A stretch of 64,000 nt of DNA from Myxococcus fulvus (lineage in GTDB: Bacteria > Myxococcota > Myxococcia > Myxococcales > Myxococcaceae), in the NCBI RefSeq assembly GCF_900111765.1, contig NZ_FOIB01000009.1:186001-250000 (forward strand), read 5' to 3'. Of this stretch, positions 1-64,000 are shown in pieces. The position numbers and the translations under genes were made by a program. The notes below the pieces were generated by a model, which worked only from the letters and a program-made list of their open reading frames with translations, was not told the DNA's origin and did no database searches. Every line of letters begins with the position of its first letter. Position 1 is the first letter of the stretch.

Positions 1-2016
1 CTTCGAGGGAGCCGGTCCCGCCGCGAGCGCCTCCTCGCGCTTCATTCCCTCGACCTCGGCTTCGGAATCGGCGGACGAGGGCTCCGCCACCGGGCTCGCG
101 GAGTCACCGGTCTCCGCTCCAGTCTTCGGCGGGGTGGGCGTCGGCCCCGTGCCGCCACGCGCGCTGAACTCGCTCGGCGCGGGGTCCCGAGCAGCAACGG
201 CCTCGGGCGGAGTCTTCACCGCGGAGTCAGAAGGAGTCTGCGTGCCCGCCGGCACCGAGCCCCATCGGTCCTTCGTCACCACGAGGGCGGACACGAGCAG
301 CGCCAGGCCCAGGCTGCCGACGAGCGGCCACGTCCTCGGCCGCCGCGACTTCGACGTCGATGCGCTGCCCGGCGATGAATCGGTGACGGTGGGGACCTCA
401 CTGCCCGACAGGGACTGTGGCCCCCCTGCCCGCGCATCGAGCGCCGCGACATGTCCGCCCGTCGATGACCGCGCACGGCCCTGGCTCGCGTCTCGTTGCG
501 CCCAAGCTCCCGAGGGGTCTCGGTCCAGCGCGCCATCATCGACGAGCTCCGGAGCGCCTTCCGGCCCGGGCGATGACGTCGCCGCCCCCTCGGACGCGTC
601 ATCACGCTCCGCGCTGGAGTCCTGTCGCGCGACAGCGGCCACATCGCCCGGTCGGCTCGGCGTCCGAGCGGGCACCGCCGACACACCGGAGGTCTCCTTC
701 TCGAGAGGCAGCGGAACCGAGGGTGTCCCCTCCGGACGGCTCGGGCGCACCGAGGCCAGCGGCACGGCCACGGGCGGAAGCGGAGTGGGCCGCCGAGGCA
801 CCGGCGACGACGCCACCGCCGGCAGCGGCAGCATCGGCGTGGCCATGGGCGGCAACGGGACGAGGGGCGCCTCCATCACGGCCTCGTCGCGCCGGGGCAG
901 CACGAAGGTGGACGCATCGAAGTCCTCGTCGGGCGAGGACGGCGCCGCCCCACCCGTGCGCCCCGGTCTCATCACCGCGGTGGGCTCCCTGCGCGACGGA
1001 GCCAGCGGCGCGACGTCCTCGTCGTCCCCCTCGGGCCCCTGCTCGCCCGGCAGCACCTGCGTGCGCTCCTGCACCGCGGGCAGCGCCATGGTGGGCGTCG
1101 TGGGGAACAGCCGCCGCAGGAAGCCCGCCAGGTCCGTGTCATCCACGGAGCGGGCGTGCCGCAACACGCACTGCGCCAGGGCGCGCTCCAGCTCTCCCGC
1201 CGTCTGGAACCGCGCGGCCGGGTCTCGCTCCAGCGCGCGCATCACCACCGCGTCCAGCTCCGCGGGAACCTCCGGGTTGAGCCGCGCCGGAGGCGGGATG
1301 ACGCTGTGCTGCACCGCGCGCAGCACCGCCAGCTCCGAGTCCCCGTCGAACAGCCGCCCGCCCGTCAGCATCTCCCACAGCACCACGCCCAGCGCGAACA
1401 GGTCCGTGCGCGAGTCCACGTCCTCGCCCCGGGACTGCTCCGGGGACATGTACGCGAACTTGCCCTTGAGCATCCCAGGCTGCGTGAGCTTCTTGCCCGC
1501 CTTGGCGATGCCGAAGTCCGTCAGCTTCACCGCGCCGTCGTACGAGAGCAGCACGTTGTGCGGCGTCACGTCGCGGTGCACCAGGTCCAGCGGATGCCCG
1601 TTCACCTTCAGCCGGTGCGCGTAGTGCAGCCCCCGGGCGACCTCCGCGCCGATGTGCGCCACCAGCATCGGCGGCATCGGCTCCATCAGCTCCTTGCACT
1701 TGCGCCGCAGCTCCCACAGCGAGCAGCCGCGCACGTACTCCATCGCCAGGTAGTACGTGTCCTCGTGCTTGTCGAAGTCGAAGATCTGCACCACGTTCGC
1801 GTGGTTGAGCCGCGAGGCCAGCCGAGCCTCCGCGATGAACATCCCCACGAACTCCGGGTCGCTCGCCAGGAACGCGCGCACCCGCTTGATGACCACTTCC
1901 TTCTCGAAGCCCTCCGCGCCCCGGGCGGTGCAGAGGTAGATCTCCGCCATCCCGCCCTCCGCGAGCTTGCGGCGGACGACGTACTTGCCGATCTGCGTAC
2001 CGGCGAGGAGCGTCAA
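1..2016 (-). CDS. Membrane-anchored Ser/Thr protein kinase (C-terminus beyond window)
   Basis: Partial: 672 codons are visible and the 3' end runs off the left edge. The kinase domain covers about residues 8-270, with the glycine-rich loop [10 protein letters not shown], the catalytic HRD at 147-149, and DFGIAKAG. A Pro/Ser/Thr-rich linker follows, then one membrane segment near residue 560 ([18 protein letters not shown]) and a Pro/Thr-rich outer segment. The start is read as TTG at 2016, with GGAAG just upstream; there is no ATG that fits the kinase N-terminus. It begins 22 bp after the stop of the upstream kinase, so the two are probably co-transcribed. Family knowledge: such Hanks-type kinases sense envelope signals and phosphorylate cytoplasmic targets. 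The ligand is unknown. Confidence 0.93.
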
Positions 2017-2038
2017 GGGAGCTTCCGGAGCATGTGCG

Positions 2039-4516
2039 CTATTCGAACTTCACGCTCACGACGTTCAAGTCGATGGGCTTCACTTCGATACGTCGACTGA
2101 GCGTCTTCTTGAGGTCGGGATTGAAGAATTTGCAGTCGTAGCTGCCAACGCGCAGCTCTACCGCCTCGAAGGGCGTCTCGCCCAGCTTCTTCCCCCCACA
2201 CGTCACCTCGGCCCACGGCCTGACGGCGAAGCGCACCTTCGCCATCCGCGTCTCCGCGCGGACCTCCTGCCTGGGCGGACGGGGAGGCGTCACCACCGGG
2301 GCCACCCTCGCCTCCGGCTGCAGCGTGAAGCGCTCCACCTGCTCCGGCCCCGAGCCCACCGTCACGGTGCGCTCCAGCGGGTGATGCCTGGCGGCCTCCA
2401 CCCGGACGGCCAGCGCCACGCCGGGCGCGGACTCCACCACCAGCGGCGCCGCCCCCTGCTGGCGCCCATCCACGTACACGAGCGCCTGCGCGGGCTGCGA
2501 CTCCAGCCGCAGGCGGACCTTCTGGGCGACCTGCGCGGGAGGCGCCTCCACGGGCGGCGGCTCCGGCACGGCCACCGGCGCGGGCTTCTTCTCCGCCGGC
2601 GCCACCGACACCAGCTTCAGCACGCCCAGCGGCACCGGCCCCGAGGCCTGGACCTCCAGCTCCGTCCTCAGCTCCTGGTAGCCCTCCAGCGACACCACGA
2701 GCGCGTAGCGCCCCTCCGGCATCCCCGGCAGCGTCAGCGGCGTGCGCTCCGACAGCTCGCGCCCGTCGAACACCACCCGCGCGCCGGCGGGCTCCGTCTC
2801 CAGCCGAGCCTGCACCGGCGCCGGCTCGCCCGGCTTCATCCAGGCCCACAGCAGCACCAGCACCACCAGCCCCAACCCCACCGCGGGAATCCACCAGCCC
2901 AGCCGTGACGTGGTCGCCTGCGACACCTCACCCGTGCGCGCCGCGCCCTTCTTGCGCCCCGGCCGCGACATGCCCAGCGACAAGGTGGGCGCGTCCTCCT
3001 CCTGCTCCTCATCCTCCTCACGCGACACTGGCAGCGCCAGGCGGGAGGGCCTCGAGGGTGACGCCACCTCCGGCAGCGCCAGCCGGGACGGCCGCGACGG
3101 CGTCGACGCCAGCTCCGGCATCGCCAGCGTGGGCGCGTCCTCCTCCACGTGGTGGCCGTGATGCACCACGACGGGCACGGCCCGCGTCGGCGGCCTGCCC
3201 TCCGGCTTGGGCTCGGTGGCCGCCTTGATGTCCGTCAGCGTGGCCCTGGAGGCCGCGCGTCCGTCCATCGTCGGCGCGTCCTCCTCCACCCGGGGCGCCG
3301 CCGGCACCGCGCCCAGCCCCGAGCGCGACGCCCGCTCCGGCGCGGACGACGACTCCAACGCCCGGCGCTGGCCCGTCAGCCGGCCCGCCGGTGACTCCAG
3401 CTCGATGCGCCCCGTGTTCCGCGTCTGCCCACGAGGCCGCAGCGCCGCCGTCTCACCCTCGGGCGCCACCGCCGAGCGCGACAGCGACGGCCGCAGCCCG
3501 CTCCTGCGCGGGCCCTGCTCCTGGCGCCCGGAGCCCGACGCGGGGTCGGAGTCCTCCATCGGCACCTCGCCCGAGCGCGCCTCCGACGCCAACCGCTCCG
3601 CGTAGATGTCCTTCATGTACACGGCGACGTGCGCCGTGGACGAGGGCAGCCGGTTCGCGCTCAGCCAGTCCTCGAGCGCCAGCTGCAGGTGGACCGCCTC
3701 CTGGTAGCGGTCCACCGGGTCCTTCGCGAGCGCCTTGAGGACGATGGCGTCCAGGTCCTGCGGCACGCGGGGGTTCACCTGCGAGGGCGGCAGCACCTTG
3801 CACTCGGCCACCGCCGCCAGGGTCTGGATGTCGCTGGGGCGCTTGAACAGGCGCGTGCAGGTGAGCAGCTCGTACAGCACCACGCCCAGGGCGAAGATGT
3901 CCGCCCGGCAGTCCACGCGCTGACCCGCGGCCTGCTCCGGCGACATGTACGAATACTTCCCCTTCAGCACGCCCGAGCGCGTGACGGTGGCCTGGTCCGC
4001 CGCCTTGGCGATACCGAAGTCCACCACCTTCACCCCACCCTCGAACGTCACCAGGATGTTCTGCGGGGACACGTCGCGGTGGACGATGCCCAGGGGCCGC
4101 CCCGTCGACGGGTCCGTGCGCTTGTGCGCGTAGTCCAGCCCCGAGCACGCCTCGATGAGGATGCGGCACACCAGCGGCACCGGCACCGGCTGCCCCATCG
4201 CCTCCGACTGCTTCCAGATGCGCCGCAGGTCGTCGCCATGGATGTACTCCATGGCGATGAAGAACGAGTCGTCCTGCGCGCCCAGGTCGAAGATCTGCAC
4301 CACGTTCGCGTGGTTCAGCCGCGCGGCGATGCGCGCCTCGTCCAGGAACATCTTGACGAAGTCGTCGTTCTCCGCGAGGTGCGGGAGGATCCGCTTCACC
4401 ACCACCAGCTTCTCGAAGCCCTCCGGGCCCTGCTGGCGCGCGAGATAAAGCTGCGCCATCCCGCCCATGGCGAGTCGCTTCAGGAGCTGGTACCTGCCAT
4501 ACGTTTCAATGGTCAC
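2039..4516 (-). CDS. Ser/Thr protein kinase with transmembrane segment and PEGA domains
   Basis: 825 aa, GTG start. The Hanks-type kinase domain spans residues 8-275: K41 in VVVKR, HRD at 146-148, DFG at 167-169, and SPEQ in the activation segment. A long low-complexity linker (about 320-530) contains recurring EEDAPT motifs, which are possible autophosphorylation sites. One membrane helix lies near 540-562. The outer part carries two clear PEGA-type repeats (about 568-625 and 660-715) and a third, more diverged one (about 745-805). PEGA domains are thought to bind cell-surface polymers, so envelope sensing is likely. A second kinase gene follows 22 bp downstream on the same strand. Residues needed for catalysis are all present. 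Confidence 0.95.
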   Translation of the reverse strand: MTIETYGRYQLLKRLAMGGMAQLYLARQQGPEGFEKLVVVKRILPHLAENDDFVKMFLDEARIAARLNHANVVQIFDLGAQDDSFFIAMEYIHGDDLRRIWKQSEAMGQPVPVPLVCRILIEACSGLDYAHKRTDPSTGRPLGIVHRDVSPQNILVTFEGGVKVVDFGIAKAADQATVTRSGVLKGKYSYMSPEQAAGQRVDCRADIFALGVVLYELLTCTRLFKRPSDIQTLAAVAECKVLPPSQVNPRVPQDLDAIVLKALAKDPVDRYQEAVHLQLALEDWLSANRLPSSTAHVAVYMKDIYAERLASEARSGEVPMEDSDPASGSGRQEQGPRRSGLRPSLSRSAVAPEGETAALRPRGQTRNTGRIELESPAGRLTGQRRALESSSAPERASRSGLGAVPAAPRVEEDAPTMDGRAASRATLTDIKAATEPKPEGRPPTRAVPVVVHHGHHVEEDAPTLAMPELASTPSRPSRLALPEVASPSRPSRLALPVSREEDEEQEEDAPTLSLGMSRPGRKKGAARTGEVSQATTSRLGWWIPAVGLGLVVLVLLWAWMKPGEPAPVQARLETEPAGARVVFDGRELSERTPLTLPGMPEGRYALVVSLEGYQELRTELEVQASGPVPLGVLKLVSVAPAEKKPAPVAVPEPPPVEAPPAQVAQKVRLRLESQPAQALVYVDGRQQGAAPLVVESAPGVALAVRVEAARHHPLERTVTVGSGPEQVERFTLQPEARVAPVVTPPRPPRQEVRAETRMAKVRFAVRPWAEVTCGGKKLGETPFEAVELRVGSYDCKFFNPDLKKTLSRRIEVKPIDLNVVSVKFE

Positions 4517-4663
4517 GGCGACCTGACCGGCACTCCCACAGGGATACCCACGGCCCGTGGCCTACCGGAATCCGGGCGCGGCGAAGTCCCGAGCGTAAGC
4601 CCACACGACAGGGGGGTCAAACCCTTGTAGGCACGGCGGAACCGGATAATCCCGGCCCGCGCA

Positions 4664-5008
4664 CTACCGCCGGGCCGCCCGGACCTCGCGCGTCTCGCGC
4701 ATCAGCGCCTCCAGCTCGTCCAGGTGCCGCTTGAGCACTGGCATCAGCACCGGCGCCTGGTCCACCCGGTCGAACAGGTCCAGGACGCGGTCCACCTTGC
4801 GCTCGATTTCCTGGGCTCGCGCCGGAGAGATGCGGCGCAGGAGCAGGTCGGCGCCGGCCTCCATCAGGGCGCGGGCGACGGCATCCCGGGAAGCGAGCGG
4901 CTCCTCCTTGCGGCGGCCCTCGCCCTGGATGACCCGCAGGCCCGGCGAGCGCGCCGCGCTGGGGCGGGCCGGGCTCGTCGTCTTGGTTCCTTCGGAGTCT
5001 GGGGACAT
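4664..5008 (-). CDS. Small protein of unknown function
   Basis: 114 aa if started at ATG 5008, where GAGGAGG lies 9 bp upstream; a longer frame to 5056 lacks support. The N-terminal 40 residues are disordered and Ser/Pro/Arg-rich. The rest is predicted helical and charged (SRDAVARALMEAG, then ERKVDRVLDLFDRVDQ and LKRHLDELEALMRE), which suggests a helical bundle or coiled coil. No signal peptide, cysteine pair or known catalytic motif is visible. It stands alone upstream of the kinase pair on the same strand. I do not recognise the family; a regulatory or structural partner role would be a guess. Confidence 0.7.
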   Translation of the reverse strand: MSPDSEGTKTTSPARPSAARSPGLRVIQGEGRRKEEPLASRDAVARALMEAGADLLLRRISPARAQEIERKVDRVLDLFDRVDQAPVLMPVLKRHLDELEALMRETREVRAARR

Positions 5009-5132
5009 CACCGGGTGCCTCCTCGGCGGGAGCGGGTACGACCTCAGGGTACACACCGTGAGGAGCGCTCCAATTTTCTGGTCATCCGCACAGGCGGAAG
5101 CAGACCTGTAGCACCCGGGACCGACATGAACG

Positions 5133-5159
5133 TCGAGGGCCGGATGACCGGCCCTTCGA
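5133..5159 (-). terminator. Hairpin downstream of the VWA lipoprotein gene
   Basis: GGGCCGG (5137-5143) and CCGGCCC (5148-5154) form a perfect 7-bp stem with an ATGA loop. Outer TCGA arms extend the pairing with one bulge. It lies about 47 bp past the stop at 5206. There is no T-run, so termination is an inference. Confidence 0.45.
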
Positions 5160-5205
5160 CTGGCTCACACCTCCTGCCTGGAAGCCCCCTGACGCGTCCG
5201 CCTGC

Positions 5206-8157
5206 TCACCCGGCGTCGCACGAGCGGCGGTAGGTGATGGACACCTTGGCGCCGGGGGCCGGCACGTTGGTGAAGACCACGCTGTTGGAGGGCGCGTCGT
5301 AGCGCCAGCCCGTCGTCACCGGGGCGCCGTTGACCGTCACCGTCACGCTGCCCGGCTCCGGCGAGTCGCTCAGCGGGAAGCGGTCCTGCGCGGAGAAGGC
5401 CTTGTTGGCCACCGCCGACAGGAGCGGCCCGTAGTTGGCCGCGCAGACGTTCATCACCTCGCCGCCGGTGCGCGCGGTGGCCTCCGCGTAGCGCGTGCCC
5501 GTGCCGCCCGCGGTGCCGCACGCCGCCGCCGTGGGGGCGATGGCGTAGAACGTCGCGCGCTGGGGCTGGTTCTGCCCCTTGAGCTGCTGGGCCCACGCCA
5601 CGTAGGTGTCCACCGCGTCCGGCGAGTGGTCGTCCTCGTCGCCCACGAACACCACCACCAGGGCGGCCGCGTCGCGCAGGAAGCCCAGGTTGCCGTCGCG
5701 CGGCAGGGCCGTGCGCGGGTCATCCGCGTTGTTCACCAGGGGCGGCGACAGCGCCCGACGCATCGCCTCGAAGCCCTGCTCCACCTGGGCGCACTGCCCC
5801 ACCTGCACGTTCTGCTGGAGCAGCGTCGTCAGGTTGGGCGTGGCCTGGGTGAGGATGCGCGGCCGGGCGTTGTCCGTCGGGAAGAAGCGGCCGGCCTCGC
5901 CACCCTGCGCGCCGCCCGGGCACGCGTTGGAGACGGACGCGATGCCCGTCGTCGTGACGGCCACGTGCAGGTCCACCTGCTTGGCCAGGGCCGCGTCCAC
6001 GAAGGACGGAATCGCCGACACGAGCCGCGGGTGCTCCTCCACCATGGACGCGGTGTTGTCCACGACGAAGAGCACGTCCACCTTGCTCACGTCCTGCTGG
6101 GTGAAGTGGTCCGTCTTGTCCGTGCGCTTGGAGGACTCGCCGATGAGCGGCACCAAGAGCGGCGCGGCCAGGTCGTCGGAGCTCACGAACAGGGGCGACA
6201 GGTTCATGCCGTACACCTGCGCGGTGTAGTCCAGGTCCACGGTGAAGGCCTCGCCCGGCTGCAGCGTGAAGGGCAAGGGCGTGGGCACGCCGCTCACGGA
6301 GAACTCACCGTCCGTGGTGCCGGGGCCAATCCACACGTTGGACACCGACACGGGCATGGTGCACGCGTTGAGGTAGTTCACCTCGCGCGGCTCGGGCGGA
6401 CAGTCGCGCCGCGCCACGCCCCAGTCCACGTACCAGGGCGACGGGATGAGGCACGTCGCCTGCGCGTTGGCGAGCAGCGGCACCAGCACCACGGGGTTGG
6501 CCGGCTCCATCTGCTCCACCTGCAGCGTGCCCGCGAAGGTGCCGCCGGTGACGGGCATCTGCACCGCCACCTGGAAGCTGAACCAGTCGCCCGGGTAGAT
6601 GATGACGCCGAAGAGGTCCCCACCCGGCATGCGGAACACACCGCCGTCGCTGTCGCGCAGCTGGATGTTCTTCACGGGGCACAAATCCCGCCCCTTGTTC
6701 TCCAGCTTCACGCCCAGCACCGCGCCCCGTCCCGGCGGCACCGTGCCGAAGTCCAGCGCCATGGGCGTGATGGCCAGCTCGCAGGGCGCGTGCGCCAGGG
6801 CCGTGCCGCGGAAGTCCATCTGCACCGTGGCCGCGGAGTACGCGTTCGTCGTCATCACCAGCACGCCCGACGCGGAGCCCGTGCGCGTGGGCTCGTAGAA
6901 GACGGGGATGTTGATCTCCTGCCCCGGCTGCAGCGTGTGCGGCATGGCCAGCGGCGTGTTGTTGAACTGCGCTGTGCCCGCGGGGTCCGGCTGCCAGGTG
7001 AGCGACTCCAGCGTGAGCGCGCCCGCGTTGGACGAGCCGCAGTTCTTCACGTTGACCATGACGCGCGTCTTCGAGCCCAACGGCTGCGTGCCGAAGTCGT
7101 ACGTCACCGGCGACACGCACAGCTCCGCCGCGCCGCCGAAGCCCTTGAGCTTCACGTCCGTCGTCGGGTGGCGCTTGCTCACCACGTGGTAGCGCGCCAT
7201 GTCCTCCGCGGGCCCCATGTGGCCGGGGCTGTAGCGCAGCTGGAAGCCGCGCACCTCGCCGGGCTGGAGCACCAGCGGGAAGCCCGTGTTCGCCTGCGAA
7301 TAGGAGAGGTCCAGCCCGTCCAGCGTGAGCTGGTTCACCGTCATGGGCTCGGTGCTGATGTTGCGGATGCGCGACTCGCGGAAGGCCTCGCGGTCCACCG
7401 GCACCGCGGCGAAGTCGACGACGGGGGGCTCGGCCACCACCGCCTGCTCCAGCGACTCGGCCGCCACCAGCACCGGCACGTCCGCGCAGCCCCGGCACGG
7501 GGTGATCGCCAGCGCCACCTGCTTGCGGCCCACCTTCACGGGGTTGAACTGGATGGGCAGGTCCACCGTGGCGCCCGGCTCCACCACCACGGACTTCGCC
7601 ACGAACTCGTCCTTGTCCGCGCCGACCAGCCGGGGCGTGACCTCCACCGCCAGCTCCGTGGGGTTCTCGAGCGACAGCGCCAGCGTCTTGCTGGATTCCG
7701 CCTCGATGCGCCCGAAGTCCAGCGAGCGCGGCGACACCCGCGCCCACGCGTCCACGCCCGAGCCCGTGAGGGGGATGCGCAACAGCGGCTCGATGCGCGT
7801 GTCCGAGCGCACCACCAGCATCGCCGGCTGGCCGCCCTCCTTCGTCGGCGCGAAGCGCACCTTCAGCGACGCCGCGCTCCCCGGCACCAGGCTGTGGGGC
7901 ACGTCGCTGGTGAACTCCGCCCGGTAGGCGCCTTCCGGCCCCTCCACCCAGACCTCGTTCACGTCCACCGGCGCACGTCCCACGTTGCGCAGGGAGATCT
8001 CCGTCTCGCGCGCGTCGTAGAGCGCCACCTTCTGGAAATCCATCCCACCCGGGGTCGCCGTCAACCGCCCGTCCGCGAGCGTCGAGCGCTCACGGTCCGC
8101 GCACCCCGCAACCAGCCCCAACACCGCGAGGGCCCAAATGCCCAAGCGCCCCGTCAT
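5206..8157 (-). CDS. Surface lipoprotein with repeated choice-of-anchor-D-type domains and a VWA domain
   Basis: 983 aa. The ATG at 8157 is chosen because it gives a clean lipoprotein signal (lipobox LVAGC) and has GGAAG upstream; the frame stays open further 5'. The first 650 residues are repeated immunoglobulin-like beta domains of about 110 aa, each with motifs such as LDFGxxxxG and LENxG, as in choice-of-anchor-D/ASH-type modules. A VWA domain follows from about residue 690: VDVLFVVDNTASM, a metal-site motif DNTAS where the family usually has DxSxS, and later VFVGDEDDHS. The C-terminus is another beta region (SVTVTVNGAPV). The protein is probably outer-membrane anchored and adhesive or structural. 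No partner genes are adjacent. Confidence 0.88.
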   Translation of the reverse strand: MTGRLGIWALAVLGLVAGCADRERSTLADGRLTATPGGMDFQKVALYDARETEISLRNVGRAPVDVNEVWVEGPEGAYRAEFTSDVPHSLVPGSAASLKVRFAPTKEGGQPAMLVVRSDTRIEPLLRIPLTGSGVDAWARVSPRSLDFGRIEAESSKTLALSLENPTELAVEVTPRLVGADKDEFVAKSVVVEPGATVDLPIQFNPVKVGRKQVALAITPCRGCADVPVLVAAESLEQAVVAEPPVVDFAAVPVDREAFRESRIRNISTEPMTVNQLTLDGLDLSYSQANTGFPLVLQPGEVRGFQLRYSPGHMGPAEDMARYHVVSKRHPTTDVKLKGFGGAAELCVSPVTYDFGTQPLGSKTRVMVNVKNCGSSNAGALTLESLTWQPDPAGTAQFNNTPLAMPHTLQPGQEINIPVFYEPTRTGSASGVLVMTTNAYSAATVQMDFRGTALAHAPCELAITPMALDFGTVPPGRGAVLGVKLENKGRDLCPVKNIQLRDSDGGVFRMPGGDLFGVIIYPGDWFSFQVAVQMPVTGGTFAGTLQVEQMEPANPVVLVPLLANAQATCLIPSPWYVDWGVARRDCPPEPREVNYLNACTMPVSVSNVWIGPGTTDGEFSVSGVPTPLPFTLQPGEAFTVDLDYTAQVYGMNLSPLFVSSDDLAAPLLVPLIGESSKRTDKTDHFTQQDVSKVDVLFVVDNTASMVEEHPRLVSAIPSFVDAALAKQVDLHVAVTTTGIASVSNACPGGAQGGEAGRFFPTDNARPRILTQATPNLTTLLQQNVQVGQCAQVEQGFEAMRRALSPPLVNNADDPRTALPRDGNLGFLRDAAALVVVFVGDEDDHSPDAVDTYVAWAQQLKGQNQPQRATFYAIAPTAAACGTAGGTGTRYAEATARTGGEVMNVCAANYGPLLSAVANKAFSAQDRFPLSDSPEPGSVTVTVNGAPVTTGWRYDAPSNSVVFTNVPAPGAKVSITYRRSCDAG

Positions 8158-8319
8158 GGCTTCCACCCCTTCCCCGCGCCCATCGCCCTGTGCCGCTTGC
8201 TTGCCGCCAGTGAGGCAGCCGAGCGGACTCGTGGCGAAACTAGGCACCCACCCAGGGGCGGGCAACCACCCACGAGGGCCAATCCCGGTGTCAGGGAGGC
8301 CTGCGACGTCCGGTTTCGC

Positions 8320-8964
8320 TCAAATCTTCGGGATGCGCAGCGTCTTGGAGATCATCGCGCTGCCGCTGGCCGCGTACAGCAGCACCAACGGGTGCATCAC
8401 CAGCGGGCCCACCTCCCAGGTGCCCCACAAGAGCGAGTCCCCGATGCGCCCCATGTAGGTGGCCGCCGCCAGCACCATCACCAGGGCCAGGCTGGTGGGG
8501 ATGGGCGTGCCCTCGAAGTACTTCACCTTCCCCGTCGGGTCGGCCAGTTCCGCTGACGTGACGTTGAAGCGCGCCAGCCGGCTGATGCCGCACGCCACGA
8601 AGTACAGGAGCACCGCCACGTCCAGCGCCCCGCGCATCCCCACCGCGAACGCCAGCGCCGCCGGCGCCATCCCGAAGGAGATGACGTCCGCCAGCGAGTC
8701 CAGGTCCGCCCCCAGCGGCGACTTCTTGAAGCGCCACCGGGCGATGCGTCCATCCAGGAAGTCCATCACCAGCGCCAGGGGCATCAGCGCGAAGGCCACC
8801 CACATCCAATGCACCTGCCCCGTCGCCAGGTACTGCATCGCGGCGAGGATGGTCCCCGCTCCCGCGAAGCCGTTGCCCAGCGTCACGAAGTCGGCGAGCA
8901 CGAAGGTGCGGATCATCGAGAAGTGGCGGCGCGGGCGGCGGGCTCGCGGCTGCTCGGTCGTCAT
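8320..8964 (-). CDS. pssA: CDP-diacylglycerol--serine O-phosphatidyltransferase
   Basis: 214 aa integral membrane enzyme that makes phosphatidylserine from CDP-diacylglycerol and serine, the precursor of phosphatidylethanolamine. The full CDP-alcohol phosphotransferase signature is present: D71-G-x2-A75-R-x8-G85-x3-D89-x3-D93. Several hydrophobic helices follow, including MRGALDVAVLLYFVACG and the C-terminal LVMHPLVLLYAASG. The length fits the bacterial type II enzyme. The ATG at 8964 has AGGAGAG 6 bp upstream. It is divergent from the acylase gene at 9119. Substrate assignment to serine rather than another alcohol rests on overall resemblance (SFGMAPA, ISRLARFNVT) and is quite likely. Confidence 0.9.
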   Translation of the reverse strand: MTTEQPRARRPRRHFSMIRTFVLADFVTLGNGFAGAGTILAAMQYLATGQVHWMWVAFALMPLALVMDFLDGRIARWRFKKSPLGADLDSLADVISFGMAPAALAFAVGMRGALDVAVLLYFVACGISRLARFNVTSAELADPTGKVKYFEGTPIPTSLALVMVLAAATYMGRIGDSLLWGTWEVGPLVMHPLVLLYAASGSAMISKTLRIPKI

Positions 8965-9077
8965 ATGCGCGCTCTCCTAGCACAGTGAACCCTCACTGCC
9001 GGTCCCTCGCTGTCGTGTTTCATGCCGCGGTGCGTCTGAGTTCAGGCTCTCAGGAATAGTCGAGTTCGAGAAAACTT

Positions 9078-9107
9078 TTGACGGCTGAATCAGCCCCTTC
9101 CTACGCT
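9078..9107 (+). promoter_or_regulatory. Candidate promoter with palindrome in the spacer, upstream of the acylase gene
   Basis: TTGACG (9078-9083) and TACGCT (9102-9107) are separated by 18 bp, and the expected transcript start is within a few bases of the ATG at 9119. No Shine-Dalgarno sequence is visible, so a leaderless or near-leaderless mRNA is possible. GGCTGAATCAGCC (9083-9095) is a perfect inverted repeat inside the spacer, well placed to be an operator. This is seen in sequence only. Confidence 0.4.
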
Positions 9108-9118
9108 CGACGACTGCC

Positions 9119-11635
9119 ATGCATCCAAACCCAACCGTGTCCTCCCCGCGAGGGGCGTCCTGGAAGTCCGGGCGCTCTCGCTGGCACCTCACCCTTTTCG
9201 CCGGCGTGAGCCTGGCGCTCGCCACCGCCTGTGGTGAGGATGATGATGGGAAGCCCACCCCGCCAGCGCCTGAGGAGCCCGCGAAGTACGAGGCCACCAT
9301 CCGCCGCACCGCGCATGGCATCCCCCACATCATCGCGGACGACCTGGGCAGCCTGTCCTATGGCCAGGGCTTCGCCTTCGCCAAGGACCACGTCTGCATC
9401 CTGTCGGATCAGATCCTGAAGGTCCGCGGCGAGCGCGCCCGCTACCTGGGCGCGGGCCCGGGCAACACGTACGCGGGCAGCGACTTCGGCTACCGGGTGC
9501 TGGCGCTGGACAAGAAGGCGGAGGCCGCCTTCCCCAAGCTGCCGACGGACGTGCAGGAGATGTTCAACGGCTATGTGGCGGGCTTCAACCGCTACGTGAA
9601 GGAGACGCCGCCGGACAAGCTCCCCGCGCCCTGCACGAACGCGCCCTGGGTCAAGCCCATCAGCGCGGTGGACCTCCTGGCCTATGACATCAGCGTGGGC
9701 CTCGCCGGCAGCAGCTACCAGCTCATCCTCGCCATCGCCGCGGCCACGCCCCCCATCCCGGGCGCCGGCAGCGAGGGCCGCCCCGCCCCCGGCAGCTTCA
9801 AGGTGGAGCGCCCCGAGTGGAGCAGCGTGGGCAGCAACGGCTGGGCCATCGGCGCGGACCGCTCGGCCAACGGCCGCGGCATGGTGGTGGCCAACCCGCA
9901 CTTCCCCTGGGAGGGCGAGCTCAAGCTGTGGGAGAGCCAGCTGACCGTCCCCGGCCAGCTCAACGTCTACGGCGTGGGCCTGCTCGGCGTGCCCGCGGTG
10001 CTCATCGGCTTCAACGAGCACGTGGCCTGGACGCACACGTTCTCCTCCGGCCAGCGCATGACGCTCTACGGGCTGCAGCTCGTCCCGGGCAACCCCACCC
10101 GCTACAAGTACGGGAGCGAGGAGCGGGACATGGTGGCCCAGGACATCACCATCCTGGTGAAGCTGCCCGAGGGCTCGCTCACGCACATCACCCAGCGCCT
10201 CTACAGCAGCCACTACGGCCCCGTCATCGTCATCCCCGGCACCGCGCCGTGGACCCAGCAGTCGGTGCTCACCTACCGCGACGCCAACCTGGACAACACC
10301 CAGCTGGTCAGCCAGTTCGTGGGGATGAACCGGGCCAAGAGCCTGGAGGAGTTCCAGAACGTCTACGCCAACGTCCAGGGCATCCCCTGGGTCAACACCA
10401 TGGCCGCCGACCGCGCGGGCAACGTCTGGTACACGGACGCGACGCCCACCCCCAACCTGTCGCCCATCGCCATCGGCACCTGGCGCGCGGCCTCCGCCGG
10501 CGCGGACCCGACGACGGCCGCCATCTGGAACAGCATGGGCCTGGTGCTGCTCGACGGCAGCAACCCGGAGAACGAGTGGCGTGACGCCGAGGGCGCGCGC
10601 GGCCCCGGCCTCGTCCCCTTCAGCGGCGTGCCGAAGCTCGCCCGCCGCGACTTCGTCTTCAACGCCAACGACAGCTACTGGCTGGCCAACCCGAACCAGC
10701 CGCTCACGGGCTTCTCGCCCATGCACGGCCTGGAGAACGTGGGCCAGACGCCGCGCACCCGCATCAACGCCAAGCTCCTGATGGAGGAGAACGGCGCGTC
10801 GGGCGCGGACCACAAGTTCACCGTGGCGGAGCTGGAGAACGCCATCCTCAGCAACCGGGGCATGGTCTCCGAGCTGCTCAAGGAGCAGGTGGTCGCGCGC
10901 TGCACGGGCGTGACGACGGTGCAGTACAACACCACGCAGATCGACATCCGCGCGGGCTGCGCGGCGCTCACGGCCTGGGACGGCCTGTTCAACGCGAACA
11001 GCCGCGGCGCGGCGCTCTTCCGTGAGTTCTCCGGTCATCACACCATGGGCACGCTGTCCAACGGCGGCACCCTGTTCGCGGTGCCCTTCAACGCCGCGGA
11101 GCCGCTGGCCACGCCGCACACGCTGGCGGCCGCTCCCGCGACGGGCTCGGACCCGGTGCTGCTCGCCCTGGCCGCGGCCGTCTACCGGCTGCAGGTCGCC
11201 GGCATCCCCGTGGACGCGCCGCTGGGTGAGTCGCAGTACTCCACCCGCGTGGACGGCAAGAAGATCCCCATCCACGGCGGCGGCAGCTACGACGGCACGG
11301 CGAACATCGTGTCGTGGGGCACGCTCAAGTCCACCACGCCGGACTCCGACTACAGCGCGGTGCGCGGCAACACGGTCATCAACTCCCGTACCAACCTCAC
11401 GGACCAGGGCTACGTCATCAACAACGGCAGCAGCTTCATCATGGCCATGGGCTTCACCGAGACGGGCGTCGAGGGCCGCGCGGTGCTGACCTACAGCGAG
11501 TCCAGCGACAAGAGCTCGCCGTACTACGCGGACCAGACGGAGCTGTTCTCCAACAAGCAGTGGCGCAACATCATCTTCACCGAGGAGGCCATCAACGCCG
11601 CCAAGGTCGAGGAGACGAAGATCTCCGGCAACTAG
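9119..11635 (+). CDS. Penicillin-acylase-family Ntn hydrolase, lipoprotein
   Basis: 838 aa. The N-terminus carries a hydrophobic segment ending in a lipobox (LALATAC), so the enzyme is exported and lipid-anchored. The alpha region follows (TIRRTAHGIPHIIADD, then GQGFAFAKDH). The predicted autocatalytic cleavage lies before Ser239 in VGSNGWAIG; in this family the freed Ser is the N-terminal nucleophile of the beta subunit. HVAWTHTFSSGQRMTLYGL and the Asn/Arg region further on also fit. Known relatives cleave acyl amides such as acyl-homoserine lactones, aculeacin or penicillins; the substrate here cannot be told. The gene is monocistronic, with a strong terminator downstream. Confidence 0.9.
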   Translation: MHPNPTVSSPRGASWKSGRSRWHLTLFAGVSLALATACGEDDDGKPTPPAPEEPAKYEATIRRTAHGIPHIIADDLGSLSYGQGFAFAKDHVCILSDQILKVRGERARYLGAGPGNTYAGSDFGYRVLALDKKAEAAFPKLPTDVQEMFNGYVAGFNRYVKETPPDKLPAPCTNAPWVKPISAVDLLAYDISVGLAGSSYQLILAIAAATPPIPGAGSEGRPAPGSFKVERPEWSSVGSNGWAIGADRSANGRGMVVANPHFPWEGELKLWESQLTVPGQLNVYGVGLLGVPAVLIGFNEHVAWTHTFSSGQRMTLYGLQLVPGNPTRYKYGSEERDMVAQDITILVKLPEGSLTHITQRLYSSHYGPVIVIPGTAPWTQQSVLTYRDANLDNTQLVSQFVGMNRAKSLEEFQNVYANVQGIPWVNTMAADRAGNVWYTDATPTPNLSPIAIGTWRAASAGADPTTAAIWNSMGLVLLDGSNPENEWRDAEGARGPGLVPFSGVPKLARRDFVFNANDSYWLANPNQPLTGFSPMHGLENVGQTPRTRINAKLLMEENGASGADHKFTVAELENAILSNRGMVSELLKEQVVARCTGVTTVQYNTTQIDIRAGCAALTAWDGLFNANSRGAALFREFSGHHTMGTLSNGGTLFAVPFNAAEPLATPHTLAAAPATGSDPVLLALAAAVYRLQVAGIPVDAPLGESQYSTRVDGKKIPIHGGGSYDGTANIVSWGTLKSTTPDSDYSAVRGNTVINSRTNLTDQGYVINNGSSFIMAMGFTETGVEGRAVLTYSESSDKSSPYYADQTELFSNKQWRNIIFTEEAINAAKVEETKISGN

Positions 11636-11660
11636 CCTCGAGCTTCTCCGCAAAGCACCC

Positions 11661-11698
11661 AAGGCCCCTGCCCTTCGCGGCGGGGGCCTTCTTTTTTC
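11661..11698 (+). terminator. Rho-independent terminator of the acylase gene
   Basis: AAGGCCCCTGCC (11661-11672) pairs with GGCGGGGGCCTT (11679-11690) through a 12-bp stem with one G-U pair and a 6-base loop, followed directly by CTTTTTTC. It starts 25 bp after the stop codon. Confidence 0.85.
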
Positions 11699-11979
11699 GG
11701 GCCCGTGGACGGCGATGCCCCGCAACCCTCCCGGCGAGGTGGTCGCTCGGGCCCGCAGTCCGCCACGCGACAGCGGCCGGGGCGCGGGCAACCTGGGGGC
11801 GACACTCGACGCGACGTGGGGACGAGCCCCGTGTCCAGCGGGTGATGCCCGCCCCCGTGGGCGGCTGGCGTCACGGCGGGGCGAACCCAGGATGCGCGGG
11901 CAGACCGCCCGGCACCGCCAGCAGCACGCGGTGAAACGGCCCCGGGGGTACCGGTACTGCGAAGGAGCGGTAGTGCACC
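11699..11979. other. Non-coding stretch after the terminator
   Basis: High-GC region with an open frame on the plus strand (from 11715) that runs into the next gene out of frame; its composition is Arg/Gly-rich and it has no ribosome-binding site, so it is not called. AAGGAG at 11962-11967 belongs to the gene at 11980. I see no other feature. Confidence 0.6.
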
Positions 11980-12426
11980 ATGACGACACCCGTCTTCAAG
12001 ACAGCCATCATCGACAGGGTCTTCTTCTTGCGGTGGGAGTCACCGCCCGACCGGCAGGACATCCAGCGCGTGTTCCAGCAGATGCGGGACGCCCACGCCT
12101 GGCCCGAACCGCCCCTGGTGCTGGTGGCGAGCCTGTCCTCCAAGTCCGCCGTCCCCAACAGCGAGCAGCGCTCGAACCTGTCCGCGTTCCAGTCGGATGC
12201 GCGGCCGCTGTTCACGGAGATCCACGCCATCGTCGAGGGCAATGACCTGCAGTACAACCTCCAGCGCGTCATCATCGCCGGCATCAACATCGTCACCGGG
12301 ACCTACGACAAGACGCTCCAGCGCGTGCACCAGCGCGCGGAACAAGTGGCCCCGCTGCTCTCCGGCACCCTGGGCGTGGACGGGCCCCGGGTCATCGAGG
12401 AGGCCAGGAGGCGCGGCGTGGTGTGA
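11980..12426 (+). CDS. Conserved-looking small protein, possibly STAS-like
   Basis: 148 aa, ATG with AAGGAG upstream. The order of alternating strands and helices (FKTAIIDRVFFLRW, then PPLVLVASLSSKSAV, then LQRVIIAGINIVTG) and the C-terminal amphipathic helix resemble an alpha/beta domain of the STAS/SpoIIAA-like type, but no diagnostic serine motif is clear. It is cytosolic, with no signal peptide. The gene converges on the ThiF-like gene with a 27-bp gap. I do not recognise a named family; the fold suggestion is an inference from pattern only. Confidence 0.7.
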   Translation: MTTPVFKTAIIDRVFFLRWESPPDRQDIQRVFQQMRDAHAWPEPPLVLVASLSSKSAVPNSEQRSNLSAFQSDARPLFTEIHAIVEGNDLQYNLQRVIIAGINIVTGTYDKTLQRVHQRAEQVAPLLSGTLGVDGPRVIEEARRRGVV

Positions 12427-12445
12427 GCCACCGGCACGCGCGTCG

Positions 12446-12463
12446 GCCCGCCTTCACGCGGGC
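12446..12463. terminator. Hairpin between convergent genes
   Basis: GCCCGC (12446-12451) and GCGGGC (12458-12463) form a 6-bp stem that spans the stop of the ThiF-like gene. There is no T-run. It may be a bidirectional terminator or a chance GC-rich pairing. Confidence 0.3.
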
Positions 12464-13272
12464 TGGCGCGCGGGCTCCTCTGTCCGGGGCCGCGCGCGGG
12501 CCTTGACGTAGCGGTGGTCGAAGAGGTCCACGTAGAGGTACTCCGGCCACGACACCATGGTGTGGGCGCCGAGCATCACCCCCCGCATCAGCTCGCTCAC
12601 CATCATCCCCGCCGCGGTGGTGGCCCCCACGACGCAGGTGGGCGCGGGGCCCTTGCCCGCGAAGCACGCCTCCATGGCGGCCTGATGCAGGTAGTCGCCC
12701 AGATGCGGGATGATGGCCGGCAGGTCCACGCGGCCATCCGGAAGGATGTACAGCTCCTCGTACAGCGGGGCATCCGGTTGGAAGACATGCAACGCCGCCC
12801 CGAACCCCAGCATCAACCCCGTCATCGCCGGGACGCCGCGCTCGCGGCACGCCTTGTGGAGGGCCTGCTTCGCGCGCGCGCCCGCGATGTCGATGACCTC
12901 CACCACATAGTCCACCGGCGGCAGCACCTGGGTGCCCCCCAGCACGTCGGTGACGTTGTCCTCGGTGATGCCCTCGTGGACCCGCCGCAGGCGCAGGTCC
13001 GGGTGGATGTCCAGGCACATGCGCCCCACCACGTCCACCTTGGCCGCGCCGAGCGTGCTCTCGAAGCACCCCACCTGCCGGTTCATGTTGTGGACCTCGT
13101 AGGTGTCGAAGTCGGCGAGCGTCAGGCACCCCACGCCCAGCCTCGCCAGGTCCACCGCGCACTGGCCTCCGGCCCCTCCCACCCCGGCGACGAGGACATG
13201 CGTGCGGGCCAGACGCGCCATCACCTCGGCGCTCACCACTCCCAGATTGCGCTCGAAACGGGGCTCCACCAT
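12454..13272 (-). CDS. ThiF/MoeB/HesA-family adenylating-type protein without catalytic cysteine
   Basis: 272 aa. The ATG at 13272 is chosen for AGGGGAGG five bases upstream; the frame is open further 5' but that part looks non-coding. The Rossmann core shows GVGGAGGQ at 30-37, DFDTYEVHNMNRQ (acidic ribose site plus the family NxNRQ motif) and GAAKVDVVGRM. Family members activate a C-terminal carboxylate (ThiS, MoaD, ubiquitin-like) with ATP. The zinc CxxC pairs found in MoeB/ThiF and a clear thioester cysteine are not visible; the region expected to hold them reads MTGLMLGFGAALHVF. It may therefore act only as an adenylyltransferase, or like tRNA-modifying TcdA-type enzymes. No ubiquitin-like partner is adjacent. 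Confidence 0.85.
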   Translation of the reverse strand: MVEPRFERNLGVVSAEVMARLARTHVLVAGVGGAGGQCAVDLARLGVGCLTLADFDTYEVHNMNRQVGCFESTLGAAKVDVVGRMCLDIHPDLRLRRVHEGITEDNVTDVLGGTQVLPPVDYVVEVIDIAGARAKQALHKACRERGVPAMTGLMLGFGAALHVFQPDAPLYEELYILPDGRVDLPAIIPHLGDYLHQAAMEACFAGKGPAPTCVVGATTAAGMMVSELMRGVMLGAHTMVSWPEYLYVDLFDHRYVKARARPRTEEPARQPA

Positions 13273-13725
13273 GACGCCTCCCCTTTCATCCCCGGGGAGC
13301 GTCGAGATGCGCGTGCGACGTGTCGGCTTCGCGTCTTCCCGGGCCCGTCGATGTGGCCCTCGTCCCCTGCTCCCGGGAGGGGCCGCCGCCCCGGGATGTT
13401 CACCAGTCCGCCTCCCCCGAAGACGGTGTCCGGCGCACGGCACTCGGCACGTCCAACGGCCCCAGTCGTCAGTCCCGCGCCACACCCGTGATGTGCCTGC
13501 TTCAGTCGTGAAGCGGGGTCTTTCCCACCACACCCGCCAGGGCATGTCAGACGGTTGCTTCACAGTGGACACCAGGCGTGAAGTCCAGGGATAGGAGACA
13601 CTCCGCGAGTTTCGTGTGTTCAAACTCTGGCGTGGATTCTGCTCAGCGGGTGACACGGCACGGAGGCGCCAGGGGCACCGACGCGCGGCTCCCTCCGAAC
13701 CCCTCTTCTTCGATTCGAGGTCTCT
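13273..13725. other. Intergenic region between divergent genes
   Basis: 453 bp carrying the promoters of the ThiF-like gene (minus) and the hydrolase gene (plus). GCTTCA-GTCG-TGAAGC (13499-13514) is a perfect hairpin, and CTTCAC/GTGAAG arms recur at 13558-13583 with a 14-bp spacer; the shared half-site suggests a possible operator. No gene is supported here. Confidence 0.4.
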
Positions 13726-15129
13726 ATGCGTTTGAGGTTCTGCCTTCTTGTCTGTCTGACATTCTTGTCATTGGGTTGTGGGAATTCCGAGCCGCCCGCC
13801 ACGCCGGAGGCTCTGCGGGACAGCGCGACGGAGGCGCTGGCGACGAACAGCTCGGAGCTGCTGGGCGTGGTGAACCCCGCCACCGCGCGGCAGGCGACGC
13901 GCGAGGTGCTCTTCGGAGACCTGGCGCACTACCGCTTCGAGCTCCAGGTGGGGCCCGGCGAGCATGACGTGGTGACGGTGCACCGGGTGGTGCGGGAGAA
14001 CGCGCCCTGGTGGCCCGCACGGACGCAGCGGGCGGTGTTCATGCTGCACGGCGACGCGTGGGGTTTCGACGCCGCGTTCCTGTCGAGCGTGGGCTCCGCG
14101 CACGTGCCCCGGGAGCAGTCCATCGCCGCGTACCTGGCCCAGGAGGGCGTGGACGTCTGGGGCATGGACATGCGGTGGGTGGGCGTGCCGGCGGGTCAGC
14201 AGGACTTCTCCTTCATGGCCGGGTGGAACCTGGGCACGCACGCCAGGGACCTGGGCGCCAGCATCCTCCTGGCCAAGGCGCTGCGGCTGACGAATGGCAG
14301 CCTGGGCTCGCTGCACCTGCTCGCGTGGAGCCGGGGCGCCATGGTCGCGTATGCCTATCTGAACGACGAGGCGCGGCTGCCCAGGGGACTGCGCCAGGTG
14401 GATGGCTTCATCCCCGTGGACATGGTGATGCGGCATGCCCCGCAGTACGCGGAGCAGCAGGCTTGGGCGTGCGGGCGTCACGCGGCGCTGAAGGCCCGGC
14501 GGGACTCGGGCATCTATGAGGGAGGGCTGCTCGGCGCGGCGCCGGGAATCACTTTGCAGGCCATTGGCCAGCTCGCGGCCCTGGCGCCGTCGGCGCCGTC
14601 CCCGCTGCTGCCGGATGATGTCTTCGGCCCCGGCACGGGTCGGCCCACCAACCGCCGGGCGGCCATCGTCTCCGCCGCGGCCACGGGCGCGCTGCTCAAG
14701 CCGCTGGAGCCGCTCGCTCCGGGCTACCACCTGCTGGCGGGCAAGCCGGATGAGACGGGACTGCCGGGCAGCCTGACGTACACGCCCGAGGCCTACCTCT
14801 ACGAGTACGCCCAGCGCGCGGCGCCCTACCAGAGCCTCAACGAGGTGGTGGAGTCGGATGCGTGGACGTGCGGGCTGGACGTGCCCTACGACGACCGGCT
14901 GAGCCAGGTGAAGCTGCCCGTGTTGTACGTGGGCGCGGGCGGCGGCGTGGGTGAGTACGGGGTGTTCTCCACGTCGCTGTTGGGGAGCAACGACGTCACG
15001 TCCCTCATCGTGAGGGACCACCCGGTGGCCGAGCGTGCGCTCGACTTCGGTCACGCGGACCTGTTCCTCGCGACCAGCGCCCGTCAGCGGGTGTGGCGGC
15101 CCATCCTCCAGTGGGTGCGCGCCCACTGA
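13726..15129 (+). CDS. Alpha/beta-hydrolase lipoprotein
   Basis: 467 aa, ATG with CGAGG six bases upstream. The signal peptide ends in a lipobox (LTFLSLGCG), so it is an exported lipoprotein. The hydrolase core shows AVFMLHGDAWGFD (oxyanion region), a nucleophile elbow LAWSRGAM (AxSxG in place of GxSxG), and a late FGHADLF with the likely catalytic His; the acid would lie near VLYVGAGGGVG. The fold suits an esterase or lipase. The downstream gene is convergent with only a 10-bp gap. The substrate cannot be inferred. Confidence 0.8.
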   Translation: MRLRFCLLVCLTFLSLGCGNSEPPATPEALRDSATEALATNSSELLGVVNPATARQATREVLFGDLAHYRFELQVGPGEHDVVTVHRVVRENAPWWPARTQRAVFMLHGDAWGFDAAFLSSVGSAHVPREQSIAAYLAQEGVDVWGMDMRWVGVPAGQQDFSFMAGWNLGTHARDLGASILLAKALRLTNGSLGSLHLLAWSRGAMVAYAYLNDEARLPRGLRQVDGFIPVDMVMRHAPQYAEQQAWACGRHAALKARRDSGIYEGGLLGAAPGITLQAIGQLAALAPSAPSPLLPDDVFGPGTGRPTNRRAAIVSAAATGALLKPLEPLAPGYHLLAGKPDETGLPGSLTYTPEAYLYEYAQRAAPYQSLNEVVESDAWTCGLDVPYDDRLSQVKLPVLYVGAGGGVGEYGVFSTSLLGSNDVTSLIVRDHPVAERALDFGHADLFLATSARQRVWRPILQWVRAH

Positions 15130-15139
15130 CGCCCGGACA

Positions 15140-16936
<1,797 letters not shown>

Positions 16937-17059
16937 AGTCTACTTCACGGATGAAGCCTTGCTGGGAAATTGCGGCGGCAGGGGAACGACAATGTCGACG
17001 TCCGGCTGTCGAGGGGCGGTGCGGGCAAGCCCGGTGGCGCCGTGAGGGTGGAAGCCGAC

Positions 17060-17650
17060 TCAGGGCCGCTCGGGGTGGAGCAGCAGGCCCATGAGGAGGT
17101 CGTCGACCCAGGCGCCCTCCTCGGTGCGGAGGAAGTCGCGGCGGGTGCCCTCGAGGACGAAGCCGAAGGAGCGATAGAGGGCCTGGGCGCGGGGGTTGTC
17201 GCCCCGGACCTGGAGCTCCACGCGGTGGACCCTGTCGCCGTTGGTGTCGCGATGGGCGCGCAGCCACGCGAGCAGGTGGTGCATCAGCGCGCGCCCTACT
17301 CCCAGGCCCTGGGCGTCGGGGTGGACGCCGATGCCGAGCACGCCGCCGTGGCGGAGCATCCGGTAGCTCGGCCGCAGGAAGGAGGCCTCGCCCAACAGCG
17401 CGCCTCCGGGGGCGGTGGCGACGAGGGGGAACGCGGTGCCGTCCTGACGGTGGAGCCCCGCGGCCTCGCGTCGGGCGGTGAAGGCGGCCGCGTCCGCGGG
17501 CAGCTCGTCCGGGAGCTTCACCAGCCCCTCGCGAGCCTGGACGACGGCGCGCTCCAGCGCGAACAACGCGGGTCCATCCTCGGGCGTCGCCTCCCGGATG
17601 AGACAGGGGCGACCATCCTTCAGCGACAGCGACACGGGCGGGAAGCGCAT
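17060..17650 (-). CDS. GNAT-family N-acetyltransferase
   Basis: 196 aa. The ATG at 17650 is preferred because AAGGA sits 7 bases upstream; the upstream ATG at 17665 and the long open frame beyond it run through a repeat array and look non-coding. The GNAT core shows LGIGVHPDAQGLGVGRALM (acetyl-CoA pyrophosphate loop Q-x-x-G-x-G) and then NPRAQALYRSFGFVLEG, the usual C-terminal motif. It closely resembles small-molecule or ribosomal-protein acetyltransferases. Residues about 6-17 (SLSLKDGRPCLI) are encoded by a copy of the repeat that fills the upstream intergenic region, so the N-terminus may be the source of the repeat or have been remodelled by it. Confidence 0.88.
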   Translation of the reverse strand: MRFPPVSLSLKDGRPCLIREATPEDGPALFALERAVVQAREGLVKLPDELPADAAAFTARREAAGLHRQDGTAFPLVATAPGGALLGEASFLRPSYRMLRHGGVLGIGVHPDAQGLGVGRALMHHLLAWLRAHRDTNGDRVHRVELQVRGDNPRAQALYRSFGFVLEGTRRDFLRTEEGAWVDDLLMGLLLHPERP

Positions 17651-18135
17651 CAGTGCATCCTTCATCAGGCAAGACCGCGGAGGGTGAGAAGACAGGGGAC
17701 CACCCCACTCAACGAGAGCGTCCCCGCGCGAGAGGCCCGCGCCATGGGATGACGAGGCGACGACAGGGGACTCTTCTTCAGCATGCGCGACCGACGGCGA
17801 GACCGTCGACATGGAATGGCGAGGCCTTCCCTCAGTGAAGGCGCCCTTGATAGCGGCCCATCGACATGGCCTGGGGAGAGATGGAATTGCTCCTCGTTCA
17901 GCACGCGGCCCCCATGGAACGCCCATCGGTATGGCCTGGCGAGGAGACAGGAACGCCCCTCCTTCGACGAGAACGCCTCTGATAGCGAGCCTGTCGACAA
18001 GGGAGCCAGCGTAGACAGCGGCAAGTCCTTCGGACGGAGCGCCCATCGACATGGGCTGGCGAGGAGACAGGGACGTCCCTCCTTCAGTGAGAGCGCTCCC
18101 GGTAGAGGGCCTGTCGACATGGGAAGGCGCGACGG
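17595..18135. repeat. Degenerate tandem array of about eight 55-90 bp units
   Basis: Units begin near 17602, 17691, 17762, 17825, 17880, 17946, 18014 and 18067. The core is GACAGGG, then CCTTCAG-GA-AGCG, often followed by CATCGACATGG-TGGCGAGG. The best-preserved unit is at 18065-18130. The first unit lies inside the GNAT coding sequence; the others are intergenic. In the minus direction the units read like diverged copies of SLKEGRPCLLASPCRWA, in varying frames. The units differ too much and vary too much in length to be a CRISPR array. The array fills the 560 bp between the GNAT gene and the next gene. Confidence 0.75.
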
Positions 18136-18210
18136 GGAGCAGAGACCGGACCTGACTCGCTCGCGGGTTCGGGGCATGATGCGCGCACGCAGATGAGGGG
18201 GAGTCCCATC

Positions 18211-18915
18211 TTGACGATGACCACCACCGCGAGCCCTCGCGGCGAGGAACACGAGCTCGCGCTGCTGCTCGGCGGACGCTGTCGGCGTTGCGCCGAGCGG
18301 ATTCCGGGAGGCACCGCCCTGCGCGGCCGCCCCTGCCCTCGTTGCTCGGAGGCCACGCTCCCCAGCCCCGAGGACCGGGAGGTGCTCCACCAGCTCTCCA
18401 CCCAGCGCGCCACGGTGCGCCTGAGCGTCGCGGTGGTGGGCGTGGCGGCCGCGGCCCTCGTGGCCAGCTGGGTGCCGCTGCTCACGTCATTCCTCCTGGT
18501 CGCCGCGCTCGTGTGGCTTCGCGTGACGCTGGTGACGCCCGCGCTCCAGCTCCTCTCGCTCCAGCGCAAGCTCGTCGCACGCTGGACGCTGCGGCTGGCC
18601 GCGGGATGCTTCGTCGCGCTGTCGGTCCTCATGCTGGAGCTCCTGACACTGGTGCCTGGCCTCGGCGCACTGGCGAAGGTGGCGCTGAGCGCGGGACAGG
18701 TCGCCGTGGCGGGGCTCTTCGCGCGTCGCTATCTGGCGTGGCAGACCGGACGCGAAGCCCAGGGGGTGCCCGTCGCCTGGTGGGAGATGGGGCTTCTCGT
18801 AGCGTGGATGCTCCTGCTACTCGCCTTCACCACGGCGTCCGTGCTGCTGGTGGTCTACGTGCTCCAGTCGCTGGGGTTCGTGAAGGAGTTCCTCGTCATG
18901 CCGGTGGGAGGCTGA
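18211..18915 (+). CDS. Membrane protein with N-terminal zinc ribbon (ternary-system cluster)
   Basis: 234 aa. TTG 18211 is preferred because AGGGGGAG lies 7 bases upstream; ATG 18193 and ATG 18217 are alternatives in frame. A zinc ribbon near residues 20-45 uses two CxxC pairs (CRRC and CPRC, 18 residues apart). Four to five hydrophobic helices follow (for example LSVAVVGVAAAALVASWVP and GLLVAWMLLLLAFTTASVLL). It is probably a cytoplasmic-membrane protein with a cytosolic ribbon. It is the first gene of a co-directional operon and lies 3 bp before another membrane zinc-ribbon protein. The family is not recognised. From context it may be the membrane or sensing part of the FtsH/MoxR system. 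Confidence 0.82.
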   Translation: MTMTTTASPRGEEHELALLLGGRCRRCAERIPGGTALRGRPCPRCSEATLPSPEDREVLHQLSTQRATVRLSVAVVGVAAAALVASWVPLLTSFLLVAALVWLRVTLVTPALQLLSLQRKLVARWTLRLAAGCFVALSVLMLELLTLVPGLGALAKVALSAGQVAVAGLFARRYLAWQTGREAQGVPVAWWEMGLLVAWMLLLLAFTTASVLLVVYVLQSLGFVKEFLVMPVGG

Positions 18916-18918
18916 GCC

Positions 18919-19713
18919 ATGCTCACGTACGCCCTCGTCTCGCAGGCCATCGGCCTGAGCGGTGCTTCGGGGACTCGCGCGGGAGGCAGCCTGCTGCTGC
19001 TCGCGCTGGCCGCGCATGCGCAGTACCTCACGCTGCCGCCCGAGCTGACGTGGCTCGCCACGCCGCAGGCGCTCGGGGCCATGGTCGCGCTGCTCGCGTT
19101 CGAGATGTACACGCAGCGCGACAGCGACCTGCGCATGGTGCTCGGCCTCGCGCAGTTCGCGTTGAGCGCGGGCAGCGGCGCCACGGTGGCGCTCGCCTCC
19201 GTGGGCGTGGGCACCGAGGGGCTCCCTCCCTGGGCCGTGGGCGCCGTGGGCGCCTTCGTCGCCGTGTCCACCCTGTCCCTGCGCCAGTGGCTGCACACCC
19301 GCGTGGACCACCTTGAAACCGAGGTCCTGCGTCCGCGGAAGTGGCTCCTGCGCATCGAGGACTGCTTCGGCCTGGGACTCGCGGCGGTCGCCATCCTCTG
19401 GGCCCCACTCGCCTTGGTGCTCGTCCTCCTGTTCACCGCGGCCTGCGCCGTGGCGGGATGGCTCGCGTACCGGCTGGAGGCACGTGGCCGGCGCCCCTGC
19501 CCCGCCGGCTGTGGCGCTCGCATCCGACAGGAGGCCTCTCGCTGTCCGAAGTGTCACGCGGATGTGCCCATCGCCCGCAGGTTGGACCTGCGGCTCGCGG
19601 GCCGGATGCGGGACGCGCTCCAGAGCGCGCTGGGCTCCGGGACTTCCGGTGTTTCCCGCGCGGACCCGAGCGTCCGGCGCGGCGGCGGCAAGCTCCCCTC
19701 CCGTCTGGGGTGA
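18919..19713 (+). CDS. Membrane protein with C-terminal zinc ribbon (ternary-system cluster)
   Basis: 264 aa, starting 3 bp after the previous stop. Six or so hydrophobic segments occupy residues 1-190, with a basic/acidic loop (DHLETEVLRPRKWLLRIED) between them. A zinc ribbon follows near residue 190-220: CPAGC, then CPKC. The architecture mirrors the preceding gene with the ribbon at the opposite end, which suggests a heteromeric membrane complex. The last 40 residues are disordered and basic. It is likely co-transcribed with the genes on either side. No known family is recognised. Confidence 0.82.
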   Translation: MLTYALVSQAIGLSGASGTRAGGSLLLLALAAHAQYLTLPPELTWLATPQALGAMVALLAFEMYTQRDSDLRMVLGLAQFALSAGSGATVALASVGVGTEGLPPWAVGAVGAFVAVSTLSLRQWLHTRVDHLETEVLRPRKWLLRIEDCFGLGLAAVAILWAPLALVLVLLFTAACAVAGWLAYRLEARGRRPCPAGCGARIRQEASRCPKCHADVPIARRLDLRLAGRMRDALQSALGSGTSGVSRADPSVRRGGGKLPSRLG

Positions 19714-19737
19714 TGCGCGGCCCGCGCCGTTCCTGGC

Positions 19738-20364
19738 ATGCTGGGAACCTCCGCCATGTCCTCGAGCCCGGACACGTCTTCAACCGGCCCGGTGCTCCGG
19801 GTCGCCCAGCAGGTTCCTCGCACCGAGGCGGAGGGCCCCGGGCGCCGCTTCGCGCTCTGGGTCCAGGGCTGTCCGCTGCGCTGCCCCGGCTGCTGCAATC
19901 CGGAGATGTTCGCGATGGAGCGCGGCACCGTCGTGACGGTGGAAGCCATGGCGGCCCGGGTGCTCGCGACGCCCGGCATCGAGGGCCTCACCATCCTGGG
20001 CGGAGAGCCCTTCTCCCAAGCGGACGCCGCAGCGGAGCTGTGTGAGCGCGTGCGCGCGGGCGGGCTCAGCACCCTCGTCTTCACCGGCTACACGCTGGCC
20101 GAGCTGAAGGCGCAGGGCCGCCCCGGAGTCGAGCGCCTGCTCGCCTCGCTGGACCTGCTGGTGGATGGGCGCTACGAGAAGGACCAGCCGGAGACGGGCC
20201 GGCGGTGGATCGGCTCTCGCAACCAGGTCATGCACTTCCTCACCCCGCGCTACGCCCCGGAGGACCCGACGTTCACCGCGCCGAACACGGCCGAGGTCCA
20301 CCTCATCGAGGGGCGCATCATCGTCAACGGCTGGCCCGACCTCGCGGACCGACTGCGCCCATGA
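19738..20364 (+). CDS. NrdG-like radical SAM protein (4Fe-4S single-domain activase type)
   Basis: 208 aa; ATG 19756 is an alternative start. The radical SAM cluster motif is C45-x3-C49-x2-C52 in QGCPLRCPGC, preceded by the GPGRRFALWVQGC stretch typical of the anaerobic ribonucleotide reductase activase family. LTILGGEPF is the GGE SAM-binding motif, and LLVDGRYEKDQ near 140 is also characteristic. Activases of this type install a glycyl radical on a partner, but no glycyl-radical enzyme or NrdD is present nearby. Inside this operon the partner is unknown; related stand-alone activases are reported in MoxR/FtsH ternary systems (recalled, not checked). The stop overlaps the next start (ATGA). 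Confidence 0.88.
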   Translation: MLGTSAMSSSPDTSSTGPVLRVAQQVPRTEAEGPGRRFALWVQGCPLRCPGCCNPEMFAMERGTVVTVEAMAARVLATPGIEGLTILGGEPFSQADAAAELCERVRAGGLSTLVFTGYTLAELKAQGRPGVERLLASLDLLVDGRYEKDQPETGRRWIGSRNQVMHFLTPRYAPEDPTFTAPNTAEVHLIEGRIIVNGWPDLADRLRP

Positions 20365-21446
20365 GCCGCGTCTCGCCCTCCGAGCACCGGCTGCTCACGC
20401 TCGCGCGCGCCATCCTGGGCCAGGGCCCCTACATGCCCGTGGAGGACTTGTTCCGGGGCAGCCACGTCTGTCCGCCCCAGCTGGGCCCCGAGGCCCTCCT
20501 GGCGCTGAGAGATTCGCTGTCCAAGGGCACCGTGCTCGCCCTCGCGCGGATGGGCGGGGGTCGCAAGCGCCGTCACCTGCCCTCCACCTCCGGGACGACG
20601 CGGCTCTGGGAGCGGCACCCGCCCCGCCCGCTCCACTTCTCCGCACTCTGCTTCCACACCCTGCGCTGGCTGGTGGAGCAGCCGCTCACCGTCCCCGACC
20701 ACCGCCCCCTGGACGTCGACGCACCTCCGACTCTCGCAGACGAGTTGTTCCTGTACCTGTGCTGCCGGATGCTCGTGGGGACCTCCTGCGCGCCGGCCCT
20801 GGCCAAGGAGCCCCAGTTCCGCCGCTCCGCCCTGTGCCGGCTCGGGTTCCCCGACGTGTTCGCCTCCGTGTCGGCTTCGCTCTCGGCCGACGACTTCGCG
20901 CCGCTGCTCGCCGACGGAGGCTGGCTCCTGGAGGCCGTCCAGGACGAGCTGGCCCTGCGCTGGCGGAAGCTTGAGGAGTCCAAGAGCTGGCGAATCGAGC
21001 CCCGGGAGCTCGTCGAGCTGGGGGCTTCGCAGACGCGGGTGCTGGACGCCTTCTTCGATGCGCTGGACCGCGCGCGCCGAAGAGACCTCGCGGGCTTCCT
21101 GCTGGACGCGCTGCGTCCCCTCGTGGACCAGCCCGCGGCCCGCTGGGTGGCCCACCTGTCACCGCGCGCGCCCCTGGGCGCGAAGGTCGAGGCACGACGT
21201 GGCGCGGGCGCAGGGCTGCGCGCCCTGGCCCGACTGGCGCGGTGGGACCAGGAGCACCGCGCGGTGCGCTTCTTCGACGATGACCACGATGACGCCCAGC
21301 TGCTGCTCTCCGAGTGGGCCTCCTTCGGCGACGCGGGCTTCCGGCTCGCGGCGGACCGGGAGCGAGAGCTGGGCTCGGACCTGATGGTTTCCGCCGAGGT
21401 CCCCGAGGACGGGACCTCTTCATCCTTCACCGGGAGCGCCCCATGA
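20361..21446 (+). CDS. Unknown ternary-system protein
   Basis: 361 aa, start in an ATGA overlap with the radical SAM gene. It is soluble, with no signal peptide or membrane helix. It is mainly helical, with short conserved-looking motifs such as ELFLYLCCRMLVGTSC and a clustered acidic stretch FFDDDHDDAQLLL near residue 305. No catalytic motif is identified. Tight translational coupling on both sides indicates that it works with the FtsH and MoxR components. In published comparative work such accessory genes are given only placeholder domain names. I would treat it as a system-specific adaptor of unknown function. Confidence 0.8.
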   Translation: MSRVSPSEHRLLTLARAILGQGPYMPVEDLFRGSHVCPPQLGPEALLALRDSLSKGTVLALARMGGGRKRRHLPSTSGTTRLWERHPPRPLHFSALCFHTLRWLVEQPLTVPDHRPLDVDAPPTLADELFLYLCCRMLVGTSCAPALAKEPQFRRSALCRLGFPDVFASVSASLSADDFAPLLADGGWLLEAVQDELALRWRKLEESKSWRIEPRELVELGASQTRVLDAFFDALDRARRRDLAGFLLDALRPLVDQPAARWVAHLSPRAPLGAKVEARRGAGAGLRALARLARWDQEHRAVRFFDDDHDDAQLLLSEWASFGDAGFRLAADRERELGSDLMVSAEVPEDGTSSSFTGSAP

Positions 21447-22009
21447 GCCGCGCCTATCGCATCTCCGTCTCCGAGTCCCTCAACCGCATCGTCCACGCCG
21501 ACGACGGCGTGTGCTCCAAGCTGGAGCTGTTGCCGCTGTTGTCGCGCGAGGAGACGGCGGGCCTGCTCGCCGCGGACCTCGCCGCGCGAGGCTTCGTCCA
21601 GGAGGGCGACGTGGCGGTGCGCACGGAGGCGGATGGCGTGCGCGTGGCCGTGGACGTCACCACCGGCGAGGTCAGCGTCACGCTCGCGGCCCAGCAGGAG
21701 GTGGAGCTGACGGCCGTGGGCGAGGTCCGCACGAATGCCCCCGCCCCCACCGAGGCCACGCAGAAGCTCGCCCGGGAGAAGGCGCGCGCGAAGCTGGAGG
21801 ACCGCGCCCAGGACGCCACGGAGGCGCTGCGCGAGGAGGTCACTCGCAAGCTGGAGGGTCGCCTGCGCGACCTCAAGGCGGAGCTGGACGCCATCTCCAA
21901 CAAGGTGACGGCGGAGGCGCTCAAGGTGCGCGCGTCGCAGCTGGGCACCGTGGAGGAGATCCACGAGGACGCGGCGACGGGCTCGCTCACCATCAAGGTC
22001 CGCGTATGA
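21443..22009 (+). CDS. Small ternary-system protein with coiled coil
   Basis: 188 aa, ATGA overlap with the preceding gene and GGGAG 7 bases upstream. The N-terminal half (1-90) is an alpha/beta region with repeated beta strands (VRVAVDVTTGEVSVTL). Residues 100-165 are a highly charged helix with heptad character (EKARAKLEDRAQDATEALR), then a short beta hairpin ends the protein (GSLTIKVRV). This recalls the small beta-rich proteins found beside Ycf46-type AAA ATPases, but I cannot assign a family. It probably binds or regulates the adjacent FtsH-type protein, with which it shares a 4-base overlap. Confidence 0.8.
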   Translation: MSRAYRISVSESLNRIVHADDGVCSKLELLPLLSREETAGLLAADLAARGFVQEGDVAVRTEADGVRVAVDVTTGEVSVTLAAQQEVELTAVGEVRTNAPAPTEATQKLAREKARAKLEDRAQDATEALREEVTRKLEGRLRDLKAELDAISNKVTAEALKVRASQLGTVEEIHEDAATGSLTIKVRV

Positions 22010-24123
22010 GCCAGCGCATCCCCGAGGAGTCGCTCCCCACGGAGCTGACGCCGTTCCAGGCGGTGGAGGCCGCGTACCCCGCGGAGCTGGAGCGCACGCG
22101 CGAGGCGCTCTTGCGCGGCCTGCCCGTCATGGTGGAGGCGGACAAGGAGCTGACGCCCTACTTCTACAAGTGCCTGAGAGACAGGCTGAAGAAGGACGGC
22201 AAGCAGTTCCTCTACCTGGACGGACGCGCCGCCGCGGAGCCGCCGCCCGGCATGCCCGCGCCCAGCATGATGGCCACGCTCATCGGCCAGCTGCGCGACG
22301 CGGTGCGCGGTGCGGTGCGAGAGCGCATCGTCGTGCTGCCGCACCTCGACCTGCTCACCACCAGCAGCGGCGGGCTCACCTCCGAGGCGCGCGAGGTGAT
22401 TCCGCTCCTCTACGAGAACCCTGAGATGCTCTGGGTCGGCTTCAAGGACCCGTCCTTCCCGCTGCCTCGGGTCATCGAGAACCTGTTCCCCCACAAGGAG
22501 ACCATCCTCGGCGTGAGCCGCGAGCGGCTGCGCCACCTGGTCACCCAGCGCGAGTGCCGCAAGTTCGGCCGGGGCCTCCAGCCGTACGTGCTCTACAAGC
22601 ACGTGTCCGGAGTGAACGCCGTCCGGCTGCGCCGGCTGCTCGGCGCCATCACCGGCGAGGACTACCCGAGCGACGCGCGGCCCGCGTACGCGCAGCTCCG
22701 CTCGGCCACGCTGAGCGGCTCGTTGAACGTGCCGGATCTGGACCTGCGCGCGGACATCGGCGGCTACTCGCAGGTGAAGGACCGCCTCCAGCGCGAAATC
22801 CTCGACGTGCTCGCGCACAAGGACACGCTGTCGGACCCGGAGGCGGTGAAGCGCGTCGAGGGGCTGCTGCCGCGCGGGATGATCTTCTGGGGCCCTCCCG
22901 GCACGGGCAAGACGCTCTTCGCCAAGGCCATGGCGTCCTCGCTGGGCGCGGCGGTGCTCGTGGTGAGCGGCCCGGAGCTCAAGAGCCGCTGGGTTGGCGA
23001 GAGCGAGGAGAACCTCCGGCAGATCTTCGTCCGGGCCCGACAGGCGGCGCCGAGCATCATCATCTTCGACGAGCTGGACTCGTTCGCCTCCGCGCGAGGG
23101 ACATATACGGGCTCCGGCGTGGAGCACTCGATGGTGAACCAGCTGCTCACGGAGATGGACGGCTTCCGCAAGGAGGAGCTCGTCTTCGTGGTGGGCACCA
23201 CCAACTTCGTGGAGTCGCTGGACCCCGCGCTCTTGCGGCCGGGGCGCTTCGAGTTCCAGCTGTGCATCCCCTACCCCAACAACACGGACCGCCGGGCCAT
23301 CCTGTCCATCTACAACGAGAAGCTGGCCCTGGGCATGACGGAGCGCGCGCTGGACTACGCGGTGAAGCGCACCGGAGACCGCGTCGAGGGCACGGGCACG
23401 CGCTTCTCCGGCGACCACATCCAGGCGCTGTGCCGCGCGCTCGCGCGACGCCGACTGCGTGAAGGCGCCCAGACGCCCACCGAGCCCGTGGACGTCGAGC
23501 GCGCCCTCACCGACTACCTGGACCGGCCCGCGCTCACGCCCACCGAGGAGCGCGTCGTCGCCACGCACGAGGCCGGCCACGCGGTGTGCGCGCTGTTCTG
23601 TCCCAGCGCCCCCGCCATCGACCGCATCAGCATCCGCGGGGACCTGGCGGGCACGCTCGGCTTCGTGCAGTACGCGGACCCCGCGCATCGCCACGTCGTC
23701 ACCCGGGGGCAGCTGCTCGACAGCATCTGCATGCTCTTCGGCGGACGCGAGGCGGAGGCGCTGCTGCTCGAGGACCTGTCCATCGGCAGCGCGCATGATT
23801 TGGAGCGCGCCACGGAGATCGCCCGCGAGCTGGTGGAGGAGCTGGGCATGGGCGGCGACGGACTGCCCGTGCGCCGCTTCGACGCGCCGGGGAGGGACGC
23901 GGACCGACACGCGCTCTCCGACGCGACGCGCGGCACGCTGGAGGCGGCCATCCTGGAGGTGCTCGAGGTGCAGCGGGCCCGGGCGCGCGACATCCTGCGC
24001 CGCGAGAAGCCCCGCCTCGTCGCGCTGCGGGATTTGCTCCTGGAGCGCAAGGTGCTGGACCGCGAGGCATTCGTCCACCTGGCGCCCGAGGCGGCGCCGC
24101 AGAAGGAGCCCGCCCATGGCTAG
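22006..24123 (+). CDS. Soluble FtsH-type AAA+ metalloprotease
   Basis: 705 aa, ATGA start overlap. Residues 1-230 form an N-terminal domain with no membrane helix, unlike ordinary FtsH; IVVLPHLDLL followed by PEMLWVGFKD looks like a degenerate AAA-like fold. The active AAA+ module has Walker A GPPGTGKT at 296-303, Walker B IIIFDELD, the pore-region SRWVGESEEN, and the second region of homology TTNFVESLDPALLRPGRFE. The peptidase domain has the zinc motif HEAGH at 521-525 and a third ligand Asp598 in GSAHDLERAT. All catalytic residues are present. It should unfold and degrade proteins in the cytosol. It is the central protease of the operon. Confidence 0.93.
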   Translation: MSQRIPEESLPTELTPFQAVEAAYPAELERTREALLRGLPVMVEADKELTPYFYKCLRDRLKKDGKQFLYLDGRAAAEPPPGMPAPSMMATLIGQLRDAVRGAVRERIVVLPHLDLLTTSSGGLTSEAREVIPLLYENPEMLWVGFKDPSFPLPRVIENLFPHKETILGVSRERLRHLVTQRECRKFGRGLQPYVLYKHVSGVNAVRLRRLLGAITGEDYPSDARPAYAQLRSATLSGSLNVPDLDLRADIGGYSQVKDRLQREILDVLAHKDTLSDPEAVKRVEGLLPRGMIFWGPPGTGKTLFAKAMASSLGAAVLVVSGPELKSRWVGESEENLRQIFVRARQAAPSIIIFDELDSFASARGTYTGSGVEHSMVNQLLTEMDGFRKEELVFVVGTTNFVESLDPALLRPGRFEFQLCIPYPNNTDRRAILSIYNEKLALGMTERALDYAVKRTGDRVEGTGTRFSGDHIQALCRALARRRLREGAQTPTEPVDVERALTDYLDRPALTPTEERVVATHEAGHAVCALFCPSAPAIDRISIRGDLAGTLGFVQYADPAHRHVVTRGQLLDSICMLFGGREAEALLLEDLSIGSAHDLERATEIARELVEELGMGGDGLPVRRFDAPGRDADRHALSDATRGTLEAAILEVLEVQRARARDILRREKPRLVALRDLLLERKVLDREAFVHLAPEAAPQKEPAHG

Positions 24124-24382
24124 TCTCATCCTCCGCCTGCTCGTGAATCCCCAGACGGGCCGCAAGGACGTCGTCATCCAGTACGAGAGCGACTCCGACG
24201 CGCTGCCCATGGAGCACGAGGACGAGCACCGCCGCCTCGTGGACCAGCTCATCGCCGGTGGCGCGTTGAAGGCGTCGGAGCTGGGCCAGGTCATCGTCCA
24301 GCGCGACACGCCGTCCGGCCAGGCCTCCAATCCCGAGTCCACGTCCGACGGCAACGCCGAGAAGGTGAGCCAGAAGGCCTGA
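24116..24382 (+). CDS. 88-residue beta-hairpin protein of the ternary system
   Basis: The start overlaps the FtsH stop by 8 bases and has AAGGAG 7 bases upstream; the stop overlaps the next ATG by one base (TGATG). The first 25 residues are two predicted beta strands (ASLILRLLVNPQTG and KDVVIQYESD), then an acidic helix (EHEDEHRRLVDQLIAGG) and a polar disordered tail. The size and hairpin start recall the tiny partners of Ycf46-type ATPases. Its role is probably substrate delivery or regulation of the protease, by inference from gene order only. Confidence 0.78.
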   Translation: MASLILRLLVNPQTGRKDVVIQYESDSDALPMEHEDEHRRLVDQLIAGGALKASELGQVIVQRDTPSGQASNPESTSDGNAEKVSQKA

Positions 24383-27300
24383 TGTCCACGCTCGTCTTTC
24401 CCACCCGGGAAGCGCTCCACCTCGCGCTGACCTCCCGACTCGTCCCTCCCGAAGTCCAGGCCGCGCCGGCCCATCACCACGCCAGCGCCGAGGGACCGCT
24501 CTACGTCACGCCCCACGCGCCGCTGACGAAGGGCGCGCTCGCGGAGCTGGCCACGTTCGGCGTCCGCGTCGACGCGAAGGCCCCACGCGGTGAGTCCTCC
24601 GTGCGGTGCTGGGCGGAGCTGCTGCCCACCCACCGCGTCCCGCTGGACGGCGTGCTCCCCGGCACGGTGATGTTCCTGCCCACCGACGCGGACGCGCTGC
24701 TCGCGCTCGCCGGAGAGCTGCTGCGCCTGGGCTGCGACCGACAGGAGGTCTGCTTCGCGAAGGGCGAGGAGGGCTCGCGAGCGCTGCTGCGCGCGGTGGC
24801 GCCTCCGTACTTCACGCTCACGGGCGCCATCGACCGCGCGGGGGGGCTGCGCGCCTTCGTCCCCGCCGTCCCGGGTCAGACGTCCGTCTGGGTGGAGCTG
24901 GGACATGTGCATCCGCTGGCGCGAACACTCCAGCCCGCCGCGGGCAACGTGCTGCTCATCCCGGGCGAGGGCGCGTGGCTGACGGCCGCGGACGGTCCCT
25001 GGCTGGACCTGTACCAGCTCACCGACTTGCGGCTCCCGGAGCCCGCGCGCGCCTGGGAGCCCCTGCCCGCGCCCGGCCGGCTGTCCGTCCCGCTGCGCCT
25101 CACCCGCGCCGCGCGCACCGAGCCCGCGAGCCTCTGGGTGCTGCGTGAGAACGCCGTGGCCCAGGTGGAGTCGCTCGTCCACACGCTGCCCGAGCCCGTG
25201 CTCGCGCAGCTGCGCTTCGCGGTGACGGGTCCACCGGACGCGCCCTGCATCATCCTGCGCGCGCGCGCCGGACGTGAGCGGCCTCCGGAGCTGGGCCTGT
25301 CCGCCATGGCCTATGCGCCGCTGCCGCAGGTCGCGGAGCTGTACCTGCCGTGCGACGGACTGCTGGAGCCGCCCGTGCGCAAGGAGCGGTTGCGCGCGCT
25401 GCTCGTCCCCACGCCGGAGACGGTGACGTGGCTGCACCCCACGGGGGACGGAGGCTTCCGCGCGGAGCGCATCTCCGAGAAGGCCTTCCAGCCGCTCGAG
25501 TCCTGGGTGGACTACGTGGTGGACGCGAGCGCCGTCGCGCTGGAGCCCTGGATGAAGGGCGCGACGTTCGACTTCGGCGCCATCGAGCTCGCCGACGGTG
25601 AGTGGATTCCCGGCACCTCGCGCGCCCCGTCCGCGGAGAAGAAGCCCAAGGACGCGCAGTCCACGAAGACAGAGCGTCGCGCCCATGACACCGCCGAGCC
25701 CGAGCCGGTGGCGGAGCCCTCGCGCAAGGCCTCGAAGAAGACGGCCACGAAGGCCCCGAGCGCGCCGCTCGTCCCCCTCGCGCCCGAGCGACAGGACGCG
25801 GCGGCCGAGGCGCTCGCCCGCGCGGAGAGGGACTTCCTCGCGCTGGACGTCCCGGCCGATGCCCCCGAGCGACAGGCGCTGTGGGTGCGCATGGCGGAGC
25901 TGCAGGTGCAGCTCGGACGCGCTCGCGAGGCGACCCTGTGTTGGACGTGCGCGCTGTGGAGCGCCACGGGCGATGAGGCCACCGAGCTGGCCGAGCGCTG
26001 GGCCCGCGCCGAGACCCGCAACGGCCAGGCGCCCGAGCAGTTGCTGACCCGGGACACGCCGTCGGAGGACGACGTCCGGAGCCTCGCGAGCGCGCTCGTG
26101 CACGCGGCGCGTGCTTCAGGAGGGGCGACGTTCAGCGACGTCCCGACGCTCCAGCGCTGGCTCGACAAGCATGACACCGCGCTCGACGTGCGCACGCTGT
26201 GGCTTTCCCGCGCGGCGTTGGACAAGCTCGCGGGGGGAGACCCCCTGAGCCTCGCGAAGGCGGGAGACCGGGTGCAGGAGATGCTGCGGCGCGGCCTCTC
26301 CCTGTCGCGCGACGTGCCGCTCTTCCTGCGCGGAGGCACGGACGCGGCGCTGCTGCCCCGGCTGGCGACGCACCTGACGACGCTCCTGGACCGCTTCGAG
26401 CGCACCACGCGCCGACGCTCCTCGGTGGAAGCGCCCACCGCGCTCACCCAGGCCTATGTCCGCCTCGTCTTCGCCTGCGGGCTCGCGCGGGTGGGCCAGC
26501 CGGAGCACGCGCGCACGCTGGTGGAGGCCGCCACGGCGGCGCTCTCCAAGTCGGACCCCATCCACGGCTTCCTCGTCCGGGCCTATGGCGCGCGCGTGAC
26601 GCAGGCCCTGGAGGGCGAGCCCCTGGAGACGCCGCTCCCCGCGGACATCGCCGCGGAGCTCAACGCCCTGGCCACCTTCCAGCGGTACAAGGTCGACCGG
26701 CTGCGACAGGGCTCGGGACTGCTGGAGCCCAGCGAGCGGCTGGATCCGGCGCGGGCCTTCGGACGAGGGACGCGCGACCTGCGTGGCGAGGAGTTCGCCG
26801 CGCTGCGAGACATCCGCGACCCGGAGGTCGTCCACCACGAGGTGCACCAGCTCGTCCAGCGTGCCACCGGGGCCAAGCTGAACGCGGCCGAGCGACAGCG
26901 GCTCATCGGCGGGCTGCTGGAGACGCTGCCCCGGCTCCCGCTGGCGCGCGCGCTGCCGTTGATGGACTCGCTCGTGGCCGCGGTGGACACGCTGCCGGGC
27001 GAGGTGCAGGCGCGGCTGCTCGGTGACGCGCTCGCGCTGGCAGCGCTCTTCGGGCGGGTGGACCGCGCCACCACCTTCGCGGGGCGACTGCGCACCGTGC
27101 TGTCGGGCCTGCCGCCCGACTCCCACGCGTGGAGCGCGGGCATCCTGGAAGCGAGCCTGCGTGGCCTGCGCCGGGTGGGCCTGACGCGCGAGGCGGGTGA
27201 CCTGGTGGAGGCGACGCGCGGCCTGCTGACGCGGCCGAAGACGCCGGTGGCGGCACGTCTCGGCGTCGCGTCCGGCATGGCCTTCGTCGGCCGTGTGCGG

Positions 27301-27648
27301 GAGGCGCTGCCCGTGTTCGACGCGGCGTTCGAGGCCCTCGACGCGCTCAAGGGCACGCTGCCGGAGCGCCTGGCGCTGATGAGGAGCCTCACGGGGGCGC
27401 TGTCCCATGCGCCCGCGGACCTGGCGCTGTCGGGCCTGGCGCGCCTGTCCGAGGTGCTGCCCATGGTGACGGACAGCTACAACACCAACAGCCACTTCTG
27501 CCTCTCGGTGGTGGAGCTGGCGGACATGCTGGTGCTGGGACACGTGGAAGTGGCGCGAGGCTCGGGTGAGCGCGCGCGCGGTTGGTTGGATGAGGATGAG
27601 TTCCTGGTGCGACGACGCATCCATCAGGAGTTGGAGGAGCGTCTATGA
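24382..27648 (+). CDS. 1088-aa ternary-system protein with beta-rich N-terminus and helical repeats
   Basis: No signal peptide or membrane segment. Residues 1-410 are beta-rich (GTVMFLPTDADALLALAGELLRLG; WVELGHVHPLAR; then WVDYVVDASAVALEPWMKG) and look like the leading domain of proteins paired with MoxR ATPases. A Lys/Pro/Ala-rich linker (about 415-470) separates this from about 600 residues of helical repeats resembling tetratricopeptide or similar solenoids (GLARVGQPEHARTLVEAAT, GMAFVGRVREALPVFDAAF). It may be a scaffold or sensor that presents substrates. Gene order (after the protease, 4-base overlap with MoxR) argues for a core role. I cannot name the family firmly. Confidence 0.82.
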   Translation: MSTLVFPTREALHLALTSRLVPPEVQAAPAHHHASAEGPLYVTPHAPLTKGALAELATFGVRVDAKAPRGESSVRCWAELLPTHRVPLDGVLPGTVMFLPTDADALLALAGELLRLGCDRQEVCFAKGEEGSRALLRAVAPPYFTLTGAIDRAGGLRAFVPAVPGQTSVWVELGHVHPLARTLQPAAGNVLLIPGEGAWLTAADGPWLDLYQLTDLRLPEPARAWEPLPAPGRLSVPLRLTRAARTEPASLWVLRENAVAQVESLVHTLPEPVLAQLRFAVTGPPDAPCIILRARAGRERPPELGLSAMAYAPLPQVAELYLPCDGLLEPPVRKERLRALLVPTPETVTWLHPTGDGGFRAERISEKAFQPLESWVDYVVDASAVALEPWMKGATFDFGAIELADGEWIPGTSRAPSAEKKPKDAQSTKTERRAHDTAEPEPVAEPSRKASKKTATKAPSAPLVPLAPERQDAAAEALARAERDFLALDVPADAPERQALWVRMAELQVQLGRAREATLCWTCALWSATGDEATELAERWARAETRNGQAPEQLLTRDTPSEDDVRSLASALVHAARASGGATFSDVPTLQRWLDKHDTALDVRTLWLSRAALDKLAGGDPLSLAKAGDRVQEMLRRGLSLSRDVPLFLRGGTDAALLPRLATHLTTLLDRFERTTRRRSSVEAPTALTQAYVRLVFACGLARVGQPEHARTLVEAATAALSKSDPIHGFLVRAYGARVTQALEGEPLETPLPADIAAELNALATFQRYKVDRLRQGSGLLEPSERLDPARAFGRGTRDLRGEEFAALRDIRDPEVVHHEVHQLVQRATGAKLNAAERQRLIGGLLETLPRLPLARALPLMDSLVAAVDTLPGEVQARLLGDALALAALFGRVDRATTFAGRLRTVLSGLPPDSHAWSAGILEASLRGLRRVGLTREAGDLVEATRGLLTRPKTPVAARLGVASGMAFVGRVREALPVFDAAFEALDALKGTLPERLALMRSLTGALSHAPADLALSGLARLSEVLPMVTDSYNTNSHFCLSVVELADMLVLGHVEVARGSGERARGWLDEDEFLVRRRIHQELEERL

Positions 27649-28691
27649 GCAGTGTTCCCCGGCGTGAGGAGCCCGCCGCCGACCCCATCTCCGCGCTGAC
27701 GTTCGATGCGCTGTCGCGCGAGGCCCAGGGGCTGAGAGACCGACTCAACCGCTTCCGTCAGGCGCTGGGCCGGCACTTCGTGGGCAAGCAGACCCTGGTG
27801 GATTTGATGACGGTGGCGGCGGTGGCCCAGGAGCCGCTGCTGCTCGTGGGCCCTCCGGGCACGGCCAAGTCGGACCTGGTGCTCAAGTTCCGCGAGGCGC
27901 TGCGCATCCCCTCCGAGGACTACTTCGAGTACCTGCTGACGCGCTTCACCGAGCCGTCGGAGGTGCTGGGCCCCATCGACATCAACCTGCTGCGCCAGGG
28001 GCGCTACATCCGCCGCGAGGGCGGCAAGCTGCCCACCGCCCGGCTCGTCTTCCTGGACGAGGTCTTCAAGGCGAGCTCCGCCATCCTCAACGCGCTGCTC
28101 ACGGTCATCAACGAGCGCAAGTTCTACCAGGACGGCGCGCCGCAGCCGGTGCGCCTCAAGGTGCTCTTCGCCGCCACCAACGAGCTGCCCGAGCACGCGG
28201 AGCTGGGCGCGCTCAAGGACCGCTTCTGCCTCAAGGCCGCGTGCCGGCCGGTGCAGGACCGCTACTTCCTGGAGCTGCTCGACTCGGGCCTGGAGTCGCA
28301 GACGCACCGGGAGCTGAACCAGAAGCCGTGGGCGGAGGGGCACGCCACGCTGGAGGACGTGCTCAAGGCGCACCGCTACCTGACGCTGATAATGGGCCGC
28401 AAGGAGGCCGGGCCGGACGGCCGCGAGCTGCGAGATCGCGACCTGTTCTTCCGCGACGAGCTGCTGCGGGAGTTCCGCCGCGTGGTGCAGACGCTGACGC
28501 GCGAGGACGGCGTGTTCATCAGCGACCGCAAGCTGGTGAAGCTCTACCGGCTCTTGCGCACGCGCGCGTGGATCTTCCACGGCGGCGCAGTGGAGCGGCA
28601 GGACCTCCAGCTCCTGTCGTACCTGGGAGAGACGCGGGAGGAGATCGACCTGCTCGAGGAGAAGGTGCCCCGGCTGCTCGGCCTGACGTGA
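27645..28691 (+). CDS. MoxR-family AAA+ ATPase
   Basis: 348 aa, ATGA overlap with the preceding gene. Walker A is GPPGTAKS at 69-76; LVFLDEVFKASSAILNALL is Walker B with the typical MoxR helix-2 insert region; TVINERKFYQDG and FAATNELPE (sensor 1) follow. The C-terminal lid is helical. MoxR ATPases act as chaperones for VWA-domain partners and resemble RavA. The VWA-like partner is probably the gene at 30417, with one opposite-strand gene in between. It is the last gene of the tight operon. A GC-rich hairpin follows. Confidence 0.93.
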   Translation: MSSVPRREEPAADPISALTFDALSREAQGLRDRLNRFRQALGRHFVGKQTLVDLMTVAAVAQEPLLLVGPPGTAKSDLVLKFREALRIPSEDYFEYLLTRFTEPSEVLGPIDINLLRQGRYIRREGGKLPTARLVFLDEVFKASSAILNALLTVINERKFYQDGAPQPVRLKVLFAATNELPEHAELGALKDRFCLKAACRPVQDRYFLELLDSGLESQTHRELNQKPWAEGHATLEDVLKAHRYLTLIMGRKEAGPDGRELRDRDLFFRDELLREFRRVVQTLTREDGVFISDRKLVKLYRLLRTRAWIFHGGAVERQDLQLLSYLGETREEIDLLEEKVPRLLGLT

Positions 28692-28699
28692 GCCCGGAA

Positions 28700-28728
28700 G
28701 GAGCGGAAGGCGCCCTGCCCTCCGCTCC
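28700..28728. terminator. Hairpin between convergent genes
   Basis: GGAGCGGA (28700-28707) and TCCGCTCC (28721-28728) form an 8-bp perfect stem with a 13-base loop, in the 48-bp gap between the MoxR gene and the convergent lipoprotein gene. No T-run on either strand, so termination is inferred. Confidence 0.45.
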
Positions 28729-28739
28729 CGTCCCTTCGG

Positions 28740-30212
28740 CTACGGCGTGCAGCTCACGTTCGAGGGCATGCTCCAGAGCTGGTGGTAGCCCGTGTCATCC
28801 CTCGCGCCGAAGTAGATGCGATTGCCCACCCGGCCGAACGCGGTCGCCAGGTGCGTCCGCGACGGGCTCGTGGTGATTTCGGAGGAGGTCGCGTCGGTGC
28901 CGTAGGACACCCACGGCGCCGCAAAGCTGTCCGTGCCGCCCGCGGTGAACACCACCCCGCCGTTGTCCGCGGCGATGAGCGGAGACCAGTACTCGTCGGA
29001 GGTGCTCAGCGCCGCGGGGACCCGCCGCGTCGTCGCCGCCGTCCCCTGCGTCACCCACAGCCACACCCTGCGCGGCGCGGGACCCGACGTCCCGATGGCG
29101 ACGGAGAAGTAGAGCTTGTCTCCTGAGCGCACGACGCCCTGGACGTAGGTCCCGGCATCCGGGTCGGTCGACCACGGGTTCTCCAACTGGGTGATGTTCG
29201 TCTTCCCGCCCCCCGCCAGTGACACGCTGGAGAGCGTCATGATGGGCAGGTAGGCGCTGTCCACCAGGTACACCGAGCCGCCCAGCGAGCCGAGCATCAG
29301 CATGCGCTTGCCGAAGGTCTCCAGGCGCACCGTGCCCGCGGCCGTCCCGTCCGTCTTCCACACCTCCGTGCTGCCGCCATCCAGCAGGGTGAACAACCCC
29401 ACGGCGCCATCCTGCGTGGTGCCCACGTCCATCACGGGGACCTGTCCGGCATCCAGCTTCTTGACGAAGAGTGTCCCGCCCGCGGTGCCATCCGTGCGCC
29501 ACAGCGAAGTGCCGTCCGTCGGGTTGGACATGAAGAAGAAGTGCGCGCTCGTGGTCCGCACGAAGTGCTCCGACAGCGTGCTCAGCACGCCCAGGTTCAC
29601 CTCCATCCGCGTGCCGGCCTCCGTGCCATCCGTGCGCCACAGCTCCACCTGCGTCCGGGGCGGCGTCAGCACCTGCCGCGTGCGGAAGAACGACGCGCTG
29701 TTGCCCCACACGGAGACCTGCGACATCGCCGTGCCCTCCGGCCCGGGCGTCACGTCCTTCAGCAGTCGCGTGCCAACCTCCGTGCCGTCCGACACCCACG
29801 GCTCGCGGCCCGACTCCGGCGTGTAGACGGTGAACAGCAGCTTGTCGCCGAGCGGCGCCCGGGTGGACAACGCGCGCTCGGGCCACATCGCGGAGAAGGC
29901 GCGGACCTGGACGGTGCTGCCCTCGGTGCCCTGCGTGCGCCACAGCACGGAGGCGCCGTCGGGGTAGTTCACGGTGAAGTACGTCGTGCCCTGCACGCCC
30001 AGGAAGCCGAAGGGCGACAGCCCCGCGAACGGCGGAGGCTCGGGCGTCCCGGGTGGAATGACGACCTTCACGCGCTGCGCGCCACCCGTCGGGCACGACG
30101 GTGCCAGCAGCGGCGCCTCCGCCGTGTTCACGGGACTCTCCGCCCTCGCCTCCGGTCCTCCGCAGCCCAGGGCCCCCAGCAACATCACCGCCCAGCCAGA
30201 CTTCGCGCGCAT
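28740..30212 (-). CDS. ELWxxDGT-repeat lipoprotein
   Basis: 490 aa. The ATG at 30212 gives a lipoprotein signal (VMLLGALGCGG) and has GAGGAGG upstream. At least five repeats of the ELWRTDGTEAGT type are present (LWRTQGTEGST, ELWRTDGTEAGT, SLWRTDGTAGGT, EVWKTDGTAAGT, LWVTQGTAAT), each preceded by a VYFSV/VYLVD-like strand, so a beta-propeller-like fold is expected. Such proteins are common outer-surface lipoproteins in myxobacteria; function is unknown. It is inserted on the opposite strand between the MoxR operon and the VWA-like gene, so it may be an intruder rather than a part of the system. Confidence 0.87.
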   Translation of the reverse strand: MRAKSGWAVMLLGALGCGGPEARAESPVNTAEAPLLAPSCPTGGAQRVKVVIPPGTPEPPPFAGLSPFGFLGVQGTTYFTVNYPDGASVLWRTQGTEGSTVQVRAFSAMWPERALSTRAPLGDKLLFTVYTPESGREPWVSDGTEVGTRLLKDVTPGPEGTAMSQVSVWGNSASFFRTRQVLTPPRTQVELWRTDGTEAGTRMEVNLGVLSTLSEHFVRTTSAHFFFMSNPTDGTSLWRTDGTAGGTLFVKKLDAGQVPVMDVGTTQDGAVGLFTLLDGGSTEVWKTDGTAAGTVRLETFGKRMLMLGSLGGSVYLVDSAYLPIMTLSSVSLAGGGKTNITQLENPWSTDPDAGTYVQGVVRSGDKLYFSVAIGTSGPAPRRVWLWVTQGTAATTRRVPAALSTSDEYWSPLIAADNGGVVFTAGGTDSFAAPWVSYGTDATSSEITTSPSRTHLATAFGRVGNRIYFGARDDTGYHQLWSMPSNVSCTP

Positions 30213-30416
30213 GTGGCCTCCTCTCCCGTGAGGGAGCAAGGAAGCGAGGGTGGGAACCGACCCTGGGCTGGACAACTGCCCCGAAGTCGCAGGGGCCTGT
30301 CCGCGTCGAGACAGGAACCGCTCCTCCGGTCCCCTGCCGAAACCAAGGTGCCTCGGCGCCGCGCACCGACACGCCCCTGCATCCGCCCCCAGCGAGAAGT
30401 GATACAGGGTGGACGC

Positions 30417-31907
30417 ATGGGAGTCCCCGAGCCGCGAGCCCCCCAGGACCTGGAACGCTGGTTGTGCGCGGGGCTCTGCCTCGCACGGCAGGAGGGACTC
30501 GACGCGGAGGCGCTCGCCACGAGCATCCCCGGGTTGAGGGCCATGCTCGAGGAGGCCCCCACGCTCCCACCGCCCGCGCTCATCTCCGATCTGGGGCGGC
30601 TCGTCTCAGGCCAGCCTCCCGCACCGTCCCTCCCCATCCCGGACACCCTGCCCCGCCTGCGCGACGCCGTGCGGGCCTACGACGACCACGTCCTCGCGCG
30701 CCTGGCCGCCGAGCCCTCCCTGGAGGCCGTGTCCGCCGCGCTGGCCCGCGTGCCGCAGGCCCTGCGTCCCAAGGGCCTGGCCTTCCTCGTGGGCCGCGTG
30801 CTCACGCGCATGGGCTTCACCTCGGGCACGCCCGTCAGCCCCGCGCTGGGACGGCGCATCCTCGAGAAGCCACCCGGTGAACTGTTGCAATCGGGATACA
30901 GCGCCCTGCGTGAAAAGGACGCCGCGCTCGAGTCGCTCGCCCAGGGCTACGAGGCGCTGGCCACCGGAGCGCGCCGCGCCAGCGCCCTGTTCGGTGACGC
31001 CGAGGTCTTCACGCTGGAGAACCTGGAGCACCTGAAGGGCAAGGCGCAGCGCCTGGCGTTGGAGCAGGCCGTGGAGGCCGCCGAGTCGCTGTCGCGCACG
31101 CTGCCGCCGCGGCTGCGCGCGCGCGCCGTCTCGCACGGCCCCGCCCCCACCGCGCTGGAGGACGAGGCCGCTTTCCCCCAGGGCGGCTTCGCGTCGGTCT
31201 CCAACGTGGGCAGCCTGGAGAACCTGGTCACCTCCGAGCTCGTCTACATGGAGGACGAGCCCACGCTCGACTTGTTCGACGTGCGCTACGTCGAGGGCGA
31301 GCTGCTCTACTACACGCGCGACGAGAGCCTCGCGGTGCGTCGCCGCCGGGTGCTCGTGTTCCTCTTGCCCGTGAGCCTCGCGGACGCGCGCGTGAAGGAC
31401 AGCGGCGTGAGCTGGCAGCGCGCCGTGCTGGCCCTGGGGCTGGTGCTGTGCCTGGTGCGCCGGCTCTCCGTGTGGCTCGGAGACCAGGACCTGCGCTTCC
31501 AGGTGGTCTTCCCCTGGGAGGGACAGGGCCCTCACCCGCTCGAGGCCGAGCGGGGCTTGTGCGAGCTGCTCCTGCGCGAGTGGCGCGCCCGCGGCACGGT
31601 GGAGATTCTCACGCCGCGAGACAATGAGCAGGTGTTGGAGCAGGTGCGTGTCGACGCGAAGCGGGCGCGCGTGGACGTGCTGTGGCTCGACGCGGTCCGT
31701 CAGTCGCCGCTCGACACACGCGGGCTGCCCTCGCACGTGAGCGTGCACCGGGTGGACCTGAGCGGGCCGAGCCCTCGGGTGCAGACGTCACGACCGGGTG
31801 TCCCCGCGCAGGGAATCCCGGAAGATGGGCAGGAAGGGCGCGTGCCCGAGACGCCATGGGAAGCCTGGATGGGCGCGACGCTTGAGCTTGCGCGAGGGCT
31901 TCTCTAG
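30417..31907 (+). CDS. Probable VWA-like protein of the MoxR ternary system (degenerate metal site)
   Basis: 496 aa; ATG 30417 with weak AGGGTGGA upstream. The N-terminal 290 residues are helical. The region from about 280 reads LDLFDVRYVEGELLYYTRDE, like the segment preceding the VWA fold in MoxR partners. The core then begins with a beta strand RRRVLVFLLPVSLADARV, followed by the helix AVLALGLVLCLVRRL, then LRFQVVFPW, and later TVEILTP and ARVDVLWLD, which fits the VWA order. The DxSxS metal motif is missing (LPVSLADAR), so it would not bind metal in the usual way. It is separated from MoxR by one opposite-strand gene and is otherwise the expected partner. The assignment is an inference. 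Confidence 0.72.
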   Translation: MGVPEPRAPQDLERWLCAGLCLARQEGLDAEALATSIPGLRAMLEEAPTLPPPALISDLGRLVSGQPPAPSLPIPDTLPRLRDAVRAYDDHVLARLAAEPSLEAVSAALARVPQALRPKGLAFLVGRVLTRMGFTSGTPVSPALGRRILEKPPGELLQSGYSALREKDAALESLAQGYEALATGARRASALFGDAEVFTLENLEHLKGKAQRLALEQAVEAAESLSRTLPPRLRARAVSHGPAPTALEDEAAFPQGGFASVSNVGSLENLVTSELVYMEDEPTLDLFDVRYVEGELLYYTRDESLAVRRRRVLVFLLPVSLADARVKDSGVSWQRAVLALGLVLCLVRRLSVWLGDQDLRFQVVFPWEGQGPHPLEAERGLCELLLREWRARGTVEILTPRDNEQVLEQVRVDAKRARVDVLWLDAVRQSPLDTRGLPSHVSVHRVDLSGPSPRVQTSRPGVPAQGIPEDGQEGRVPETPWEAWMGATLELARGLL

Positions 31908-31950
31908 CTTCCGGTCGGACGCGCCACGCTCGGCGCAGGAGAGGACGGCC

Positions 31951-33309
31951 ATGCCGCGGTACGAGTTCAAGGAAGGCAGCTCCAGCAAGTTCTGGGAGAT
32001 CAAGCTCGAGGGCGACTCCTTCACCACGCGTTGGGGCCGCATCGGCACCGACGGCCAGGAGAAGACGCAGTCGTTCGACTCCGACGAGAAGGCCCAGAAG
32101 GAGTACGACAAGCTCGTCCGCGAGAAGGAGAAGAAGGGCTACGAGCTGGTGGGCGACGGCGAGGGCGGCGACGACGACGACGAGGGCGGGTCCGTCGAGG
32201 GCAAGTCGAACCCGGAGCTCGAGGCCGCCATCCAGAAGGACCCGGACAACGTCGACGCGTACCTCGTCTATGGCGACTGGCTGCAGGGCCAGGGCGACCC
32301 GCGCGGCGAGCTCATCGCGCTGCAGCACGCCCTGTCCAAGGCGTCCGGCGCCGAGGCCACCGCGCTCAAGAAGCAGGTGTCCGCGCACATCAAGAAGCAC
32401 AAGGCGCTGCTGCTCGGCTCCATGGCGAAGGGCTGGAGCGACGAGGAGATCACCCTGGAGTGGCACCTGGGCTTCATCCGCTCGGCGCGCCTGGGCCGCA
32501 AGGAGTACGACTCCGAGTTCGAGGTGGCCGAGGGCGTCAAGACGCTGCTGACTCATCCGTCGGGCCGCTTCCTCCAGTCGCTCGCGGTGGGCATCGTGGA
32601 CGCCTCCGATGGCGAGAACAGCTACGAGTCCGTCCTGGAGGCCATGCAGGAGGCGCCGCCCACGGGGCTCAAGAACCTGTTCCTGGGTGACTTCGAGTAC
32701 CCGGACGAGACCGAGATCTCCTGGTCCTACGTGAACGACGTCTCGGGGCTCTACAAGCTGGTGCCGAACCTGCGCTCGCTGCGGCTGCGCGGCGCCGGGG
32801 CGGACCTGGGCGACATCGACCTGCCGGAGCTGCGCGAGTTCACCATCGAGACGGGCGGCCTGCCGCTGGGCGCGGTGAAGTCCATCGCCAGCGCGAAGTG
32901 GCCCAAGCTGGAGAAGCTGGAGGTCTGGTTCGGCCAGGACAGCTACGGCGCCGAGGGCGGCGTGGCGGACATCCAGCCCATCCTGGACGGCAAGGGCCTG
33001 TCGAACCTCAAGGTGCTGGGCCTGCGCAACTCGGAGTTCACCAATGATCTGGTCAAGGTGCTGCCGACCGCGAAGGTGCTCCCCCAGCTCGAGAAGCTGG
33101 ACCTGTCCATGGGCTGTCTGACGGACGATGGCGCGAAGACGCTCGCGGAGAACGCGGCGGCCTTCAAGCACCTCAAGCACCTGGACCTGACGGAGAACAC
33201 GCTCACCGACGCGGGTGAGAAGCTGGTGGCGAAGATCGCCGGCACCGTGGCCGCGGGCAATCAGCGCGAGTACGACCCCGAGTACCACTACGCCGCGGTG
33301 GGCGAGTAG
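31951..33309 (+). CDS. WGR-TIGR02996-leucine-rich-repeat protein (STM4015-like)
   Basis: 452 aa, ATG with AGGAGAGGA upstream. Residues 1-75 are a WGR domain (signature TRWGRIGTDGQ), a module linked elsewhere to nucleic-acid or poly-ADP-ribose contexts. An acidic linker (GDDDDEGG) follows, then a repeat-companion-type segment (VDAYLVYGDWLQGQGDPRGE). Residues about 150-450 are leucine-rich repeats (LRSLRLRGAGADLGDIDLP, LEKLEVWFGQD, LKVLGLRNSEFTND) that end in YHYAAVGE. From memory, this C-terminal part matches the STM4015 family closely, with the WGR and repeat-companion modules added at the front. It lies 7 bp before the STM4014-like gene. Confidence 0.85.
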   Translation: MPRYEFKEGSSSKFWEIKLEGDSFTTRWGRIGTDGQEKTQSFDSDEKAQKEYDKLVREKEKKGYELVGDGEGGDDDDEGGSVEGKSNPELEAAIQKDPDNVDAYLVYGDWLQGQGDPRGELIALQHALSKASGAEATALKKQVSAHIKKHKALLLGSMAKGWSDEEITLEWHLGFIRSARLGRKEYDSEFEVAEGVKTLLTHPSGRFLQSLAVGIVDASDGENSYESVLEAMQEAPPTGLKNLFLGDFEYPDETEISWSYVNDVSGLYKLVPNLRSLRLRGAGADLGDIDLPELREFTIETGGLPLGAVKSIASAKWPKLEKLEVWFGQDSYGAEGGVADIQPILDGKGLSNLKVLGLRNSEFTNDLVKVLPTAKVLPQLEKLDLSMGCLTDDGAKTLAENAAAFKHLKHLDLTENTLTDAGEKLVAKIAGTVAAGNQREYDPEYHYAAVGE

Positions 33310-33316
33310 TCCTCCC

Positions 33317-34471
33317 ATGTCCGCGTTGCCCGGCTTCATCGTCATCGGCAACGCGGAGAACCGGCGCGTCTCGCTGTTCCAGGACGCGCTGGAGCGTCAG
33401 GGCCTGCCACCCGCGAAGGTGGTGCCCTGGCGGGAGCTGCTGGAGTCCCCTGCCCGCCTCGCCGAGTTCCCCGACACGGACGCGCTCGTCCGCATCGACG
33501 CCGCGGGTGAGAGCTGGGAGGTGGAGAAGGGCTTGTTGAAGCGGGGATACGAGGACGCGCTCGCGCACGGCGGACAGGTGCTCGCCCCGGACGAAGTGGA
33601 CGCGCTCGTCGAGGACCACGGGCGCATCCTCGCGCCTCGACAGGGACACCTCGGCCTCCTCCGCGTCCTCTCGGAGCTGGAGGCCGTGTTCCGCGAGCGC
33701 CCGTCCTGGAGGGTGCTCCAGTCGCCCGCGAGCATCGGAGACTTGTTCGACAAGCGTGTCACCTCGCGCCGGTACGCCGCGCTGGGCGTGCCGGTGCCGG
33801 AGCCGCTGGACGGGGTGACGGACGTGGCGTCGCTGCGCGAGCGCATGGACGAGGAGGGCTGGCGCGAGGTGTTCGTGAAGGTGTCCTGCGGCTCGTCGGC
33901 GTCGTGTCTGGGCATCTTCCGGAGACTGCGTGGCCACGAGTCGCTGATCACCACCGTCGAGCAGTCGCCGAGGGGTTGGTTCAACACGCTCAAGGTGCGC
34001 CGCATCCGCGAGCCGGAGCCGCTGGAGCGGGTGCTCGACTTCCTGTTGCGCGAGGGCTCGCAGGTGGAGCGCTCGATTCCGAAGGCGCGGCTGGGCGGAG
34101 ACCTCTTCGACTGCCGGGTGCTGGCGGTGCGCGGCGAGCCCGCGTTCATCGTGGTGCGCCAGAGCCGGCTTCCCATCACCAACCTGCACCTGGGCGGCTG
34201 GCGCGGCGAGCTGGAGGAGCTGGAGGCGGCGGTGCCCCGGAACGAATGGGACGCCGCGATGGAGAGCTGCCGCCGCGTGGCGCGCGCCCATGACTGCCTG
34301 CACGTCGGCATCGACCTGATGTTCGAGGAGTACTTCACCGGGCACCGCGTGCTGGAGGCGAATGCCTTCGGTGACCTGCTGCCCGGCCTGAAGCGCGACG
34401 GCCTCACCGTGTACGAGTGGGAGATTCGCGAGGCCCTGCGGTCCGCGGGCTTCGACGTGCCCGCCGCCTGA
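33317..34471 (+). CDS. ATP-grasp-type protein, STM4014 family
   Basis: 384 aa; ATG 33317 lies 7 bp after the previous stop, although the frame is open further back. The N-terminus is a small alpha/beta pre-ATP-grasp domain (GFIVIGNAENRRVSLFQDAL). The ATP-grasp core includes SIGDLFDKRVTSRRYAALGV, VFVKVSCGSSASC (nucleotide lysine strand), FDCRVLAVRGEPAFIVVRQS and the metal-binding end HVGIDLMFEEYFTGHRVLEANAFGDL split over two strands (D, E and N). It is cytosolic. STM4014 in Salmonella sits with two radical SAM proteins, a sulfatase-like hydrolase and STM4015; the function of that set is unknown. A peptide or metabolite ligase step is plausible. Confidence 0.87.
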   Translation: MSALPGFIVIGNAENRRVSLFQDALERQGLPPAKVVPWRELLESPARLAEFPDTDALVRIDAAGESWEVEKGLLKRGYEDALAHGGQVLAPDEVDALVEDHGRILAPRQGHLGLLRVLSELEAVFRERPSWRVLQSPASIGDLFDKRVTSRRYAALGVPVPEPLDGVTDVASLRERMDEEGWREVFVKVSCGSSASCLGIFRRLRGHESLITTVEQSPRGWFNTLKVRRIREPEPLERVLDFLLREGSQVERSIPKARLGGDLFDCRVLAVRGEPAFIVVRQSRLPITNLHLGGWRGELEELEAAVPRNEWDAAMESCRRVARAHDCLHVGIDLMFEEYFTGHRVLEANAFGDLLPGLKRDGLTVYEWEIREALRSAGFDVPAA

Positions 34472-34539
34472 CGCCGTCGACGCAAAGACAGGCACGGACG
34501 CGAAAGAGCGGTTTATCCGCCTCACCAAGCCTAGAGTGT

Positions 34540-34561
34540 GAACCTTTCTCGAGGAAGGTTC
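34540..34561 (+). promoter_or_regulatory. Hairpin sequestering the ribosome-binding site
   Basis: GAACCTTTCTC (34540-34550) pairs with GAGGAAGGTTC (34551-34561): eleven positions, ten Watson-Crick and one G-U, with a minimal TCGA loop. The right arm contains the whole Shine-Dalgarno GAGGAAGG, 5 bases before the ATG at 34566, so translation would be blocked when it is folded. Confidence 0.65.
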
Positions 34562-34565
34562 CGCC

Positions 34566-35774
34566 ATGAACTGGAAAGCGTCACTCGGTGCGTTGTTGTT
34601 CACGCTGACGGCCTGCTCGGAGTCTCCGGACCCGACGCCCACGCCGCCCCGGCCGATGAAGGCCGTGTTGTTCCCCTACATCCCGGACACGGTGGGCGAT
34701 GGCTTCGCGAGCCTCGCGGCGCGCCTGGAAGCGGACTTCGAGCGGGAGCACTCGGACATCGACCTGGACATCGTCTTCGATGCCAATCTGGATGTGTATG
34801 ACCTGGACGATGGCGGCACGCTGAACCAGTTGCTCGGCTCAGGGCCCTCGGCGGCGCAGGTGGTGGAGGTGGACACGCTCATCCTCGGCTCGCTGGTGTC
34901 GAAGGGCTGGATTCAGCCGGTGACGCCGGCGGCGGGCACGGTGCATCCGGCGGCCGAGGAGGCGGTGCGCATCTCCGGCACGAGCTACGGCATGCCCACG
35001 TACCTGTGCACCTACGTGGTGTATTCGCACAGCACGAACATCCGCTCCGCCACGAATGGCGCGACGCTGGTGGGCATCCTGCGAGAGGTCTCTCCGGGCA
35101 AGCGGCCGCTGGCGGCGAACTTCGACGGGAGCTGGACGCTGCCCTCCTCGTACATCGATGCGTGGGGAGACACGCACCCGGCGGACGCCTTGCCCGGCGC
35201 GCTGTCGCTGCCGCTGGATGCGACGACGCTGACCCCGTTCGAGACCGTGGTGGACAGCTGCGCGATGGAGCCGGGCGTCAACCCGTGCCTGGATGGGACG
35301 TACGCGGACAACACGGCGGCGGAGGAGGCCTTCGCCACCGAGCAGGCCAACGGATTCATGGGCTACACGGAGCGCCTGGTGCCCATCCTGAAGGCCCGAC
35401 CGGGGATGGCGTTGCCGGACGTCGTCTCGGTGCCGCTGGGCGGCGGCTCGGCGCCCACCGTGTTCGTGGACGCGCTGGTGGTCAACGCGGGTTGCACGGG
35501 CACGTGCGCGGAGGACGCGAAGGCGCTCACCACGTTCCTGGGGAGCACCGAGGTGCGCAGCCTCATCGCCTTCAGCGGCGAAGGTCCGCAGGGCACCCTC
35601 CCCCGCTACCTGCTCCAGGCCAACCGCGCCTTCTACCAGCAGGAGCCCGCGCGCTCGGACCCGATGTACCGCAAGTTCGAGCCGCTCATCGACGGCGCGC
35701 GGCCCTTCCCCAGCCAGGGCTTTCCGGAGAACCGCAAGGCGATGCAAGCCGCGCTGTTGGAGGCGCTGAAGTAG
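34566..35774 (+). CDS. Thiaminase-I-like / periplasmic-binding-fold lipoprotein
   Basis: 402 aa with a lipoprotein signal (LFTLTACSES). The mature protein has a type II periplasmic-binding fold pattern (MKAVLFPYIPD at the first strand, ADFEREHSDIDLDIVF, then a central TSYGMPTYLCTYVVYSHSTN). Cys148 in YGMPTYLC and Glu269 in FMGYTERL lie 121 residues apart and match the positions recalled for the catalytic Cys and Glu of thiaminase I, which cleaves thiamin. The resemblance is by motif, not a search. If right, it is an exported thiamin-degrading or thiamin-salvage enzyme; otherwise an ABC-type solute-binding protein without a transporter nearby. Its ribosome site is buried in a hairpin. Confidence 0.6.
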   Translation: MNWKASLGALLFTLTACSESPDPTPTPPRPMKAVLFPYIPDTVGDGFASLAARLEADFEREHSDIDLDIVFDANLDVYDLDDGGTLNQLLGSGPSAAQVVEVDTLILGSLVSKGWIQPVTPAAGTVHPAAEEAVRISGTSYGMPTYLCTYVVYSHSTNIRSATNGATLVGILREVSPGKRPLAANFDGSWTLPSSYIDAWGDTHPADALPGALSLPLDATTLTPFETVVDSCAMEPGVNPCLDGTYADNTAAEEAFATEQANGFMGYTERLVPILKARPGMALPDVVSVPLGGGSAPTVFVDALVVNAGCTGTCAEDAKALTTFLGSTEVRSLIAFSGEGPQGTLPRYLLQANRAFYQQEPARSDPMYRKFEPLIDGARPFPSQGFPENRKAMQAALLEALK

Positions 35775-35787
35775 TAGGGTCCGCCTC

Positions 35788-35968
35788 GCCATGCGGCGGC
35801 TCGGAAACCCAGCGCGTAGACGGTCCGTGGTGACACGGCCTTCTGCTTCTCCGGGGTACCCCCGGGGAGTCGTCATGAGGAACACACTCCCACGCGAGGC
35901 CGGTATCGCGGCGAGCCGCGACTCTGGCCACGCCAGACGGGACAGGTGGGCCCGCGCCGCCGCATGGC
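35788..35968 (+). ncRNA. Candidate retron msr-msd
   Basis: A perfect 13-bp inverted repeat bounds the region: GCCATGCGGCGGC (35788-35800) and GCCGCCGCATGGC (35956-35968); pairing continues inward by CGG after one mismatch. This matches the a1/a2 repeats of retrons. After a1 comes CCCAGCG, with a possible branch G at 35812. A hairpin with a GTGA loop lies at 35822-35840 (GG-CCGTG/CACGG-CC), and another at 35849-35869. A possible msd stem is closed by CCCAC (35889-35893) with GTGGG (35946-35950) and contains TCTGGC-CAC-GCCAGA and GCGGC-GA-GCCGC hairpins. The a2 end lies 16 bp before the RT start. Confidence 0.7.
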
Positions 35969-35984
35969 ACCCGGAGGTCCAGAC

Positions 35985-37319
35985 ATGAGCACGCGCCACC
36001 CCGTGGCGGCGGCGCTCGCGTCCGCGTTCCTCGCGGGCCCCTGGACTCGAGCGGGACTGAGGGAGCGAGGAGCCCATGTCGTGGGCGGCCGCCCGCGCTG
36101 GCTCGTCCCCGTCGTCCGCGGCATCCTGAGGTACTTTCCTCGCCCGCCCCATGCCCGGTTCGAGCTGCTCACGGAGCTGCTCGCCACCCGCCCCGCGCTC
36201 ATCAAGGCCTGCGGCAACAGCGCCGAGCCCATCCGCATCCGTCACTGGCTGGACGTGGAGCCCCAGATGAGCCGGCGGCCCTGGCCCGTCCCCGAGCTCA
36301 CGACGCAGGCGGCCCTCGCGCAGTGGCTCGGGGTGACGGATGCCCAGCTGGGCTGGCTCGCGGATGGCTCGGGCTTCGAGCGCACGTCCCGTCCCGGCCA
36401 ATGGCGACGCTATCGCTACGTCTGGATTCCCAAGCGCACGGGAGGCAAGCGACTCCTGGAGCAACCGGGGCTGGACCTCGCGCGACTGCAACGCAAGGTG
36501 CTCCACGACATCCTGGACGTCATCCCGCCCCACGCCGCCGCTCGCGGCTTCGTCCGGGGCCTCGGGGTGAAGGACTTCGCCGAGCCGCACGTGGGACGGG
36601 CCGTGGTGGTGCGCGTGGACCTGGAGGACTTCTTCCACGCGGTGCGGCCCGCGCAGGTGTGGGGCGTGTTCCGGACGGCCGGCTATCCCGATGGCGTCGT
36701 CAACGCCCTCGCCGGGCTCTGCACGAATCGCACGCCGGGCGCCGTCGTCGAACAGGCGCGTCGAGCCGAGAGCGCACAGGAGCTGGACGCCTGCTGGAGA
36801 CTGTCGCGCAGGCTCTCCGCGCGACACCTCCCGCAGGGAGCGCCCACGTCACCAGCGCTCGCGAACCTCGCGGCCTATCGACTCGATGTCCGCCTGTCCG
36901 CGCTCGCGGCGACGCTGGGCGCGCGGTACACGCGCTATGCGGATGACCTGGCCTTCTCCGGTGACGAAGTCCTGGCGCGACGCGTGCGCAGGCTGCTCAC
37001 GTGCGTGACGCGAATCATCCGTGATGAGGGCTTCACCGTGCGCCAGGGGAAGACGCGCGTGATGCACCAGGGACAGCAGCAGCGGCTCGCGGGCGTCGTG
37101 GTGAACGCGCACCCCACCGTCCCTCGCGAGGACTACGAGCGCCTGAAGGCCGTGCTGCACCTGTGCCGGACACGAGGGCCCGAGAGCCAGAACACCGAGC
37201 AGCATCCCGACTTCCGCGCGCACCTGCTCGGGCGGATCGCCTGGGTGGAGCACCTGCACCCGGCGCGAGGAGCCCGCTTGAGGGCCACCTTCGAGCGCAT
37301 CCCCTGGGCGCCGGAATGA
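35985..37319 (+). CDS. Retron-type reverse transcriptase
   Basis: 444 aa; ATG 35985 has GGAGG 7 bases upstream. The N-terminal 150 residues are a basic helical extension, as in long myxobacterial retron RTs. The fingers/palm region includes RYVWIPKRTGGKRLLEQP, AARGFVRGLGVKDFAEPHVG (a diverged form of the retron NAxxH motif), VRVDLEDFF with Asp212, LPQGAPTSPALAN at about 282 and YTRYADDLAFSG with catalytic Asp320/Asp321. The retron VTG motif is replaced by LAG in RLAGVVVN. No effector gene is adjacent, as in the known stand-alone Myxococcus retrons. It should reverse-transcribe the upstream msd into msDNA. Confidence 0.9.
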   Translation: MSTRHPVAAALASAFLAGPWTRAGLRERGAHVVGGRPRWLVPVVRGILRYFPRPPHARFELLTELLATRPALIKACGNSAEPIRIRHWLDVEPQMSRRPWPVPELTTQAALAQWLGVTDAQLGWLADGSGFERTSRPGQWRRYRYVWIPKRTGGKRLLEQPGLDLARLQRKVLHDILDVIPPHAAARGFVRGLGVKDFAEPHVGRAVVVRVDLEDFFHAVRPAQVWGVFRTAGYPDGVVNALAGLCTNRTPGAVVEQARRAESAQELDACWRLSRRLSARHLPQGAPTSPALANLAAYRLDVRLSALAATLGARYTRYADDLAFSGDEVLARRVRRLLTCVTRIIRDEGFTVRQGKTRVMHQGQQQRLAGVVVNAHPTVPREDYERLKAVLHLCRTRGPESQNTEQHPDFRAHLLGRIAWVEHLHPARGARLRATFERIPWAPE

Positions 37320-37322
37320 AAC

Positions 37323-37351
37323 GAGGCCGCCGACGACGTGCCGGCGGCCTC
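37323..37351. terminator. Bidirectional terminator-like hairpin
   Basis: GAGGCCGCCG (37323-37332) and CGGCGGCCTC (37342-37351) form a perfect 10-bp stem with a 9-base loop, 3 bp after the RT stop and 24 bp from the convergent efflux gene. The plus-strand side continues into TCCTCTCTTC, weakly T-rich. Confidence 0.65.
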
Positions 37352-37375
37352 TCCTCTCTTCACCTTGTCCCGGGC

Positions 37376-40300
37376 TCAGGACGTCGCGTGTGAGTCATCC
37401 ACGGGAGGCGAGGACTCCGTCGGCGTCTTGCGTCGGGTGAACAGGCGCTGCACCACGACGAAGAACAGCGGCACGAAGAAGATGCCCAGCAGCGTGCCCA
37501 CCAGCATGCCGCCGAGCACACCCGTGCCGATGGCCCGCTGCGCACCGGCGCCCGCGCCCGAGGCAATGGCCAACGGCACCACGCCGAAGCCGAACGCCAG
37601 CGACGTCATCAGGATGGGCCGCAGTCGCGCGCGCACCGCGAGCAGCGTGGCCTCGACCAGCTCCATGCCCTTCTCGACGTTCTCCTTCGCGAACTCCACG
37701 ATGAGGATGGCGTTCTTGCTCGACAACCCCACCGTGGTCAGCATGGCCACCTGGAAGTAGACGTCGCGGTCCATGCCTCGCATGAAGCTGCCCAACACCG
37801 TGCCGAGGATGCCCAACGGCGCCACCAGCAGCACGGCCGTCGGGATGGTCCAGCTCTCGTACATGGCCGCCAGACACAGGAACACCAGCAGCAGCGACAG
37901 CGTGTACAAGAGCGGCGTCTGCGAGCCCGCCTGCCGCTCCTGATACGACTGGCCCGTCCACTCCAGGCTGAAGCCCGGCGGCAGCTGCGCCACCATCTGC
38001 TCCACCGCGGCCATGGCATCGCCGGAGCTCACTCCGGGCGCCGCCTCACCGGTCAGCTCCATGGCCGACACGCCGTTGAAGCGCTCGAGCCGGGGAGAAC
38101 CCGAGCCCCACCGCACGCTCGCGAACGCGGGGAACGGCACCATCTCCCCCTTCGTGTTGCGCACGGACCACCGGCTGAAGTCCTCCGGCACCATGCGGAA
38201 CGGAGCGTCCGCCTGGATGAACACCCGCTTCACGCGGCCGCGGTCGATGAAGTCGTCGATGTACTGACCACCCCACGCCGCCGTCAGCGTGTTGTTGATG
38301 TCCGACGTGGAGAGCCCCAGCGCGGTCGCCTTCGCCACGTCCACGTCCACGCGGAACTGCGGCGTGTCCTCCTGGCCGTTGGGCCGCACGTAGGCAATCA
38401 GCGGGTTCTGCATCGCGGCGCCCATGAACTGGTTGCGCGCGGCCGTCAGCGCCTCGTGCCCCTGTCCGATGTTGTCCTTGAGGAAGAACGTGAAGCCGGC
38501 CGAGTTGCCCAGCTCCGCCACCGCGGGTGGCGGGAAGGCGAACGCGAGCGCGTCTTCAATCTGCCCCAGGGCCCCCGCGGCGCGACCCGCCACCGCGTTG
38601 ACGCCCAGCTCCGCCGACTTGCGCTCCTTCCAGTCCCGCAGGTTGATGAACGCGATGCCGGCGTTCTGGCCGCTGCCGGCGAAGCTGAAGCCCTGCACGC
38701 TGAAGAGCGCCTGGACGGTGTCCTTCTCGTTCTCGAGGAAGTGGTCCTCCAGCTGCTCGATGACCTTCATCGTGCGCTCCTGCGTGGCGCCCACCGGCGT
38801 CTGCACCAGGGCGAACAGGAAGCCCTGGTCCTCGGACGGGAGGAACGACGTGGGCAGCTTGAGGAACAGCACCACCATCAGCGCGACCATGGCCACGAAG
38901 GCGACCATGAAGCTCCACGCCCGGCCCAGGATGCCCTTCACCACCGACTGGTAGCGGGCGTTGCTCCAGTCGAACGCGCGGTTGAACGCGCCGAAGAAGC
39001 CCTTGCTCGCCGCGTGGTGGCCCTTGGGAATCGGCTTGAGCAGCGTCGCGCACAAGGCCGGCGTGAGCACCAGCGCCACCAGCACCGACAGCGCCATGGA
39101 CGTCACGATGGTCACCGAGAACTGCCGGTAGATGACGCCCGTGGAGCCCGCCAGGAACGCCATGGGGATGAACACCGCGGAGAGCACCACGCCGATGCCC
39201 ACCAGCGCGCTCGTAATCTGGGACATCGACTTGCGCGTGGCCTCCTTGGGGGACAGCCCCTCCTCGCTCATCACGCGCTCGACGTTCTCCACCACGACGA
39301 TGGCGTCGTCCACGAGCAGGCCGATGGCGAGCACCATCGCGAACATGGTGAGCATGTTCGCCGAGTACCCCAGCGCGGTGAGCACGCCGATGGTGCCCAA
39401 CAACACCACCGGCACCGCGATGGTGGGGATGAGCGTGGCGCGGAAGTTCTGCAGGAACAGGTACATCACCAGGAACACCAGCAGGATGGCCTCCAGCAGC
39501 GTGGAGACCACGCCCTGGATGGCGACCCGGACGAACGGCGTGGTGTCGAACGGCACCACCGCCTTGAGTCCCTTGGGCAGCGTCGGCTCCATCTCCTTGA
39601 GGGCCGCCGCCACGCCCTGCGCCGTGTCCAGGGCGTTGGCGCCCGTGGCCAGCGACACGGCGATGCCCGTGGCGGGCTTGCCGTTGTAGCGGCTGATGAC
39701 GCTGTAGTCCTCGGAGCCCAGCTCCACGCGGGCCACGTCGCCCAGCCGCAGCACGGAGCCGTCCGGGTTACCTCGCAGCACGATGTTCCGGAACTGCTCC
39801 GGCGTCTGGAGGCGGTCCTGCGCCGTCACCGTGGCGTTGAGCTGCTGGCCCTTCACCGCGGGCGTTCCGCCCAGCTGTCCCACCACCACCTGCTGGTTCT
39901 GCCCGCGGATGGCGCCGATGACGTCCGTGGGCGTCAGCGCGTAGGTGTCCAGCTTGTTGGGGTCCAGCCAGATGCGCATGGCGTACTTCGTGCCGAACAC
40001 CTGCGTGCTGCCCACGCCCGGGACGCGGGAGATGGGGTCCACCATGTTGGTGGCGACGAAGTCCTGGATGTCGTCGCCGCCCATGCTGCCGTCCTCGGAC
40101 ACGAAGCCGATGACCTGCAGGAAGCCGGAGGCCGCCTTGGTGACGCTGATGCCCTGCTGCTGCACGGCCTGCGGGAGCAACGGCGTGGCCAGCTGCAGCT
40201 TGTTCTGCACCTGCACCTGCGCGATGTCCGGGTCGGTGCCGTTGGCGAACGTGAGGGTGATGGTCGCCGCGCCGTTCGACTCGCTGGTCGACGACATGTA

Positions 40301-40528
40301 GAGCAGGTTGTCGAGCCCCTTCATCGTCTGCTCGATGACCTGCGTGACGGAGTCCTCGATGGCCTTCGCCGAGGCGCCCGGGTACACGGCGCCCACCGTC
40401 ACCGTCGGCGGCGCGATGATGGGGTACTGCGCGATGGGGAGCCGGAAGATGGAGAGCGCGCCAGCCATCATGATGATGATGGCGAGGACCCACGCGAAGA
40501 TGGGTCGATCAATGAAGAATCTTGCCAT
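37376..40528 (-). CDS. RND multidrug efflux permease (AcrB/HAE1 type)
   Basis: 1050 aa, standard length for the family. Twelve membrane helices are predicted; [20 protein letters not shown] is the N-terminal helix and [17 protein letters not shown] in TM4 carries the proton-relay Asp pair. [18 protein letters not shown] and [17 protein letters not shown] are typical porter-domain motifs. The periplasmic adaptor gene is 12 bp upstream in the same operon. No outer-membrane channel (TolC type) gene is present, so a shared channel must be used. Exported drugs or lipids cannot be told. The inner-membrane location is certain. Confidence 0.95.
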
Positions 40529-40540
40529 GGCCGCGTTCCG

Positions 40541-41746
40541 TCACTCGTTGGGAGCCGGCGGGACGAGGGGCGCGGCTTCGCCCCCCTTCGTCTCGCTCGG
40601 CGGGGCTTCCGTCGCCTGGACGGGCATGCCCGGCTGGATCTTCTGGAGGCCGGAGATGATGACGCGGTCGCCCTCGGACAGGCCGCTGTCCACGAGCCAC
40701 CGGTCTCCCACGGTGCGGCTCACCGCGACGGTGCGCGGCTCCACCTTGCCGTCCTTGCCCACCACGAGCGCGGAGGCGTTGCCCTTCGCGTCGCGCGCGA
40801 TGCCCTGCTGCGGGACGAGGAGGCCCTCCTGACGCAGGCCGTTGCCCACGAGCGCGCGCACGTACATGCCGGGCAGGAGCATCTGGTCGGGGTTGGGGAC
40901 GGTGATGCGCAGCGCGAAGGTGCCGGTGCCCGGGTCCACCGTCACGTCGGAGAACGTGAGCGAGCCCGGGTGCGTGTAGCGGCTGCCATCCTCCAACATG
41001 AGCGTGACGGGCGTGCTGTCGGTGGACTTGAGCGTACCGGCGCTGAGTTCCTTGCGCAGGCGGAGCAGCTCGCTGCTCGACTGGGTCAGGTCGACGTAGA
41101 GAGGATCCAGCTGCTGCACGACGGCGAGCGCCTGCGGCTGGTTGGCGGTGACGAGCGCGCCCTGGGTGACGGACGACTTGCCGATGCGGCCAGTGATGGG
41201 CGAGGTGATGCGCGCGTGTCCGAGCGTCACGCCGGCGCGCTGGACGGCGGCCTGCGCGGCCTTGACGTCCGCCTCCGCCTGGGCGAGCGCGGCGACGGCC
41301 TTCTCGTTGTCGGCGGGGGTGACGGCCTCGAGCTTGAAGAGCTCGGCAGAGCGCTTCGCGGAGAGGGCGACCGAGGTCAGGGTCGCCTGGGCGCGCTCCA
41401 GGGCGGCCTTGGCGCTGGCGTAGTCGGCGCGGTAGGTGGCGTCATCGAGCTCATAGAGGGCCTGGCCCTCCTTCACCTGCCCGCCCTCGGTGAAGAGGCG
41501 GCGCTGGACCAGGCCGTTGACCTGGGGGCGGACCTCCGCGACGAGGAACGCCTGGGTGCGCCCGGGCAGCTCTCGCGTGAGCAGCACGGACTCCGACTTG
41601 AGGGTGACGACGGTGACGGGGGCGGCCTGGGGAGCCTGCTGCTGCTGTTGCTGCTGCTCGGCGGGCTTCTCACAGGCGACGAGCAGCACGGCGCCAGACA
41701 GCATTCCAACGAACGCCGGCGTGAGCCGACGTGAACGAGACCACAT
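40541..41746 (-). CDS. RND periplasmic adaptor (membrane fusion protein)
   Basis: 401 aa from ATG 41746, chosen for a clean lipoprotein signal (SGAVLLVACEK) and GAGGA upstream. A run of seven glutamines just after the lipid site is encoded by CAG/CAA codons (about 41637-41658) and may vary in length. The adaptor fold is clear: the lipoyl halves at VAEVRPQVNGLVQRRLFTEG and ITSPITGRIGKSSVTQGA, the alpha hairpin between them (ALERAQATLTSVALSAKRS), and C-terminal beta domains (VTVDPGTGTFALRI, LLPGMYVRA). It links the AcrB-type pump to an outer-membrane channel. No local repressor gene is found. Confidence 0.93.
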   Translation of the reverse strand: MWSRSRRLTPAFVGMLSGAVLLVACEKPAEQQQQQQQAPQAAPVTVVTLKSESVLLTRELPGRTQAFLVAEVRPQVNGLVQRRLFTEGGQVKEGQALYELDDATYRADYASAKAALERAQATLTSVALSAKRSAELFKLEAVTPADNEKAVAALAQAEADVKAAQAAVQRAGVTLGHARITSPITGRIGKSSVTQGALVTANQPQALAVVQQLDPLYVDLTQSSSELLRLRKELSAGTLKSTDSTPVTLMLEDGSRYTHPGSLTFSDVTVDPGTGTFALRITVPNPDQMLLPGMYVRALVGNGLRQEGLLVPQQGIARDAKGNASALVVGKDGKVEPRTVAVSRTVGDRWLVDSGLSEGDRVIISGLQKIQPGMPVQATEAPPSETKGGEAAPLVPPAPNE

Positions 41747-41922
41747 GAAGTCCTCGGGGGTGGGGGACTGAAACGGGCGGCCGAAATCCATCCGGCGCGG
41801 CCTCTCCTCTACCGAATACGCGCGCTCATGCCACCAAATCCGCATGTGTCCGGAGTGAATCCTCTGAAGCGACGTCAGCAATTCGCGGCGGACGAAATCC
41901 CACTGGAATCCTGACAAGGATT

Positions 41923-41985
41923 GTGTGCACGCGAGATTTCCGGTTGAGCGGCGTGCACACGTTTTCGAGCACGACGAACGGTCGT
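41923..41985. promoter_or_regulatory. Inverted repeat and TetR-type operator-like palindrome upstream of efflux operon
   Basis: GTGTGCACGC (41923-41932) and GCGTGCACAC (41951-41960) are perfect inverted arms with an 18-bp spacer. ACGAACGGTCGT (41974-41985) is a near-perfect 12-bp palindrome of a kind often bound by TetR-family repressors. They lie in the 316-bp gap before the adaptor gene, 180-240 bp from its ATG. Nothing else is coded in this gap apart from the terminator at 42017. Confidence 0.4.
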
Positions 41986-42016
41986 TCTCACGTGACACGG
42001 AGGCGTCACGGCGGTG

Positions 42017-42050
42017 AGGACGGGCGCCACCCCACGAGGGCGCCCGTCCT
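42017..42050 (-). terminator. Terminator hairpin of the esterase gene
   Basis: AGGACGGGCGCC (42017-42028) and GGCGCCCGTCCT (42039-42050) form a perfect 12-bp stem with a 10-base loop, 13 bp after the stop at 42063. No T-run on the minus strand. Confidence 0.6.
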
Positions 42051-42062
42051 TGGAGTCACGAC

Positions 42063-42980
42063 TCAGGGCACCGACGCGCGCTGCTGCGCGAGGAGCCAGT
42101 CCCAGAAGGCGTAGTTGTTGTAGGTCTGGGTCCAGCAGTCATGCGCGCTACCGGGAATCACGGTGAGTCGGGCCTGGAGGTTGCCCGTCGCCACGTAGCC
42201 CGGCTGCGACGTCCACACGTTGCTCGCGGCGCCAGCGAACAGGTACGTCAGCGTCGCGGAAGGCTGCGGCACCGTCACCATCTGTCCCTGGTTGAAGTTC
42301 TTCGTCACGCCCATCAGCCACGAGCGCTCGGCCAGGAGCGACGTGCCATCCGCGAACGAGTGCACCGCCCACACCGGCACGTTCTTCAGCTTGGTGATGG
42401 TGGGGCCCGGCCCGCCGATGTTGGTCGCCATGGGCGCGAGCGCCGCCAGACGGTGGCCGTACGTGTACGCGTACTGCCAGGCGCCATAGCCGCCGTAGCT
42501 CAGGCCCGTGACGTAGATGCGGGACAGGTCCACGCGGTAGTTCGCCACGATGAAGTCGACGAAGGCGTTGACCTCGGCGGGGACCCAGTTCGTCGCCGCC
42601 TGCGGCGTGAAGATCATCACCTGCTTCTGGCCGAAGTACGTCTTCGCCGTGGGCTCGTAGCGGATCTTCTTCAGCGCGCCGTTGGCCGTGCCCTTCTCGA
42701 ACAGGGCCGCCTCGTTCTGGGCGGTGCCGAACTCACCCCGGCCGTTGAGGTGGATGATGACCGGGTAGCGCGTCTCCGGAGACGACAGGTAGCCGGGCGG
42801 CAGGTACTCGACATAGCCGTACAGCGTGCCCGTGCTCGCGGGCATGCGCGTCACGAGCTGGTCCTCGGTGGTGACGGTGAGCCGCGAGCCCTGCGCCTCC
42901 AGGGACTCGAGCTCCCCCAGCTCCCCTCCGCAAGCAACAGCCCCCATCACGAAACACAGCAACATCCAACGTAGCCGCAT
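42063..42980 (-). CDS. Esterase lipoprotein (alpha/beta hydrolase, PHB-depolymerase/prolyl-oligopeptidase-like)
   Basis: 305 aa; ATG 42980 has TGGAG upstream and gives a lipoprotein signal (CFVMGAVACGG). The enzyme core begins YLPPGYLSSPETRYPVIIHLNG, the usual start of secreted esterases. The nucleophile is in YVTGLSYGGYGAW (GxSxG), the acid in WAVHSFADGTS, and the His in VIPGSAHDCW. The triad is complete and correctly ordered. The family includes feruloyl or acetyl-xylan esterases and depolymerases; substrate uncertain. It is likely surface-exposed. A perfect hairpin follows the stop. Confidence 0.86.
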   Translation of the reverse strand: MRLRWMLLCFVMGAVACGGELGELESLEAQGSRLTVTTEDQLVTRMPASTGTLYGYVEYLPPGYLSSPETRYPVIIHLNGRGEFGTAQNEAALFEKGTANGALKKIRYEPTAKTYFGQKQVMIFTPQAATNWVPAEVNAFVDFIVANYRVDLSRIYVTGLSYGGYGAWQYAYTYGHRLAALAPMATNIGGPGPTITKLKNVPVWAVHSFADGTSLLAERSWLMGVTKNFNQGQMVTVPQPSATLTYLFAGAASNVWTSQPGYVATGNLQARLTVIPGSAHDCWTQTYNNYAFWDWLLAQQRASVP

Positions 42981-43143
42981 GGTGTGCTCTCCAGGTTGAA
43001 CGACGGTAGGCACCTGGAGTCTGCATAAAAACGGAAATTCCAGAAACGACTACAACACTGTTTCTACAATCGGGAGGCATCTGCCACAACAGGGGCTCTC
43101 GGCGTACCCGCACTCTGTCGCCCACACAGGAGCGGACCCGAGC

Positions 43144-44118
43144 TCATGCGCTTTGCTGGGCACGGAGCTGTTCGGCGGACGGATAACGCGAAGTCTCAGC
43201 CGACCAATCTGAACATCCCCTCATCCAATTCTTCATCCCACGGATGAAGCGGTCGATGTTGCTCCATTCGGACCGGGTCCGAACGCCCTGCCGCATCCGT
43301 TGCTCCGCCTGCTCGAAAGCGAGGATCCGCTCCGCGATGAGAGCCACCGCCCAGGCTTCGGCAGCCGCATGCTCGCACCTGCTGTCACGCATCCGGGTCA
43401 AGACCAGATTGTGCATCTGCCCGAGGGCCGCCTCCTTCGAGGCGGAGAAGATGTCGTTGGTGATCACCACCACCTCCGCGCACAGTGACCTCATGGCTGC
43501 CATGGGCTCACTCTCATAGAGCCGCAAAGGGAGCTCGTAGCCCTCCACCCGTTCGCCCAGATCGAGTGAGGAGGGGAGGCCGCCCGAGTCTCGTCGAAGG
43601 CTCAGGAAGGTCGCCAGATCGCCGGGCACTCCTTGAGACCGTTCCCGAGCCTCCTGCTGATACGCACGGATGTATCTGCTCCAGTTCTCGGCGCTACGCG
43701 CGCGCCAGGCCTCGCTCATCCCAATGGCAGACCGCTCCAACAACTCACCGAAAACGGCAACCAGTGGCAAAGAGGGATGACGATGGGGCCGCGCGGACTG
43801 AAGCATCGACAACTGCTCCTCCACGAGAGCATCAACCGCTGCGACATCTCGCCCCAGGGGCCCATCGAAGAGATCGTCGAAGACGAAGAACCAGGCCATC
43901 CAATCGCTCGCAAGGTCCAGGTCCGCCCCTCGGGCATCGGGATACGCTCTGGCCGCAAGCCTCTCGAGGCGCAACCCGTCGTATGCACGCAGGGCTCCTG
44001 GCTCGGTGATGACGCCACGCATCTCCAGCCAATGCAGCGTGTGCGCGCGCGAGGCCTCCGCATCAGGGCTGAGCCCTTGCGGATAGGGCAACGAGATTCG
44101 CGGAGTCGTCAAATGCAT
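43144..44118 (-). CDS. Class I terpene synthase
   Basis: 324 aa, a typical single-domain bacterial sesquiterpene or diterpene cyclase. The aspartate-rich Mg motif is DDLFD at 81-85 in FFVFDDLFDG; the pyrophosphate sensor Arg is near 175 (FLSLRRDSGG), 46 residues before the NSE triad NDIFSASKE at 221-229; a C-terminal RY pair (SRYPSAEQL) completes the set. The product cannot be predicted from sequence. GC content and third-position bias look lower than in the neighbours, a hint of acquisition. No prenyltransferase or P450 gene lies beside it, so its precursor must come from elsewhere. It lies 272 bp downstream of STM4011 on the same strand and is probably separately transcribed. Confidence 0.93.
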   Translation of the reverse strand: MHLTTPRISLPYPQGLSPDAEASRAHTLHWLEMRGVITEPGALRAYDGLRLERLAARAYPDARGADLDLASDWMAWFFVFDDLFDGPLGRDVAAVDALVEEQLSMLQSARPHRHPSLPLVAVFGELLERSAIGMSEAWRARSAENWSRYIRAYQQEARERSQGVPGDLATFLSLRRDSGGLPSSLDLGERVEGYELPLRLYESEPMAAMRSLCAEVVVITNDIFSASKEAALGQMHNLVLTRMRDSRCEHAAAEAWAVALIAERILAFEQAEQRMRQGVRTRSEWSNIDRFIRGMKNWMRGCSDWSAETSRYPSAEQLRAQQSA

Positions 44119-44390
44119 GCGCTCTCCGTGTTTGACTTGAGCACCGACGGGAATACCCGGGCCACATCAGCGTGACGACGCGACAGCCGGCTTGCGCGAT
44201 GGCGCCTCGCATGTGGCCCGCAGGGGCAGGCGCCCCCCTCGCACGACCGACAAGTCCATTACACACCAACGCAGGCGCGAAATCCCAGGCACCCTCGGGT
44301 GTCAACCGACTGCGGGCACGCTGCGGGCCAGGGGTGAGATGCCATGCGGGCCCATGAGGTGGGTGGATTCGGGGCTGGGGATGACGGGAC

Positions 44391-45275
44391 TCAGCGAGCG
44401 GCGACAGCCCCACGCCGCCACAGCGGCTCTGCCGGCACGCGCTCCAGGATTCCGGAGCCGAAGACCCGGTCCAGTTCCAGGTAGTCCATGTGCACGTAGC
44501 CGATGTGGCAACCACAGGTCGCCTTGGAGCACGGCCGGGGACGCAGCGCCTGGTCGAAGTCCGGCGCGTAGATGTTGCCAATCGCCTCGTCGATGAAGTG
44601 ACACCGCCGCGCCGTGCCCTCCCCATCCACGGAGATGACCGACTCCCCTCCCCTGCACGCCTTCCCCAGGCTCGGGTGGCGCACGTTGTTCACCGGGAAC
44701 AAGGGGTCCAACTGAGTGAAGCGCGCCACGTCCTCGGGCGTGTAGGGCTCCTCCTGCCCGTCCTTCACCGCGTTGATCCACAGGTACGTCTCGGCGGGCA
44801 GCTCGCGGCGCAGCGTCTGGGCCTCCTCGACGAAGCGCAGGAAGCCCACCACGCCCACGCTGTGCCGGACGCCCAGCGACACCAACGTCTCACACTGCTT
44901 CAGGAAGCGCGGCCGCTTCGTCCACTCCGGGTGGTACGTCGCCCAGATGCCCAGCTTCTCCGCGCGGCAGTCCTTCACCCAGTCCAGCCGACACGACAGG
45001 TTCGTCTGCGCCGCCACCCGCTCCACGTGCGGCAGATGCGTCAGCCGCGCCAGCGCCTGCTGATACCAGGGCCAGATGAGCGCCTCGCCCCACGGCGTGA
45101 AGAACACCGACACCGTGTCCTGCGTCCGCGCCTCCACCCACGCGATGAAGCGCTCCAGGTCCGCGCGGTCCTTCGCCAGCTCCTCGTCCGTGTGCTTCCA
45201 CTTCCCGAACGGGCAGTACTCGCAGCCGTAGTTGCAGCTCGACAACGGCCCCCGATAGAGCACCGTGAGCTTCAT
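44391..45275 (-). CDS. Radical SAM protein, STM4011 family
   Basis: 294 aa; ATG 45275 overlaps the STM4012 stop (ATGA). The cluster motif is C14-x3-C18-x2-C21 in SSCNYGCEYC, close to the N-terminus. Further cysteines near the C-terminus (GKACRGGESVISVDGEG, RRCHFIDE, CSKATCGCH) may bind an auxiliary iron-sulfur cluster, as in SPASM-type enzymes that modify peptides. The role is unknown; it belongs with STM4012 and STM4013 in a widespread uncharacterised cassette. It is cytosolic. It is the last gene of the HAD-STM4013-STM4012-STM4011 run. Confidence 0.88.
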   Translation of the reverse strand: MKLTVLYRGPLSSCNYGCEYCPFGKWKHTDEELAKDRADLERFIAWVEARTQDTVSVFFTPWGEALIWPWYQQALARLTHLPHVERVAAQTNLSCRLDWVKDCRAEKLGIWATYHPEWTKRPRFLKQCETLVSLGVRHSVGVVGFLRFVEEAQTLRRELPAETYLWINAVKDGQEEPYTPEDVARFTQLDPLFPVNNVRHPSLGKACRGGESVISVDGEGTARRCHFIDEAIGNIYAPDFDQALRPRPCSKATCGCHIGYVHMDYLELDRVFGSGILERVPAEPLWRRGAVAAR

Positions 45276-46588
45276 CGCCAGGCGTACTCCGACGACAGCG
45301 CGCGAACCCCATCCGAGTGCAGCCACGGCCCAATCAAGTCCGAGCGCTCCACCCCCGCCGCCGTCAGCCGCAGCCCCGTGGCGTCCCTCCGCCCCAGGCC
45401 ATGCGCCTCTAGCTCCAGCAGCTCCGGGAAGTCCTCCAGCACCTCCGCGCCGAACCGCGCCCGGTACGCCGCCAGGTCCACCCCCTCCGCGAGCAGCGAC
45501 AACAGCATGAACCTGCGCCGCCGCTCGCCGTCGTCCAACCGGAAGCCGTACCCGACCTCCCCGAAGGACTCCGCCGTCCGCGCGCTGTACGACGCGATGA
45601 TGTTGCGCACCTCGCGCGAGCCCACCGCGTACTCGGACGAGTAATGCACCGCCCCCGTGTACGAGCGCGCCCCGCAGCCCAGCCCCACCATCCCGTCCTC
45701 CTGGCAGCGGTACACAGGCCCGCCCGCGTCCGGCGCGTGCTTCGCGCGGAACATGCGCATCGACACCTGCGTGTACCCCTGTGACAGGAGGAAGTCCCGG
45801 CCCGTGCGGTACAGCGACAGCCGCAGGTCATCCCACGCGCGCGCCTTCTTCCCCAGGAAGGTCAAGGGACGCACGTACAGGGGATACAGGTAGATCTCCT
45901 CGGGCGAGAAGCGCAGCGTCTCCCGCAGCGAGTACAGGAAGCTCTCCGGAGTCTGCCCCTCCATCCCGTAGATGAGGTCCAGGTTCAGCGTCGGGAAGCC
46001 CGTTGAGCGGATGAGGTCCAGCGCCGCCTCCACCTGCGCCGTCTTCTGCGGACGCTTCACCGCAGCCACCTCCGCCTCGATGAAGCTCTGCACGCCCATG
46101 CTCACCCGGTCCGTGCCCCGCTCACGCAGCACGCGCAGCTTCTGTGCGTCCACCGTCTCCGGCGACACCTCCACCGACACCGGGATGTTCCGAGGGTCCG
46201 CCCCCAGCACCTGCTCCGCCAGGTCGAACACCTTGTTCAGCCCCGCCACGTCCAGCAACGTCGGCGTGCCTCCGCCCAGCGCCAGCCTGGCGAAGCTCGC
46301 CCGGCCCAGCGCTTCCTTCACCCGCTGCGTCTCGCGCTCCAGCGCGCCCAGGTAGCCGTCCACCACGTCCTGCTTGGGGCCCGCCGCGGTGAACAGGTTG
46401 CAGAACCCGCAGCGCATCTCGCAGAACGGGACGTGGAAGTAGAGGAACAGCGCGTCGCGCCGCTCCTCGGCCCACACCGACTCCAACGAGAGGGGCGGCG
46501 TGAAGGGCCGATAGGCCGTCTTGTGCGGGTACCCATACAGGTACGCCACGTACGGCGACTCTCCCAACATCTGCTCCAGGCGCGTCAT
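45272..46588 (-). CDS. Radical SAM protein, STM4012 family (HemN-like)
   Basis: 438 aa; ATG 46588 chosen, GTG 46603 overlapping the upstream stop is an alternative. The motif C56-x3-C60-x2-C63 in FHVPFCEMRCGFC, preceded by LFLYFHVPF, is typical of the HemN/coproporphyrinogen-dehydrogenase-like group. SLALGGGTPT-like (ARLALGGGTPTLL) is the SAM GGT motif, and VSMGVQSF and LDLIYGMEGQTPES are family motifs. HemN-like relatives include heme chaperones and methyltransferases, so a true porphyrin role is not implied. It pairs with STM4011 through a 4-base overlap, suggesting that both act on one product. Confidence 0.9.
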   Translation of the reverse strand: MTRLEQMLGESPYVAYLYGYPHKTAYRPFTPPLSLESVWAEERRDALFLYFHVPFCEMRCGFCNLFTAAGPKQDVVDGYLGALERETQRVKEALGRASFARLALGGGTPTLLDVAGLNKVFDLAEQVLGADPRNIPVSVEVSPETVDAQKLRVLRERGTDRVSMGVQSFIEAEVAAVKRPQKTAQVEAALDLIRSTGFPTLNLDLIYGMEGQTPESFLYSLRETLRFSPEEIYLYPLYVRPLTFLGKKARAWDDLRLSLYRTGRDFLLSQGYTQVSMRMFRAKHAPDAGGPVYRCQEDGMVGLGCGARSYTGAVHYSSEYAVGSREVRNIIASYSARTAESFGEVGYGFRLDDGERRRRFMLLSLLAEGVDLAAYRARFGAEVLEDFPELLELEAHGLGRRDATGLRLTAAGVERSDLIGPWLHSDGVRALSSEYAWR

Positions 46589-46599
46589 GGTGCGGGCTC

Positions 46600-47394
46600 T
46601 CACGGCAGGGTGAACTCCGCGTAGGGCACCGTCCAGACGACGGGGTGACCCACGCGGTGACCGTTATAACCGTCCTCGCCGTACGCCGTGCCGTGGTCCG
46701 AACAGACGATGCAGAAAGCCGGCCCCCGCCGCCGCAACGCGGCGAACAGGGGTGGGAGCTGACTGTCCACGTATTCCAGGGCTGCCGCGTGGGTCTCCCG
46801 CGAGTCCTCGCTGGCGCCCGGCAGGTAATGACGGTTGGGCTGGTGGAGCGCGGAGATGTTGATGAACAGGAAGACTCGCTGTGCCCTGGGGAGGGCGTCC
46901 AGGCGACGGACCGCCAGGGCCACCTGGTGCTCGGTCGAGCGGGGCTCACGCACCCCCAGCTCCGGCGCCCAGTGGCTCTCCGCGAACAGGCCCGGCAACA
47001 CGTTGCCCAGCGGGTTCAACTTGTTGAAGAAGCCCACGCCGCCGATGCACACCGTGTGGTAGCCGCGCCCCGCGAGGCCCGTCACCAGGTCCGGCGCGTC
47101 GAGCACGCACGTCCCCTGCCCCGTCGTCTCGCTGCCCTCGAAGCGCATGGCGAACAAGCGCGGGTGGCGACCCGGACGCGCGGGGGTGGGCAGGAAGCCG
47201 GCGAAGAAGGCGTGGTGCGCGGCGTAGGTGAAGCTCGCGGGCGAGTGCCGCTCCTCCCACTGTCCTCCTGGCAGGAGCGCGGCCAGGTTCGGGAGGCGCC
47301 CCGAGGCGGCCAGCTGGGTGGCCACGTCGTGGCGCAAGGTGTCCAGCGTGAGGAAGAGCAGGTCGTGCGAGCCGACCACCTGGTTCATGTCCAT
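46600..47394 (-). CDS. STM4013/SEN3800-family hydrolase (alkaline-phosphatase-superfamily-like)
   Basis: 264 aa; ATG 47394 (or 47388, in an ATGA overlap with the HAD gene). HDLLFLTLDTLRHDVA is the N-terminal metal-binding strand of sulfatase/phosphopentomutase-like enzymes, and FCIVCSDHGTAYGEDGYNGHRVGH carries the late Asp-His and His ligands, written here in two parts: CSDHGTAYGED and GYNGHRVGH. A Thr/Ser nucleophile (SPASFTYAAHHAFF) is plausible. It probably cleaves or transfers a phosphoryl or related group. It is embedded between the HAD hydrolase and STM4012 with overlaps or short gaps, so it belongs to the same pathway. Confidence 0.87.
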   Translation of the reverse strand: MDMNQVVGSHDLLFLTLDTLRHDVATQLAASGRLPNLAALLPGGQWEERHSPASFTYAAHHAFFAGFLPTPARPGRHPRLFAMRFEGSETTGQGTCVLDAPDLVTGLAGRGYHTVCIGGVGFFNKLNPLGNVLPGLFAESHWAPELGVREPRSTEHQVALAVRRLDALPRAQRVFLFINISALHQPNRHYLPGASEDSRETHAAALEYVDSQLPPLFAALRRRGPAFCIVCSDHGTAYGEDGYNGHRVGHPVVWTVPYAEFTLP

Positions 47395-48140
47395 GTCGAG
47401 AGCACCCGCTCGAGGTCCTGCACGGCCGTGGAGACGCGCTCCACGGTGAAGTCGGGAGGAGGCAGCGACGCGGGCCACTCGCGCCCGTGCGACACCCAGC
47501 ACGTGGTGATGCCCAACCGTCCCGCGCCGACGATGTCGCGCACCGGGTCGTCGCCCACGTGGAGCACCTCCGAGGGCGCGCGGTTCACGTGCTTCAGCGC
47601 CGCCTGGAAGATGGCCGGGTCGGGCTTCTCCACGCCCACCTCGCTGGAGAAGAACCCCTGCGGCACGCAGTGGTAGAGCCCGGCGTGGAGCAGCTTCATG
47701 CGCTGCGTGTCCGCCGCGCCGTTGGACACCACCACCACGGGCTGACGGCCCGCCCGCGCGGCGACCCACGCCACCAGCGCCGGGTCCGACGTCACCTGCC
47801 GCGCCAGCCCGACGTGGAACTCCGCGCGCAGCGCCTTCTCGGAGAGCCCCACCGGGAAGCGCTCGAGCAGGTCCTGGAAGAACGCCTGCCTGTCGCGCCC
47901 GCCCCGCTCGTCGAGCACGCGCAAGGTGGCCAGGTCCTCGGCGCGACGGTGCGCGGGGAAGACGTCCGGGAAGCGCGCCATGAAGAGCTCGAAGTAGCGC
48001 GTGAAGGCGCCCCCCCGGTCGATCAACGTGTCGTCGACGTCGAAGAAGAGCGCCTTCGGACGCACCGGGCCGTACTTCCCGAAGGCCCGGGGCTTGTCCA
48101 TCCAGCGCTTGTCGGCGTACTGCCCACCCTTCTTTCGCAT
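47385..48140 (-). CDS. HAD-superfamily hydrolase
   Basis: 251 aa; ATG 48140 with GGGAGGG 5 bases upstream. HAD motifs: ALFFDVDDTLI (nucleophile Asp and DxD), VVVVSNGAADTQ (motif II Ser), VGVEKPDPAIF (motif III Lys) and VLHVGDDPVRDIVGA (motif IV). A C1-type helical cap (about 45-110) is present, like phosphoglycolate phosphatase relatives. It overlaps the STM4013 gene by 10 bases, so it is likely part of the same unit, though it is not in the Salmonella set. Substrate is probably a small phosphorylated molecule. Confidence 0.9.
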   Translation of the reverse strand: MRKKGGQYADKRWMDKPRAFGKYGPVRPKALFFDVDDTLIDRGGAFTRYFELFMARFPDVFPAHRRAEDLATLRVLDERGGRDRQAFFQDLLERFPVGLSEKALRAEFHVGLARQVTSDPALVAWVAARAGRQPVVVVSNGAADTQRMKLLHAGLYHCVPQGFFSSEVGVEKPDPAIFQAALKHVNRAPSEVLHVGDDPVRDIVGAGRLGITTCWVSHGREWPASLPPPDFTVERVSTAVQDLERVLSTWT

Positions 48141-48182
48141 CGCACCCTCCCGTGCCTCACGGCGCGGGTGAAGTCCAGCGGC

Positions 48183-49328
48183 TCAGCTCGCGGGCGTCGA
48201 TGAGCGGTCGTACGCCCGCAGCGCCTCGACGACCTCCTCGCGCGAGTCGGTGAGGAGCAGGTGCCGCGCGTACTCGTGCCCCTGCGCGAGCTGCGCCAGC
48301 AGCGGGTACACCGGGCGGGTGCGCGTCCAGAACTCCCGGCCCAGGAAGATCATCGGGCTGATGACGCCCACGCTGTTGTAGTGGTTCTGGCAGGCGTCCT
48401 GGAAGACCTCCTGGATGGTGCCGGCGCTGCCGGGCGCGTACACGATGCCGCCCTTGGCGATGGTGAGCAGGCCGTCCTCGCGCACGCTGTTGGCGAAGTA
48501 CTTGGCGATGTGCGTGGCGAAGGGGTTGGGCGGCTCGTGGCCGTAGTGCCACGTGGGGATGCCCAGGCTGGAGCAGGCGAAGACGTCCCTGGGTCCGAGG
48601 GGGAACGCGCCGCGCACCTCGAAGGCCCGCGCCAGCCACTCGCGGTCCGTATAGCTGGGGGCCTTGGCGAGCATCGCGAGCGCCACGTCGAGCTCCGCCT
48701 CCGTGCGCGTGGCGAACCAGGCGCCCACGTGCGTGGCCTCCATCGCGCCAGGGCCGCCGCCGCTGACCAGGAAGAACCCCGCGCGCGTCAGCTCGCGCGA
48801 CAGCGTGGCCACCTCGCGATAGTCGGGCATGCCGCGCTTCATGGAGTGTCCGCCCATGATGGCCACCACCTTCCGCGGCGGCCCCTCCCGCAGGAGCAGG
48901 CCCTCCATCGCGTTCGTCACCGCGTGGTCATGCAGGCGCTGCGCGAGCGTCTCCAGCAGCGTCGGCGGCGTGCCTCGGCCGTGGGATTCCCAGTGGCGAT
49001 AGATGCGCGCGTCGAGCGTGTCCTCGTACGTCTCCGGGCGCGTCGGGTCGAACCCCGCGTACAGCTCCTCGGGGGTGTAGAGGGTGCCCCGGTACGGCTG
49101 ATAGGGCACCCCGGAGATGGGCGGGAAGACGAGCGCGCCGTGGGCGAGCGCCGCCTGGAGCGCGTCCTTCTCCAACTCGCAGCCCAGGAACACGGTGCCC
49201 GCCAGCGGCAGCGTGCTCAGCTCGCGCGTGTAGCGCCTCAGGTCCAACCCCTGGATGACGACGTTGGCGAGGCTGTGTCCCTCGCGAAGGTGCCGCTCGA
49301 AGGCCTCGGGTGTCTCTAGCTCGATCAC
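48183..49328 (-). CDS. LOG-family-like protein (nucleotide 5'-monophosphate nucleosidase fold)
   Basis: 381 aa. The only usable start before the coding core is GTG 49328; upstream codons in frame contain no start and look non-coding. The Rossmann core shows VAIMGGHSMKRGMPDYREV, FFLVSGGGPGAMEATHVGAWFA and the LOG signature PGSAGTIQEVF (consensus PGGxGTxxE with Ser for Gly). LOG proteins release cytokinin-like bases or act as nucleotide hydrolases. The first 130 residues (HSLANVVIQGLDLRRYTRELS, then GTVFLGCELEKDAL) form an extra domain that also looks Rossmann-like, so the protein is larger than the usual 200 aa. It is cytosolic. Confidence 0.82.
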   Translation of the reverse strand: MIELETPEAFERHLREGHSLANVVIQGLDLRRYTRELSTLPLAGTVFLGCELEKDALQAALAHGALVFPPISGVPYQPYRGTLYTPEELYAGFDPTRPETYEDTLDARIYRHWESHGRGTPPTLLETLAQRLHDHAVTNAMEGLLLREGPPRKVVAIMGGHSMKRGMPDYREVATLSRELTRAGFFLVSGGGPGAMEATHVGAWFATRTEAELDVALAMLAKAPSYTDREWLARAFEVRGAFPLGPRDVFACSSLGIPTWHYGHEPPNPFATHIAKYFANSVREDGLLTIAKGGIVYAPGSAGTIQEVFQDACQNHYNSVGVISPMIFLGREFWTRTRPVYPLLAQLAQGHEYARHLLLTDSREEVVEALRAYDRSSTPAS

Positions 49329-49365
49329 CCCGGGAGGATTCCATGCCTCGCGGCCATCTTGAAGG

Positions 49366-50325
49366 CTAGAAGAGGACCACCATGGTGCCCTGGGGCATCC
49401 GCTCGTACAGCCTGGTGATGTCCCCCGGGTGGAACACGACGCAGCCCCAGGACAGCCGCCCTCCGCTCTGTTCCAGGGACCACTCGCCCGACCAGCCGTG
49501 GAAGCCGATGCCGCTGCCCAGCCGGGTGCTCGCGTCCGTCGCCTCGCGCGCCGTCCACGCACGGGCAATCTTCTCGCGCGTCTTCTCCGTGAGCCAACCG
49601 CGCTTGACGCCCCGGCTCGCGTCCCACGGGTTCGGGTAGTTCACCCGCAGCCAGTGGCCGCCGTAGTAGGCCGAGTACGGCCCGGTGATGTTCCCGCGCA
49701 CCGTCTGCACGATGAAGTACATGCCCACGGGCGTGCGGTTGTCGCCCCGCTCCTGCTTGGGTCCCTCGCCCTGGCCGAAGCCCACCTCCACCCTCGCCCG
49801 CTCGACACCTCGCTCGTACAGCCGGAGCTCGTTGCGCGCGTGCGAGATGAGCACCAGCACCGGCTCCTCCAAGGGCTGCGGCAGACGAGCCCGCTCCCGG
49901 GTGAAGCGCCGGGCCTCCGCCGGAGACAGCTCGCGGTCCGTGTGCAGCACCCCTGAGGCCCCCGCCCCCACGCGCCCGAGCACCTGTCCGCGCGACACCC
50001 CGTCTCCGGGACGGAGCGTCACCGACGCCAGTCCCGAATACACGGCGCGTACGCGCTGGAGCTCATGGTTCTCGTGATGCAGATGTTCCAGGGTGACACT
50101 TTCTCCCGTGGCCTCCACCACGCGGCCTCGCGCCAGGGAGCGCACCTCGGCGCCGGGCTTCGCGCCGCCCAGGTCCGTCCACGCGTCGAACCCATCCGCG
50201 GGAGCGTGGGCCGGACGCAGCCAGGCCTCGAAGACATCCGGTTCCTCTGCGAGCGCGCCCGGGGAGACCAGGGCCACCACGAGGCACGACCACAGCCAGC
50301 CATGACGGAGGAGGAATCGAGGCAC
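49366..50325 (-). CDS. L,D-transpeptidase (YkuD domain) with N-terminal beta domain
   Basis: 319 aa from GTG 50325 (AGGA upstream); TTG 50364, with AGGAAGGGG upstream, is an alternative. Signal peptide: LRHGWLWSCLVVALVSPGALA, then mature AEEPDV (written here in parts). Residues 45-140 look like a barrel-sandwich or LysM-type beta domain (SVTLRPGDGVSRGQVLGRVG). The YkuD domain from 150 on has LVLISHARNELRLYERG, YFIVQTVRG and the catalytic motif HGWSGEWSLEQ followed by RLSWGCVVF, with Cys295. It crosslinks or hydrolyses peptidoglycan stem peptides in the periplasm. It is followed by the LOG-like gene 38 bp downstream on the same strand. Confidence 0.88.
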   Translation of the reverse strand: MPRFLLRHGWLWSCLVVALVSPGALAEEPDVFEAWLRPAHAPADGFDAWTDLGGAKPGAEVRSLARGRVVEATGESVTLEHLHHENHELQRVRAVYSGLASVTLRPGDGVSRGQVLGRVGAGASGVLHTDRELSPAEARRFTRERARLPQPLEEPVLVLISHARNELRLYERGVERARVEVGFGQGEGPKQERGDNRTPVGMYFIVQTVRGNITGPYSAYYGGHWLRVNYPNPWDASRGVKRGWLTEKTREKIARAWTAREATDASTRLGSGIGFHGWSGEWSLEQSGGRLSWGCVVFHPGDITRLYERMPQGTMVVLF

Positions 50326-50372
50326 GTGTCCTGGACACTCGGGCCCCGCCGACGGTTCCGTCAACCCCTTCC

Positions 50373-52625
50373 TCAGCGCCGGGCCTCCAGGGCGCGCAAG
50401 GCCGCCTGGGCCTGGAGCAGCTCCGGGTGGGCATTGGCCGCGGCGGCGTCCTGCGCGGCCAGCCGCAACTGTCGCGCGGCCTCCTCGCGCTCCCCCAGCC
50501 GCAGGTGGGCGCGCCCCAGGGCGCAGCGCAGGAGCGACTTCAGCTTCCGGTCCCCCAGCATCCCCGCGAGCTGGAGTCCCCGGACGGCGTCCTCCTTCGC
50601 CAGCTCCGGCGCGTCCGCCTGGCTGTGCAGGAGCGCGAGACCATGGTGCGTGTACGCCATGCCGCCCCGGTCCCCCGTGCGCGCCTTCGAGTCCAGCGCG
50701 AGCTGGAAGTAGTGCACCGCGCGCTCACGGTCCCCCGAGCGTGCGTAGGCATCCCCCAGGTTGAACAGCGCCGTGGAGTGCTCCCACGTGTCCCCCGCGC
50801 GCTCCGTCCAGCGCAGCACCGCCGCGTACTCCACCGTGGCCTGCTCCGGACGCCCCTGTCGCATCAGCAGCATCCCCATGGCGCGGTGCAGGGACGCCTC
50901 CGCGCTCGCCCGGCCCACGCCGTCCCGCCCCGACACCTGGAGCAGTCGAGCACGCGCGCTCCCCAGCCTCGCCTCCGCTTCGGTGAAGCGGCCCAGCCAG
51001 CACAGCGCGAGCGAGGACAGCGCGTCCAACGAAGCGGCGGCGACGAGCGCCTCCTCGGATGACTCCTCCACGACGCCCACCTCGCCCAGCGCCACCACCT
51101 CCTCGTGGCGCTCCAGCGACAACACCACCGAGACCAGCTTGCTCAAGCACTGCAGCCGCCCGGCCGTCCCCCGGCGTCCTCCCACCTCGTCGAGGGACAG
51201 GGCGATGCGCCACGCGGACTCCGCCTCCACCCGCTCCCCCGCCAGCCGGTGGGCATCCCCCATCCGCTCCCACAACACCCGCCCCCACTGACACGCGGAC
51301 TCCAACGACAACCGCGAGGACACCTCCAGCGCGAAGCGGTACACCTTCAGCGCCGCGGCCGGCTCCATCGCGGCCAGGTTCCACCCCGCGACCTCCAACA
51401 GGTGCGGCAGCGCGCGCTCCGGCCGCTTCGCCCCCAGCCAGTGACGTGCCACCTCCGCGCACGCGCGCCGACGCGTCTCCTCGGAGAGCGCCTCGTAGGC
51501 CTCCGCCACGCGCGCGTGCAAGGCCACCCGCTCCGCGTCCGACCACGTCGCCTCGAGCCCCGGCGCCCGCGTCGCGCTCGCGTAGCGACCTCCCGAGACG
51601 GGCGTGAGCCACCCACCCGACTCCAACCCCGCGAGCGACGCGAAGCCCCCCACGAGCGCGCCCAGCACCGCTCGGGGGAAACACGGCCCCAGCACCGCGC
51701 CCACCCGCAGCGCCTCGCGCCGCGAGTCCGACAGCGCCTGGAACCGGGCCGACACCACCTCCTCCGCCGTGGCGGGCAACGGCTCCAGCGGTGACTCCTC
51801 GTGGAGCGCGAGCGCCTGCAACAGCTTGCGCGGATGGCCCGCGCCCACGCGCAGCAAGGCCTCCCGGGGCAATCCGGGAGGCAGGCGCGTGGAGACCAGC
51901 GTGGCGGCCTCGCTCGCGCTCAACGCTCCCACCTCGAGCACCTCGGCAGGGGGCGGCACGGACGCCGCCGTGCGCTCCAGCACGAGCACCAGCACCGGGG
52001 CATGCGCCAGCCGCGTCACCAGCACCTCGAGCATCGCCCGGCTGAGGCCATCCGCGTGCTGCCAGTCCTCCAGGACGAGGACGCGCGGAGTCCTGTGCGG
52101 CAGCAGCGCATGGCAGAGCGCGTCGAGCAGCGCGATGCTCTCGGCGGAGAGGCTCGCGGGGACGCCTCGCCACTCCCGTCCCTCCAGCCACCGCGCCACC
52201 CGCTCCGCCTCCGCGCTCGACATGCGCCCCACGCCCGCCACCGGCCGCAGCGAGCGCGTGGCCTCCAGCAGGTCCAGCAGCGGCCCCGCTGGAGTCCCCG
52301 GATGGGCCAGCCCGCTGCCCTCCCAGATGTCGAAGCGGTGCGCGGCCAGCGACTCCACCAGCGCGTCCTTCAGCCGCGACTTGCCGATGCCCTCCTCTCC
52401 CACCAACCAGATGGCCCGCCCCAGCCCCCGGCGCGCCTCCTCGGCGCACCACTTCAGCCGCTCCAGGTGCGCCACCCGCCCCACGAGCGGCGGCTGACAG
52501 GAGGCGAGCCCCCAGCGGCGCACCCCACCCGCCAGGGGCGCGAGCAGCAGCGCGCGCGGGCACGTGGAGAGACCCGGGGAAAGTCGTGTCCCACAGGCCA
52601 GGCACACGCCCGACGACGCGGTCAT
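50373..52625 (-). CDS. AAA-type ATPase with TPR repeats (STAND/MalT-like)
   Basis: 750 aa; ATG 52625 has GGAGG 5 bases upstream. A cysteine-rich N-terminus (C8, C11, C22) may bind a metal. Walker A GEEGIGKSRL is at 76-85, and VLVLEDWQHADGLSR is Walker B in the NACHT/MalT-like style. A winged-helix-like region and then about 350 residues of TPR repeats follow (LCWLGRFTEAEARL, ALFNLGDAYARSGDRERAV, LGRAHLRLGEREEAARQL). No DNA-binding or enzymatic effector domain is visible, so it may be a signalling platform. It lies 47 bp upstream of the L,D-transpeptidase gene. Confidence 0.82.
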   Translation of the reverse strand: MTASSGVCLACGTRLSPGLSTCPRALLLAPLAGGVRRWGLASCQPPLVGRVAHLERLKWCAEEARRGLGRAIWLVGEEGIGKSRLKDALVESLAAHRFDIWEGSGLAHPGTPAGPLLDLLEATRSLRPVAGVGRMSSAEAERVARWLEGREWRGVPASLSAESIALLDALCHALLPHRTPRVLVLEDWQHADGLSRAMLEVLVTRLAHAPVLVLVLERTAASVPPPAEVLEVGALSASEAATLVSTRLPPGLPREALLRVGAGHPRKLLQALALHEESPLEPLPATAEEVVSARFQALSDSRREALRVGAVLGPCFPRAVLGALVGGFASLAGLESGGWLTPVSGGRYASATRAPGLEATWSDAERVALHARVAEAYEALSEETRRRACAEVARHWLGAKRPERALPHLLEVAGWNLAAMEPAAALKVYRFALEVSSRLSLESACQWGRVLWERMGDAHRLAGERVEAESAWRIALSLDEVGGRRGTAGRLQCLSKLVSVVLSLERHEEVVALGEVGVVEESSEEALVAAASLDALSSLALCWLGRFTEAEARLGSARARLLQVSGRDGVGRASAEASLHRAMGMLLMRQGRPEQATVEYAAVLRWTERAGDTWEHSTALFNLGDAYARSGDRERAVHYFQLALDSKARTGDRGGMAYTHHGLALLHSQADAPELAKEDAVRGLQLAGMLGDRKLKSLLRCALGRAHLRLGEREEAARQLRLAAQDAAAANAHPELLQAQAALRALEARR

Positions 52626-53059
52626 GAGCACCTCCAGAGCCCGAACCTCTAACGCCCCGGGCCCTTCAGGCGCCTCGCGCCCGGGGGCTGTGCGTCTGTA
52701 TCGAATCCGCCTGTAGACCTGCCCTCCAGGCCACCGCACGCACGCACGCCCCCGCTGGATGTATGCCCATGCCTTCACGGCCTGGGTGGGCTCGCCACCA
52801 ATGCCAGACATTTCCAGCACCATCGCCCAAGCACACACCCCGAGTATGCGCGCTGCGTTTCCTGCCCAGCAGGCAGGCTGGACGAGAACTGTTGAATACG
52901 AAATAAAATGAGGCGATGGTTGTCCTCCGCTGCAACGCGGCGAACCCCCGCCGTGACCTTGGAGAAGCCCCGCAACTGAAATCAATCGTCGGCCCGTCGT
53001 GAGACGTCGCCGGACACACTCCCCGTCTGTCTGTTTTTGAAACCCCCAGAGGTTCCCAC
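52626..53059. other. Intergenic region between divergent genes
   Basis: 434 bp that must hold promoters of the ATPase gene (minus) and the polysaccharide-lyase gene (plus). An AT-rich patch near 52890-52912 (GTTGAATACGAAATAAAATG) is the best candidate promoter area. I find no gene, repeat or strong hairpin. Confidence 0.4.
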
Positions 53060-54304
53060 ATGAAGCAGTCTCTTCTGCTGGCCGGCGCGTTGCTCGGCCT
53101 TGGCGCCACCGCGTGCGGTCCCCAGGACTACAATGAGCTGGGTGAGGCCCCCTCCGGCGCGGAGGCCACCGCGTTCGCGACGTCCGCCGCCGCCCTGACC
53201 GCCTCCAACTGCACGCAGCTCACGGCCACCTCCGTCATCGCCAAGGGCAATGACGGCAACGTGCCGGCCAACACGATGGATGACCGGATGGACACGCGCT
53301 GGAGCATGCTCGGCAAGGGCGCGTGGATCGACTACGACCTGGGCTCGGTCAAGTCGGTCTCCGGCGTCACGGTGGCGTGGCACGAGGGCAACACGCGCGC
53401 CAACACCTTCACCGTGTCGGTTTCGCCGGATGGCTACACGTACACGCAGGTCTACAGCGGCACGAGCGCGCTGCAGACCGCCGCGCAGACGTACTCCTTC
53501 GGCACCACGTCGGCGCGCCGGGTGCGCATCACCGTCATGGGCAACACCGTGAACGACTGGGCGTCCATCGCGGAGGCCCGCGCCTGCGGCAGCACCGTGA
53601 CGTCCCCGCCTCCGCCCACCGGCAGCAGCGTGGTGTGGGTGGGTGACTTCGAGACGGGAGACCGCACCCAGTGGACGCGCGCGCAGATGGTGAGCTCGGA
53701 CCGGCTGGCGCTGGTGTCCTCGCCCAAGCGACAGGGCGGCTACGCGCTGAAGGCCACGGTGAAGAAGGGCGATGACCCCATCAACTCCAGCGGCAACCGC
53801 AACGAGCTGGTGCGCATGACGAAGGAGCCGTCCGGCTCCGAGTACTACTACCGCTGGAGCACGATGTTCGACTCCACGTTCCCCAACGTGAACACGTGGC
53901 AGTTGTTCACCCAGTGGCACCAGGAGAGCGACACGGTGGGCGGCTCGCCGCCGGTGGAGTTCTACGTCTACGGCAACGAGGTCCGGCTGAACATCGGCGG
54001 AAACCCGGGCACCATCGTCTGGCGGGCGCCGCTGGTGCGCGCCAGGTGGATGGACTTCATCTTCCACGTGCGCTGGTCGGCGGACGCGAAGGTGGGCTTC
54101 GTGGAGCTGTACGTGGACGGCAAGCTGGTGCTGCCCAAGCGCTACATCGCGACGCAGTACAAGGGGCAGGTGAACTACCTGAAGATCGGCCTGTACCGGA
54201 ACGACACCATCTCCCCCACCGGCATCGTCTACCACGACGGCTGGACGATGGCCCGGAAGCTCGAGGACGTGCTGAGCCCCACGGCCATCCTCAAGGCGCC
54301 GTAG
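53060..54304 (+). CDS. Discoidin (F5/8 type C)-polysaccharide lyase lipoprotein
   Basis: 414 aa with lipoprotein signal (LLGLGATACG). Residues 45-180 form a discoidin/CBM32-like beta sandwich (MDTRWSMLGKGAWIDYDLG, then SVSGVTVAWHEGNTRA, and a final VRITVMGNTVNDWASI). Residues 190-414 look like a heparin-lyase-I/PL7- or PL20-like jelly roll (WVGDFETGDRTQWTRAQ, SGNRNELVRM, YYYRWSTMFDSTF, WQLFTQWHQE, YLKIGLYRND). Such enzymes cleave uronic-acid polysaccharides by beta-elimination; alginate, glucuronan or heparin-type glycans are possible. Surface anchored, probably for degrading prey or environmental polymers. Confidence 0.83.
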   Translation: MKQSLLLAGALLGLGATACGPQDYNELGEAPSGAEATAFATSAAALTASNCTQLTATSVIAKGNDGNVPANTMDDRMDTRWSMLGKGAWIDYDLGSVKSVSGVTVAWHEGNTRANTFTVSVSPDGYTYTQVYSGTSALQTAAQTYSFGTTSARRVRITVMGNTVNDWASIAEARACGSTVTSPPPPTGSSVVWVGDFETGDRTQWTRAQMVSSDRLALVSSPKRQGGYALKATVKKGDDPINSSGNRNELVRMTKEPSGSEYYYRWSTMFDSTFPNVNTWQLFTQWHQESDTVGGSPPVEFYVYGNEVRLNIGGNPGTIVWRAPLVRARWMDFIFHVRWSADAKVGFVELYVDGKLVLPKRYIATQYKGQVNYLKIGLYRNDTISPTGIVYHDGWTMARKLEDVLSPTAILKAP

Positions 54305-54384
54305 TCCGGCGACGGCTGTACGGTTTCAACCTCCGGGTCCTGGTCGCGTCCCCACGCGGCCCGGGCCCGGAGTAGTTTCGGGGC

Positions 54385-54702
54385 ATGCCCAACAGCCTGC
54401 GGGTCGTCCATGTCCACGTCCACGTGAAGCCCGAGCACGTGGATGCCTTCCGGGAAGCCACCCTGGCCAACGCGCGCGAGAGCGTGAAGGAGCCGGGGGT
54501 GGCGCGCTTCGATGTCATCCAGGACAGCGAGGACGCCACGCGCTTCGTGCTCGTGGAGGTGTACCGGAGCGCCGAGGCGCCGGCCGCGCACAAGGACACG
54601 GCGCACTACCTGCGCTGGCGCGACACGGTGGCGCCGATGATGGCGGAGCCGCGCACCAGCCGGAAGTACGTCAACGTCTTCCCCGAGGACGCCGGGTGGT
54701 GA
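54385..54702 (+). CDS. Antibiotic-biosynthesis-monooxygenase (ABM)-domain protein
   Basis: 105 aa ferredoxin-like dimeric alpha/beta barrel: [22 protein letters not shown], then [27 protein letters not shown] (in two strands), then [13 protein letters not shown]. The His-rich first strand is usual for the YgiN/LsrG group, which includes quinol monooxygenases and autoinducer-degrading isomerases. The stop overlaps the next start (GTGA or GTG two codons earlier), so translation is coupled with the iron-type dehydrogenase. In this setting it may oxidise an aromatic (hydro)quinone. Confidence 0.85.
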
Positions 54703-55874
54703 CGGTGGGCTCCGCGGTCTTCGAGTTCGCCACCGCCACGCGGATTGTCTTCGGGCCGGGCAGGTTGTCGGAGGCGCCCGCGCTGGTGCGCGGCCTGGGC
54801 GCGGAGCGCGTGTTGCTGGTCACGGGGAAGAACCCCGAGCGTGCGCGTGGGCTCCAGAAGGCATTGGAGGCGCAGGGGCTGGTGGTGAGCACGTACTCGG
54901 TGGAGGGCGAGCCCACGGTGGACGTGGTGCGGCGTGGGCTGTCGGTGCTCGCGGAGGCGCGCTGTGACGCGGTGGTGGCGCTGGGAGGCGGAAGCGCGCT
55001 CGATGCGGGCAAGGCGCTCGCCGCGCTGGCGACACAGGGGGGAGACCCGCTGGACTACCTGGAGGTCATCGGCCGGGGACAGCCGCTGACCGGGGTGGCC
55101 CTCCCCTTCGTGGCGATTCCGACCACGGCGGGCACGGGCTCGGAGGTGACTCGCAACGCGGTGCTGGGGTCCAAGGAGGCCCAGGTGAAGGCCAGCCTGC
55201 GCGGACCGCAGTTGCTGCCGCGTGTGGCGTTGGTGGACCCGGACCTGCTCATCGGCGCGCCGCCATCGGTGCTCGCGTCCAGCGGCATGGATGCGCTGTC
55301 GCAGCTCATCGAGCCGTTCCTCTCCGCGCGCGCCAATCCGCTCACGGACGCATTGGCGCGTGAGGGGTTGCGCCGGTCCGCGCGCTCGCTGCGCCGGGCT
55401 GTGCTGTCGACGGAGCCGGATGCCGAGGCACGCGAGGACCTGGCGCTGGCCAGCCTCTTCGGTGGACTGTGTCTGGCCAATTCAGGGCTGGGGGCGGTGC
55501 ATGGCTTCGCGGCGCCGCTCGGCGGCATGTTCGATGCGCCGCATGGGGCGGTCTGCGCGGCCCTGTTGTCCGCGGTGCTCGAGACGAATCTGCGCGCGCT
55601 GCGAGAGCGGGCCCCGGAGCACCCGGCGCTGCCGCGCTACCGGGAGCTGGCGACACTGCTCACGGGCCACGAGGGCGCGAGCGCCGAGGACGCCATCGAG
55701 TGGGTGGAGGCCTTGCGAGGAGCGCTGCGCATCCCGGGCCTGGCTCGTCATGGACTGACGTTGGAGCGCGTGCCGGAGCTGGTGACGAAGGCGCGCGCCG
55801 CGAGCAGCATGAAAGCCAACCCGCTTCCACTCACCGACGCGGAGCTCACGCACATCGCCACCCGTGCGCTGTAG
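54696..55874 (+). CDS. Iron-containing alcohol dehydrogenase, maleylacetate-reductase-like
   Basis: 392 aa; GTG 54696 or 54699, with GAGGA upstream. NAD-binding motifs are [11 protein letters not shown] and [13 protein letters not shown]. The metal region has [10 protein letters not shown], where the usual second His ligand is Gln, then [10 protein letters not shown] and DAPHGAVCA with the remaining His ligands. Length and motifs fit the type III dehydrogenases that include maleylacetate reductase. It lies between an ABM monooxygenase and a dienelactone hydrolase, the enzyme that produces maleylacetate, so a role at the end of (chloro)catechol or hydroxyquinol breakdown is a reasonable inference. 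Confidence 0.88.
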
Positions 55875-55898
55875 CCGCAGCCCTTCACGAGGAATCCC

Positions 55899-56636
55899 AT
55901 GGAAGACATCGAACTCGACACAGCGGATGGAACGATGGACGCGAAGCTGTTCCAGCCCGAGGGACGCGGCCCGTGGCCCGCCGTGCTTCTGCTCACGGAC
56001 GCGATGGGCATCCGCCCTGCCTTCGAGCACGCGGCCCAGCGGCTCGCGGACGCGGGATATGTCGTGCTGCTGCCCAATGTCTTCTATCGCGAGGGGCGCG
56101 CCGCGACCTTGGACTTGAAGGGCTCCTTCGCGGATGAGGCCTTCCGCAAGCGCATCTACGCGCTCATCGCCACGTTGACGCCGGAGCGCGTGCGCACGGA
56201 CGGCGCGGCGGAGCTGGGCTTCCTCGCGCAACTTCCGCAGGTGCGTGGACCCAAGGTCGGCGTCGCCGGGTACTGCATGAGCGGCGGCATCGCCGTGCGG
56301 CTGGCGGCGGACTTCCCTGACGTCATCGCCGCCGCGGTGTCCAACCATGGCGGTCGACTCGCGACCGACTCGCCGGACAGTCCTCACCTGCGCGTGGGCG
56401 ACGTGAAGGGCGAACTGGTGTTCGGCCACGCGGACCAGGACGCCTCCATGCCGCCCGACGCCATCCAGCGACTGGAAGCGGCGCTGAAGGCGGCGGGCGT
56501 GCGACACCAGTCACGACTCCACGCGGGAGCACGCCACGGCTACGCGGTGGAGGACTCGGCCGCCTATCAGCCCGAAGCAGCCGAGGAACACTGGCGCGAT
56601 CTGCTCGACGTCATGGGACGCATGCTGGCGAAGTGA
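55899..56636 (+). CDS. Dienelactone hydrolase-family enzyme
   Basis: 245 aa; ATG 55899 follows the dehydrogenase stop by 24 bp. The nucleophile is Cys in VGVAGYCMSGG, as in true dienelactone hydrolases; the acid is in VFGHADQDASMP and the His in AGARHGYAV. WPAVLLLTDAMGIRPAFE is the oxyanion-strand region. Known members hydrolyse dienelactone to maleylacetate, feeding the reductase encoded just upstream. It is cytosolic, with no signal peptide. Relatives with other lactone or ester substrates exist, so the exact reaction is open. Confidence 0.9.
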   Translation: MEDIELDTADGTMDAKLFQPEGRGPWPAVLLLTDAMGIRPAFEHAAQRLADAGYVVLLPNVFYREGRAATLDLKGSFADEAFRKRIYALIATLTPERVRTDGAAELGFLAQLPQVRGPKVGVAGYCMSGGIAVRLAADFPDVIAAAVSNHGGRLATDSPDSPHLRVGDVKGELVFGHADQDASMPPDAIQRLEAALKAAGVRHQSRLHAGARHGYAVEDSAAYQPEAAEEHWRDLLDVMGRMLAK

Positions 56637-56923
56637 GGCGAACCCGAGACTCACTTGCCAGGAAATCGCGGGAGCGTTATTCGTACGTCCATGGTTCGCG
56701 TCGTGATCGCTCGTCGATTTAGCCGCCCCCCGGCCCCCTTCGGGTGTCGGGAGGCCGTGCTGCTCTGAGCGCGCACGCACCTCTCGTTGGCGAAACGCCG
56801 TCTGGCGCGACGCCCACCCGGAGCCGCCGGGGGGGCATCCGAGGCCGGTGACGCCTGGCGGACTCCTCGCTCGGCGCGCCGGAGACCGCTGCGTTTCCCG
56901 TTCGCTTCCGAGAGGTCTTCACC

Positions 56924-58081
56924 ATGTCGTCCCTTCCCATCGCCGTCCTCAGCGCCGAGGAGCTTCGGCGCGCCCTGTCCGTTCGTGATTTGACCGACCC
57001 CGCTTCCGGCCCCCACGCCCTCCAACTCCTCGTCGCCTCCGCGCTCGAAGCCCTGCGCACCGCCTGGCGCTGCGAGGTGCGGACACATCGCCAGAGCCCC
57101 GTCGTCTCCATCGCCGACAACTACGACCGCCTCCACTACCCACCCGGAGGCGTCGCCCGCGACGCGCGCTACACCCGCTACGTCTGCGACACCGCGCTCC
57201 TGCGCTCGCAGACCTCCGCCATGATTCCCGGCGTCCTGCGCCGCCTCGCTAGCTCTCCACCCGAGGATGTAATCGTCGCCTGTCCCGGCCTCGTCTACCG
57301 ACGCGACTGCATCGACCGGCTCCACACCGGCGAGCCCCACCAGATGGACCTGTGGCGCATCCGTCGCGGCCCGCCCCTCACCCCCCAGGACCTGCGCCAG
57401 ATGATTACCACCGTGGTCCAGGCACTCCTCCCCGGACGCGAGCTGAAGCTCACCGACGCCGTGCACCCGTACACGACGGACGGTCTGCAGATCGACGTCC
57501 GAGACGGCGACGACTGGGTGGAGATCGGCGAGTGCGGCCTCGCGCTCCCCGACCTCCTCGCCGAGAGCGGCCTGGAGGCAGGCCCCGTCACCGGCCTCGC
57601 CATGGGACTGGGACTCGACCGCATCCTCATGCTGCGCAAGGGCCTGGACGACATCCGGCTCCTGCGCTCCACCGACCCACGCATCGCCACGCAGCTGTTG
57701 GACCTGACGCCCTATCAGCCCGTGTCCTCGATGCCCGCGGTGCGCCGCGACATGTCCCTGGTCATCGACGAGCACCGCACGGCGGAGGAGCTGGGCGACG
57801 CCGTGCGCGCCGCGCTGGGCGCGCGGGCGGAGCTCGTGGAGAGCGTCGAGGTCGTGAGCCAGACGCCCTACGCCGAGCTCCACCCCAACGCGGTGAAGCG
57901 CCTGGCCCTTCGCCCGGACCAGAAGAACGTCCTCCTGCGCGTGGTGCTGCGCTCCCTGGAGCGCACCCTCACGCATGACGAGTGCAACGAGCTGCGCGAC
58001 GACATCTACGCCACGCTGCACCAGGGGACCACGTGGGAGTGGGCCGCGCGCCCACGTCCCAGGGAGCCTCAGACCTTGTAG
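56924..58081 (+). CDS. PheRS-like class II ligase with FDX-ACB domain, function unknown
   Basis: 385 aa; ATG 56924 with GAGAGGT upstream. Motif-2 region: [20 protein letters not shown], then [19 protein letters not shown]. Motif 3: [15 protein letters not shown] followed by the [15 protein letters not shown] end that marks phenylalanyl-tRNA synthetases. Residues 290-375 form an FDX-ACB anticodon-binding domain ([25 protein letters not shown]-like). This monomeric layout recalls mitochondrial PheRS and the bacterial relatives called PheS-related mystery ligase (SrmL, from memory). It is not the housekeeping PheST, which needs a beta subunit. It may aminoacylate a specialised acceptor. It overlaps the next, convergent gene by 13 bases at the 3' end. 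Confidence 0.82.
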
Positions 58082-59598
58082 AGCAGGTCCATGTACTTCT
58101 TGAGCAAGTCGCTCACGAGGCCACGGAAGGGGACGGCGGCGGCCATGCCGTAGACGGGCGCCATCGTCCCCTTCTCGCCGGGGTTCGCCTTCACGTGCTC
58201 CACGGCGGCGCGCAGATCCGACAGGAACCTCTCCGCCACGCCCGGCTGCGCGTGCCGCAGCGTCACGCACAGGTGCACCGCCGCGGGCTTGTGCAGCCCG
58301 TTGAGGCTCCACCCCTGCTCACCCAACCGCTCCATCACCTTGAAGATGTCCACCGTCTCGGAGCCGAACGCGATGACGAACAGCGGATCTCCCAGCACGT
58401 GCAGCTCGGGGATGGCGCGAATGCCCTGCTTGATCGTATCCGCCGTCTCGAGGATGCGACGCGTGGCCTCCAGGTAGCCCTGCTCCCCCATGCTGACCAG
58501 CGACGCCCACGCCACCGCGATGAGCGCGCCGGGACGGCTGCCGGAGAACGTGGGCGAGAAGTAGATGCCGCCGGGCCACTCGGTGGCCGTGAAGTACTGG
58601 TGCGAGCGCAGCTCGGTGCCCCGGTACAACACCACCGACGAGCCCTTCGCCGCGTAGCCGAACTTGTGCGTGTCCGCGGACATCGACGTCACGCCCGGCA
58701 GCCGGAAGTCGAACGGCGGCACCTCGCGCCCCAGCTTCCTCGCGAAGGGCAGCACGAACCCACCCAGGCACGCGTCGGTGTGGAAGCCGATGCGCTTCTT
58801 GCGCGCCAGCTCGGACAGCTCGGCGATCGGATCGATGACTCCGTGGGGAAAACCCGGCGCCGAGCCGATGAGCACGATGGTGTTGCGCGTGAGCGCCTTC
58901 TTCGTCGCGGCCACGTCCGCGCGGTAGTCGGCCCCCACCGGCACGCGCACCATCTTCACGCCGAAGTAGTGCGCCGCCTTGTCGAAGGCCGGGTGCGCGC
59001 TGGAGGGCGCCACCATCTCCGGCTTCGTGATGCCCTTGGTCTCCCGGGCCCAGTCCCGGTACGTCTTGATGGCGAGCATGATGCTCTCGGTGCCACCCGA
59101 GGACATGGAACCGCAGACATGCTCGGAGGCCGGCCGCCCCGCGTTCGCCGCGTCCGCGCCCAGCATCGTCGCGGCCATGGCGATGACCTCGGCCTCGAAC
59201 TTGGTGGCGCTGGGCCACAGGTCCGCGTGCAGCGGGTTGCTCTGCGAGTGCAGCGCGTACACCCGGTTGAGGAAGTCGATGTGCTCCGAGTCGCCGTTGT
59301 ACACGGCGCCGGACACCTTGCCGTCACGCCAGCGCCCCTCCTCCTGCGACTCCAGCGCCTGCAGCTCGCGCAGCACCTCCTCGCGCGAGCGTCCCGTCAC
59401 CGGCAGCCGGTCGAACGCGGGCATCTTGCCCCGATACGGCTTGAGCCCTCCCTCCAGCTCCGACAGGAGCGTGTCCGTCTCCTTCGAGAGCAGGTCGCGC
59501 ACCAGCGGCACGGCCTTGAGATAGCGCTCGGCCGCCGACAGCAGGCGGGGCGGGACGTGGTTCAGCAGGTTCAGCGACTTGGGGTCGGGCAATGCCAT
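58069..59598 (-). CDS. Sphingosine-1-phosphate-lyase-like PLP-dependent enzyme
   Basis: 509 aa; ATG 59598 with AGGAG 7 bases upstream. Fold-type I PLP enzyme of the group II decarboxylase type. SGTESIMLA-like ([18 protein letters not shown]), [18 protein letters not shown] and [17 protein letters not shown] are near-identical in pattern to sphingosine-1-phosphate lyase, with the PLP lysine in THKFGY and the Asp in DACLGG. No N-terminal membrane helix is present, unlike eukaryotic enzymes. It would cleave a phosphorylated long-chain base into an aldehyde and phosphoethanolamine, or decarboxylate an amino acid. It follows an FGGY kinase gene by 17 bp. Confidence 0.88.
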
Positions 59599-59615
59599 GC
59601 GCGGCTCCTGGGCCT

Positions 59616-61214
59616 TCAGGCGCTTCGCGCGCGGTTGAGCCGCGCGAAGATGGCCTTGTTGCTCTTGTAGAGGTTGACGAATTCGCGGAACAGCTCGTCG
59701 TACAGCGCGCGGTTCGCGGGGTCCGGCTCGAACGTCCTCGCCACGGGGACGAGCGCGGGCAGCTCCTCCACCGTCAGCTCCCCCAACGCCACGGCCGCCT
59801 GGAACGCCGCCCCGCGCGCGTTGGCCAAGACCGGCTCGTCCACCTGTTGGATGGAGCGGCCCAGCACGTCCGCGTGAATCTGGCACCAGAGCGCCGAGCG
59901 CGCCCCTCCGCCGATGATGCGCAGCGACTCCAGCTTGCGCCCGACGAACTGCTCCACGTAGGTGAACAGCCAGCGCGAGTTGAAGGCCACGCCCTCCATC
60001 ACCGCGCGCACCAGGTGCGCCCGCGTCGTCTTCAGCGACTGGTTGAAGAACCCGCCACGCAGCGACTTGTCGTCCACCGGGCTGCGCTCGCCGTTGAGCC
60101 AGGGCAGGAAGATGAGCCTGTCGCTGCCGGCGGGGACCTGGCTCGCCTCGCGCTCCATCAGCCGGTACACCTCCGCGGAGTCCTCCTCCTGTCCCTCGGG
60201 CCGGCCCGCCTGGCCGTACAGGATGTTGTCCTTGAGGAAGGTGAGGCAGATGCCCGCGGACTCCTGCTCGTTGGCGAGCAGGTAGCGCCCTGGCAGCGCC
60301 GACGGCACGGACGCCATCTGGTGGAACAGGTCCGACTTCTTGTACGGCACGTGGCAACACAGCCACGACGACGTGCCCACGCACAGGTGCGCCTCGAAGT
60401 CGCGCACCGCGCCCGAGCCCACCGCCGCGGCGAGGATGTCCGGCGCGCCCGTCACCACGCGCACGTCCTCGCTCAACCCCAGCTCGCTCGCGGCCCGGGC
60501 GCTCAGCGGCCCCAGCACGCTCGCGGCGGGCACCAGGTCCGGCAGCTTCTCGCGGTGCAGGCCCGACATGCGCAACAGCCCCGCGTCGTAGTCGACGCGG
60601 CCCAGCGTCCGGTTGTCCGTCACCCAGTGCAAGGTGATGGAGTCGTACGACGCCGCGAAGCGCCCGCTCAGCTTCAGGTTGAGCCAGTCCTTGGGCTCCA
60701 GGAACTTGTACGTCGCGCGGTAGACGTCCGGGTGCTCCGCCTGGAGGTAGAGGATGTGGCCCACCGGGTCCTTCCCGGACAGGCTCGGCACGCCGCCCGT
60801 CAGGCGGATCCACTGGAACAGCCGGGTGACGCCATAGCCCTCGATGGGGACCAGCCCTCCCGCGACGCGCTTGACGTGCGGTGCCCCGCGCGAGTCCATC
60901 CAGATGAGCGCCGGCCGCAGCGGCGTCCCCTGCTCATCCACCGCCACCGTGCCGGACCACTGCGAGCTGCAGTTGACGCCGATGATGTCGCGCGCGGACA
61001 CCTTCCCCGAGCCGAGCAGCCTGCGCGTACCCCGGACGATGGCGCTCCACCACGCCTCCGGGTCCTGCTCCGCGCCGCCGTCCGGCAACAAATCCAACGC
61101 CAGCGGCTCCACCTCACCGCCGAGGATGCGTCCGCGCAGCGTGACGACCGCCAGCTTCACGGCGGAGGTGCCCAGGTCGATGGCCAGGATGGACTTGTCA
61201 CCTGCGTGGGACAC
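59616..61214 (-). CDS. FGGY-family carbohydrate kinase (xylulokinase-like)
   Basis: 532 aa; GTG 61214 has GGAGG 6 bases upstream, giving an N-terminus at [17 protein letters not shown], the first phosphate-binding strand. [23 protein letters not shown] and [16 protein letters not shown] are FGGY motifs; the substrate region LIWMDSRG has the catalytic-Asp-type pattern; [18 protein letters not shown] and [20 protein letters not shown] close the ATP site. Xylulokinase fits best, but glycerol or other polyols are possible. It is co-transcribed with the lyase-like gene 17 bp downstream; a lipid-linked role is possible but unproven. Confidence 0.9.
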
Positions 61215-61384
61215 TCGGCCCTCCGAGCCGGAATGGGGGAGCCGCCCGAGCACGACGGCGGGCCGGACTCTAGGAATCACGTCGTGCCGCTTGCCATCCA
61301 CAAGTCGAGGCAAGGGCGCTTTTCTGAACGACGGCCCTGGCTCCGAGTCTTGGTGCTAGCGTGCACGCCTCCCCTGGGGGTGGC

Positions 61385-62881
61385 ATGCGCCGGTTCGTCG
61401 TCAGCGCGAGGGAGCTGTGGCAGCGGCACCCGATGGCGCTGGGTGTCGCGGTGACGTTCTCGCTCAGCCTGCTGTTGCGCTGGCTGTATCTCCAGTCCGC
61501 GCCCGACCGCGCCTGGCCCTTCTCCATCTTCTTCTACGGCGACTCGCGCTTCTTCCACACGTACGCACTCGAGCACGCCCGGGGCCTCGCGAGCTCCGCC
61601 ACCCTGCCCTATCACCCGCCCCTGTTCCCGTGGCTCCTGGGCCTGCTCTACCGCGTGATGGGCGAGCCCCAGGGCAACGCCTATCCGTACAAGCTGTGCC
61701 TGGCCGCGCTCAGCGCCTCCACCGTGGCGCTGTCATGGACGTGGTGGCGGGGCCTCCTGGGCACCGCGTGGAGCTTCGTGGCCGCGGGCCTGTTCGCCGC
61801 GAGCTTCGGCTGGCTGGTGCTGTCCACCACGTACAGCAACGAAGTCCTGTACGCCTTCTTCCTCACCGCCACGCTCGCGCTCGTGCTGCGCCACCGAGCG
61901 GGGCCCACGCCCGTCGGCGCCGTGCTGCTGGGGCTCGCGATGGGCCTGGGCTCGCTCACCCGCGCCGAGCACCTGTACCTGTGGCCCTTCCTGCTCGCGT
62001 GGGCCTGGCTGTACCGGGGCCACACCCCGCTGGCGTCCCTGGCCACGCGCTGGGGCGCCGCGGTGCTCGTGTCAGCGATGGTGCTCACCCCGTGGGCCCT
62101 GCGCAACGCGCGTGTGCTCCAGGAGCTCAACGCGAGCACACCCTCGCTGGAGCCCCTGCCCGTCATGGCGCCCGTCACCGTGTACGGCCCCATCAACTTC
62201 GCCATGGCGAACCATGCGGGCGCCACCGGCGGCTTCACCCCGGACTCCGTCAACCAGCTGGGCCAGGACGGCCACCTGGACGTGGCCAACACCGCGCAGC
62301 GCCACCTGCTCCTGCACGGCTACGCGGTGGGCCTGTCGTGGATGCGCGAGCACCCCGCCGACGCCGCGCGGCTGTGGAGCGCCAAGCTGGGGCGCTGGCT
62401 GGATGGACTGAGCCTGGGCCTGGGCGCGTCCAACCTGCCCTCGGGCCTGAGCGGCTCGCGCGCCCCCGTGGACCTCTTCGTCCCCGAGGGTGGCGCGCTC
62501 AAGTGGCCGCTCGTCGCGCTCCTCGTCGCGGGCGTCCTGTTGTCCGTGACGCCCCGCTGGCGCGACTTCAGCCTGCTGTCGCTCGTCGTCCTGCATCGGG
62601 CGCTCATCACCGCCGCCTTCTTCGGCTACACGCGCGGCCTGCTCACCATCTTCCCCGCGCTGCTCCCGCTGCTGCTCCTGCCCCTCGTCGCGCTCACCGC
62701 GCGAAGGCCCGCGCTCGCCCTGCGCGTGCCCGCAATCGCAGGCCTCCTGCTGCTCTTGTTGTGGGTGGAGGCCGGGGCGCTCGCGCTCGGCGCGCCGCGC
62801 GGCTTCATGGCCAGCGGCAGCACGGACCGCACCAGCGGCAAGCTCATCCAGGACGACTGGGTGCGCATCTGGCCGAAGTGA
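61385..62881 (+). CDS. Membrane glycosyltransferase (GT39/ArnT-like)
   Basis: 498 aa from ATG 61385 (GTG 61361 is an upstream alternative). About ten membrane helices are predicted, starting with LGVAVTFSLSLLLRWLYL. The first outer loop carries FFYGDSRFFHTYALEHARG and YHPPLFPWLLGLLYR, the acidic catalytic loop typical of polyprenyl-phosphate-dependent sugar transferases of the GT39/GT83 group. LTRAEHLYLWPFLLA and APVTVYGPINFAMANHAG are other recognisable segments. It would transfer a lipid-linked sugar to a protein or lipid on the periplasmic side. No glycan partner genes are adjacent. Confidence 0.82.
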   Translation: MRRFVVSARELWQRHPMALGVAVTFSLSLLLRWLYLQSAPDRAWPFSIFFYGDSRFFHTYALEHARGLASSATLPYHPPLFPWLLGLLYRVMGEPQGNAYPYKLCLAALSASTVALSWTWWRGLLGTAWSFVAAGLFAASFGWLVLSTTYSNEVLYAFFLTATLALVLRHRAGPTPVGAVLLGLAMGLGSLTRAEHLYLWPFLLAWAWLYRGHTPLASLATRWGAAVLVSAMVLTPWALRNARVLQELNASTPSLEPLPVMAPVTVYGPINFAMANHAGATGGFTPDSVNQLGQDGHLDVANTAQRHLLLHGYAVGLSWMREHPADAARLWSAKLGRWLDGLSLGLGASNLPSGLSGSRAPVDLFVPEGGALKWPLVALLVAGVLLSVTPRWRDFSLLSLVVLHRALITAAFFGYTRGLLTIFPALLPLLLLPLVALTARRPALALRVPAIAGLLLLLLWVEAGALALGAPRGFMASGSTDRTSGKLIQDDWVRIWPK

Positions 62882-62968
62882 GCCAGAACAACCTGTCAAT
62901 AAAATTTGGATGAGGGTGGCACAAATACGCGCCCAGCGCCATAGCGGTATTCACTTAGGGTGTGCCAC

Positions 62969-62988
62969 AGTGTTCAATAGCGAACACT
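62969..62988. promoter_or_regulatory. Inverted repeat upstream of the metallopeptidase gene
   Basis: AGTGTTC (62969-62975) and GAACACT (62982-62988) are perfect 7-bp arms with a 6-bp spacer, in an AT-richer stretch 154 bp before the metallopeptidase start. It could be an operator or an mRNA hairpin. Confidence 0.4.
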
Positions 62989-63025
62989 TCTACCCCGCGT
63001 TTTTCCTAGAGCACGTGTTTGGAAC

Positions 63026-63056
63026 GAATATCTGGGAATAAGCCATATTCATTTTT
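63026..63056 (+). terminator. Weak terminator or attenuator hairpin
   Basis: GAATAT-CT-GG (63026-63035) can pair with CCATATTC (63043-63050), followed by ATTTTTC. It may end the glycosyltransferase transcript or act as an attenuator in the metallopeptidase leader. Confidence 0.35.
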
Positions 63057-63083
63057 CTGCGGGGCATCAGTAAGGCGTCTGCG

Positions 63084-63125
63084 GGCTCCGCACCGGAGCC
63101 TTCGGGGTCCGCCCCTCGGGACCCC
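63084..63125 (+). other. Twin GC-rich hairpins in the metallopeptidase leader
   Basis: GGCTCCG-CAC-CGGAGCC (63084-63100) and GGGGTCC-8-base loop-GGACCCC (63104-63125) are back-to-back perfect 7-bp stems ending 5 bases before the AGGAGA ribosome site at 63131. They leave the ribosome site free; a role in mRNA stability is possible. Confidence 0.55.
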
Positions 63126-63141
63126 CATAGAGGAGAACCGC

Positions 63142-64000
63142 ATGCGCCACACCCAGGTGTCAGCAGCATGTCTTGCCTTGCTCCTGTCAGGGACGAGCTG
63201 GGCGGTCCAGCCCCCCCAGGCAGGACCGAGCGCCGTCGCAGACAAGGCCTTCTTCAAGCCGGAGTTCTACCTTCCCATCCAGAACATGCCGCTGCAGCAG
63301 GCCCAGCAGACGCTGGACAAGGCGGCGGTGGGAGGCTGGGACGACTTCTTCAAGCGCAACGGGAGGGACTTCCGCGTCCACATCGACCCTCGCACCGGCA
63401 CGCCGTCGGGCATCGAGGGCGTCTACCCCATCATCCCCGGCAAGGGCGTGCGCAACCGCGTCACGCTCGACAGCGTGCGCGAGTCCATTGGCCGCTCCGT
63501 GGCGGAGGTGGACGAGTCCGTCGTCGGTGACCTGGTGTTCAAGTACATCGCGGACAACCAGGCCGCCTTCAACCTCGACGTGATGCAGATGAGCGCGCCG
63601 CGCGTCACGAAGATCAACGACAACCTCTGGCAGGTGCACATCGGCCAGGTGGTCAACGGCGTCCCGGTGCGCCACGCGCGCATCGCGGCGACCATCAGCC
63701 ACGGCAACCTCGTGCTCGTCGGCACCGAGGCGTGGGCCACGGTGGGCATCGAGACCCGCCCGGCGCTGTCGGCCGGTGACGCGCTCGTCGCCGGCAACGG
63801 CTTCGTGGGCCTGAACACCAGCCCCCAGGGCCTGTGGCAGCAGCCCACGCTGGAGATCGCCCCCGTCGCGCCGGAAGGTGAGTCCTTCGCCGGCGCCGTG
63901 GGCACCGGCTACAAGCACCAGCTGGTCTACGCCTACGGGTTCCAGGACCCGACGGGCCACCAGCGCTGGAAGGTCACGGTGGACGCGAACTCGGGCGAGA
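63142..64000 (+). CDS. Secreted thermolysin/fungalysin-type metallopeptidase, N-terminal part
   Basis: Partial: 286 codons, running off the right edge. ATG 63142 has AGGAGA 5 bases upstream. The signal peptide is TQVSAACLALLLSGTSWA with cleavage after SWA. The visible part is the propeptide: an FTP-like domain (GTPSGIEGVYPIIPGKGV, VGDLVFKYIADNQAAF, LWQVHIGQVVNGVPVRHARI) and then a PepSY-like segment (LVYAYGFQDPTG, RWKVTVDANSGE at the edge). The catalytic HExxH lies beyond the window, so M4 versus M36 cannot be settled. Its leader contains several hairpins. Confidence 0.82.
   Translation, partial: MRHTQVSAACLALLLSGTSWAVQPPQAGPSAVADKAFFKPEFYLPIQNMPLQQAQQTLDKAAVGGWDDFFKRNGRDFRVHIDPRTGTPSGIEGVYPIIPGKGVRNRVTLDSVRESIGRSVAEVDESVVGDLVFKYIADNQAAFNLDVMQMSAPRVTKINDNLWQVHIGQVVNGVPVRHARIAATISHGNLVLVGTEAWATVGIETRPALSAGDALVAGNGFVGLNTSPQGLWQQPTLEIAPVAPEGESFAGAVGTGYKHQLVYAYGFQDPTGHQRWKVTVDANSGE

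Follow-up and report, generated by a model that had tools for sequence, protein, structure and literature searches.

MoxR ATPases cooperate with VWA proteins. The closest described relatives of the locus studied here are the FtsH ternary systems, whose simple type was defined computationally by Kaur, Burroughs, Iyer and Aravind in 2020 (PMC7159879). There, the simple type is characterized by a MoxR ATPase with a GxxxTAKS P-loop, a divergent vWA protein with a large helical N-terminal region, an adjacent radical SAM gene, a NEFF1 effector, and an FtsH with an inactive N-terminal AAA domain and an active second AAA domain. In the complex type, the vWA protein has a beta-propeller and the operon includes genes for Ubl conjugation; a conflict role was proposed for such systems (PMC7159879). 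Our literature search turned up no experimental study of FtsH ternary systems, in agreement with a remark in the preliminary description of this DNA that no member had been dissected. The class is known from computation alone and has been labelled a 'conflict system', a label that can now be tested.

Organization of the locus

The window, i.e., the whole stretch of DNA analyzed, comprises 64,000 nt of Myxococcus fulvus (GCF_900111765.1, contig NZ_FOIB01000009.1, 186,001-250,000, forward strand). Nine plus-strand genes occupy positions 18193-28691, and the divergent vWA gene lies further on at 30417-31907.

18193-18915, plus strand: membrane protein with hydrophobic segments and a CxxC...CxxC stretch (by eye); accessory, outside the core
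18919-19713, plus strand: DUF4126 membrane protein (PF13548, 59 bits) with a C-terminal zinc-ribbon-like stretch; accessory, outside the core
19738-20364, plus strand: NrdG-like radical SAM protein, core (Pfam Fer4_12 and Radical_SAM)
20361-21446, plus strand: fvmX6, 361 aa (PF20004, 204 bits)
21443-22009, plus strand: fvmX5, 188 aa (PF20003, 182 bits)
22006-24123, plus strand: soluble FtsH; AAA domain (PF00004) and M41 protease domain (PF01434) preceded by an N-terminal region of some 250 aa
24116-24382, plus strand: fvmX3-analog, 88 aa, with EHExxH (PF20002, 103 bits)
24382-27648, plus strand: fvmX7, 1088 aa (PF20005, 237 bits across residues 1-381)
27645-28691, plus strand: MoxR ATPase with a GxxxTAKS P-loop (PF20030 bpMoxR, 205 bits)
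28740-30275, minus strand: ELWxxDGT-repeat protein (TIGR04534), insert outside the system
30417-31907, plus strand: divergent vWA (ivWA) with a helical N-terminal region (PF19997, 124 bits; PF19996, 56 bits)
31951-33309, plus strand: WGR, TIGR02996 and LRR protein, STM4015-like (205.8 bits), neighbor
33317-34471, plus strand: STM4014-family protein (NF038074, 377 bits, cut-off 175), neighbor

Four ATGA overlaps connect radical SAM with X6 (20361-20364), X6 with X5 (21443-21446), X5 with FtsH (22006-22009) and X7 with MoxR (27645-27648). FtsH and the X3-analog overlap by 8 nt (24116-24123) and the X3-analog and X7 by 1 nt (at 24382), while gaps of 3 nt and 24 nt separate the first three genes, namely both membrane genes and the radical SAM gene. 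The reading frames are consistent with codon-position GC. Coordinates, overlaps and codon-position GC bear out the tight same-strand operon of nine genes before a break that had been described previously, and the lengths of 361, 188, 88 and 1088 aa are confirmed, with the exact start codons being predicted. The degenerate VWA-like gene reported after the break is present as the divergent vWA. The break itself is the minus-strand ELWxxDGT-repeat gene, which was found outside the window in one of the 21 genus loci (L065) and also in locus L098; of the 20 genus loci showing both genes, 11 have MoxR and vWA spaced by 35-74 nt.

The two zinc-ribbon membrane genes had been counted among the members, but only 6/21 genus loci have them, and they are accessories outside the core. 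The zinc ribbon of the first was recognized by eye, with no Pfam match, and the second matches Zn_Ribbon_1 at 17.1 bits, below the cut-off of 25.

Assignment to the simple type of FtsH ternary systems

The locus almost certainly belongs to the simple type of FtsH ternary systems. Its core set consists of radical SAM, fvmX6, fvmX5, FtsH, fvmX3-analog, fvmX7, bpMoxR and ivWA, and in the Pfam scan of the operon, core genes match families titled 'FtsH ternary system ...' or 'MoxR-vWA ... ternary'. The FtsH-MoxR-vWA ternary name given in the preliminary description is thus correct; the class was already in print in 2020, and the operon is a further example of it. Shared with the simple type are the GxxxTAKS MoxR, the divergent vWA with a helical N-terminal region, FtsH and radical SAM; the radical SAM gene is adjacent (19738-20364), and the active second AAA domain is represented by PF00004 with the Walker motifs kept in 68/68 homologues. 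The accessory and inserted genes of the window locus differ from the simple type in being lineage-specific. FtsH, MoxR and a divergent vWA are also common to the complex type, but the vWA protein here carries a helical N-terminal region (ivWA-helical_N) instead of a beta-propeller, and the Pfam scan of the ten operon genes gave no JAB, E1, RING or E2 match, which sets the locus apart from the complex type. A search of the text of Kaur et al. gave no match for 'M41', DUF1257, ycf46, ycf35, DUF2997 or STM4014 (PMC7159879).

Features of the core proteins

The Walker A and B motifs, RPGRF, HExGH and the downstream Asp of FtsH are retained in 68/68 homologues. The operon FtsH shares the AAA and M41 catalytic residues with canonical membrane FtsH, although it reaches only 255.8 bits against that model (cut-off 600), and, unlike canonical FtsH, it has no hydrophobic segment above threshold at its N-terminus and owns an extra N-terminal region. 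As for the inactive N-terminal AAA domain of the simple type, the residues before 250 gave no Pfam match, and their hhalign probability against the active AAA domain is 0.56%. Two further M41 genes in the host genome produce much stronger matches (243.6 and 226.4 bits, versus 110.8 for the operon FtsH).

The GxxxTAKS P-loop is kept in 39/39 MoxR homologues. As in pairs of the RavA-ViaA type, the window MoxR is paired with a vWA protein, and it matches the RavA model at 145 bits, below the cut-off of 681; the window system differs by its variant P-loop and by having FtsH and radical SAM as partners. The DxSxS motif of vWA occurs in 10/40 homologues and is lost in the window protein (by eye).

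All 66 radical SAM homologues keep CxxxCxxC, and the NrdG model scores 95.7 bits on the radical SAM protein, under its cut-off of 126.1. Among the 27 genus genomes no NrdD was found (0/27; controls positive in 6/14) and no Gly_radical partner was found in any (27/27), so that the enzyme is partnerless relative to these two glycyl-radical families. The gene was nevertheless found in 11 of the 12 genomes checked, including where it is not adjacent; the one miss is the genome of L147, and in the L126 genome the match is split in two pieces. Since some loci have no radical SAM beside X6, we considered it as an optional part and compared residues between loci with and without the adjacent gene. Among X5, X6, FtsH, the X3-analog and ivWA, only X5 Lys185 stood out; X7 and MoxR show 8 and 21 differing columns, but there one side of the comparison consists of just two loci. 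The optional role was rejected because the X5 tails track clades, because L144 is an exception, and because of the 11/12 genomes.

The structure model of fvmX5 (pLDDT 89) has no Foldseek match at E <= 0.001, its best VIA-align Z of 8.1 is within the range of common arrangements, and no relatives of X5 were found by sequence search. The EHExxH of the X3-analog is present in 64/65 homologues. We rejected a small metalloprotease for this protein, for which there was the motif alone, a low-confidence model (pLDDT 64) and neither a structure nor a sequence match of significance. The members that diverge most rapidly are X6 and X7, whose mean identity inside Myxococcus is 66% and 70%, as might befit adaptors or conflict components.

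Distribution and conservation of gene order

X6, X5 and ivWA are each single-copy in all 27 Myxococcus genomes. Order-wide they occur in 48, 49 and 47 of 145 genomes, respectively, and the genome sets carrying them nearly coincide. Much of the gene order is found again in Planctomycetota. Where named loci have room to show the pair, X5 and FtsH are adjacent in 50/52 and FtsH and the X3-analog in 41/44; two planctomycete loci have X5 without FtsH beside it, and the block is broken up or split in several relatives. Homologues scattered and never clustered, the outcome that would have spoken against the preliminary description, are not what the neighborhood survey revealed, because the cluster recurs in both Myxococcota and Planctomycetota.

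Within Myxococcus, the locus resembles a fixed component of the cell more than a mobile island. The gene set for this multi-protein machine, which has a protease, two motor ATPases and a radical enzyme at its center, is fixed in the genus and recurs in distant bacteria. Its job is therefore testable in a laboratory Myxococcus, a tractable and non-pathogenic organism, as also follows from the single-copy markers in every genome of the genus examined, the kept protease residues and a radical SAM enzyme for which neither of the two glycyl-radical families supplies a partner.

Possible functions of the system

With membership, gene order, residue conservation and distribution established, we infer each step of a possible mechanism from the sequences. 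In the favored mechanism, which has about an even chance of being right, MoxR-vWA would gate a soluble FtsH and so regulate its protease activity. Judging from its retained catalytic residues, the FtsH hexamer would unfold and cut selected proteins in the cytosol, and MoxR and the divergent vWA, by analogy with other MoxR-vWA pairs, may act together as chaperones on the FtsH complex, which they would load, release or remodel. The linkage of X5, X3-analog, X6 and X7 suggests subunits or adaptors that recognize the substrate or restrain the assembly, one of which, or the substrate, may be modified by the radical SAM enzyme to set the switch. The triggered proteolysis machine envisaged earlier is plausible, as the protease residues are retained in 68/68 FtsH homologues.

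A possible but less probable reading, that of Kaur et al. (PMC7159879), is an anti-invader or cell-suicide system, restrained until an invader is sensed, upon which MoxR-vWA and FtsH would deploy an effector or a modified peptide. Myxococcus is multicellular, which fits such a role, as do the retron-type reverse transcriptase about 4 kb further on (no match in an Rfam scan of the retron region) and the fast change of X6 and X7. Furthermore, 63 of the 79 organisms with FtsH systems in the table of Kaur et al. are multicellular (PMC7159879). The conflict reading of the preliminary description is weakened, yet not refuted, because X6, X5 and ivWA are single-copy in 27/27 genus genomes and the genes intervening between core members, considered as a shared effector set, looked mutually unrelated by eye; PADLOC returned just weak or generic AAA and radical SAM matches.

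An enzyme-maturation machine is rather unlikely; in this reading, MoxR-vWA, FtsH and radical SAM would fit a client enzyme with a cofactor or modified residue, or repair one, in the way that other MoxR-vWA pairs serve metalloenzymes. A radical SAM enzyme kept despite having neither NrdD nor a Gly_radical partner would suit such maturation, and so would a possible metal site in the EHExxH of the X3-analog, but the block has no constant gene for a client enzyme and the retained M41 residues suggest degradation. The interrupted or split block of several relatives is what one might see if unrelated genes had ended up side by side by chance in a gene-dense genome; this is extremely improbable, being already contradicted by the recurrence of gene order across phyla and the nearly coinciding genome sets.

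Possible relation to the tandem-AAA module

Parts of the tandem-AAA / DUF1257 (Ycf35) / DUF2997 module occur in cyanobacteria and plastids. In 17/17 Myxococcota loci this module presents an AAA protein, then an alpha-beta protein, then a small protein, as here, but the one example scanned has no M41 domain, unlike the operon FtsH. It is a speculative and rather doubtful idea that the FtsH-X5-X3-analog block with its radical SAM and this module are sisters, the block being the one that bears a protease. In that case, a single radical SAM subfamily would tune two AAA machines that can be switched, and studies of the Myxococcus system would help to understand conserved plastid genes. For fvmX5 against DUF1257, hhalign gave 2.1% to 10.2%, with one DUF1257 alignment as the best X5 match and the other third behind the X3-analog, and 1 and 0 of 149 column shuffles reached the score of the two alignments; PF06868 had no match on X5 in the Pfam scan. 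A similar radical SAM gene lies near 4/17 tandem-AAA loci, which we did not accept as proof of kinship, as a single genus accounts for three of the four cases and in the remaining one the gene is about 5 kb off. The radical SAM tree is no test of a subfamily because it is midpoint-rooted with one distant row. We rejected DUF2997 as the identity of the X3-analog (hhalign probability 0.18% and 0.45%), and likewise the equation of the N-terminal regions of FtsH and the tandem-AAA protein, for which profiles gave no support. No genome with both the FtsH ternary system and the tandem-AAA module was found.

Neighboring genes

The STM4015-like LRR gene, whose STM4015 match is under the cut-off of 275, follows vWA in the window and is present in 19/21 genus loci, and the STM4014-family gene is present in 15/21, some loci ending too early in both counts. 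The opposite strand has a ThiF-domain gene some 4.5 kb upstream, outside the operon.

Operon layout and identity of the system

Nine genes, all on the plus strand, occupy 18193-28691 of the window in a host genome of 10.8 Mb, and the tenth, vWA, lies at 30417-31907, separated from MoxR by a minus-strand ELWxxDGT-repeat gene. The junctions comprise four ATGA overlaps, one 8-nt overlap and one 1-nt overlap, with early gaps of 3 and 24 nt, and the reading frames are backed by codon-position base composition. The core products matched the Pfam families fvmX6, fvmX5, AAA plus Peptidase_M41, fvmX3-analog, fvmX7, bpMoxR, ivWA with a helical N-terminal region, and radical SAM. These families are named after the FtsH ternary systems of Kaur et al. 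2020 (PMC7159879), and the vWA architecture and radical SAM gene of the window agree with the simpler type of that paper. The PADLOC matches, to AAA and radical SAM only, were weak or generic. No experimental study of FtsH ternary systems was found in the literature, as judged by titles, term counts and abstract openings.

Gene order and distribution

The order of the core genes was surveyed in named loci with room to show the next gene.

Adjacency of core genes (Myxococcota; other phyla)
rSAM-X6: 17/18; 23/27
X6-X5: 15/26; 27/29
X5-FtsH: 30/30; 20/22
FtsH-X3-analog: 25/26; 16/18
X3-analog-X7: 11/21; 15/15
X7-MoxR: 8/8; 3/5
MoxR-vWA: 7/7; 1/3

The misses in Myxococcota were mostly non-Myxococcus relatives with an interrupted or split block, and X5 homologues without adjoining FtsH occurred at the planctomycete loci L125 (4692-6356) and L136 (9986-10573). 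A TIGR02996-like protein next to X5 in L125 matches the STM4015-like gene of the window. Among 21 loci of Myxococcus (with Pyxidicoccus), some too short to show every gene, both zinc-ribbon-type membrane genes were present in 6 and the ELWxxDGT gene in 1. The flanks were the STM4015-like gene (19/21), the STM4014 gene (15/21), up2 (16/21) and up3 (13/21). Genes sitting in gaps of the core showed no mutual resemblance when their sequence starts were compared by eye.

X6, X5 and ivWA were detected in 48, 49 and 47 of the 145 genomes of the order, respectively, and each in 0 of 14 control genomes. By list comparison X5 accompanies X6 in all 48 X6 genomes; one genome (G049) carries X5 without X6, and two (G054 and G136, 79% and 87% complete) carry X5 without ivWA. 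The marker-positive genomes of the order belong to a single family and 11 of 46 genera, and all 27 genomes of the genus hold one match to each marker. The X5 scan yielded 62 named loci from Myxococcota, Planctomycetota, one Gammaproteobacteria MAG and one Bacteroidales MAG, of which those on single MAG contigs may be misbinned. One locus titled Comamonas sp. KCTC 72670 (L101) has a Myxococcus-like cluster and was placed inside Myxococcus in the tree; its Comamonas label is probably wrong.

Conserved residues and proposed mechanism

The Walker A, Walker B, RPGRF and HExGH motifs of FtsH and a downstream Asp, which we take to be the third zinc ligand, are kept in 68 of 68 sequences. Canonical FtsH has an N-terminal hydrophobic segment; the window FtsH differs in having none above the threshold used. 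Two further M41 genes in the host genome gave far stronger matches than the operon FtsH. The inactive N-terminal AAA domain of the FtsH component, described by Kaur et al. (PMC7159879), was not confirmed in the window FtsH by profile comparison. The MoxR P-loop reads GxxxTAKS in 39 of 39 sequences and GxxxxGK[ST] in none of the 39, rSAM retains CxxxCxxC (66/66), and vWA has DxSxS, at any position in the protein, in 10 of 40. EHExxH is present in 64 of 65 X3-analogs; in the 88-aa protein of the window (24116-24382), DALPxEHExxH is invariant or almost so across a 31-sequence alignment and, from its sequence, may be a metal site.

Mean identity to the window over 19 genus loci was 96% for MoxR, 91% for FtsH, 84% for X3-analog, 81% for rSAM, 79% for X5, 76% for vWA, 70% for X7 and 66% for X6, and that of the flanking up2 and up3 (13 loci each) was 87% and 70%. 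The rate of change of the block overall is not unusual, X6 and X7 being the fastest members.

A regulated soluble protease, in which FtsH would be gated by MoxR-vWA, best fits these observations, each step being one that we infer; it is favoured because the catalytic residues are kept, the genes are linked and the inheritance is fixed in the genus. Assignment of the cluster to a conflict system appears unlikely, and a function in enzyme maturation somewhat more so.

The rSAM is NrdG-like with a score below the NrdG cut-off, and no second gene resembling it was found in the host genome at E <= 0.001. A role as ribonucleotide reductase activase is unlikely, because NrdD and Gly_radical are absent from 27 of 27 genus genomes, the host genome included. 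Whole-genome search spoke against rSAM being an optional part: of 12 genomes, ten chosen because rSAM was missing or out of view at X5/X6 and two as positive controls (L128 and L144), 11 contained it. In two of the ten genomes (those of L199 and L205), an X6 match adjoins rSAM.

Possible kinship with the DUF1257 module

Within the phylum, DUF1257 was detected in 18 of 195 genomes, all outside the family that carries the FtsH system, and it was absent from 27 genomes of other loci. The order tandem-AAA protein (presumably Ycf46-like), DUF1257, DUF2997 was seen in 17 of 17 fetched loci, with the Pfam names of the module verified on single examples; some loci leave one gene's room between the tandem-AAA protein and DUF1257. 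Radical SAM genes with similar motifs lie close to 4 of the 17. With X5 as profile query, DUF1257 alignments ranked first (5.4%) and third (2.1%), with X3-analog between them (3.6%); the reverse comparison gave 10.2%, and column shuffles matched the observed scores in 1/149 and 0/149 cases. Profile comparisons of X3-analog with DUF2997 and of the FtsH N-terminal region found nothing. Kinship of the two systems is a lead only. A DUF2997-ycf35-fed7 cluster is described in Synechocystis (PMC4284462).

Neighbouring genes

Three further genes lie near the cluster:
12454-13656, minus strand: ThiF-domain (E1-like) protein, NCBIfam matches all below cut-offs
15140-16936, minus strand: sigma-54 activator with PilZ domain, flanking the cluster in 16/21 genus loci
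35775-37319: retron-type reverse transcriptase, closest in NCBIfam to the St85 family but scoring below its cut-off (167 against 235 bits)

The STM4015-like LRR and STM4014-family genes (31951-34471) follow vWA in the genus; at a planctomycete locus (L144, 1621-4999), genes of the same families, in the order STM4015-like, STM4014, STM4015-like, are found close to rSAM-X6-X5. Neither name was found in literature on this system. An Rfam search of the reverse transcriptase region returned no match; the locus is possibly a retron. For the 171 nt preceding the reverse transcriptase, the fold is more stable than in shuffled sequences (z -2.96), with 1 shuffle in 200 equally stable.
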